DNA of 36,900 nucleotides from Luminiphilus sp. (GTDB lineage Bacteria; Pseudomonadota; Gammaproteobacteria; Pseudomonadales; Halieaceae): the NCBI GenBank assembly GCA_029253085.1, contig JAQXAF010000086.1, positions 1-36,900 of the forward strand. Direction: 5' to 3'. Each line of letters starts with the position of its first letter. Position 1 is the first letter of the stretch. This document shows, piece after piece, positions 1 to 36,900 of the stretch. The notes under the pieces are model-generated. The model saw nothing but the letters and a program-made list of their open reading frames with translations. It was not told the origin of the DNA and did not search any database. A program made the translations under genes and the position numbers.

Positions 1-168
1 GAACCCATTTTTGCCACACATGTTGACGCACACTGTGTCGAGGAAACCGAAATGTTGTTTCTGGGGGAGGGTGCTGTGACCTACTTTAAGGAAGATGGCA
101 GCATTGACTATGTGTTCAATGCCCGCACGCTGGGCGAAGCCTTAGTCCAGCAAGCAAAAAGTTTATAA
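1..168 (+). CDS. C-terminal fragment of an unrecognised protein (5' end outside window)
   Basis: Frame 1 is open from the first base to a TAA at 166-168 and encodes the last 55 residues of a protein. The stretch is hydrophilic, with a His/Cys/Glu-rich start (HVDAHCVEETE) and no signal or membrane segment. I do not recognise the family. Its last bases overlap the stop of the convergent gene that ends at 163. Absence of any stop over the first 165 bases and ordinary amino-acid composition are the only support. Confidence 0.5.
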   Translation, partial: EPIFATHVDAHCVEETEMLFLGEGAVTYFKEDGSIDYVFNARTLGEALVQQAKSL

Positions 169-750
169 GGATACTGGTGTATCGGCAGAAAGCTTGACGG
201 TTTCACCAAAAGGTTTCGCGAAGCCCTTTGGTAAATCTTCTGTCATGTCTAGGACGGCGGCCAAGCGCCCCATACCCACATAAAGAGCACAGTGCATGAG
301 TAGCTCAATCACCTCTGCTTCCGTGAACTGCGCTTTTAGTTGGTCAAAAAAACCTCCATCGATGGCAAGGTGTTGTGTTGCAAATCGGTCACCGAGTTCG
401 ATAGCCAGCTGTTCTGGCTTTGACAGGTTGTCTGGAATTTCGGGTTGTTCTAGGGCACAAGCCGTGGCTTCGTCGAAACTTCCCTCTGCTTCTGAGTAAC
501 GAATGGCCATGCAGCTGCGGCATTGGTTGTGAAACGCTATGCGTAAACGCATCAGCTCAATGAGCCTTTCGGGCAACGTTCTGTTGATTCCCAGGGCAGC
601 TCCAAACTGAAGCGGTCCCATGGCGGCTTTGGGCGCATGAGCCAGCATTCGCGTAATCCCTAGCGCCATCTCGCTGGCAGTATCGGCTTGAACAAACTCC
701 CGGAGTTCTTGGGGCCATTCGTCGGTGGGTACAAAACTTAGTCTGCTCAT
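163..750 (-). CDS. carboxymuconolactone decarboxylase (AhpD-like) family protein
   Basis: A 195-residue protein with the all-helical CMD/AhpD core: an LIELMRLRIAFHNQC stretch leading into a CRSC pair (Cys77 and Cys80 from this start). In AhpD-type proteins the CxxC pair is redox active, while other members are decarboxylases; the substrate here is unknown. The His that usually follows in CxxCxxxH is an Arg. The ATG at 750 is chosen because GAGG lies 6 bases upstream; a TTG at 762 would add four residues but overlaps that site. It stands alone on the minus strand and converges on the partial gene at the window edge with a 6-base overlap. The family is clear; the reaction is not. Confidence 0.8.
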   Translation of the reverse strand: MSRLSFVPTDEWPQELREFVQADTASEMALGITRMLAHAPKAAMGPLQFGAALGINRTLPERLIELMRLRIAFHNQCRSCMAIRYSEAEGSFDEATACALEQPEIPDNLSKPEQLAIELGDRFATQHLAIDGGFFDQLKAQFTEAEVIELLMHCALYVGMGRLAAVLDMTEDLPKGFAKPFGETVKLSADTPVSL

Positions 751-848
751 AATCGACCTCAATCGTGATTGGCATTTCTGGGGTGCCGGTGGCTATCTCA
801 GCAGTGAATTAGTCTGGCGTACTGCTGCGTGAGTGAGCCGGGTGGGTT

Positions 849-867
849 TTGGCTAGGCCCTAGCTAA
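849..867. repeat. inverted repeat TTGGCTAG-n3-CTAGCTAA, possible operator
   Basis: Two 8-base arms separated by GCC; 7 of 8 positions are complementary, with a perfect 5-base core GCTAG/CTAGC. There is no T-tract after it on either strand, so a terminator is unlikely. Its symmetry and its place in a divergent intergenic region suggest a dimeric regulator site, but no regulator gene is in the window. Confidence 0.4.
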
Positions 868-1122
868 GTCGGGTCATGCGGCTGATCTAATCTAGCAAGT
901 ATCAGTGCTTGTTGCAGGATATTCTCACCGAACATCACCAGAGGAACACTTATGCACTGAGTTAAATATCAACCGCTTCCTACTATCTGGCTGATGAGTG
1001 TATGAACCAATAAGTCTTCCTTCCCGAGCTTCCATCAAGGTTGCTGGTGCCAATTTGCAACGCCAGACAAGGGTATTCATGGCTTAAGTCGGCGACGAAT
1101 TAGTAACTATTGGAGCGTAGCA

Positions 1123-1131
1123 GGGGGGGGG
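1123..1131 (+). repeat. homopolymer run of nine G
   Basis: Nine consecutive G about 54 bases upstream of the candidate -35 box of the TonB-dependent receptor. Such tracts can vary in length by slippage. Whether this one affects expression is unknown. Confidence 0.5.
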
Positions 1132-1184
1132 TATTTTCGGCCTGCTCGTGCTTGTTAGAAGCCTAGGTGTAGTCCGTTCCTCAG

Positions 1185-1213
1185 TTGACGGTCAGTAATT
1201 ATTTGTTCATAAA
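1185..1213 (+). promoter_or_regulatory. candidate sigma70 promoter for the TonB-dependent receptor
   Basis: TTGACG (-35, 5 of 6 consensus) at 1185-1190, a 17-base spacer, then CATAAA (-10, 4 of 6) at 1208-1213. Transcription would start near 1220, leaving about 45 bases before the ATG at 1265. A Shine-Dalgarno-like AAAGAGGA lies shortly before that ATG. Confidence 0.45.
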
Positions 1214-1264
1214 GTACGTTGAGCGCTTAGCTATCTCTCACAGTAAATTAAAGAGGAATGCCCC

Positions 1265-3736
1265 ATGTTGCGATCCACTAATGACCGCCGAAAACCTGTT
1301 TTTAAGGTCGTGCCACTGGCAGCAGCCCTGATGCCTGCAGTATGGAGTGTGGCTTTACCCGCAGCGGCGCAAAATGACGCGAGGCTAGAGGAAGTCTTGG
1401 TAACGGCTACGCGTCGAGCTGAGACGGATATTCAGTCAACACCCATTGCGGTCACTCAAGTCAGTGCTGAACAAATACAACGACTTGTGCCGCGAGATTT
1501 ATTAGACGTCGCGATCTTTGCGCCCAATGTGGTGGCGGGTAAGCAGCCTGGATTCAATTCTGCAAACTTTGCGATTAGGGGAGTGGGTCAAAACGGCATT
1601 ATTTTGTATTACGAAAATCAAGTGGGTGTCATCGTCGATGATTTTGTCATTCCTCATATTCAAACGGCCAATATCGAAATGCTCGATATCGCCAGCGTTG
1701 AAATTCTAAGAGGCCCTCAAGGCACGCTGTTTGGTAAAAATACGACGGGGGGCGCCATTAATGTCAAAACAAATCGCCCTGAGCTCGATCAAAATTCGCT
1801 AGAAGTCCGAGGGCAAGTGGCACAGTACGGGCGCTATGAAGGGCAGGGGATTCTCAACTTGGCCATTGGTGAAAATCTCGCGTTCAGAGCGGCTGGCGTG
1901 TACATGAAGTCAGACGGTTGGTATTCCAACAGTGCGGCTTATGGTCCTGTGACTGATTTTGGGGTGGGCTTCCCGTTGGCGGGAACCTCTGGGCAAGGAG
2001 ACGGTGCCGATGTGGGTGGAGATGATGTTTTCAGCGGTCGCTTTAAGCTGCGTTGGCAGCCCACTGATGCGCTAGACATTAACCTCGCGTACGAGATGGT
2101 GCGAGACGACAGTGATGCACCTCCGTCCTACAACAATACGCCGCCTAACACGGGCTATCTTTGGAATACTCTAGGTTTCCGTCGTGATGCTGGTGACCCC
2201 CTTGATAATGCGGCAATTACTAACCGTAATGATGCACTGTTGAACATGGAGGCAGGCCATCAGATCGACGTCGATGGTTACTACTTAAACGTCGACTGGG
2301 ATCTCAACAGCGACTACACAGTAAGCGCTTTTGCGGGTTACAGAGAAACTGACTCCCAGCTTCCCAGTACGTATACGGGTGAGGTCGGTCCGGTGTCTTT
2401 GTTTGATGCTAACCGACAAGATGTGCGTGAAACGACGCAGCTGGAACTTCGTGTTGCGTCAGACCTAGACGGTGCCTTTAATTGGGTAGGTGGTGTCTTT
2501 TATCAACAAGACGACACGATATTTACTGTTGCACAGGTGCTGGGCTTTGTTGATATGACCATTCCCTCGGCGCTGGCATTTGGTGACCCCTTCTACTTCA
2601 ACAATAACCCACAGGTGCTCTCTAACGGGCAGGATGCCTCGGCTGAGGCACTGTATTTGGATGGCACCTTTGACCTCACAGAGAAACTGACTCTGGGAGC
2701 CGGCGTGCGCTATACCCACGAAAAGAAGAAGTGGACGGGGCGAAACCAAGTATTCACTCAGGCCTTAGCAGGGGGCTTCGATCCCTCGCTGACCTGGCAG
2801 GTTCTCGGGGAGCCCATCGCGGCGGCAGACTTTAATAAATATCCTATCGGTGTGGTCGAGGATGAAGAAAGCTGGAGTGAGCCCACCTGGCGTTTAAATC
2901 TGGGTTATCAGGCGACCGATGATCTTTACACTTACGCCACTTACTCCAGGGGCTTTAAAAGTGGTGGTTATAACGATCAGACCGGCACCAGTGGCAACCC
3001 TATTGAACCCCTGCAGGCACGCCCGACAGACCCCGAAATTGCAGATTCTTTTGAGCTGGGAATCCGTTCCGAGTTTCTTGATAATCGACTGCGCTTAAAT
3101 CTTACGGCATTTTATGTCACCTACGATGATTCACAGCAGCAACTCTTGGCTCGAATTACTGCAGACCGCGACGGTGATGGTATCGATGAAAGCGAGTTTC
3201 AAGAGACGCGCTACTTTAATGCTGCGGAGATTGAAGTCACGGGTTTAGAGTTCGAGGCGGCGTGGTTGTTGACTGACAACTTCACGGTCATGGGTAGTCT
3301 TGGCACGCTGGATGCTGAGTTCAAGTCTTTTGAAGCAGATACCAATTTTGACGGCACTATTGATATCGATCTCACAGGAAGCCCTGTTGCGAGGGCGCCA
3401 GAAAGCACCTGGAACCTCGATTTTCTTTATAACCTTCCGATAGCGGGGGGCCATCTTGATTTGGCTTTGAACGTAAATTACGAGGACGAGGCCGTTTATG
3501 CTTATACCTCGGTCCCAGGCTCAGATAACGGTCTTACGGATGATCGAACGCTAGTCAATGCCTCGGCGACTTACACAGCCCGTGATGGGCGTTGGTGGGT
3601 GCGGTTATACGGAAAAAATCTTACGGATGAACGGTATCGAGTGGGTGACCTGCCCGTGGCCAACTTGTGGATGATGTCCTTCTACGGTGAGCCCGAAACA
3701 ATCGGTATTGAAGGCGGCATGCGCCTGAATTGGTGA
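1265..3736 (+). CDS. TonB-dependent outer membrane receptor
   Basis: An 823-residue outer membrane receptor. A signal peptide ends near residue 35 (ALPAAA/Q). A TonB-box-like segment, EEVLVTATRR (about 42-51), follows, then a plug domain to roughly residue 165 with the characteristic RGPQGTLFGKNTTGGAINV stretch, then a 22-strand-type beta barrel ending in an aromatic residue (Trp823) with the family's late motif YGKNLTDERYRVG. Such receptors import scarce substrates across the outer membrane using TonB/ExbBD energy. The sequence resembles the large Sphingomonas-type receptor group (YSRGFKSGGYND) rather than a recognisable siderophore or B12 receptor, so the ligand is unknown. It faces a catabolic minus-strand cluster with only 14 bases between stop codons, which suggests but does not prove a linked substrate. 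Confidence 0.93.
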   Translation: MLRSTNDRRKPVFKVVPLAAALMPAVWSVALPAAAQNDARLEEVLVTATRRAETDIQSTPIAVTQVSAEQIQRLVPRDLLDVAIFAPNVVAGKQPGFNSANFAIRGVGQNGIILYYENQVGVIVDDFVIPHIQTANIEMLDIASVEILRGPQGTLFGKNTTGGAINVKTNRPELDQNSLEVRGQVAQYGRYEGQGILNLAIGENLAFRAAGVYMKSDGWYSNSAAYGPVTDFGVGFPLAGTSGQGDGADVGGDDVFSGRFKLRWQPTDALDINLAYEMVRDDSDAPPSYNNTPPNTGYLWNTLGFRRDAGDPLDNAAITNRNDALLNMEAGHQIDVDGYYLNVDWDLNSDYTVSAFAGYRETDSQLPSTYTGEVGPVSLFDANRQDVRETTQLELRVASDLDGAFNWVGGVFYQQDDTIFTVAQVLGFVDMTIPSALAFGDPFYFNNNPQVLSNGQDASAEALYLDGTFDLTEKLTLGAGVRYTHEKKKWTGRNQVFTQALAGGFDPSLTWQVLGEPIAAADFNKYPIGVVEDEESWSEPTWRLNLGYQATDDLYTYATYSRGFKSGGYNDQTGTSGNPIEPLQARPTDPEIADSFELGIRSEFLDNRLRLNLTAFYVTYDDSQQQLLARITADRDGDGIDESEFQETRYFNAAEIEVTGLEFEAAWLLTDNFTVMGSLGTLDAEFKSFEADTNFDGTIDIDLTGSPVARAPESTWNLDFLYNLPIAGGHLDLALNVNYEDEAVYAYTSVPGSDNGLTDDRTLVNASATYTARDGRWWVRLYGKNLTDERYRVGDLPVANLWMMSFYGEPETIGIEGGMRLNW

Positions 3737-3750
3737 GCCCGGTTTGTTGA

Positions 3751-4422
3751 TTAAGGGGTGGCGTTACTAAAGCCCTCTGTGAAGATTGCGCTGCGGGGCT
3801 TTACAAAGATGGCGCTTGCTGAGGCGGTAACCTGGCCAGCATGGCTGAGCTCAGCGTCGACCTTCATTTTACGCTCGGACAGGGGAGAGAGACTGGCAAC
3901 AAGGTCTAGCTCGCAGTTGAGCGGCGTTGGTCTCTGGTATCGAATATCAAGCCCCCCAGTCATGCCGGCATTGCCGGCGTAAATCTGGGCCATACCCATA
4001 AAGTGGTCTAGGATCGCAGCCACCCAGCCTCCGTGCACGTGGTTGGGTGGACCCTCGTAGGACCAATTGAAAGTCACTGCACCGTAAACCTTGTGTTCAT
4101 CAAACCAGTGGCGCAACCCCGGCGACATGGGATGACTTTCTCCTCCTACACATAGCATTTCGTGATTGGCTACAGGATAACTACCGTAGGCATTGGCGTG
4201 GGCAATAACTCCTTTTAACTGCCTACGATCTTTGAGTTTGGCGGTAATGGCGTCGATGCTTTTTGCAATGGCACTGGCCCCAGATGGATCGATATCACTG
4301 GTGGTTGCGGCTTCAATTAACGCCTTTACGGCAGTGGCGACTTGCCGGCGAGCCTTCCAATACTCACTGTGATCTTCGTCAATGTCTTCGGTGATGAAGG
4401 GCGAGGTATAGCTCTTATCCAT
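3751..4422 (-). CDS. THEM4-like hotdog-fold thioesterase
   Basis: A 223-residue protein whose C-terminal half carries the hotdog thioesterase signature: NHVHGGWVAAILDHFMG with HGG at 130-132 and probable catalytic Asp139, then GGLDIRYQRPTPL. The N-terminal 115 residues are less conserved, as in THEM4/PaaI-type acyl-CoA thioesterases. The likely reaction is hydrolysis of an acyl-CoA thioester in the cytoplasm; the acyl group is unknown. The start is set at the ATG at 4422 because it overlaps the stop of the upstream epoxide hydrolase by one base (TAATG), a translational-coupling arrangement. An in-frame start 45 bases further upstream would lie inside that gene. The same-strand neighbours suggest a role late in a catabolic route. 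Confidence 0.82.
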   Translation of the reverse strand: MDKSYTSPFITEDIDEDHSEYWKARRQVATAVKALIEAATTSDIDPSGASAIAKSIDAITAKLKDRRQLKGVIAHANAYGSYPVANHEMLCVGGESHPMSPGLRHWFDEHKVYGAVTFNWSYEGPPNHVHGGWVAAILDHFMGMAQIYAGNAGMTGGLDIRYQRPTPLNCELDLVASLSPLSERKMKVDAELSHAGQVTASASAIFVKPRSAIFTEGFSNATP

Positions 4423-5594
4423 TAATCTAAAATCTCTAGTGAACGAAGTTGTTCGCGCCATTGCCACAGTTCCTTTACCAGCAGGTCGGGCACTTCAAGC
4501 GCAGAGAAATGGCCACCCTTTTCGATTTGATCGTTGAAATAATGCAAGTTAATGAATTTTTTGCGCGCCCAGCGCTCGCTTGATCGGAAAATTTCATTGG
4601 GAAAGAGAGAAATAGCGGTTGATAACTCGACCTCAGACATGTCCGGGTTATTAAAACTTTCCCAATACAAACGTGCCGAGCTCGCCCCTGAATTGGTTAG
4701 CCAGTAGAGCATGACAGTATCTAAAAGCTCATCGCGGGCTATGGCATTTTCGGGGTGTCGTAGGCCGTTGATTTCGCAGTCACACCACTGGGCATATTTT
4801 TCTATAATCCAGGCCATCTGCCCGGTGGGAGAATCTGCGAGACCATAGCCTAAGGTCTGTGGGCGGGTGCTTTGTTGTTTCGAGTAACCCGAGTCCCAGT
4901 CTTGATAAAAATTGAATGCCTCAAGCGCCTGGACTTCTTCGGGCAGCAGCGACTCGAGTGTCTCAGGGTCCGGGGCAACCACGGGTAAGGTGATGTGAAT
5001 GCCCGCGCAGGGCGTATTGGGCGCCGTGGCTATAGCTTGAGTGACTAGGGAGCCCCAATCACCGCCATGGGCAAGAAATGCCTCATGCCCTAAGCGTTGC
5101 ATTAACGCAATCCATAGATCAGCGATTTTGTGCACGCTGGTTCCTGTGGTCCTAGGTTTGCCAGAAAAGCCGTAGCCCGGAAGGGCTGGAACAACAACAT
5201 GGAAGGCATTGTCGGCACTGCCACCGTGCTCAGTGGGATTGCTGAGTCGATCGATCACGTGTCTAAATTCAAGTACTGAGCCGGGCCATCCATGGGTAAG
5301 TAACAGTGGTGTTGCATTGGTATGAGGCGACCGTTGGTAAATGAAGTGAATATCTAAACCTTCGATTTCAGTCCGGAAATTAGGCCAACGGTTGAGGGTA
5401 TTAGAGACCCGCGTCATATCGTATTGCGAGCACCAGTGGTCTGTTAGCTCTCTTACGTAAGCTAGGGGTGCACCTTGGCTCCAATCCTCAACGGTTTCCT
5501 CGTCTGGATACCGCGTCAGTTTTAGGCGCTGCTTGAGGTCAGCAATCGCCCCGTCGTCAACGCTGGGTATAAATGGCGTGATAGGTGATTCCAT
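4422..5594 (-). CDS. epoxide hydrolase, EHN (microsomal/juvenile-hormone) type
   Basis: A 390-residue alpha/beta hydrolase. Residues about 5-115 match the N-terminal EHN domain that precedes the fold in microsomal-type epoxide hydrolases. HGWPGS at 101-106 is the oxyanion-hole motif and GGDWGS at 177-182 supplies the nucleophile Asp179. Glu340 (in SSERW) and His362 (in KGGHFSALE) align with the Glu and His of the mammalian microsomal enzyme, so the Asp-Glu-His triad is complete. There is no N-terminal membrane anchor, so the enzyme should be soluble. It opens an epoxide to a diol; the substrate is unknown. It lies 141 bases after the SRPBCC-SDR gene and its stop overlaps the start of the thioesterase. 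Confidence 0.92.
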   Translation of the reverse strand: MESPITPFIPSVDDGAIADLKQRLKLTRYPDEETVEDWSQGAPLAYVRELTDHWCSQYDMTRVSNTLNRWPNFRTEIEGLDIHFIYQRSPHTNATPLLLTHGWPGSVLEFRHVIDRLSNPTEHGGSADNAFHVVVPALPGYGFSGKPRTTGTSVHKIADLWIALMQRLGHEAFLAHGGDWGSLVTQAIATAPNTPCAGIHITLPVVAPDPETLESLLPEEVQALEAFNFYQDWDSGYSKQQSTRPQTLGYGLADSPTGQMAWIIEKYAQWCDCEINGLRHPENAIARDELLDTVMLYWLTNSGASSARLYWESFNNPDMSEVELSTAISLFPNEIFRSSERWARKKFINLHYFNDQIEKGGHFSALEVPDLLVKELWQWREQLRSLEILD

Positions 5595-5735
5595 GAAGCG
5601 ATCTCACAATTCAATACAAGACCGGCAGCTTATCTCCAGATGGGAGTCCAAGCCAGTATTGTAGGAAGGGCGCACCCCAACTGGGCTAGCGGGGTTGTCA
5701 GCTGCGGTGCGTCGCTCTGTTCGGGCTGAAGCGAT

Positions 5736-7148
5736 TTAGTGCGCTGCTGCGCCTTCAATCTGTGCATCGATAAAAGCTTCGAGTTGGGCACGCTGCGCGG
5801 CGGGTTCCTGTGTTTTTGAGAGTAGGTAAGGCGTACGAGGCTCTCTATCCAGAAAAAGTTGCCCTGAAAGATCACCGGCCTCCTTTGCTTTAGCAAGCCA
5901 GATGATGGTGTCCGCACCCTCGTCAGACGTGCGAAGAATTCGTCTCGTGATACTGCGAAAGGTGGGCAGTGCTGAGGCGACTCCAGGGGTATCCGCCCAG
6001 CCAGGATGCATTGCATTGACGATGATGCCATCTTCACGCCACTGCTCTGCCCATAGCTCACTCAATACGGTTAATGCGCGCTTAGCCCGGGCGTAGGCCT
6101 TTGCGCCGTGATAAGAGGGCGGGGTCATAATCAACCGGTCACAGACCAGCTTTTCGGTATACATGCCCCCTGATACAACATTGATTACCCGCGAGGGTGT
6201 GCTGTGGTTTGTGAGCAAAGGGCGCAGCTTGTGCGTCAACAGCGATGGACTGGCAAGCAGTAACGCGAAGCTTTGTTCGAGTCCTTCGCGGGTCAACGCA
6301 TAGTCATTAAACAGTGCGCCTGCGTTGTTTATGAGTACGTCAATAGGCGCGCCTCTGGCCAGCAGCCGATCGGAGAGCGCGCTCACGTCAGCCATTAGGG
6401 AGAGATCGGCAATTTCAATGGTAATATCGGACCTACCCGTTTCCGATTCAAGGGTCTGCAGCAGCTCTTCCTGTTTTGCGGGGTTACGGATAACCAGGGT
6501 CAAATTTGCCCCAGCCTCTGCAAGCGCAATGCTGGTGGCGAGCCCCAGGCCGCTGTTGGCGCCGGTTAAAACAACGTGCCGTCCGTCGAGAAAAGTCGAG
6601 TCGGGTTTTCTTTGAGCAAGGCTTCGTCGAAAGCCCCATTTTGAAAACATAGCAACGCCGGGGGCGACCCAGCGATCTGCCCGGGCTGTACAGTCAGAAA
6701 TTTTTGGTGGCGAGGGCGAATTGTCGAGTGCGCTTTTTAACCCTTCCAGACTCTTTCGGCCCATGTCTCGCATGCCAGATTCCAGCTGGTTCTCAAACGA
6801 ACCAATCCCCAAGTGGTATTGAATTTCAGCGGTATAGCTGACGTGAGTCTGAGACCCCCTTTCTGTAAAAGTAATCACATCTCTTACGTCAAAAAATCGA
6901 CTTTTCCCCACCAAAACAATCGATGCCCAAGGGCAATACTCGACGATCTCGTACTCAAGCCGCACTTTCGTAGGACCCACCGAACAATGCACAGTAAAGT
7001 GTGTTCCCAGTCCTATTGGGCCGGGGGTGGATTTTTTGGATGTCAGGGCGGTTGCATCCCATTCAGCAACTGTTCTGAAATCTGAGACATAGCGAAAGCA
7101 GTCTTTGATGCTTCGTTGAACCGCGATTTCTTCGTGGAGTGTAATCAT
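5736..7148 (-). CDS. fusion: SRPBCC ligand-binding domain + DHRS12-like short-chain dehydrogenase
   Basis: A 470-residue two-domain protein. Residues 1 to about 145 look like an SRPBCC/polyketide-cyclase-type helix-grip domain, which binds hydrophobic ligands. After a linker (about 145-185), the rest is a classical SDR: TGANSGLG at 195-202 for the nucleotide, NNAG at 274-277, probable catalytic Ser326 in VVSGG, and Tyr352/Lys356 in YARAK. The segments SGGMYTEKL, MHPGWADTPGV and GADTIIWLA closely recall the human/mouse DHRS12 subgroup. The predicted activity is NAD(P)-dependent alcohol/ketone oxidoreduction, perhaps on a lipid-like substrate held by the N-terminal domain. The reading frame is continuous, so this is a genuine fusion unless the sequence has an error. 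It is the first enzyme gene of a minus-strand cluster with the epoxide hydrolase and thioesterase. Confidence 0.88.
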   Translation of the reverse strand: MITLHEEIAVQRSIKDCFRYVSDFRTVAEWDATALTSKKSTPGPIGLGTHFTVHCSVGPTKVRLEYEIVEYCPWASIVLVGKSRFFDVRDVITFTERGSQTHVSYTAEIQYHLGIGSFENQLESGMRDMGRKSLEGLKSALDNSPSPPKISDCTARADRWVAPGVAMFSKWGFRRSLAQRKPDSTFLDGRHVVLTGANSGLGLATSIALAEAGANLTLVIRNPAKQEELLQTLESETGRSDITIEIADLSLMADVSALSDRLLARGAPIDVLINNAGALFNDYALTREGLEQSFALLLASPSLLTHKLRPLLTNHSTPSRVINVVSGGMYTEKLVCDRLIMTPPSYHGAKAYARAKRALTVLSELWAEQWREDGIIVNAMHPGWADTPGVASALPTFRSITRRILRTSDEGADTIIWLAKAKEAGDLSGQLFLDREPRTPYLLSKTQEPAAQRAQLEAFIDAQIEGAAAH

Positions 7149-7216
7149 GAACGTTTGGGATCGATGCCTAATGAACAGAAGGTACGATCACTGCCGGTTA
7201 GCAGTTCACCTTGATC

Positions 7217-7555
7217 TTAGTCCTCGGACCAAACAGTTCGCACGGCTTCACCAAAATCATCATAGATCACACGTTTTTTTGGCCGCGGCTTAACGCCGCG
7301 CTTAGGTAAGCGCTTTGATTGGCTTTTGCGCCGCTCATCCAAGGTGGCAACGACATCATCAAGGGGGGTTCGCGCTGTTCTGGGTTCGTTGAAAATAGGC
7401 GTGCGAAGGGGCGCCACCCTAGATTCGAGTGCGGTCTCCCCGACCTCAACATTTACGATTCGTCCACCCTTGGCGAGAAAAGACTCGATATCTCGATCTA
7501 GGTCGTTGCGTAAATCGGCCTTGTCAGCCTTGTGCTTGTAGATTTCGCGCTTCAT
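7217..7555 (-). CDS. small basic protein with a SutA-like FLAKGG motif
   Basis: A 112-residue hydrophilic protein with no signal or membrane segment. Residues 19-33 (LDRDIESFLAKGGRI) resemble the conserved helix and FLAxGGxI segment of SutA, the RNA-polymerase-binding transcription factor of Pseudomonas. The C-terminal half has a basic tract (QSKRLPKRGVKPRPKKR) and ends in an acidic tail. Function as an RNA-polymerase or nucleic-acid partner is inferred from this short motif only. It lies 68 bases before the SRPBCC-SDR gene on the same strand and could be the first gene of that transcript, or independent of it. No Shine-Dalgarno sequence is seen at the usual distance; a TATACT box ends 8 bases before the ATG. 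Confidence 0.68.
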   Translation of the reverse strand: MKREIYKHKADKADLRNDLDRDIESFLAKGGRIVNVEVGETALESRVAPLRTPIFNEPRTARTPLDDVVATLDERRKSQSKRLPKRGVKPRPKKRVIYDDFGEAVRTVWSED

Positions 7556-7563
7556 TGCTGTGC

Positions 7564-7569
7564 AGTATA
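7564..7569 (-). promoter_or_regulatory. candidate -10 box (TATACT) for the SutA-like gene
   Basis: Minus-strand TATACT (5 of 6 consensus) ends 8 bases before the ATG at 7555, so transcription would begin at or next to the start codon. No good -35 is visible at 16-18 bases. The pattern suits a leaderless or nearly leaderless mRNA. Confidence 0.3.
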
Positions 7570-7701
7570 GCGACCCCTGTCAGATAGATCATTCGATAGC
7601 TTTGTTAAGGATTGCCCGTCATGTCAGTTTTTCTGGTTAAATGCCCTGCTTTAGAGGCTGGGTGGAGCTGCCGGTGAAGCGAGCAGCGAGGTAGTGCAAG
7701 T

Positions 7702-8448
7702 ATGCGGATAATTAGGTCTCTGCTGACATTTTTATGGATCGCACTCTCAGTTATCCCTGTGGGCACGTTTTTGCTCGTCTTTTCGCTATTTTTCAGCGCA
7801 GAGCGTTTGTGGTGGTGGTTCGCTCAACCGTATCTCTACGCCGCAATTTTTGTCGTACGCTGGATCGGTGGAGTCAAATATCGCGTGTTGGGGTTGGAAA
7901 ACCTGCCTGACGTTGACGATAACCAGCGGATCATCCTGTGCCCCAAGCATCAGTCTACCTGGGAAACGTTTTTTATTCCGAGTATGACGCCACACCCACT
8001 AGCCTATGTCTTCAAGCGCGAACTGCTATTGATACCCTTTTTTGGGTGGGCGATGGCGAGACTCGATATGGTGCATATCGATCGTAGCGCGCGAAGTCAG
8101 GCCTGGAGCAAAGTGGCTGATTTGGGCGTCAAACTTATGGATAAGGGCAAGTGGGTCATCATGTTCCCTGAGGGTACACGGACCCACAGAGGGCAACAGG
8201 GCGATTACAAGAATGGTGCAGCGCGCTTAGCGCTGGCGACTGGTGCAAAAATCATTCCCATTGCCGTGGCTTCGGGACGCTGTTGGCCCAGAAAAAGTTG
8301 GCGATTTATACCTGGTGTTATCGATGTGTCGATAGGCAAGCCCATGGACGCATTAGCCGGTGAGTCACCCATAGAATTGATGGCGAGAGTCGAGACATGG
8401 ATCGAGTCTGAAATGCGCGTGATCGATCCTGTAGCGTATCGGCAGTAG
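7702..8448 (+). CDS. plsC: 1-acyl-sn-glycerol-3-phosphate acyltransferase family protein
   Basis: A 248-residue PlsC-family membrane acyltransferase. A hydrophobic segment spans about residues 6-32 and a second lies near 43-55. The catalytic block is KHQSTWETFF (His83, with Glu88 in place of the usual Asp of HX4D), followed by VFKREL (103-108), RLDMVHIDRSAR (about 120-131) and FPEGTR (155-160), which together form the four acyltransferase motifs. The enzyme would transfer an acyl chain to lysophosphatidic acid or a related lysophospholipid at the inner membrane. The HX4E variant occurs in a recognised branch of the family, so activity is likely, but the acceptor is less certain than for canonical PlsC. 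Its gene is divergent from the SutA-like gene. Confidence 0.85.
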   Translation: MRIIRSLLTFLWIALSVIPVGTFLLVFSLFFSAERLWWWFAQPYLYAAIFVVRWIGGVKYRVLGLENLPDVDDNQRIILCPKHQSTWETFFIPSMTPHPLAYVFKRELLLIPFFGWAMARLDMVHIDRSARSQAWSKVADLGVKLMDKGKWVIMFPEGTRTHRGQQGDYKNGAARLALATGAKIIPIAVASGRCWPRKSWRFIPGVIDVSIGKPMDALAGESPIELMARVETWIESEMRVIDPVAYRQ

Positions 8449-8516
8449 CGAGTAACGCTGATTTTCAAACGGATACCTTCCGTAAGACGCTCAAGTCAGA
8501 GTTATACTTATGACAG

Positions 8517-8534
8517 CGTCCAGGCCGGTGGACG
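8517..8534 (+). terminator. stem-loop between plsC and the dienelactone hydrolase gene
   Basis: CGTCCA-GGCCGG-TGGACG forms a perfect 6-base stem with a 6-base loop, followed by TCTTTC. It could be a weak terminator for the acyltransferase gene. Because a TATACT box lies at 8503-8508, it could instead form at the 5' end of the next transcript. Confidence 0.35.
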
Positions 8535-8587
8535 TCTTTCGAGCTAGATCAGGCACAGGATTTATTTATTTTTAGGAGCAGCAAGCT

Positions 8588-9304
8588 ATGACAATACAGA
8601 CGCGTGAGTTGACCTATGAATCGGCGGGAGTCACTTTTAACAGCACGATGGCATGGGATGACACTTTGGGTCCTAGGCCTGCGGTGCTTGTAGCACCGAC
8701 TTGGGCTGGCTGTACTGATTTTGAACGTGCACAGGCATTGCGACTTGCTGACCTAGGTTATGTGGGCTTAGCCGTTGATATGTATGGTGCTGGAGCCGTC
8801 GGTGCAGACAAGGCGGAATGCACCGCATTGATGACCCCTATGATGTCAGATCGGTCGGTTTTACAAGCGCGTATTGGTGCGGCGGCAGACGCGATTCGAA
8901 GCCAGCCCGAGGCGGCAGATGAGCCAGTCGCGGCTATAGGCTTCTGTTTTGGCGGCCTCTGTGTCCTCGATTTGGCTCGTTCTCGGCAAGATATCGCGGG
9001 TGTGGTTTCATTGCATGGATTATTACTGCCTGCGGATAATTTGCCTGAGCCAGATCTGCAGGCGAAGGTCTTAGTTTTGCACGGCTACGACGATCCGATG
9101 GTTCCCCCGGAACAATTAATTGCTTTTGCTACCGAGATGACGGCCACGGGTTGTGACTGGCAGCTACACGCCTACGGACAAACCCTGCACGCGTTTACAA
9201 ATCCGGAGGCGAACGACCCAGACTTTGGAACGGTTTACAGTGCTGCAGCGAGCCGCCGCGCTTACCGCGCATTGGACGACTTTTTGAGTGAGGTGCTGTC
9301 TTAG
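8588..9304 (+). CDS. dienelactone hydrolase family protein
   Basis: A 238-residue alpha/beta hydrolase with the Cys-Asp-His triad of the dienelactone hydrolase family: Cys120 in GFCFGG, Asp169 in HGYDDPMVP, and His201 in TLHAFTNP. There is no signal peptide. True dienelactone hydrolases act in chlorocatechol degradation, but most family members in genomes like this have unknown substrates, so no pathway is assigned. A Shine-Dalgarno-like AGGAG lies shortly before the ATG. The stop overlaps the start of the following methyltransferase by one base (TAGTG), so the two are probably co-translated. Confidence 0.9.
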   Translation: MTIQTRELTYESAGVTFNSTMAWDDTLGPRPAVLVAPTWAGCTDFERAQALRLADLGYVGLAVDMYGAGAVGADKAECTALMTPMMSDRSVLQARIGAAADAIRSQPEAADEPVAAIGFCFGGLCVLDLARSRQDIAGVVSLHGLLLPADNLPEPDLQAKVLVLHGYDDPMVPPEQLIAFATEMTATGCDWQLHAYGQTLHAFTNPEANDPDFGTVYSAAASRRAYRALDDFLSEVLS

Positions 9305-9924
9305 TGGGTTTTTATAGCCGTTACGTTGTACCCCGATTAGTGACCTGCGCCTGTGGCACTAAGCCCATCGTTCGTCAGCGTCAAAAGGTGGTACCCCAAG
9401 CCCAAGGGCGTATTTTAGAAATCGGTTTGGGCGCCGGCCACAATTTGCCTCACTACGATCATCGGCAAGTGGAAGGTGTGGTCGGTATTGATCCCTGTGA
9501 GGAATCTTGGCGATTAGCCAAACCTCGTGTTCGTGCCGTGCCTTTTGATGTGGAGTTCAAGGCGGGTTCGGCTGAGAATATTCCTGCAGAGGACGAAAGC
9601 TTTGACACGGTTTTGCTGACGTTTGCACTGTGCACAATCCCAGATCCAGCTGCGGCGATAAAAGAGGCTCGTCGTGTGCTACGTCCGTCGGGTAAGCTGG
9701 TTTTTTGTGAGCACGGTGAAGCGCCCGATGCTAGCGTAGCAAAGTGGCAGAATCGGCTGAACCCTCTCTGGAAGGTGCTGTTCGGAGGTTGCAATCTCAA
9801 TCGCAACATTGTGGAGATTATTGATAGCAACGGGTTTCGTTTAGACGATATTGACCAAATGTACTTGCCGGGAACCCCCCGAGTGGCGGGCTTTAATATT
9901 TGGGGTACGGCGCGCCCAGATTAA
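9304..9924 (+). CDS. class I SAM-dependent methyltransferase
   Basis: A 206-residue methyltransferase of the Methyltransf_11 type. Motif I is ILEIGLGAGHNL (about 38-49), the acidic residue ending strand 2 is in VVGIDP, motif IV is SFDTVLLTFALCTIPDP, and the following VLRPSGKLVFCEHG is typical. The C-terminal part with LWKVLFGGCNLNR resembles the METTL7-like/small-molecule group, so the acceptor is probably a small molecule, lipid or thiol rather than RNA; this is inference. GTG is used as start because it overlaps the upstream stop codon and GAGG lies 10 bases before it. The N-terminus carries a CACGTKPI stretch. Confidence 0.85.
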   Translation: MGFYSRYVVPRLVTCACGTKPIVRQRQKVVPQAQGRILEIGLGAGHNLPHYDHRQVEGVVGIDPCEESWRLAKPRVRAVPFDVEFKAGSAENIPAEDESFDTVLLTFALCTIPDPAAAIKEARRVLRPSGKLVFCEHGEAPDASVAKWQNRLNPLWKVLFGGCNLNRNIVEIIDSNGFRLDDIDQMYLPGTPRVAGFNIWGTARPD

Positions 9925-10108
9925 TAAGCCGCTTTAAACAAGTAGGCGATGCTTTGTCTGGGAGCCTTTATTCCTGTTCCTTCGCCGAGGCTTCGTCTAG
10001 CCCTGCCGCGAAATTCGTAATTCGGCGACACAACCCGTTCAACACAAGCAGTTCAAGTGAATTTACGACAACCAATGCAGGCTTTGAACTTTGAGACTGG
10101 AGGTAGGC

Positions 10109-10114
10109 TAAACT
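10109..10114 (+). promoter_or_regulatory. candidate -10 box (TAAACT) for the first lipoprotein gene
   Basis: TAAACT ends 7 bases before the ATG at 10122, which would place the transcription start at the initiation codon. A GGAGGT sequence lies 17 bases before the ATG, too far to be a normal ribosome binding site. No convincing -35 is seen. Confidence 0.25.
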
Positions 10115-10121
10115 GCGCGCC

Positions 10122-10799
10122 ATGAGAAACTGCTTAATCTTTACTGCGCTGGTGCTGCTAATCGGGTGTCAGGCCGATGGGCCCAAACCTGCACGATATG
10201 CGCCTTCAGATCCGATCGATATGACTGGAAACTGGGAGGTTGACTATGCTCGCAGTGACAACATACAGCGCCGCTTTAACACCATCATTCGACAATTGCA
10301 GCAAGAGGCAGAGCGTCGAGCTAGGGCGGCTGAGCGTGGCCAAACTTATTCAGGAACGCCGATGTCGTCAGGTCGAGAGTTGGTGGCGCTGGCAGAGATG
10401 GCAGAAATTATCACCGCGCCTGAGCTGCTCGAGGTTATCCAGACGGACAATACCGTGAGAGTGAAACGTGAAAATAGTTTTGCTCTTATTTGCGTTACCG
10501 ATCGACCCCCCCCTACCGTGACTCAAACCCCCTTCGGGGTTGAGCGCTGTGGATGGGATGGACATCAGTTGTTTTTTGACATCACCCTCCCTGACGGATT
10601 GTCGATTCGCCACCGCTTAACCCGTTCTGCACTTGCCGATTCCCTGGTGCTACAAACTGCAGTGTATTCGCCAAGCGTGCGCGAGCCCTTTATTGTCAAT
10701 CGCGTTTACTCTCGATTTGATCCAGCAAAGGCGGGCTATCGCTGTACGCAAACACTTAGCAAGGGAACGGTTTGCACGACAGAGAAGCCCAGCGGATGA
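10122..10799 (+). CDS. predicted lipoprotein of unknown function
   Basis: A 225-residue protein with a lipoprotein signal: hydrophobic residues 5-14 and lipobox LIGC with Cys16. After the lipid anchor comes MTGNWEVDYARSDNIQ, then a charged, probably helical region (QLQQEAERRARAAERG) and a beta-rich second half. I do not recognise a named domain; the 'GNWE-D-arsd' start recalls small envelope proteins that bind hydrophobic ligands, but that is weak. It overlaps the next lipoprotein gene by four bases (ATGA), so the two are probably made together. The preceding 197 bases contain no gene that I can support. Confidence 0.78.
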   Translation: MRNCLIFTALVLLIGCQADGPKPARYAPSDPIDMTGNWEVDYARSDNIQRRFNTIIRQLQQEAERRARAAERGQTYSGTPMSSGRELVALAEMAEIITAPELLEVIQTDNTVRVKRENSFALICVTDRPPPTVTQTPFGVERCGWDGHQLFFDITLPDGLSIRHRLTRSALADSLVLQTAVYSPSVREPFIVNRVYSRFDPAKAGYRCTQTLSKGTVCTTEKPSG

Positions 10800-11932
10800 T
10801 GCATTTACTGCGCTTAAGCGTACTTTTACCGATACTACTAATCAGCGTGCTCACCCTAGGCTGCAGTAACCCTAGAGAATCGACTACGGGGTTGCCGGCG
10901 AATATAGGTTCAGCGGTTACTAATGCTTCTGATTGGCCGCCATCGGTTGCGAAAGCGATGTTACGTACCGAACTTAACCCGCTGCCATTGGAAGTTGGTG
11001 TGGTTGTTTTTGAAGAGGGTATACGTAACCCCGATGCGCAAGACGCACGGGATAAATTACGATCGGTAGAGACGCGTCTTGCTGCGGCGTATCTGCGCGA
11101 CATCCTGACGGAATCGCGACAGTGGGGTGCGGTAAGGGTCTTACCCGGGGCGAGCCATTTTGCGGCGCTGACCGTGTTTGGCGTCATTATCCACTCAGAC
11201 GGCAGAGACTTTGTAGTCGATATTCGGGCGGTCGATGCCACAAATCGCGTGTGGTTAGATGCACGCGTTCACAGCCAAGCGTCTGCTCAGGATTACCTTG
11301 ACAGCACGACAGAACCCTTCAGAGCCCTTTTTGTGTCGATTGCCAATCGGTTGCGACTGGCGGCTGAAGATTTAGACCCCAAAAATATTGCGAGACTCGT
11401 GGGAGTTACAGATTTGCGGTATGCCCAGGAGCTAGCCCCTGATGCTTTTTCATCGTATTTGGTAGAGGAAAATGGCTACCTAAGACCTAACCGGTTGCCC
11501 GCTGATTCTGATCCTATGATGGCGCGGATCGCACGAATACGAAATCAGGAGGCCCTTTTTATCGATACGGTGGACGAGCAATATGTTGATTTGGGTAATG
11601 AGTTAGGGCCCACTTATCGCTTGTGGCGTCGGTCTAGTCTTGAGCAGGCGGAATATCTTGAGGCCTACACCGAGCGGGCTTCGGGTCGGGAGCTGAAGGC
11701 GAAGCAGGGCAGCTTTGCAGCGATGCAACAGGTCTATTCGGCGTATCGTTCGGTGCGCATACAGGAACAGGATTTGTTTGAGCTGGCCACTGGATTCGAT
11801 AATGAAACCGCACCGACAGTTCTGGAGGTGGGTGAGAATGTGGTGCGCCTTGGGGGCACTCTTGATGAGCAGTACGCGCAATGGCGGCGTATTCTCGGGC
11901 AAATTATCTCGATAGAGCAGGGCAGTCTGTGA
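10796..11932 (+). CDS. second predicted lipoprotein, coupled to the first
   Basis: A 378-residue protein starting at the ATGA overlap with the previous stop; a second ATG follows at once. The hydrophobic signal (about 4-21) ends in TLGC with Cys23; Thr at -3 is slightly atypical for a lipobox. Residues about 75-150 (RLAAAYLRDILTESRQWGAVRVLPG, then VFGVIIHSDGRDFVVDIRAVDATNRVW) have the alternating pattern of envelope lipoproteins that assess a periplasmic adaptor fold, and the C-terminal half is helical and rich in charged residues. No named family is recognised. It overlaps rlmKL by four bases (GTGA). The site of action is probably the periplasm or outer membrane inner leaflet. Confidence 0.8.
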   Translation: MMHLLRLSVLLPILLISVLTLGCSNPRESTTGLPANIGSAVTNASDWPPSVAKAMLRTELNPLPLEVGVVVFEEGIRNPDAQDARDKLRSVETRLAAAYLRDILTESRQWGAVRVLPGASHFAALTVFGVIIHSDGRDFVVDIRAVDATNRVWLDARVHSQASAQDYLDSTTEPFRALFVSIANRLRLAAEDLDPKNIARLVGVTDLRYAQELAPDAFSSYLVEENGYLRPNRLPADSDPMMARIARIRNQEALFIDTVDEQYVDLGNELGPTYRLWRRSSLEQAEYLEAYTERASGRELKAKQGSFAAMQQVYSAYRSVRIQEQDLFELATGFDNETAPTVLEVGENVVRLGGTLDEQYAQWRRILGQIISIEQGSL

Positions 11933-14118
11933 CTCAGTATCGTTTTCTTGCAACAAGCCCCAAGGGTCTAGGTAGTCTCCTCGTGCCCGAGATGAGTGAC
12001 TTGGGGGCGCTTGATGTTCGGGAAACCGTTGCTGGAGTGACCTTCAATGGTGGGCTGGGAGTCGGTTACCGCGCCTGCCTTCACAGCCGTCTGGCTAATC
12101 GAATTATTTTGCAGCTCAGTGAATTTGCTGCCAGTCGTGCCGACGATTTATATGATGGGATGGCTAATTTACCCTGGTGCGATCACCTAGCTCCCAGCAA
12201 TACGCTGGCCATCGATTTCTCTGGCCGTTCAGAAGATATACGCAACACACAGTTTGGGGCCCAGCGGTGCAAAGACGCGATCGTTGACGTTTTTCGCAGC
12301 CGAGGGCTCGATCGGCCCAATGTCGATACCCGTACTCCAGACCTACGAATTCACGTGCGGCTACATCGAGGCCGGGTCAGTGTGGGCATTGATTTATCCG
12401 GCACTAGCCTGCACCAGCGGGGCTATCGCACCGAGCCCGGAAAAGCTCCCCTTAAGGAAAACCTCGCCGCAGCCGTGCTGATCCGAAGCGGTTGGCCCGA
12501 ATGTCTGGAAGCGGGTCAGCCTTTGGTCGACCCCATGTGTGGTTCGGGAACTTTTTTAATTGAAGCCGCTATGATGGCGACGGCGAGACCGCCAGGACTC
12601 GATCGTAACCGCTGGGGTTTTCAAGGGTGGCTTGGTCACAGTCCAACCCAGTGGCAAGCCATTGAGGCTGAGGGGCGAAGTCGCTTGAAACCCGCTCCCG
12701 AGGGTGTCGAACTTCGCGGTTATGATGGTGATATTCGTGCGGTAAGGCGCGCGGAAGCGAGCATATCGGCGTTGGGCCTCGATGACCTGATTCGAGTGCG
12801 CCCGAAGGCGCTCAATACCCTGACCCGGCCCACCCATCGAGTGATGCCAGAGGGGCTGATTGTCTGCAATCCGCCTTGGGGTGAGCGTTTGGGGCAGTTG
12901 TCTACGATGCGGTTACTCTACCGTGAGCTGGGTCAGGTAATACACCGAGAGTTTCAAGGATGGAAAGCGGGTATTTTAACGGCCCACAACGAATTGGGTA
13001 GAGCGGTTGGTCTTCGAAGCCACAAGCAATACGCGCTCAATAATGGTTCGATTGATATTCAGCTTTTACTCTTTGACCTGAGTGCTACCAATCGACTCGC
13101 TCCCGATCCCGTTGATGGTCCTCCGAAAAGCGATAACCCCGGTGAGGTCGACATAGCCGCCGAAGCGTTGAGTGACGGTGCAACTATGCTGGCCAATCGA
13201 CTGGTTAAAAATAGACGCCGTCTTAAGTCGTGGCTTAAGTCGAGTGATACAACGTGTTACCGATTGTATGATGCCGATATGCCCGAATATGCCGTGGCAA
13301 TCGATATTTATGAAGGGGTGCCCCACGTGGCGGAATATGCGCCACCGAAAACCATTGATGAAGGCGCAGCAGAGCATCGGTTTCAGGAGGCTTTGACCGC
13401 GGTGCGTCGGGTATTGCAGTGGCCAGAGGATCAGCCGATTGCTGCGAAGCGACGGCAGCGTCAGCGCGGCACAGACCAGTACAACAAGCTGGATCAAACT
13501 GGGGAGCGCATCACCGTTCGCGAGGGGCCGGCACGATTACTAGTCAACTTAAACGACTATCTGGATACAGGCTTATTTCTCGACCATCGGCCGCTGCGCC
13601 TCACGTTAGGTAAAGAAGCTGCGGGAAAGCACTTTCTGAATCTATTTTGCTACACGGGCGCCGCCACTATTCATGCGGCGCTAGGCGGGGCGGCAACGTC
13701 GACGAGTGTCGATTTATCAAACACTTATTTGAAATGGTTGGCAGATAATTTGGCAGTCAATGGGCTTTCAGAACGGCAGCATCGTGTGGTGCGGGCCGAC
13801 TGTCTCACTTGGTTAGCGGCTTGTGATCGAAAATTTGATTTGGTCCTTCTTGATCCGCCGTCGTTCTCAAACTCTAAAGCTACGGAGGGGACGCTGGATA
13901 TTATCCGGGACCAAGTTGCGTTAGTAGATGCCGCAATGTCAGTGCTCGACTCGGGCGGTACGCTCTATTTTTCAAATAACCACCGTCGTTTTGAGCTCGC
14001 GGAGGATTTGAAGCAACGTTACCGGGTAGAAGATATTACCCGTCAGACGATCCCGGAAGACTTTAACCGCCGAAAAGATATTCATCACTGTTGGCGCTTC
14101 CAGCACCTGAGCCGTTAG
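11929..14118 (+). CDS. rlmL: bifunctional 23S rRNA methyltransferase RlmKL (G2445 m2G / G2069 m7G)
   Basis: A 729-residue two-enzyme protein. The N-terminus starts FLATSPKGLGSLLVPE, as in E. coli RlmL, and is followed by a THUMP domain. The RlmL methyltransferase has DPMCGSGTFLIEAAM (Asp201) and the catalytic NPPWGERL (Asn314; E. coli has NPPY). The C-terminal RlmK part has LFCYTGAATIHAAL and LLDPPSFSNSK (Asp642). It methylates G2445 and G2069 in the peptidyl-transferase region of 23S rRNA. The GTG at 11929 is chosen because it aligns with the known N-terminus and overlaps the previous stop (GTGA); an ATG 48 bases upstream is probably not used. Its coupling to two envelope lipoproteins is unexpected for an rRNA enzyme. 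Confidence 0.95.
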   Translation: MTQYRFLATSPKGLGSLLVPEMSDLGALDVRETVAGVTFNGGLGVGYRACLHSRLANRIILQLSEFAASRADDLYDGMANLPWCDHLAPSNTLAIDFSGRSEDIRNTQFGAQRCKDAIVDVFRSRGLDRPNVDTRTPDLRIHVRLHRGRVSVGIDLSGTSLHQRGYRTEPGKAPLKENLAAAVLIRSGWPECLEAGQPLVDPMCGSGTFLIEAAMMATARPPGLDRNRWGFQGWLGHSPTQWQAIEAEGRSRLKPAPEGVELRGYDGDIRAVRRAEASISALGLDDLIRVRPKALNTLTRPTHRVMPEGLIVCNPPWGERLGQLSTMRLLYRELGQVIHREFQGWKAGILTAHNELGRAVGLRSHKQYALNNGSIDIQLLLFDLSATNRLAPDPVDGPPKSDNPGEVDIAAEALSDGATMLANRLVKNRRRLKSWLKSSDTTCYRLYDADMPEYAVAIDIYEGVPHVAEYAPPKTIDEGAAEHRFQEALTAVRRVLQWPEDQPIAAKRRQRQRGTDQYNKLDQTGERITVREGPARLLVNLNDYLDTGLFLDHRPLRLTLGKEAAGKHFLNLFCYTGAATIHAALGGAATSTSVDLSNTYLKWLADNLAVNGLSERQHRVVRADCLTWLAACDRKFDLVLLDPPSFSNSKATEGTLDIIRDQVALVDAAMSVLDSGGTLYFSNNHRRFELAEDLKQRYRVEDITRQTIPEDFNRRKDIHHCWRFQHLSR

Positions 14119-14354
14119 CTCAGCACAGACTTTAAAACGACCTTTGGGCTCTGGGGCTTGTCGCCACGGCTGGGTGCGGCGGCGGGAGGTCAGGCTTTGT
14201 CCGACGGTTGTCGCTTTTTGGCCAAGGTCAGCGGCGTAGGCAAGGATGCCTAAGAAGGTTTTAAGGCATGCCGTTATCTGGCGATTGTACCTTGGCGAAG
14301 TGTGATTATTGGGCTGCCTGATGGCACTTTTCAGTCCTAAAATTAGCCCTGTGG

Positions 14355-14363
14355 TGTTATACT
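14355..14363 (+). promoter_or_regulatory. candidate extended -10 promoter for leuCDB-asd
   Basis: TGT-TATACT gives a TGn extended -10 with 5 of 6 -10 bases. No good -35 is present at 16-18 bases, which extended -10 promoters tolerate. The predicted start near 14370 leaves a leader of about 157 bases before the leuC ATG. Confidence 0.45.
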
Positions 14364-14388
14364 CCGGTCGCCATTTTGTGTGATTAGC

Positions 14389-14405
14389 CCGAAGTGTTCC
14401 TTCGG
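14389..14405 (+). other. stem-loop in the leuC leader
   Basis: CCGAAG-TGTTC-CTTCGG is a perfect 6-base stem with a 5-base loop just after the predicted transcription start. It is not followed by a T-tract, so it is more likely a 5' stabilising or regulatory hairpin than a terminator. Confidence 0.4.
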
Positions 14406-14420
14406 ACTGAGCTTGTTCTT

Positions 14421-14483
14421 ATGCCAGGCCTATTAGATCCTCGAGCAACTTTGGCACACCCCTTAAATTCATGGCCTTCATAA
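14421..14483 (+). CDS. possible 20-codon leader peptide with Leu codons upstream of leuC
   Basis: An ATG-to-TAA frame of 20 residues (begins MPGLLDPR) with four leucines encoded by CTA, TTA, TTG and TTA, two of them adjacent. It lies 43 bases before leuC in the predicted transcript, the position expected of a leucine-sensing leader peptide. Against this, there is no good ribosome binding site and no terminator hairpin with T-tract between it and leuC. Treat it as a weak candidate. Confidence 0.2.
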
Positions 14484-14526
14484 GACGGAGGCGCGCTACA
14501 GACAACGCTGTTCCCGGAGACGACTT

Positions 14527-15957
14527 ATGGGCAAAACCTTATATGACAAATTGTGGGAAAGTCATTTGGTAGAGGCCCGGGATGACGGCACTGCGTTGAT
14601 CTATATTGACCGTCAATTACTGCACGAGGTTACATCGCCTCAGGCATTTGAAGGCCTGAGACTCGCAGGACGCCAGCCGTGGCGAATTAGCGCTAATATC
14701 GCAGTGCCCGACCACAATGTGTCAACAAAAGCCAATGAGCGTGCTCAGGGCTTAGCCGGGGTTAAAGATCAGGTTTCCCGCATTCAATTACAGACGCTTG
14801 ACGACAATTGCGCGGAATATCAAATTCCAGAAATTCCGCTTAACGATGTGCGTCAGGGGATTGTCCATGTGATGGGCCCGGAGCAGGGTGCAACGTTGCC
14901 GGGCATGACCATTGTTTGCGGGGATTCTCACACTTCGACTCACGGCGCCATGGGCGCTTTGGCGCACGGTATCGGCACCTCGGAAGTCGAACACGCATTG
15001 GCCACCGGGTGTCTGATACAGCGCAAAATGAAAAACTTCCGGGTCAACGTGGAAGGCGAATTATCTGTCGGTGTGACTGGAAAAGATATCGCGCTAGCAA
15101 TTGTCGGTGAAATTGGGACTGCCGGGGGGACCGGGTGTGCCATAGAGTTTGCAGGCTCCGCTATTCGTGGTCTGACGATGGAAGGACGGATGACGCTGTG
15201 CAATATGGCGATCGAAGCTGGAGCTCGCGCGGGCTTGGTTGCTGTTGACGAGCGAACGCTTCAATACGTTGCGCAAACACCCTTCGCTCCGCGAGAGGCT
15301 CAGTGGGAGCAAGCAGAGACTTACTGGCGCACGCTGCATAGCGACGATGACGCTGTTTTTGATCGAGAGGTGGTCCTCGATGCCGCCTTGATTCAGCCTC
15401 AGGTAACATGGGGAACGTCGCCAGAAATGGTCACAGCGGTATCTGGACGAGTACCGAGACTCGAGGATATGGCGACAGACACTGCTCGTCAGGGCCTAGA
15501 GCGCGCGCTGTCTTACATGGGCCTTGAACCCGGAATGTCGATTACCGATATAAGACCGGATGTAATATTCATAGGCTCATGTACTAATTCCCGTATCGAA
15601 GATATGCGAGCGGCCGCCGCTGTGCTCAAGGGAAAACAAGTCGCCAAAAATATTACTCAGGCTTTGGTGGTGCCCGGCTCTGGTTTGGTAAAAAAACAAG
15701 CCGAAGCTGAGGGGCTTGATCAGATTTTCAAAGACGCGGGTATGGAATGGCGTGAGCCAGGTTGCTCGATGTGTCTCGCGATGAATGCTGACAAACTGGA
15801 ACCGGGCCAACGATGTGCGAGCACATCAAATCGGAATTTTGAGGGGCGACAGGGGTTCGGTGGACGAACGCACCTCGTCAGTCCGGCGATGGCGGCGGCT
15901 GCGGCCGTGGCCGGGCATTTCACGGATGTTCGTGATGTCATGGAGAATGGACTATGA
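14527..15957 (+). CDS. leuC: 3-isopropylmalate dehydratase large subunit
   Basis: A 476-residue aconitase-family protein. The 4Fe-4S cluster ligands are Cys352 ([11 protein letters not shown]), Cys413 and Cys416 ([10 protein letters not shown]). The catalytic loop [13 protein letters not shown] lies at 131-143. With LeuD it isomerises 2-isopropylmalate to 3-isopropylmalate in leucine synthesis, in the cytoplasm. The length matches the bacterial LeuC family. GGAGA lies about 7 bases before the ATG. It is the first gene of an operon in which every following start overlaps the preceding stop, beginning with ATGA at leuD. Confidence 0.98.
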
Positions 15958-16604
15958 ACGCGTTTCAGCGACTCGAAGGGTTGGTGGCGCCCATGGACCG
16001 CGCCAATGTGGATACAGATCTCATTATTCCCAAGCAGTTTCTCAAATCGATTCGCAGGACGGGCTTTGGCCCCAATCTGTTTGATGAGTTGCGCTATCTT
16101 GATGAAGGGCAGCCCGATTCGGACTGTAGTGGACGTCCGCTGAACACAGAGTTTCCCCTGAACTTTCCCCGTTATCAGGGGGCAAGTATCCTTCTGGCTA
16201 GAGAGAATTTTGGCTGCGGCTCGAGTCGTGAACACGCGCCTTGGGCATTAGATGGGGCAGGTTTCCGCGCTATCATTGCGCCAAGCTTTGCCGATATCTT
16301 CCGATCTAACTGTTTCAAAAACGGGCTGCTGCCGATTGCTCTTGAGGCTAAACGTGTCGAGCAGTTGTTTACTCAAATGTATGAAACTGAAGGCTTTACT
16401 TTAGTCATCGATCTTGAGCAACAGGTTATCGAAATGCCCGACGGTGAGACTATTGCTTTTGAGACTGAGGATTTTGGCAGAAATTGCTTGCTTAACGGGC
16501 TCGATGACATTGGGATCACGTTGCAGAATGAGGCGGTTATTCGCGATTTTGAGCGTCAGCATCAGGCGCGCTTTCCCTGGGTATTTGAGACCTTGGAGGT
16601 CTGA
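15954..16604 (+). CDS. leuD: 3-isopropylmalate dehydratase small subunit
   Basis: A 216-residue swivelling-domain subunit of isopropylmalate isomerase. Recognisable features are [19 protein letters not shown] near the start and [15 protein letters not shown], which binds substrate, near residues 83-97, followed by [18 protein letters not shown]. It pairs with LeuC to form the active heterodimer. The ATG overlaps the leuC stop by four bases (ATGA), and its own stop overlaps the leuB start by one base (TGATG), so subunits and next enzyme are made in step. Confidence 0.98.
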
Positions 16605-17701
16605 TGAGCCATTCCATATTGTTACTGCCCGGTGATGGTATCGGGCCTGAGGTCGTCGCCCAAGCTCGTCGTGTTCTAGAGCGCGTGGCTGATCTTTACA
16701 AGCTCACTATTGATCTCGATGAAGCCAATTTGGGCGGCGTCGCTATTGATCGTGAGGGGCAGGCTTATCCTGAGAGCACTCAGATAAAAGCGCGTTCTGC
16801 AGCGGCATTATTGCTGGGTGCTGTAGGAGGCCCTCAATGGGATGGTTTGCCCGCCCAGGAGCGACCCGAGCGTGGTTTGTTGGCAATCCGAGCAGACTTG
16901 GATTTATTTGCGAATTTGCGGCCTGCGATCTTGTTCCCCCAGTTAGCTGATGCCTCGAGTCTAAAGCCTGAGTTGGTGGCAGGACTCGATATTTTGATTG
17001 TTAGAGAATTAACCGGCGGTATTTACTTTGGTGAGCCTCGAGGCATTCGCACACGTGACGATGGTGAACGAGAGGGATATAACACCTACATTTATCGTGA
17101 AAGTGAAATCAAACGCATAGCGCAACTCGCCTTTGAGTTGGCAGCCAAGCGTGATGGCCGTTTAACGTCAGTCGATAAGGCCAATGTTCTGGAAGTAACT
17201 CAGTTGTGGCGCGAGGTTGTCACCAACGTGGCGGCGAATTTTACAGAGGTCGACCTAGACCACCTGTATGTCGACAACGCAGCGATGCAACTTGTGCGTG
17301 CGCCCAAGCAATTTGACGTTTTAGTCACAGGCAATATTTTCGGAGACATACTTTCGGATACTGCGGCAATGCTGACAGGATCCATTGGCATGCTGCCCTC
17401 GGCGTCGCTTAACGCACACTCTGCGGGCCTATATGAGCCTGTGCACGGCTCGGCTCCTGATATTGCAGGACAAGATTGTGCTAACCCTCTGGCGACGATT
17501 CTGTCAGTGGCAATGCTATTGCGCTATTCCCTCGATGCTGGAGATGCAGCGGCGGCGGTGGAAGCAGCCGTGTCTGCGGTGCTTGATCAGGGCTGCAGGA
17601 CTGCGGATATCGCAGCTAAGGGCGATGTTGTTATTGGTACCGAGGCCATGGGTACAGCCGTCTTAAATGCACTGAAAGGCCGTCAAGGAAATGAGCTATG
17701 A
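16604..17701 (+). CDS. leuB: 3-isopropylmalate dehydrogenase
   Basis: A 365-residue beta-decarboxylating dehydrogenase. It has [11 protein letters not shown] at the N-terminus, the substrate loop [15 protein letters not shown], the catalytic-lysine segment [10 protein letters not shown], and the metal/NAD region [28 protein letters not shown] followed by [12 protein letters not shown]. It oxidises and decarboxylates 3-isopropylmalate to 2-oxoisocaproate with NAD+. The length is usual for the family. Unlike Pseudomonas, no extra gene separates leuD from leuB. Its stop region overlaps the asd start (ATGA). Confidence 0.98.
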
Positions 17702-18720
17702 GTGAAGCGATTGACATCGCAGTTGTTGGTGCAACCGGCGCTGTGGGAGAGGCCATGTTGGAAATTCTCGAGCAGAGAGAGTTTCCGGTGGGTAAGTTAT
17801 ACGCTTTGGCGTCGCAGCGTTCGGCGGGAAAGACGGTGCGGTTTAGAGGTAAGTCGATCACCGTTTCTGACCTTGCGGAGTTTGACTTTTCAAAGACCGC
17901 CATCGCGCTATTTTCGGCCGGCGGTAGCGTTTCAGAGGAGCATGCGCCACGCGCCGCAGCTTCGGGTTGTGTGGTGATCGACAACACCTCACACTTTCGT
18001 CGAGAAGCGGACATACCGCTGGTTGTACCCGAGGTGAATCCAGAAGCTATCGCGGCGTATCGATCAACCCACATAATTGCTAATCCCAATTGCTCCACCA
18101 TACAGATGTTGGTCGCTTTGAAGCCAATTTATGACGCGGTGGGTATTTCTAGAATCAACGTCGCCACCTATCAGGCCGTTAGTGGCACCGGTAAGGCGGC
18201 CATTGAAGAACTTGCCGGCCAAACTGCCCGATTACTGAACGGCCAACCCGCTGAGACCAAGGTGTATCCCAAGCAGATAGCGTTTAATGCCCTGCCACAC
18301 ATTGATACCTTTGAGGATAATGGCTACACCCGGGAAGAGATGAAGATGGTTTGGGAGACTCAGAAAATTTTGGATGACCCCAAGATTGCCGTGAACGCCA
18401 CTTGCGTGCGAGTGCCAGTGTTCTATGGGCATTCGGAAGCGGTTCACATTGAGACAGACACCAAGATAACGGCCGATGCCGCCCGCAAACTATTGGGGGC
18501 TGCACCGGGTGTGACCCTTGCCGATGGCCGGGAGGATGGCGCTTATCCCACGGCGGTTACTGATGGTGCAGGCAGTAACGCTGTTTATGTGGGGAGAATT
18601 AGGGAAGATATATCCCATCCAACGGGCCTGAATCTCTGGGTTGTTGCGGATAACCTTCGAAAAGGCGCGGCTTTAAACAGTATCCAGATTGCAGAGCTTC
18701 TAGTGAAAGAGCATTTTTGA
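17698..18720 (+). CDS. asd: aspartate-semialdehyde dehydrogenase, short form
   Basis: A 340-residue enzyme with the Rossmann motif [13 protein letters not shown] (9-21), the nucleophile Cys132 in [20 protein letters not shown], and the conserved [16 protein letters not shown]. It reduces aspartyl phosphate to aspartate semialdehyde for lysine, diaminopimelate, threonine and methionine synthesis. It belongs to the roughly 340-residue branch that includes the Usg-like paralogue in Pseudomonas, not the 370-residue enzyme found there, yet its catalytic Cys is intact. It is therefore probably the working enzyme. It overlaps leuB by four bases. Confidence 0.95.
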
Positions 18721-18780
18721 TCGGATTATTGGGGAGATTTTTCTAGGTGGGCACTTCAAACGGTAAAAAAACGGGTATTG

Positions 18781-18801
18781 TAGGGCCATGCGGGATCCCT
18801 A
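18781..18801 (+). other. inverted repeat just before the first fimV ATG
   Basis: TAGGG and CCCTA, separated by 11 bases, could pair immediately before the ATG at 18803. The 82-base gap after asd also holds a weak TATTGT box at 18776-18781. A regulatory role is speculative. Confidence 0.2.
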
Positions 18802-18802
18802 G

Positions 18803-21181
18803 ATGGGAAACTGGCAGTTCATGCTGAGAGGTTGGATGGGTAAGCAGGACACAACTGGGGCGCTGGTACTTTGGCGTGGGCTTGCTGGCCTGGCTGCTTT
18901 GTTGCCGGCGTGCTCTTGGGGCTTGGGTTTAGGCGACATTACCCTCAACTCTTACCTAAACGAGCCCCTGTCCGCTGAAGTGATGCTGCTCGACGTCCAA
19001 GACCTGACGGCTGATGACATCAGGGTTCGGCTGGGCACGCAAGACGCCTTTGACCGGCTCGGTGTGGAGCGTGCATACTTTTTAACCAGCATCAAATTTG
19101 AGGTGGTGGTTGAGGACAGCGCAGCGCGAATTCTTCTGACAACGACGAAGCCGCTGCTCGAGCCTTACCTGGACTTTTTAGTGGAAACTCGGTGGCCTGA
19201 TGGCCGTTTACTCCGCGAATACACTGTCTTGGTTGATCTTCCAACCCAACCATCGGCGAGTGCTCAAACTCGGGGCTTTAGTGCAATTGAGTCTACGGAA
19301 GAGCAAGATCGAGCCGCCTTAGACGCGACTGTCTCTCAGTTGGCTAGCCCAAACTCACCAAGTATTACGCCCGATAGAAGCTTTGATCGTGACACCGAAG
19401 AGCGGCCCCGTGTCGGCGGCCGTTATCTGGTACAGCACGCGGATACGCTGTGGGAGATAGCCTTGGATGCGGCACCTCAAGGCGCCACTGCCGAGCAAAC
19501 GATGTTAGCAACGGTACAAATGAATACAGATGCATTTCTGGGGGGGAATATCAACGGTTTGAAGGCCGGCTATGTCCTGGAGTTACCTGCAGAAGGCGAT
19601 ATTTTGACCTCGCAGCGCGAGGCCTTAGCGGCAGTGTCTCAGGCCAATCGAGACTGGCGCAATGGTATCCGTCGCACGCCCGCACTGCGCGTAGTGGCCG
19701 ATGACGAGGCCAGCGATGACGTACTGGCCGATGATGCGTTTGAGGCCGATTTTGTTGCAGCCGACGAAGAACAAAACAGCATTTCTGATCAAGGCAGCGA
19801 TGACGGCATGCTTGCCGCGGCTGCACAGCAAAGGACAAACGCAGCTGAAGACACGCCAGAAGTCTTACCGGCGACCCCCGCAGTAACGCCAGGCAATATT
19901 GCTCCAACAGCAGCGGGACCCAATTCGAGCGAACTTTTAGAAATTCAGACGCGGCTTACAGCACTGTCAGAGCAGATGGGTAATTTGCGCGATTTGGTGG
20001 TATTGAAGGACCAGCAAATCGCAGCGTTGGAGGCTCAGCTGGCGGCGCAGCGCGAGGCGAAGGATGTCGCTGCTGTAGGAGATACGCTATCGGTACCTCC
20101 GCGTTCATCGGCCCCACTTGATCGAGGGTTTCCGTGGTGGGCGTTTGCTTTAGGAGGCGTTGCGCTGCTGGCAGTGGGTGCCGTGGTCTATTCGCGAAGG
20201 GTGCAGCAGCCGGTGATGATTTTGAAGCGCAACCCGCCCACCGAACGCGAGCCAACGGTTAATCGGCCTAAAGAACTTGATCCTAGACCCGCGCGTGCGC
20301 CGGCTCCGGCGCGGGCTTCTCCTGAGGCCGTGGCCCCAGAGCAGGTGCAAGCAGGTGCAAATACAGCACCCGAGCCTGCCAGCGACGGCGAGCGGGGTTA
20401 CGGGCAGCGTTTGCATAATGATTATGTCGATGAGGGCGTGGTCGCTGATGCGATTGCCGAAGCCGATATCTACATGGCTTATGGGCGGCATCAGCAAGCA
20501 CTGAATCTATTGGAGTCTGCTGCGCAGGCCAACCCCGAAGATCCCCTGGCTCTGTTGAAAATGGTAGAGATCTACCTCCAAAATGATCGTCAAGAAGAGG
20601 CAAAGATCACAGCCCAAAAACTTGAGGGCATGGATAACGGGCTTGCCTTTGGTGAGGCTTCGCGAATGCTTGCTGAAGCGATTTCGTCAACGAAAAGCCT
20701 CGATTTAGGTGAGCTTGCCCAGCCTGTTTCGGATGTTCCGTTGACCTTAGATCTGGAAGATGACGTCCTTGAAGAAATAATGCCGTACTCAGAATCTGGG
20801 GCCGGAAATTCCTCTGAAGCGCCAGAGTCAAATCCCTTTGACAACGACGACTTGGGCACAGCGCGGCAAGAACTTTCTACTGATGACCCAGGCTACCTCG
20901 CTGGGGATCAGTTCCTCGAGCAAGCCGAGGTGCTGCCACCGGAACTTGCCGCTGTACTGGGGACAGATATTCCTCCGCCAACTGTCGAAGACGATGATGA
21001 GCCTGAGGGGCTGGTCTATGCAGCGGAGGTTGACCCTGTAGACACTCAGTTGGATCTGGCTCGAGCTTATATCGATATGGGAGACGAGGATGGCGCGCGC
21101 CCAGTACTGAAGGAGGTGATTTCCGCGGGTGATTTGCGCCAGCAGGCAGAGGCCCGCGAACTTCTCCTTAATATTGACTGA
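18803..21181 (+). CDS. fimV: FimV-like polar organiser with LysM and TPR-type C-terminal domain
   Basis: Up to 792 residues. A hydrophobic signal segment (about 21-42) ends near GLGLGDITLNSYLNEPLSAEV, the typical mature FimV start. A LysM peptidoglycan-binding domain (GGRYLVQHADTLWEIA... VLELP) spans about 203-256. An acidic low-complexity region, a coiled-coil-like stretch (about 375-415) and one transmembrane helix (WWAFALGGVALLAVGAVVY) near 449-467 follow. The acidic cytoplasmic tail has a TPR-like segment and ends in the conserved FimV C-terminal cap (LDLARAYIDMGDEDGARPVL). FimV organises the pole and controls type IV pili. The start is uncertain: ATGs at 18803, 18821 and 18836 are in frame, and GAGAGG precedes the last by 4 bases. 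It is shorter than Pseudomonas FimV. Confidence 0.92.
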   Translation: MGNWQFMLRGWMGKQDTTGALVLWRGLAGLAALLPACSWGLGLGDITLNSYLNEPLSAEVMLLDVQDLTADDIRVRLGTQDAFDRLGVERAYFLTSIKFEVVVEDSAARILLTTTKPLLEPYLDFLVETRWPDGRLLREYTVLVDLPTQPSASAQTRGFSAIESTEEQDRAALDATVSQLASPNSPSITPDRSFDRDTEERPRVGGRYLVQHADTLWEIALDAAPQGATAEQTMLATVQMNTDAFLGGNINGLKAGYVLELPAEGDILTSQREALAAVSQANRDWRNGIRRTPALRVVADDEASDDVLADDAFEADFVAADEEQNSISDQGSDDGMLAAAAQQRTNAAEDTPEVLPATPAVTPGNIAPTAAGPNSSELLEIQTRLTALSEQMGNLRDLVVLKDQQIAALEAQLAAQREAKDVAAVGDTLSVPPRSSAPLDRGFPWWAFALGGVALLAVGAVVYSRRVQQPVMILKRNPPTEREPTVNRPKELDPRPARAPAPARASPEAVAPEQVQAGANTAPEPASDGERGYGQRLHNDYVDEGVVADAIAEADIYMAYGRHQQALNLLESAAQANPEDPLALLKMVEIYLQNDRQEEAKITAQKLEGMDNGLAFGEASRMLAEAISSTKSLDLGELAQPVSDVPLTLDLEDDVLEEIMPYSESGAGNSSEAPESNPFDNDDLGTARQELSTDDPGYLAGDQFLEQAEVLPPELAAVLGTDIPPPTVEDDDEPEGLVYAAEVDPVDTQLDLARAYIDMGDEDGARPVLKEVISAGDLRQQAEARELLLNID
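21110..21120 (+). promoter_or_regulatory. perfect extended Shine-Dalgarno sequence for truA, inside fimV
   Basis: AAGGAGGTGAT is an uninterrupted 11-base complement of the common 16S rRNA 3' end. It ends 8 bases before the GTG at 21129, and the GGAGG core ends 12 bases before it. It favours that GTG as the truA start and could also slow ribosomes finishing fimV. Confidence 0.6.
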
Positions 21182-22019
21182 AGCTTTTCCCTCATTTAGC
21201 TCGGTTAGCTGGCCCTCAGGTACACGTATTGCACTGTGCGTTAGCTACTATGGCGGCGAGTTTTGTGGCTGGCAGGCGCAGCCGCACCTTCCAGTAGCAA
21301 CCGTTCAAAATACTTTAGAGCAAGCGCTGAGCAAGATTGCTGCAACACGGGTCAGTACCCACTGTGCCGGACGAACTGATACCGGAGTCCATGGAGTCGC
21401 TCAGGTTGTGCACTTTGATGATCCCGTCGGTCGCTCCCAAAAAGCTTGGGTCATGGGTTGTAATCGAAACCTGCCCTCGACAGTTCGAGTGTTGTGGGCA
21501 AGGTCAGTATCCAGCGATTTTCACGCTCGATTTAGCGCTGCGTCTCGGCATTACCGCTACGTCATTAGTAATAGCGCTATTCTGTCGCCTCATCACTGCG
21601 GTCTCGTTAGTCATTGTCGCAAGCCCCTAGATGTCCAGGCGATGCAGGATGCCAGCCAAGTTCTGTTGGGTGAACATGACTTTAGCGCGTTTCGTGCCGC
21701 CCAATGTCAGGCCGCACACCCGGTGCGGGAAATTTTCGGGGTGAGTGTAAAGCGCATCGGAGACTTTGTTGTTTTAGATATTGAAGCCAACGCATTTCTT
21801 TATCACATGGTTCGTAATTTAGTTGGCTCGCTACAAATGGTGGGTGTGGGTCAGCGGCCCCGGGAGTGGATTGCACAATTGCTCGAGGGAAAGGATCGCA
21901 CGCTGGGGGGGGATACGGCGAGCGCTAGCGGCCTTTACTTGCAGTCAATCGCCTATCCCGAGCACTTTGGCTTACCTGTAAATCAAGCGCCGAACTCATT
22001 GTTTCTTGGGGGCAGTTAA
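21129..22019 (+). CDS. truA: tRNA pseudouridine(38-40) synthase
   Basis: A protein of up to 296 residues. TRIALCVSYYGGEFCGWQAQ starts the conserved domain, CAGRTDTGVHGVAQVVHF carries the catalytic Asp, FHARFSAASRHYRYVI and NAFLYHMVRNLVGSL are further TruA hallmarks. It converts uridines 38-40 of the anticodon arm to pseudouridine. The start is not settled. GTG at 21129 has the strong ribosome binding site described above and gives an N-terminus about 20 residues longer than in E. coli; TTG at 21174 gives a more usual length but has no such site. Either way it overlaps the end of fimV, so the two are coupled. Confidence 0.95.
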   Translation: MICASRQRPANFSLILTEAFPSFSSVSWPSGTRIALCVSYYGGEFCGWQAQPHLPVATVQNTLEQALSKIAATRVSTHCAGRTDTGVHGVAQVVHFDDPVGRSQKAWVMGCNRNLPSTVRVLWARSVSSDFHARFSAASRHYRYVISNSAILSPHHCGLVSHCRKPLDVQAMQDASQVLLGEHDFSAFRAAQCQAAHPVREIFGVSVKRIGDFVVLDIEANAFLYHMVRNLVGSLQMVGVGQRPREWIAQLLEGKDRTLGGDTASASGLYLQSIAYPEHFGLPVNQAPNSLFLGGS

Positions 22020-22032
22020 GCCCCTCCAGGTT

Positions 22033-22041
22033 TGCTACAAT
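22033..22041 (+). promoter_or_regulatory. candidate extended -10 promoter for trpF
   Basis: TGC-TACAAT gives an extended -10 with 5 of 6 -10 bases, predicted start near 22048. No clear -35 is present. A hairpin GGGGC-AGTTAA-GCCCC straddles the truA stop just upstream and might limit read-through, although it lacks a T-tract. Confidence 0.4.
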
Positions 22042-22072
22042 GCAGCGCGTCATTTGGCACTGGGGTTATTGC

Positions 22073-22699
22073 GTGTCCGTTCAGGTCAAAATTTGCGGTG
22101 TTACCCGAGAAATAGATGCTCTGGCAGCGGCAGATGCCGGGGCAAACGCTATCGGGTTGGTATTTTGGCCGGGTAGTAAGCGCGCCGTATCCTTAGAAAG
22201 AGCGGCGGACATTTGTGCCGTGCTCCCGCCATTGGTTACTGTGACGGCATTAATGGTTGATCCAACGGTCGAACAAGTTGAAGGGCTGTTGGAGGCACTG
22301 CCGATCAATCTTATTCAGTGGCACGGAAGCGAGAGCCCTAAATTCTGTGAGCAGTTTCGGGTGCCATATATCAGAGCGCTACCCGCGAGCGTCTGCGGCA
22401 AACTTGAGTCAGTCATGGCGGAATATCCAAGTGCTCGGGGCTTTCTTCTCGATGCGGTGGACAATGGACAGTTTGGGGGAACCGGGCACTGCTTTGACTG
22501 GGATGTGATTCCGACGACCAGAAGTCGGCCGATCATTTTGGCGGGAGGGCTCAATCCCGCTAATGTGGGTGAAGCGGTGATGAAAGTTCGCCCCAGCGCT
22601 GTCGACGTTAGTAGTGGTGTTGAATGCTCGCCGGGTATTAAACAGCCAGAGAAAATTAAGCAATTTATACATGCCGCTCGTGAGGCGGCCGAGGCATAA
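22073..22699 (+). CDS. trpF: phosphoribosylanthranilate isomerase
   Basis: A 208-residue TIM barrel beginning [13 protein letters not shown], with the catalytic Cys8 in KICG and a second acidic residue in [20 protein letters not shown]. The phosphate-binding end [11 protein letters not shown] and [14 protein letters not shown] is standard. It isomerises N-phosphoribosylanthranilate in tryptophan synthesis. The GTG at 22073 is preferred because family members start within a few residues of KICG and because an ATG at 22040 lies in the probable -10 box. It is followed six bases later by trpB, as in many gammaproteobacteria outside Pseudomonas. Confidence 0.96.
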
Positions 22700-22704
22700 G
22701 CTTT

Positions 22705-23925
22705 ATGACTGAAATGATTAGCCCAGATTTATTCGCCTCTGTCCCTGATCCTGACGGACGCTTTGGTCCCTACGGTGGAAAGTTTGTCGCGGAGACCCTG
22801 ATGTCAGCATTGGCAGAGTTGGAGGTGGTTTACCGCGGCCTTTCCTGCGATCCCGATTTTCAGAAGGAATTTGACTCTGATCTTGCACATTACGTGGGCA
22901 GGCCTTCTCCGCTCTACGAGGCGAGCCGCATGTCTGATGCCATTGGTGGAGCACGTATTTTCCTTAAGCGGGAAGACCTCAACCATACAGGGGCCCACAA
23001 AGTTAACAACACGATTGGTCAAGCGTTATTGGCCAAACACATGGGCAAGAAGCGCATTATTGCAGAGACCGGCGCTGGCCAGCACGGCGTGGCGAGTGCA
23101 ACCGTTGCCGCTCGCCTTGGCTTGGAATGTCACGTTTTCATGGGTGCGGAGGATATTAAACGTCAGTCGTTGAATGTTTACCGAATGAAGTTATTAGGGG
23201 CTGAAGTGATACCGGTAACGTCCGGTTCAAAAACGCTTAAAGATGCAATGAATGAGGCACTCAGGGACTGGGTAACCTACGTTGATAACACCTTTTACAT
23301 CATTGGCACGGTCGCGGGACCGCATCCCTATCCCATGTTGGTGCGTGACTTTCAAAGCGTGATTGGCCGTGAAGCGCGCAGACAATCACTCGCAATGACA
23401 GGCAAGCTACCCGATGCGCTGGTGGCTTGTGTTGGTGGTGGCTCAAACGCAATTGGCCTTTTCCATCCTTTTCTGGGTGATGAAAAAGTAGCAATGTATG
23501 GCGTCGAAGCAGGCGGTCACGGTGTCGAAACAGGGCAGCATGCGGCGCCATTGTCGGCGGGTACTCCGGGGGTTTTGCACGGCAATCGGACCTATCTCAT
23601 GCAAGACCAAAACGGCCAGATTATGGAGACACACTCGGTCTCTGCGGGCCTCGATTACCCCGGTGTAGGCCCTGAGCACAGTTGGTTAAAAGACATTGGC
23701 CGGGTCAACTATGTTGCGGCAAATGATGACGAAGCGCTGACAGCGTTCCATCACTGGACAAGGACCGAGGGTATTATGCCCGCGTTAGAAACGGCGCATG
23801 CCTTGGCTTATGCTGAAAAATTAGCCGCGGATATGACGCCTGATCAGCATATTATTGTTAATCTTTCAGGGCGGGGTGATAAAGATATTCTTACTGTCGC
23901 AGCGATTGAAGGTATTGAAGTTTAA
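22705..23925 (+). CDS. trpB: tryptophan synthase beta subunit
   Basis: A 406-residue PLP enzyme. The N-terminal [17 protein letters not shown], the PLP lysine Lys99 in [11 protein letters not shown], the glycine-rich phosphate loop VGGGSNAIG and the C-terminal [10 protein letters not shown] are all intact. It condenses indole and serine to tryptophan within the alpha2beta2 complex. The length is typical. It lies five bases after trpF and 21 bases before trpA, so the three form a trpFBA unit. In Pseudomonas trpBA is at another locus, regulated by TrpI; no trpI-like gene is next to it here. Confidence 0.98.
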
Positions 23926-23946
23926 ACCGTAAAAGTAGGATAGACC

Positions 23947-24762
23947 GTGAGCAGACTCACTCCATGTTTTGAAACGCTTCGTGACTCGGGGCGTAAAGCC
24001 GTCATACCTTATATTGTCGCTGGGGATCCTACCGTTGCTTCAACGGTGCCAATGCTCCATCGCCTTGTTGCGGCTGGGGCAAACGTCCTGGAGTTGGGCG
24101 TGCCGTTTTCTGATCCCATGTCAGAGGGGCCCGTTATACAGCGCGGGCATGAGCGTGCACTTGCCAATCACGTCTCTCTCACGCAAGTGTTGGATATGGT
24201 GGCTGAATTTCGGCAGGGGGATCAGGTGACCCCCATAGTTATTATGGGTTATGCCAATCCGGTTGAAAGAATGGGTTACGCCGATTTTGCCGCTGCGTGT
24301 GCAGCAGCAGGCGTTGATGGTTTGATCACTGTCGATTTACCACCTGAAGAGGTGGGTCCCCTCAATGTCGAGCTACAAAAGGTAGCGATTGACAACATAT
24401 TTCTGATTTCGCCGACGACACCGGCACAGAGGGTTGGCACGATCACGGCCAACGCCTCCGGTTTTATTTATTACGTGGCGGTTAAAGGTGTAACCGGCGC
24501 GGGACATTTGGATAGCTCTGACGTTGGCATGCACCTTGATGTTATTCGTGCAGAGACGACCCTCCCTATCTGCGTGGGGTTTGGCATAAAGGACGCGGAG
24601 TCAGCGACTGCGGTGGGCGCTATGGCGGATGGTGTGGTGGTGGGAAGTGCCTTGATCGATACCATGACGGTTGCTATGGAGTCGGGCGACTCCCTCCATG
24701 ATGGCATTGAGAAGGCTGTGACCCTCTTGGGGTCTATCCGCACCGGCATAGATAATATGTAA
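23947..24762 (+). CDS. trpA: tryptophan synthase alpha subunit
   Basis: A 271-residue TIM barrel that cleaves indole-3-glycerol phosphate to indole and channels it to TrpB. VLELGVPFSDPMSEGPVIQRG contains catalytic Glu49, but position 60, normally Asp, is Glu (codon GAG). Other motifs are normal: VDGLITVDLPPEE, FIYYVAVKGVTGAG, GFGIKDAES and GVVVGSALID. GTG is the start, with AGGA about 7 bases upstream. The Asp60-to-Glu change is conservative and the rest of the protein looks functional, so it is called an active enzyme. Confidence 0.97.
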   Translation: MSRLTPCFETLRDSGRKAVIPYIVAGDPTVASTVPMLHRLVAAGANVLELGVPFSDPMSEGPVIQRGHERALANHVSLTQVLDMVAEFRQGDQVTPIVIMGYANPVERMGYADFAAACAAAGVDGLITVDLPPEEVGPLNVELQKVAIDNIFLISPTTPAQRVGTITANASGFIYYVAVKGVTGAGHLDSSDVGMHLDVIRAETTLPICVGFGIKDAESATAVGAMADGVVVGSALIDTMTVAMESGDSLHDGIEKAVTLLGSIRTGIDNM

Positions 24763-24793
24763 TTGTGTCCACTACTGGTGGCTAGCGAAGGGT

Positions 24794-24799
24794 TATAAT
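24794..24799 (+). promoter_or_regulatory. consensus -10 box (TATAAT) for accD
   Basis: A perfect TATAAT in the 65-base gap between trpA and accD, predicted start near 24806. No good -35 or TGn extension is seen. CGGAG lies about 6 bases before the accD ATG. It would let accD and downstream genes be transcribed independently of trp. Confidence 0.4.
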
Positions 24800-24827
24800 A
24801 TTAGCGCTTAGCTGATCGGAGTCCGAT

Positions 24828-25733
24828 ATGAGTTGGATTGACAAAATTCTGCCTTCCGGCGTCCGCAAGGACGAGGCCGAACAAAAGCGCGTTAACGTGC
24901 CAGAGGGGCTCTGGAAAAAGTGCATTAAGTGCGACGCAGTGCTTTATTGGCCCGACTTGGATCGTAATCTAGAGGTCTGCCCCAAGTGTGACCATCATAT
25001 GCGTGTGGGCGCTCGGCGCAGGCTGGACATATTCTTAGACGAAGACGGCCGTCAAGAGCTATTTTCTGACATTGAACCCATCGATAGACTTAAATTCAAA
25101 GATAAACGTAAGTATCGCGATCGCTTGACTGCCGCTCAAAAAAGCACGGGTGAACGCGATGCGCTGATTGCCATGCAGGGGCGCCTACACGGTCTGGATC
25201 TCGTCACCGTTGCCTTTGAGTTTAATTTCCATGGTGGTTCGATGGGTTACGCCGTCGGTGAGAAATTTACGCGGTCTGCAACGCATGCCTTGAAGAACGG
25301 TTTGCCCCTGGTGTGCTTTGCCGCTTCGGGAGGAGCTAGAATGCAAGAAGCGCTGATTTCTCTGATGCAAATGGCTAAAACGTCGGCGGTACTCGAGCGC
25401 CTCAAGCTCAATGGGCTGCCGTTTATTTCGGTGATGACAGATCCGATTTATGGTGGTGTTTCAGCGTCCCTTGCGCTTCTTGGTGATGTTAATGTCGCTG
25501 AGCCCGATGCTCGGGCAGGATTTGCTGGGCCTAATATTATTGAGCAAACCATTCGCCAGAAGTTGCCCAAAGGATTCCAGCGGAGTGAGTTTTTGCTTGA
25601 GCACGGTGCCATTGACATGATTGTTCACCGCGCGGAAATGCGTGACACCCTAGGTCGAATCCTTTCAAAGCTTTCTGGTCAGGAGGGCAGCCAAGAGCAT
25701 GTGGCGGCTCCTGATTCTGAGCCTGTCGAATAA
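24828..25733 (+). CDS. accD: acetyl-CoA carboxylase carboxyltransferase beta subunit
   Basis: A 301-residue subunit that transfers the carboxyl group from biotin to acetyl-CoA with AccA, the first step of fatty acid synthesis. An N-terminal zinc ribbon has Cys32, Cys35, Cys51 and Cys54. The crotonase-like core includes [24 protein letters not shown] and [17 protein letters not shown], followed by [18 protein letters not shown]. Length and motifs are typical. The place between trpA and folC matches the usual accD-folC pairing. Confidence 0.98.
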
Positions 25734-25738
25734 ATTTT

Positions 25739-27019
25739 ATGGTATTGGCTGGCGCCGAAACACTGGATGCCTGGCTGACTCATCTCGAAACACTGCATCC
25801 GCAGAAAATCGATCTTGAGTTAACCCGTGTTAAAACCGTGGCACACCGACTGGGACTCTTGCCGGCAAGGTGCCGTACCGTCACGGTCGCCGGTACTAAC
25901 GGGAAGGGAAGTTGTGTTAGTGCGCTGGCGGTGCTATTGCGTCAACAGGGACTCTCGGTCGGCTGTTACACCTCGCCGCACTTGCTGAATTTTAATGAGC
26001 GCATCACCTTTAATGGTATTGCAGCAAGCGACGCTGAAATCATGGGTGCATTTGCGGCTATTGAAGAGCGCAGGGAGACGATTTCCCTTAGCTATTTTGA
26101 GTTTGCTACTTTGGCGGCCTTATTTTTGTTTCAAGAAAAGGGCGTGGCGGTACAGATATTGGAGGTGGGCCTGGGGGGGCGGCTCGATGCAGTTAACATA
26201 CTCGATGCTGATGCCTGCGTTATCACCAGTATCGGCATAGACCATACGGAATGGCTGGGTGATACGCGAGACCTCATTGCTATCGAGAAAGCCGGGGTGG
26301 CTCGTTCGGGGAAGCCGGCAGTCGTTGCCGAGAGTGATTTGCCATCAACACTGCTGCCAACCTTGGAAGCCCTGGGCGCTGATGTAGCCGCGTTGGACCG
26401 CGAGTGGATAATCTCTGAACAAATATTGACTTTGCCCGATGGCACTCAACGACTTCTCCCGGCCGTATCTGCTTTGCAAATAAGTAATCTCGGTGCAGCT
26501 GTGGTCGCAGCGACTAAATTAAACCTCAGTCCCAACCAGGACTGCATTGATAAAGCCTTTCAAACATTGTCTGTTCCTGGGCGCCAACAACAGCTTACGG
26601 CTTTGGATCGGCTTTGGTGGCTAGACGTGGCACATAATCGAGAGTCAGTCGCACGACTGGCGATCGCTCTGGCCGACAAATCCGATGGCGTACAGACCCA
26701 TGCCATTTTTGGTGCGATGGCTGATAAACCCCTGCATGCTATGGTCGAACTCATCTCAGAGGGTATTTCGAGTTGGCATCTTCCCACCCATGAGGGCATC
26801 GCACGGGCGGCAGCCCCTGCAGATTTGGCGCAACTGATTAAAAGGATCTCACCGAAGGTAACAGTGCAGTGTTATCCTACGCCTGAGTTGGCCTTTAATG
26901 GCATCGAGAACGCTTCTAAGCCCGGAGATCGCATTTTGGTGTTCGGATCATTTGTGACAGTTGGTGCACAGTTAGACTGCTTACAGCAGCTGCCTACCGG
27001 TCAGGAGACCTACGACTGA
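25739..27019 (+). CDS. folC: bifunctional folylpolyglutamate / dihydrofolate synthase
   Basis: A 426-residue Mur-ligase-family enzyme. The N-terminus WLTHLETLHPQKIDLELTRV is typical, the ATP loop is AGTNGKGSC (51-59), followed by YTSPHLLNFNERI, ILEVGLGGRLDAVN and SIGIDHTEWLG. It adds glutamate to dihydropteroate and to folates. It starts five bases after accD with no clear Shine-Dalgarno sequence, so translation may depend on the upstream gene. The stop is directly followed by the dedD ATG. Confidence 0.97.
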   Translation: MVLAGAETLDAWLTHLETLHPQKIDLELTRVKTVAHRLGLLPARCRTVTVAGTNGKGSCVSALAVLLRQQGLSVGCYTSPHLLNFNERITFNGIAASDAEIMGAFAAIEERRETISLSYFEFATLAALFLFQEKGVAVQILEVGLGGRLDAVNILDADACVITSIGIDHTEWLGDTRDLIAIEKAGVARSGKPAVVAESDLPSTLLPTLEALGADVAALDREWIISEQILTLPDGTQRLLPAVSALQISNLGAAVVAATKLNLSPNQDCIDKAFQTLSVPGRQQQLTALDRLWWLDVAHNRESVARLAIALADKSDGVQTHAIFGAMADKPLHAMVELISEGISSWHLPTHEGIARAAAPADLAQLIKRISPKVTVQCYPTPELAFNGIENASKPGDRILVFGSFVTVGAQLDCLQQLPTGQETYD

Positions 27020-27634
27020 ATGAACCCCATTCTTCGTCAACGCTTGGTTGGTGCTTTGGTCCTGATAGCCCTGTGTGTGGTTTTTTGGCCCATTGTTTTC
27101 GTTGAGCCCCTCGAGCAGCAGCCTATCGAGTTGCGGCCGACACCTGAGCGCCCCCGTATTGACACCTCGCCCATCGCAAAGCCGCTGTCCCCCGCAGCGA
27201 AGATTCGTGAACGTGTACAGTCTCCAGAGATTGATCGTGAGTCTCAAATACGAGCGGATGAAATGACCCGTTTAGTGGATGATGAGTCTGCTGCGAATCT
27301 TTCCGAATTAAGTGACGTAGATTCAGTCGAGCAGCTTGAGCTCCGTGAACAAGCGCCGGTCATCCCAGTTCTTGATGCTTCGGGATTTCCTCAGGCTTGG
27401 GTGCTGCAGGTCGCGACAGTCAGCTCAGAGTCTCGAGCAAAAACTTTGGTTGGCCAACTCGTTGACAAAGGTTACCCAGCCTTTCATGTGCGGGTTTCTA
27501 AGGGAGCATCAGCGCAGTGGCGTATTCAGATTGGCCCGAAGTTCGAAAAAAATAGCTTTGCATCAATGAAGCTAGAGGTCGACCGCGTGCTGAAGGTGGA
27601 GTCCATGGTCGTGAGGTATCAGCAACCCCTATGA
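27020..27634 (+). CDS. dedD: SPOR-domain cell division protein, DedD-like
   Basis: A 204-residue inner membrane protein: short cytoplasmic N-terminus, one transmembrane helix (about 9-28), a proline- and charge-rich linker, and a C-terminal SPOR domain (about 125-203; QAWVLQVATVSSESRAKTLV ... WRIQIGP). SPOR domains bind denuded septal peptidoglycan, so the protein should act at the division site. It begins immediately after folC and overlaps cvpA by four bases (ATGA). Assignment to dedD relies on the conserved folC-dedD-cvpA-purF order as well as domain layout. Confidence 0.9.
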   Translation: MNPILRQRLVGALVLIALCVVFWPIVFVEPLEQQPIELRPTPERPRIDTSPIAKPLSPAAKIRERVQSPEIDRESQIRADEMTRLVDDESAANLSELSDVDSVEQLELREQAPVIPVLDASGFPQAWVLQVATVSSESRAKTLVGQLVDKGYPAFHVRVSKGASAQWRIQIGPKFEKNSFASMKLEVDRVLKVESMVVRYQQPL

Positions 27635-28200
27635 ATGAAATTGAACAGCAGCTCAATGGCGCGACCTCGGGCTTTAACGGTTTTGACTGGTTTATCGTGC
27701 TGGTCTTAGCCACCTCCCTCTTAGTGGGGCTATACCGAGGTTTTGGTCGAGAAATTCTCTCTCTAGCTGGGTGGCTGTGCGCTTTCATTGGAGCAAATCT
27801 CTTGGCGCAATCCTTGGCTAATTCGCTGACCGTACTCACGGACAGTGAGACATTACGTTATCTAATGGGCTGGGCGCTGATATTTGTAGGCGTGCTAGCA
27901 ATCTTTAGTGTGCTGGGACGTTTAATGGCGCGACAGATGCGTCAACCGGGCTTCAATTTAGGAAATCGTATTCTCGGTGGCATCTTCGGGTTGTTGCGGG
28001 GCGTTGTGTTTGTCATTGTCGCGACCTTTGTACTGCGCTCAGTGGTTCCTAATTCAGAGCAAGATCTGATCGATCGCTCTGCACTCATGCCAACAATTGA
28101 TGAAATTTCAACTGAGCTAGGTGGGCATACCGCCGAACTTTTAAAAGCTGAACCCGTTGAGCAGATCGAGGAAACCCTCGAGTCTGCTGAAATGATCTGA
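27631..28200 (+). CDS. cvpA: CvpA family inner membrane protein
   Basis: A 189-residue membrane protein with about four transmembrane helices and the family segment FDWFIVLVLATSLLVGLYRGF followed by REILSLAGW. The C-terminal 50 residues are acidic and soluble. CvpA is needed for colicin V production in E. coli and for envelope stress tolerance in several bacteria; its mechanism is not established. It is coupled to dedD upstream and is 15 bases before purF, the conserved arrangement. Confidence 0.94.
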   Translation: MNEIEQQLNGATSGFNGFDWFIVLVLATSLLVGLYRGFGREILSLAGWLCAFIGANLLAQSLANSLTVLTDSETLRYLMGWALIFVGVLAIFSVLGRLMARQMRQPGFNLGNRILGGIFGLLRGVVFVIVATFVLRSVVPNSEQDLIDRSALMPTIDEISTELGGHTAELLKAEPVEQIEETLESAEMI

Positions 28201-28215
28201 TTCGGAGACATATCG

Positions 28216-29733
28216 ATGTGTGGATTGGTAGGTATCGTCGGCGGTAACGACGTTGCGGCAGAAATCTATGATGCCCTGACGATGCTTCAACACCGAGGCC
28301 AGGATGCTGCCGGCATCATGACCTGCTACCGGGGAAAGTTTTTACAGCGTAAAGGGGAAGGACTCGTTAAAGATGTCTTTCGTACGCAGCACATGTCCCG
28401 GCTTCTGGGCGCTTTTGGCATCGGTCATGTTCGTTATCCTACACAAGGGAGTTCGGGCACGGCCCTTGCCCAGCCTTTTTATGTGAACTCGCCCCATGGC
28501 ATAGCACTCGCACATAATGGCAATCTTACCAATGCAGCTCAGTTGAGCGCGGAAATTTTTGAGAGTGATCGTCGGCATCTCAATACTGATTCTGACTCAG
28601 AAGTGCTTCTCAATGTCTTTGCCCATGAAATACAGCGATTGGGTAAGTTATTCCCCGATGCCGATGATATTTTTGCCGCGATTTCGGCCATGCACGAACG
28701 CTGTGAGGGCGGCTACGCAGCGGTTGCAATGATTGCTAATCTTGGCATCGTTGCCTTCCGCGATCCCTTCGGTATTCGGCCATTAGTTATTGGCGTTCGA
28801 GAGCGTGAGGGTCAGGAGCCTGAGTACATGGTGGCTTCAGAAAGCGTAGCCCTGGATGTTCTGGGCTTTCGACTGGTGGGAGACGTTGCTCCGGGAGAGG
28901 GTGTCTTTATTTCCGCATCAGGAACTTTAATTCGCAGGCAGTGTTCAGAAGTCACCAAGTTAATGCCCTGTATTTTTGAGCATGTTTATTTTGCACGCCC
29001 TGATTCATTAATCGATGGCGTTTCGGTGTATAAAACGCGCATGCGACAGGGGGAACGGTTAGCTCGAAAAGTCCTCAGGTTACGCCCTCACCATGACATT
29101 GATGTGGTTATTCCAATACCGGATACGAGTCGGGTTGCTGGACAGTCCCTCGCCCATGAGCTGGGCGTAAAGTTTCGTGAAGGGTTTATGAAAAATCGCT
29201 ACATCGGCCGAACTTTTATTATGCCGGGTCAAAGTCAGCGAAAAAAATCAGTGCGACAGAAACTGAACCCAGTGCCTTTGGAGTTTGCTGGAAAAAATGT
29301 GATGTTGGTCGATGATTCAATCGTTCGCGGTACGACCTGTGGTCAGATTATTCAAATGGCCCGAGACGCCGGGGCAAAAAGCGTCTATTTCGCATCAGCA
29401 GCGCCTGCCATTCGATTTCCCAACGTTTACGGTATCGATATGCCAGCGGCGAGCGAACTTATTGCTCACAATCGTACAGAGGATGAGATAGCGGAATTGA
29501 TCGGAGCCGACTGGTTGGTCTATCAAGACTTAGAGGATTTGTTGGCCTGTTCTCATGAAGGTAATGAGGCTATCGAAGACTTCGAGTGTTCGGTATTCGA
29601 TGGCTGTTACAAGGCCGGAAAAATCGACGAGCACTATCTTAATACGATAGAGGCGGCACGTTCTGAGGGCTCTGAGATGCGCCTTGCCGCTTCTCAGGAC
29701 GGCGCGGTTGTGGGTTTACATAATGATGTTTGA
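28216..29733 (+). CDS. purF: amidophosphoribosyltransferase
   Basis: A 505-residue enzyme for the first committed step of purine synthesis: PRPP plus glutamine to phosphoribosylamine. The N-terminal glutaminase nucleophile is Cys2, exposed after Met removal (MCGLVGIVG); MLQHRGQDAAG and HNGNLTNA are glutaminase motifs. The PRPP site is VMLVDDSIVRGTTCGQII, near residue 370. CGGAGA lies about 7 bases before the ATG. I saw no PurR-like operator in the 15 bases between cvpA and purF, so control would have to act further upstream. Confidence 0.98.
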   Translation: MCGLVGIVGGNDVAAEIYDALTMLQHRGQDAAGIMTCYRGKFLQRKGEGLVKDVFRTQHMSRLLGAFGIGHVRYPTQGSSGTALAQPFYVNSPHGIALAHNGNLTNAAQLSAEIFESDRRHLNTDSDSEVLLNVFAHEIQRLGKLFPDADDIFAAISAMHERCEGGYAAVAMIANLGIVAFRDPFGIRPLVIGVREREGQEPEYMVASESVALDVLGFRLVGDVAPGEGVFISASGTLIRRQCSEVTKLMPCIFEHVYFARPDSLIDGVSVYKTRMRQGERLARKVLRLRPHHDIDVVIPIPDTSRVAGQSLAHELGVKFREGFMKNRYIGRTFIMPGQSQRKKSVRQKLNPVPLEFAGKNVMLVDDSIVRGTTCGQIIQMARDAGAKSVYFASAAPAIRFPNVYGIDMPAASELIAHNRTEDEIAELIGADWLVYQDLEDLLACSHEGNEAIEDFECSVFDGCYKAGKIDEHYLNTIEAARSEGSEMRLAASQDGAVVGLHNDV

Positions 29734-29775
29734 AGTAAGCACCAAACGTAACGCGGTTATAGGTTTGTCTGCGCC

Positions 29776-30996
29776 ATGATCCCTGACGATGAAAATTCCT
29801 TACCTGATTTCCTGCAAGATGCCCACGCGGAGACATTGGGTATTCGAGCGGGTATAGCGCGTAGTGGAGAGGGCGAACATGGCGAGCCCATATTCACGAC
29901 GTCCAGCTATGTTTTTGACAGCGCAGCAGATGCTGCAGCGCGCTTCAATGGCGAGACTAGAGGCAACGTTTACTCCCGCTACACCAACCCCACGGTGCGC
30001 GTATTTGAAGAGCGGTTAGCGGCCTTGGAAAACGCGGAGTCTGCAGTAGGAACGGCATCAGGTATGTCTGCTATTTTGGCAACCTGCATGGCATTTCTTA
30101 AGCACGGTGACCATGTTGTCTGTTCGCGTGACGTTTTCGGCAGCACGGTGGGGCTGTTCGATAAGTACCTTCCACGCATGGGCGTCTCAGTATCTTTTGT
30201 ACCGCTAAGTGACCTTGCCGAATGGCGTGCTGCCGCAACTGCCAAAACTCGATTGTTTTATTGTGAAACACCGTCCAATCCTATTTGTGAGGTTGCCGAT
30301 ATCGCCGCTTTAGCAGCGATAGCAAAAGATGTTGACGCTCGTCTGGTTGTTGACAACTGTTTTTGTACACCGGCATTGCAAAAGCCCCTGGAGCTCGGTG
30401 CAGATATTGTCATTCATTCTGCGACGAAGTATCTCGATGGTCAGGGACGCATGTTAGGAGGCGCGGCTGTCGGCTCGACTGAGGATATGGCAGAGGTCAC
30501 TAATTTTATTCGTACCTGCGGCCCTTCCATGAGTCCGTTTAATGCCTGGGTCTTTTTAAAGGGCCTCGAGACCTTGAGTCTTCGTATGCGCGCTCACTGC
30601 GAGAACGCGAATAAGCTTGCACACTGGCTACAGCAACGTCCAGACGTATCTCGGGTCCACTATGCGGGGCTTTCGAACCATCCGGGCCATCAATTAGCGA
30701 GTCATCAGCAAAGTGGCTTTGGTGGCGTGCTGTCTTTTGAGGTGTTTGGTGGGCAGGAAGCGGCTTGGCGCTTTATCGATGCGACCGCGCTGATGTCACT
30801 CACTGCAAACCTAGGGGACGTTAAAACAACCATCGTACACCCTGCTACGACAACCCACGGGCGACTCTCTGCAGAGCAGCGCGATGCCGCGGGCATTACA
30901 CCCGGGCTGATACGGATTGCTGTTGGGCTTGAGCATATCGAGGACCTAAAAGTCGATTGCCAGCGGGGGTTTGACGCGCTTAGCGTCCAGACGTGA
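29776..30996 (+). CDS. metZ: O-succinylhomoserine sulfhydrylase
   Basis: A 406-residue Cys/Met-metabolism PLP enzyme. EPIFTTSSYVFDSAADAAARF and GNVYSRYTNPTVRVFEERLAALE are near the start, and PLP lysine Lys218 is in HSATKYLDGQG. The close match of these and of NLGDVKTTIVHPATTTHGRLS to Pseudomonas MetZ, together with its place after purF, identifies it. It makes homocysteine from O-succinylhomoserine and sulfide. No clear Shine-Dalgarno sequence precedes the ATG. Four bases separate it from the MoxR gene. Confidence 0.95.
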   Translation: MIPDDENSLPDFLQDAHAETLGIRAGIARSGEGEHGEPIFTTSSYVFDSAADAAARFNGETRGNVYSRYTNPTVRVFEERLAALENAESAVGTASGMSAILATCMAFLKHGDHVVCSRDVFGSTVGLFDKYLPRMGVSVSFVPLSDLAEWRAAATAKTRLFYCETPSNPICEVADIAALAAIAKDVDARLVVDNCFCTPALQKPLELGADIVIHSATKYLDGQGRMLGGAAVGSTEDMAEVTNFIRTCGPSMSPFNAWVFLKGLETLSLRMRAHCENANKLAHWLQQRPDVSRVHYAGLSNHPGHQLASHQQSGFGGVLSFEVFGGQEAAWRFIDATALMSLTANLGDVKTTIVHPATTTHGRLSAEQRDAAGITPGLIRIAVGLEHIEDLKVDCQRGFDALSVQT

Positions 30997-31000
30997 CGCC

Positions 31001-31933
31001 ATGCCAGTAGCCGCGCTTCCAGCCCTCATTAACCGTGCAGTATCCGATATTGGTGAGGTGTTGTTTGGTAAAGAGCAGGCGGTGCGACAAGCACTCTGTT
31101 GTTTGCTGACATCAGGGCACTTACTCCTTGAGGATCTTCCTGGAATGGGTAAGACAACCTTGGCTCATGCACTGGCTGACGCACTGGGACTGAGTTATGC
31201 CAGAGTACAGTTCACCTCTGATCTGTTGCCTTCGGATATTTTGGGGGTTTCAGTTTTCAATCGAGAGACGGAGACGTTTCAGTTTCGTCCCGGCCCAATA
31301 TTTAGCCAACTGCTTTTAGCTGACGAGATAAATAGGGCGACACCGCGCACGCAGAGTGCCTTATTGGAGGCTATGGCTGAACAGCAGGTGAGTATCGATG
31401 GTGCCCCGCGTGCGCTACCTGACCCCTTTTTTGTTATCGCTACGCAAAATCCGGTGCATCAGTCGGGCACTTATGTGCTTCCTGAATCTCAGCTTGATCG
31501 TTTTCTCATGCGACTCTCATTGGGCTACCCCAACTTCGAGGCGGAACGAGAACTGCTACAGCGAGGCCATCTGTTTACTAAATCTGCGGTTAAGCCGTGC
31601 ATTTCAGCGGAACAACTTCTGGAAATTAGGGCGGAAATAAGTCAGACGACATTATCTGATAGCCTGTTGGGATATATCCAACGTTTGACAGCTTTTACAC
31701 GAGAAGCCTCGGAGTTTTCAGTCGGGTTGTCTCCCCGCGGAGCCTTAGCACTCGTAGGGGCCGCAAAAACCTGGGCACAGATGGAGGGGCGAGATTATGT
31801 GGCTCCAGATGATGTTCAGGCTGTACTTGCTCCCGTCATTGCGCATCGATTGATTCCCAGCGCAGATTACGCCGGGGATGGGAACGCGTTGGTGGCGCTC
31901 TTGCGTAGCCAAGTCGATGTTGTTCCAGGCTAA
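31001..31933 (+). CDS. MoxR-family AAA+ ATPase
   Basis: A 310-residue ATPase. The Walker A motif is GMGKTT (48-53) in LLLEDLPGMGKTTLAHAL, Walker B is LLADEINRATPRTQSALLEAM, and sensor 1 is ATQNPVHQSGTY; a C-terminal lid follows. MoxR ATPases work as chaperone-like factors with a DUF58 partner encoded next door, often in envelope stress or maturation of enzymes. The ATG at 31001, four bases after the metZ stop, is preferred to a TTG start 30 bases upstream inside metZ. It overlaps the DUF58 gene by 17 bases. Confidence 0.93.
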   Translation: MPVAALPALINRAVSDIGEVLFGKEQAVRQALCCLLTSGHLLLEDLPGMGKTTLAHALADALGLSYARVQFTSDLLPSDILGVSVFNRETETFQFRPGPIFSQLLLADEINRATPRTQSALLEAMAEQQVSIDGAPRALPDPFFVIATQNPVHQSGTYVLPESQLDRFLMRLSLGYPNFEAERELLQRGHLFTKSAVKPCISAEQLLEIRAEISQTTLSDSLLGYIQRLTAFTREASEFSVGLSPRGALALVGAAKTWAQMEGRDYVAPDDVQAVLAPVIAHRLIPSADYAGDGNALVALLRSQVDVVPG

Positions 31934-32912
31934 CCCCAAAGAGCGTCTAAAAAATGTTCTGCTTCAACGCTATCGCCGTTGGCTGGGGCGACGGTTACCT
32001 GCGGCTCGAACCATAACGCTGGAACAACGCAGGCTTTTTATTTTCCCGTCGCGGCAGGGCTTTTTGTTCGCTGTGACGCTGCTACTTATGTTGTTGACCG
32101 CCATCAATTACCAAAACAACCTTGCATATGGCTTAACGTTTTGGCTGGCTATGCTGTTCATTGTCGCCGTCCATTTCACCCACGCTAATTTACTAAAAAT
32201 GGTGATATCGAGTATTCGAGTAAAATCGGTGTATCCGGGGCAGCAGGCTGAATTTGTATTTCGAATCAGCTGTACTAGTGCGCGCCGGGGGCATCATGCT
32301 GTCAAGCTGGTTTGGCCCGACAGTGAGGTTTTGGTTGATGTTCCTGCGGGTGGTGAGGTTGAGGTGTCGCTGCGCCATAAGGTCGTTGCGCGAGGTTGGT
32401 TTGATCCCCCTAAGTTACGTATTGAGTCGACCTACCCCCTTGGGCTGCTCCGTTGCTGGAGTTTCGCGTATTTCGATAGTCGCGCTTTGGTTTGGCCCCG
32501 ACCTTTAGAAGTGGATCGGCGGGTTTCTCCGTACACTGAAAATGCGAGCTATGGGTTTAGTGAGCATGAAGGCCTTGATGATCTCATGGGGTTTCGGGAT
32601 TACCGCATTGGTGATGCCCCTCGATTAATTGACTGGCGTAGTCATGCTCGGGGATTACCGTTACAAACTAAATTGTATTCATTGCCCGTCGACGAAGATC
32701 ACTGGCTAGATTGGCACGACTTTAGTGCTGGGTCGGTAGAGCAAAAACTCTCTTGGTTATGCTGGTTGGTCTTGCAGCACCATAGGCGTGGTGAAAGTTT
32801 TGGCCTTCGTTTACCGAGCTTTGAGCTGCCTTTAGCTGCAGGAGACCGTCAACGCGATTTGGCACTGCGTGCCCTCGCATTGCATGGTCTGAGTCGAGGA
32901 GAAGTCGGATGA
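31917..32912 (+). CDS. DUF58 domain protein, MoxR partner
   Basis: A 331-residue membrane-anchored protein. After ARTITLEQRRLFIFPSRQG come two adjacent transmembrane helices (about 40-80), then a beta-rich region, then the DUF58 core with LDDLMGFRDYRIGDAPRLID followed by WRSHARG. DUF58 proteins are commonly paired with MoxR ATPases and contain a von Willebrand A-like fold. The ATG at 31917 is chosen because the resulting N-terminus fits family members; an ATG at 31878 would add 13 unusual residues. ATGA overlaps the TgpA-like gene start. Confidence 0.9.
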   Translation: MLFQANPKERLKNVLLQRYRRWLGRRLPAARTITLEQRRLFIFPSRQGFLFAVTLLLMLLTAINYQNNLAYGLTFWLAMLFIVAVHFTHANLLKMVISSIRVKSVYPGQQAEFVFRISCTSARRGHHAVKLVWPDSEVLVDVPAGGEVEVSLRHKVVARGWFDPPKLRIESTYPLGLLRCWSFAYFDSRALVWPRPLEVDRRVSPYTENASYGFSEHEGLDDLMGFRDYRIGDAPRLIDWRSHARGLPLQTKLYSLPVDEDHWLDWHDFSAGSVEQKLSWLCWLVLQHHRRGESFGLRLPSFELPLAAGDRQRDLALRALALHGLSRGEVG

Positions 32913-34858
32913 TTGTGGGTGAACAGTTGCCTCGGCGATCACTAATTTGGCTGATTGTTTGTCAAATTGCTGTGATGTTGCCACATCTACAGCAGATTCC
33001 TTTCTGGATCGTCGTGATTTATCTGGCGACAGCGTTGTGGCGCCTGCAGATGTTTCGTCAGCGCGCGGAAATGCCCGGTAGGTGGTTGCGCTTGTTACTC
33101 GGTATTGCCGGTGCGACGTTGCTGTTTATGAGTTTTGGAACATTTATAGGCTTGGAGCCCATGGTGGCCTTACTGCTTGTTGCAGCAGCCTTAAAGCTTC
33201 TTGAAGCTATTCGTGAAAGAGATGGTTATCTACTGGTGTTTTTAGGTTTTTTTATCTGTGTGACACATTTCATTTTCACTCAAACCTTACCCGCCACGCT
33301 GTACTCTGTTTTTTGCACGGGACTATTGGTAACGGCGCTGGTCACTTTGAATCAGAGTCCAGGTTCGCGCTGCTCAGGTCATGAGCCTTTACTGGCGCTT
33401 AAAATGCTGGCTCTCGCAATTCCTATGATGGTTGTGCTGTTCCTTTTATTTCCACGCATTGGTCCAATCTGGAGCGTACCGTCGACATCTGGACAAGGGA
33501 TGACAGGTATGAGCGATTTCCTACGGCCGGGTGCTGTGACCAAGCTTGGGCGTTCGGCTGATGTGGCTTTTCGGGCGGGGTTCGCAGGGGTGATTCCAAA
33601 AAAACCGGCTTTATATTGGCGGGGATTGGTGCTGAGCAAATTTGAAGAGGGTACTTGGCGCACTCTGCAGTGGCGCGAGTTACCGGGCTCGGAAAGGCAG
33701 CTAGTAGCGCCTGAAACCATTGGCGATCCGCTGCGATATCGCGTCGTGTTAGAACCAACGCAGCAGCGGTGGTTATATGGGATTGCCTACGCTGAGTCGT
33801 CTACCGCAGGTGTCTATGAAGCTGTTGACTATCGCTTGGGGGTCCTAAATCCCATTGAATTTCAATTCGGTTATGACGTTACCTCCTGGGGCACGGCAGG
33901 TCTTCAGCCAAGCCTGAGTGATTGGCGAAGGGGTTTAGAAACAGACTTTCCAAAGGGATTGAATCCGCTGACTGAAGCTTGGGTAAAGGATTTACGTAAT
34001 CAATTTAGTGATGATCGTGATTTTGTCGCTGCGCTGCTCAACTACTTTAGAATGCAGCCGTTTTACTACACCCTCGAACCCCCGGAAATTTTGTCTCCCG
34101 ATTTTGTGGATAAATTTATGTTTGATTCCCGTCGTGGATTTTGTGAGCACTATGCTTATAGCTTTGTTGCGATGCTTAGGATGGCAGGCATACCTGCAAG
34201 AATTGTTGCTGGGTACCAAGGAGGCGAAGTTAACCCTCTTAACAATACGGTGGTAGTGCGGCAATTTGATGCCCATGCCTGGGCAGAGATATGGGTTGGT
34301 GGTGCGGGCTGGCAGCGGGTTGATCCCACTGCAGCCGTTGCACCGAGTCGCATCGAACTGGGCATTGAAGCGGTCTTGGATGGGCAACCTGGCTTTCTGT
34401 CTGACTCGGTGATGTCGGCCTATCGGTTCCGAGGTATTAAGATATTGAATTGGATGCGACTTCGTTATGACGCCTTGGCTTTCGGTTGGCAGAGTTTTAT
34501 TGTTGGTTTCGATAGCACTCGTCAAATTGACTTATTGAAAGACTGGTTTGGTGAAATCAGAGTGTCATGGTTCATTGCTCTGCTGTTGGGCAGCTGGGCT
34601 GGGGTTCTAATACCCCTGATGCTTTGGTTGAATCGTGGACGAAGAGTTCACCGGTTATTGCCTGAGGAGCAACGCTTTAGCGCACTGTGCTTGCGGTTAG
34701 ATCAGCGCGGTTTGGGCCGGACGTTTGGCGAGCCACCGCTGCAGACACTGCGTCGCGCTCGTCGGCATTTACCCGAGGGTGACGCTTTGTATTTAGCGCT
34801 GGAACATGCCGTTGCCGATCTCTACAGGAGAACCCGTAGCGCGTCAGAAGGACCGTGA
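32909..34858 (+). CDS. tgpA: TgpA-type membrane transglutaminase (DUF3488)
   Basis: A 649-residue inner membrane protein. The N-terminal part (to about residue 190) contains five to six transmembrane helices. A periplasmic transglutaminase-like domain follows, with catalytic Cys412 (RRGFCEHYAYSFVAML), His456 (FDAHAWAEIW) and Asp472 (VDPTA), all intact. A late transmembrane helix (about 550-575) and a DUF4129-like C-terminal tail complete the known TgpA layout. TgpA has periplasmic transglutaminase activity and is essential in Pseudomonas aeruginosa; its targets are not established. GAGGAG precedes the ATG. It ends a MoxR-DUF58-TgpA operon and converges on the acyl-CoA dehydrogenase gene. Confidence 0.92.
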   Translation: MIVGEQLPRRSLIWLIVCQIAVMLPHLQQIPFWIVVIYLATALWRLQMFRQRAEMPGRWLRLLLGIAGATLLFMSFGTFIGLEPMVALLLVAAALKLLEAIRERDGYLLVFLGFFICVTHFIFTQTLPATLYSVFCTGLLVTALVTLNQSPGSRCSGHEPLLALKMLALAIPMMVVLFLLFPRIGPIWSVPSTSGQGMTGMSDFLRPGAVTKLGRSADVAFRAGFAGVIPKKPALYWRGLVLSKFEEGTWRTLQWRELPGSERQLVAPETIGDPLRYRVVLEPTQQRWLYGIAYAESSTAGVYEAVDYRLGVLNPIEFQFGYDVTSWGTAGLQPSLSDWRRGLETDFPKGLNPLTEAWVKDLRNQFSDDRDFVAALLNYFRMQPFYYTLEPPEILSPDFVDKFMFDSRRGFCEHYAYSFVAMLRMAGIPARIVAGYQGGEVNPLNNTVVVRQFDAHAWAEIWVGGAGWQRVDPTAAVAPSRIELGIEAVLDGQPGFLSDSVMSAYRFRGIKILNWMRLRYDALAFGWQSFIVGFDSTRQIDLLKDWFGEIRVSWFIALLLGSWAGVLIPLMLWLNRGRRVHRLLPEEQRFSALCLRLDQRGLGRTFGEPPLQTLRRARRHLPEGDALYLALEHAVADLYRRTRSASEGP

Positions 34859-34895
34859 CGGCGCTGTCGATTCGATTGTGATTTGATTGCCGGGG

Positions 34896-36080
34896 TTAAA
34901 ATGCCGGGATATCAGTTTGGCTGCGGCCAAGAATCAGCGCATGAATATCGTGAGTTCCCTCATAGGTGTTCACAACTTCTAGGTTCATCATGTGGCGCAT
35001 GATCGGGTATTCGTCAGATATACCATTGCCCCCCAGCATATCCCGCGCTTTACGCGCTATTTCCAGCGCCTTCCCGCAAGAGTTTCGCTTGATCAGGCTG
35101 ATGAGATCTGGGGATATCGTGCCAGCACTCAGCATCTGGCCGGCGCGTAGACAGCCCTGCATCGCTAGGGAGATATCTGTTTGCATGTCGGCCAGCTTCA
35201 ACTGTATGAGTTGGTTCGCGGCGAGGGGGCGGCCAAATTGCTGTCGATCAAGGGTGTACTGCCTTGCGGTATGCCAGCAGGTCTCGGCGGCCCCCAGTGT
35301 CCCCCACGCAATGCCATAGCGCGCGTTGTTGAGGCATCCGAAGGGCCCTTTGAGTCCTTTAACATTGGGCAGAAGGTTTTCCTCGGGAACAAAAACCTCC
35401 TCCATCACAATTTCGCCGGTAACCGAGGCGCGGAGAGCAAGTTTTCCCTCTATCTTGGGTGCGCTCAGCCCGTCCATGCCTTTTTCAAGAATGAAACCAC
35501 GGATCACGCCGTCATCGGTTTTTGCCCAGACAACAAAAACATCGGCTATCGGGGAGTTGGATATCCACATTTTTGCGCCAGAAACCCGGTAGCCACCGTC
35601 GACACTTTTCGCGCGGGTAGTCATACCGCCAGGATCAGAGCCGTGATCAGGTTCGGTGAGACCGAAGCAGCCAATCCACTCGCCAGTGGCCAGTTTCGGC
35701 AAATATTTTTCTCGCTGGGCATCATCGCCGTAGGCATAAATTGGGTACATCACAAGAGATGATTGAACGCTCAGCATTGAACGGTAACCAGAGTCGACGC
35801 GCTCCACTTCACGCGCAACGAGGCCGTAGCAGACATAGTCGACTCCGGGGCAGCCGTAGCCGTCGATGGTGGAGCCAAGAAGCCCCATCTCGCCCATCTC
35901 TCTAAATATATTGGGGTCAGTGCTTTCGTTTCTGAAAGCTTCCTTTACCCGAGGCAGCAATTTTTCTTGGGCATATTGCCTCGCGCTATCACGCACCATG
36001 CGTTGTTCATCATTGAGCTGGCTGTCCAGTTCAAATGGATCTTCCCAATTGAGTTGAGTCCAATTAGTTTTAACTGCCAT
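34896..36080 (-). CDS. gcdH: glutaryl-CoA dehydrogenase (acyl-CoA dehydrogenase family)
   Basis: A 394-residue FAD enzyme. It has [17 protein letters not shown] for FAD and substrate binding, [20 protein letters not shown], and the C-terminal [16 protein letters not shown], which carries catalytic Glu374 and is nearly identical to mammalian glutaryl-CoA dehydrogenase. It oxidises and decarboxylates glutaryl-CoA to crotonyl-CoA, a step of lysine, tryptophan and some aromatic degradation. The ATG at 36080 is preferred to a GTG at 36092 because GGAG lies 6 bases before it. It lies downstream of the dioxygenase genes on the same strand, with a hairpin between. Confidence 0.94.
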
Positions 36081-36126
36081 GACAAACTCCACAACTTAAT
36101 CAATACATTTTAAGTCTAAAATATCT

Positions 36127-36145
36127 GAGCTGGCTTACCAAGCTC
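36127..36145 (-). terminator. weak terminator-like hairpin between dioxygenase beta gene and gcdH
   Basis: On the minus strand GAGC-T-TGG-TAAG-CCA-GCTC forms a 7-base stem with one bulged T, followed by AGATATTTT. The T-run is interrupted, so termination would be partial. It suggests that gcdH is not a simple continuation of the dioxygenase transcript. Confidence 0.35.
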
Positions 36146-36167
36146 TGGTTATTCAGATTGGGCTTTT

Positions 36168-36641
36168 TTACAAATAAATAACCAGTGATCTTTGGGCGGC
36201 ATCTGGATTGATCAAATTGACGCGCTTGCTTTTTATTTTGAAGCCACCATTTTCAGTTCTGAGTTCATGCTGGGCCGTAAAAGCATAAATTCGCTGCGCA
36301 TCCTGGTACCACACCACGACATGTTGGGTAGACTCGACGATAAGGCCGCCTTCAGGGGATTGTTCCTTAATACAAACGTTTCCGATGATATGTGAGCATC
36401 TTGTCTGGCTATCTTTGGAAGCGGCACGAGGGTGAACAAAGTTGCGCCGTCGAATTTCCATCATGACGCGATCATCATAAACATGAGAGACGTGGTTAAT
36501 AGGGTCTGTTTGATCCTCGGTTGCTGGAATCCAATAGTAGGCATCCTCGGTGTAAAGCTCGATCCAGCTATCAAGGTCAGGACAATCTAAATAGCTGGCC
36601 TCGCGATAGAGGAAACTTTCGATTGCAGCGAGTTCAGGCAT
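36168..36641 (-). CDS. aromatic-ring-hydroxylating dioxygenase beta subunit
   Basis: A 157-residue SnoaL/NTF2-like small subunit of a Rieske ring-hydroxylating dioxygenase. EASYLDCPDLDSWIELYTED, YWIPA, DDRVMMEIRRRNFVHPRAASKDSQTRCSHII and the C-terminal FKIKSKRVNLIN fit the family. It has a structural role in the alpha3beta3 enzyme. Two adjacent ATGs are available; the second (36641) is 6 bases from GAGGAG and is preferred. The start overlaps the end of the alpha subunit gene by 8 bases, so the subunits are coupled. Confidence 0.88.
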   Translation of the reverse strand: MPELAAIESFLYREASYLDCPDLDSWIELYTEDAYYWIPATEDQTDPINHVSHVYDDRVMMEIRRRNFVHPRAASKDSQTRCSHIIGNVCIKEQSPEGGLIVESTQHVVVWYQDAQRIYAFTAQHELRTENGGFKIKSKRVNLINPDAAQRSLVIYL

Positions 36642-36900
36642 CATCTACTCCTCGCTGGTATGTTTTTTCCATGTACGCCTTCCAAGCTCGATACTGGGTT
36701 CGCATATCTAAATCTGACGTGCCACCCCCTTCGACTCGATCGGCAAGTATTCGATCTTTCCCATACTGCCGATGAAATTCCACCCATTCATTAGCTGGAC
36801 ACTCGAGCCCTTTCTGCGCCCGCCGATAAACCTCTAGGTCATCGGGTCCAACCATGCCCATCGCTGAGTTAATCAGACGACTGTAAAGCACCGTTCGCTG
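36634..36900 (-). CDS. aromatic-ring-hydroxylating dioxygenase alpha subunit, C-terminal part (5' end outside window)
   Basis: The last 88 residues of a Rieske oxygenase large subunit, open to the window edge. GMVGPDDLEVYRRAQKGLEC and GTSDLDMRTQYRAWKAYMEK match the C-terminal end of the catalytic domain in this family. The Rieske centre and iron ligands lie outside the window, so the substrate cannot be inferred here. The following beta subunit and gcdH make aromatic-compound catabolism likely. Confidence 0.85.
   Translation of the reverse strand, partial: QRTVLYSRLINSAMGMVGPDDLEVYRRAQKGLECPANEWVEFHRQYGKDRILADRVEGGGTSDLDMRTQYRAWKAYMEKTYQRGVDDA

Follow-up and report, generated by a model that had tools for sequence, protein, structure and literature searches.

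A single gene of the marine bacterium Luminiphilus sp. encodes an SRPBCC domain and an SDR domain in one chain. Two key questions about it are: (i) whether the fusion is genuine; and (ii) what its product does, and together with which other genes. The window analyzed here is a stretch of 36,900 nucleotides (contig JAQXAF010000086.1), in which the gene and its parts are placed as follows.

5736..7148, minus strand: the whole fusion gene (SRPBCC plus SDR), from its ATG through the stop codon, encoding 470 aa
6723..7148, minus strand: SRPBCC/START-like helix-grip domain, residues 1-142 (PF10604, models, Foldseek)
6591..6722, minus strand: linker, residues 143-186; the model places helices in the stretch 152-177
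5739..6590, minus strand: classical SDR domain, residues 187-470 (PF00106)

The initial annotation had described one unbroken frame joining a polyketide-cyclase-type (SRPBCC) domain to an SDR. Such a frame does span 5736-7148, but on the minus strand; the plus-strand frame across the same interval contains many stops, as checked by translation. In Pfam, residues 1-141 match PF10604 (Polyketide_cyc2; E 3.8e-11, 43.9 bits against a cut-off of 27.4) and residues 191-391 match PF00106 (adh_short; E 7.5e-25, above its cut-off). Among the 25 NCBIfam matches listed of 191 families, every one falls below its own cut-off; they are to SDR families and, for residues 1-143, to the LIC13081 family. The full-length AlphaFold2 model, for which the input alignment consisted of 18 sequences from the window and the compared loci, has a mean pLDDT of 93.3 and a pTM of 0.92 and contains a helix-grip fold (b-a-a-b6-a) as well as the SDR; the N-domain modeled alone reaches a pLDDT of 88.1. 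By Foldseek, the N-domain (residues 1-142) is nearest to START/Bet v1-type SRPBCC proteins, including CoxG and PYL, with TM by query up to 0.83. These relatives (7wa9 MSMEG_5634, 2d4r, 8uds CoxG, PYL2) differ from the fusion in being stand-alone chains, and identity is 8-22% among the 50 matches listed. The SRPBCC assignment is thus upheld by PF10604, AlphaFold2 and Foldseek, and the structure prediction of the whole protein, proposed at the outset as a check, has the fold in place. Both folds, a START-like pocket and an SDR in one chain, are predicted ones.

A sequencing error had been raised as the other possible explanation for the fusion. Of the 37 genomes from the same genus, 31 have the gene at its full length, which speaks against such an error; two further genomes have partial matches (in G032, residues 1-402 within a frame of 472 aa; in G033, residues 182-465, next to the start of a contig), and the four genomes without a match (G001, G003, G021 and G027) are represented by assemblies 62-88% complete. 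The suggested search for the domain pair in other genomes was extended to 390 genomes of the order. There, 52 pass a threshold of 1e-40, and 51 carry the fusion once G170, where the match is to an unfused SDR only, is left out; contig ends cut two of the 51 (G106 and G222). Independent records under a name include HTCC2080 (90% identity), NOR5-3, Kineobactrum, Haliea, UBA7415 and a genome of the Bacteriovoracales. The fusions group as a single clade (support 100/99, 79 fused rows) in a tree built from 93 SDR domains. A single unfused member, L042, lies inside this clade; its SDR has its own start, and it looks like a secondary loss. The fused or unfused label changes three times on the tree, which L042 and L045 explain. 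A frame error or misassembly is rejected as the cause by the full-length relatives, the independent records and the single clade. The fusion is old and widespread, and it is one clade. No description of an SRPBCC-SDR fusion was found in keyword searches of open-licence PMC papers.

Locus L045 (Acidimicrobiia; positions 1651-3916) has a different organization, with a heliorhodopsin gene followed by separate, overlapping SRPBCC and SDR genes. It is possible that this is a light-linked split version of the fusion, and we count it in favor of the light-related role proposed below.

The SDR had also been called intact, a description that holds in part. The nucleotide-binding and catalytic motifs of a classical SDR are confirmed, namely TGANSGLG at residues 195-202, NNAG at 274-277, and S326, Y352 and K356; the Asn of the catalytic tetrad, on the other hand, is replaced by Leu297 in the window protein, which in this respect departs from a classical SDR. 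Across the alignment, the tetrad position is Leu in 59, Asn in 20 and His in one of the 80 rows tagged as fused (among which L045, with Asn, is counted though it is a split gene pair), and Asn in 10, Leu in one, Gln in one and His in one of the 13 unfused rows. Leu297 may weaken catalysis. It would also suit a protein that is a sensor or carrier, in which an oxidized lipid or a pigment is bound by the SRPBCC pocket, and NADP(H) by the SDR half acting as a redox gauge; the receptors among the SRPBCC relatives (PYL) and the adjoining sutA-like gene are further points in favor of that possibility. Against it, Ser326, Tyr352 and Lys356 are invariant in all 80 fused and all 13 unfused rows, and a quarter of the rows tagged as fused keep the Asn, so that we regard a sensor or carrier as decidedly improbable. 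The invariance of Ser, Tyr and Lys in all rows speaks for catalysis, which is probably kept. Arg221 is likewise invariant (93/93 rows). An Arg after the second SDR strand points to NADP(H), and the position of Arg221 after this strand therefore suggests NADP(H) as the cofactor.

A putative likeness of the SDR to DHRS12 lies in the motifs SGGM, MHPGWADTPG and GADT-WLA; the fusion would differ from DHRS12 in its additional N-terminal SRPBCC domain and in Leu297. Among solved structures, Foldseek places the SDR part closest to the light-dependent protochlorophyllide reductase LPOR (6l1h, 7jk9), which is not known to have an SRPBCC domain. LPOR chains occupy ranks 1-10, which would fit an isoprenoid, a quinone or a (bacterio)chlorophyll-type molecule as the substrate. 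Yet identity to LPOR is 18-21%, the TM by query is near 0.5, and the scores of many ordinary SDRs come close; we consider a substrate of this kind very improbable indeed.

The genes beside the fusion offer another route to its function.

7217..7555, minus strand: gene preceding the fusion, for a 112-aa RNAP-binding protein of the SutA-RBD type (PF20661; conserved order)
4422..5594, minus strand: gene following the fusion, for a 390-aa epoxide hydrolase with EHN and alpha/beta hydrolase parts (PF06441, PF00561)
3751..4467, minus strand: gene for a protein of the 4HBT thioesterase superfamily; it overlaps that of the epoxide hydrolase (PF03061)
1265-3736, strand opposite to the fusion: TonB receptor (from the Pfam scan)

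The order of sutA-like gene and fusion recurs in 36 Halieaceae loci (sutA-type loci), where membership in the Halieaceae was taken from the record name, a kinship label or the position in the tree. It was initially suggested that the fusion might act on the molecule handled by the neighboring epoxide hydrolase. Close to that view is a catabolic scheme, in which the fusion, the epoxide hydrolase, the 4HBT protein and the outer-membrane receptor would break down an imported hydrophobic compound via epoxide, diol and ketone. The adjacency itself is well founded: on the same strand, the epoxide hydrolase gene adjoins the fusion in 31 of the 36 sutA-type loci (in one of the others, L081, the contig ends), the 4HBT gene is found by tblastn in 19 of the 36, and the window has its TonB receptor. 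The link is a local one, however, since neither the epoxide hydrolase nor the 4HBT gene was found in the fetched stretches of the 14 loci in which the fusion lies in a light/singlet-oxygen cluster. The TonB receptor is also inconstant, its cluster (cluster 17) having six members among the loci compared, and the fusion has a stress-type promoter motif of its own. On balance we think catabolism of an imported compound unlikely.

The wider gene context points instead to an ECF-ChrR/furan-fatty-acid/photolyase cluster, whose genes are known to protect cells from oxygen damage caused by light. For the gene labels, we take ufaD to be an FAD amine oxidase and ufaO to be DUF1365. The fusion lies inside such a cluster in 14 of 80 distinct loci, when a cluster is defined by at least two of ufaD, ufaO, CMAS, photolyase and ChrR on the fetched stretch (up to ~9 kb either side); these loci belong to the Halieaceae genera g25 (six) and g27 (one) and to the families f4 (two) and f9 (five). 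Counting against this context, the fusion loci of families f24, f29, f36, f43, f19 and f32 have a cluster location in 0 of 23 cases. Near the fusion in the window (positions 1-16000) there is no match to an ECF, ChrR, ufa or phr gene, the window contig has no DUF1365 or Cupin_7 match, and DUF1365 was not found in the genome itself, of which the assembly is 79% complete; among the 58 relatives that were searched, 49 have it. The genome has two Cupin_7 matches, both in one 228-aa frame that need not be ChrR. The nine Luminiphilus loci retrieved for the ECF-ufaD-ufaO-CMAS cluster (L173-L181) have it apart from the fusion.

The cited sections of published work place an SDR (RSP_1087/PSPTO_1119) in the core sigmaE-ChrR (ECF11) regulon, together with rpoE-chrR, ufaD (RSP_1091), ufaO (RSP_1090), cfaS and phrB (PMC5507510, PMC6852236), and assign it no substrate; a light-inducible cluster of Pseudomonas mendocina also contains an SDR (PMC9758184). 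In R. sphaeroides, ufaD, ufaO and ufaM make furan fatty acids; the portion of that report drawn on here gives no detectable effect for single deletions of RSP1087, RSP1088 and RSP1089, and unchanged fatty acids upon loss of RSP1087 in a chrR background (PMC7380195). Furan fatty acids can therefore be made without an SDR of this type, which counts against the reading proposed below. The fusion resembles the regulon SDR in sitting in such clusters in g25, g27, f4 and f9, and the pairing is also alike, in that the cluster SDR accompanies a SnoaL gene and the SDR of the fusion an SRPBCC domain. The cluster SDRs differ in being unfused, with 240-269 aa (nine rows), in keeping the Asn (N112), and in the -35 letters of the promoter motif. 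In tblastn at 1e-5, the fusion SDR matched cluster SDRs in two loci only, at 25-26% identity.

A further combination occurs in Bacteriovorax (L048:774-6900), where a ufa-type cluster of amine oxidase, DUF1365, CMAS, chalcone-isomerase-like, DUF3833 and SnoaL genes ends in a DUF2878-SDR fusion.

The promoter-like motif lies between the sutA-like gene and the fusion, which are 68 bp apart.

7183..7208, minus strand: promoter-like site of the ECF type, TGAACT-N16-CGTA, with the ATG 60 bp downstream

The motif given for the ECF11/sigmaE-ChrR class in the cited passages is TGATCC-N16-CGTA (PMC5507510, PMC4336711). The window site agrees with it in spacing and in CGTA, and its -35 element TGAACT differs by two letters. 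A strict TGATCC/CGTAA scan gave six loci (L038, L130, L134, L142, L151 and L163; control 23/1700), and a weight matrix revealed the TGAACT variant before the fusion. TGANCY-N16-CGTA, a pattern chosen after inspection of the same loci, occurs upstream of the fusion at 33 of the 43 distinct loci from the Halieaceae (51-68 bp from the ATG), and a looser pattern in 37 of 43 (51-70 bp); in random 90-bp segments the counts are 54/16800 and 70/16800, respectively. The -35 element of the 37 sites is TGAACT in 25, TGAGCC in four, TGAACC in three, TAAGCC in two, and TGATCC, TAATCC and TAAACT in one each; the columns at 100% in the Luminiphilus motif count are a product of selection. The pattern precedes ufaD in 18 of 22 cases, the epoxide hydrolase gene in 0 of 33 and the PlsC gene in 0 of 37. 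A match upstream of SutA in L037 was discarded as an edge artefact.

The sites are not universal. Six Halieaceae loci lack one (L036, L070, L073, L079, L129 and L133), of which L079 has N letters within the site. Counting against the motif as a general feature of the fusion, it is present in three of 13 loci made up of f4, f9, f13, L041 and L046, several of the ten without it being inside the cluster, and in families f24, f29, f36, f43, f19 and f32 the strict pattern is found in 0 and the loose one in two of 23. Divergent ufaD-ECF gaps contain 28 TGATC[N]-N16-CGTA sites in 19 of 21 loci, a pattern identical to the published motif, and the two gaps without a site (L176 and L177) belong to genomes G006 and G031, in which the motif is missing at the fusion (L073 and L070) as well; in L133 it is missing at the fusion and present at ufaD. 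The fusion upstreams of L070 and L073 share no word of at least eight letters with the ECF upstreams of L176 and L177. By eye, the ufaD-ECF gaps of L176 and L177 have a palindrome-like pair, ATACACAT...ATGTGTAT, in place of TGATCC-N16-CGTA.

Searches of whole genomes gave no enrichment of the pattern, with 30 sites in the window's own genome (G000) against 27 in the control, three against seven in G016, and 29 against 19 in eight genomes that were chosen since their fusion already had the motif (TGAACY was sought in G000 and G016, TGAACT in the other eight Luminiphilus genomes). Only two genes recur downstream of sites in these ten genomes, the fusion in ten, which is by selection, and a carboxylesterase-family gene (PF00135) in five. 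The esterase site lies at 52-69 bp in four genomes; in L217, if the longest start is taken, the distance is 30 bp. Two PF00135 genes (L184:1501-3025 and L203:553-2397), with a site 58 and 57 bp upstream, have by eye a lipoprotein-like start. Taken together, a conserved ECF-type promoter-like motif is found before the fusion in the Halieaceae; that it acts as a promoter, and which sigma factor would read it, we infer.

The relationship between the fusion and the cluster SDR can also be followed through gene content. In 12 ufa loci from fusion-free genomes, a SnoaL gene lies directly before ufaD in ten, and in nine of these ten an SDR of 240-269 aa lies between the two. Among the 390 genomes, SnoaL was counted in 208 at 1e-15, and the cluster SDR in 236 at 1e-45, a cut that admits other SDRs. 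SnoaL is present in two of 51 genomes with the fusion versus 206 of 339 without it (Fisher 1e-15, ignoring kinship), and, among ufaO-bearing genomes only, in two of 44 versus 196 of 250 (Fisher 1e-21, again ignoring kinship). Both SnoaL-positive fusion genomes, G259 and G387, have weak matches (5e-21, 2e-22), and ufaO itself is little more common with the fusion (44/51) than without it (250/339). In G170, a fusion-free member of the Halieaceae, SnoaL (1.8e-44) and SDR (3.6e-81) genes lie side by side. Counting against the exchange, the cluster-SDR model at 1e-45 also matches 16 of the 51 genomes with the fusion; in 15 the match is weak (1e-46 to 1e-52), and in G106 it is 9e-77. Within genus g13 the fusion and SnoaL alternate, which is not counted as support: the fusion genomes of g13 are without ufaO as well as SnoaL, and the avoidance there is therefore uninformative. 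Overall, fusion genomes avoid the SnoaL gene, and the lineage seems to have given up a separate SDR with its SnoaL partner in favor of a single fused chain.

We put forward, with a little less than even confidence, that the fusion is a stress-induced NADP(H) oxidoreductase with a lipid pocket that replaces the SnoaL + SDR pair, with a putative sigma factor, cofactor and substrate. The protein would be a soluble, NADP(H)-dependent short-chain oxidoreductase. Its START-like pocket would take up a hydrophobic, probably membrane-lipid-derived molecule and would present it to the SDR domain, which would oxidize or reduce a lipid-derived carbonyl or alcohol. An ECF sigma factor may switch on the gene as a member or a neighbor of the photo-oxidative (singlet oxygen) response. 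The fusion would fill the position that elsewhere in the order belongs to the separate SnoaL and SDR genes of the ChrR/furan-fatty-acid cluster. The earlier proposal of a substrate-capturing oxidoreductase for a hydrophobic molecule is compatible with both predicted folds. Enediones arise when singlet oxygen attacks furan fatty acids, so lipid carbonyls would be a natural candidate substrate, and the one that we favor would be the carbonyl products of oxidized or furan acyl chains. A more specific version, in which a replacement reductase clears reactive carbonyls from singlet-oxygen-hit (furan) acyl chains, in the Halieaceae under its own ECF promoter and with the lipoprotein-like carboxylesterase, we hold to be somewhat unlikely.

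If replacement of the SnoaL + SDR pair is the correct reading, orphan DHRS12-like SDRs would acquire a function in lipid damage, and the fusion could link DHRS12-like enzymes to lipid photo-damage. The apparent swap of SnoaL and SDR for one chain suggests that the pocket domain and the SDR belong together in the response. The fusion provides a compact single protein in which substrate capture and turnover may be assayed together.
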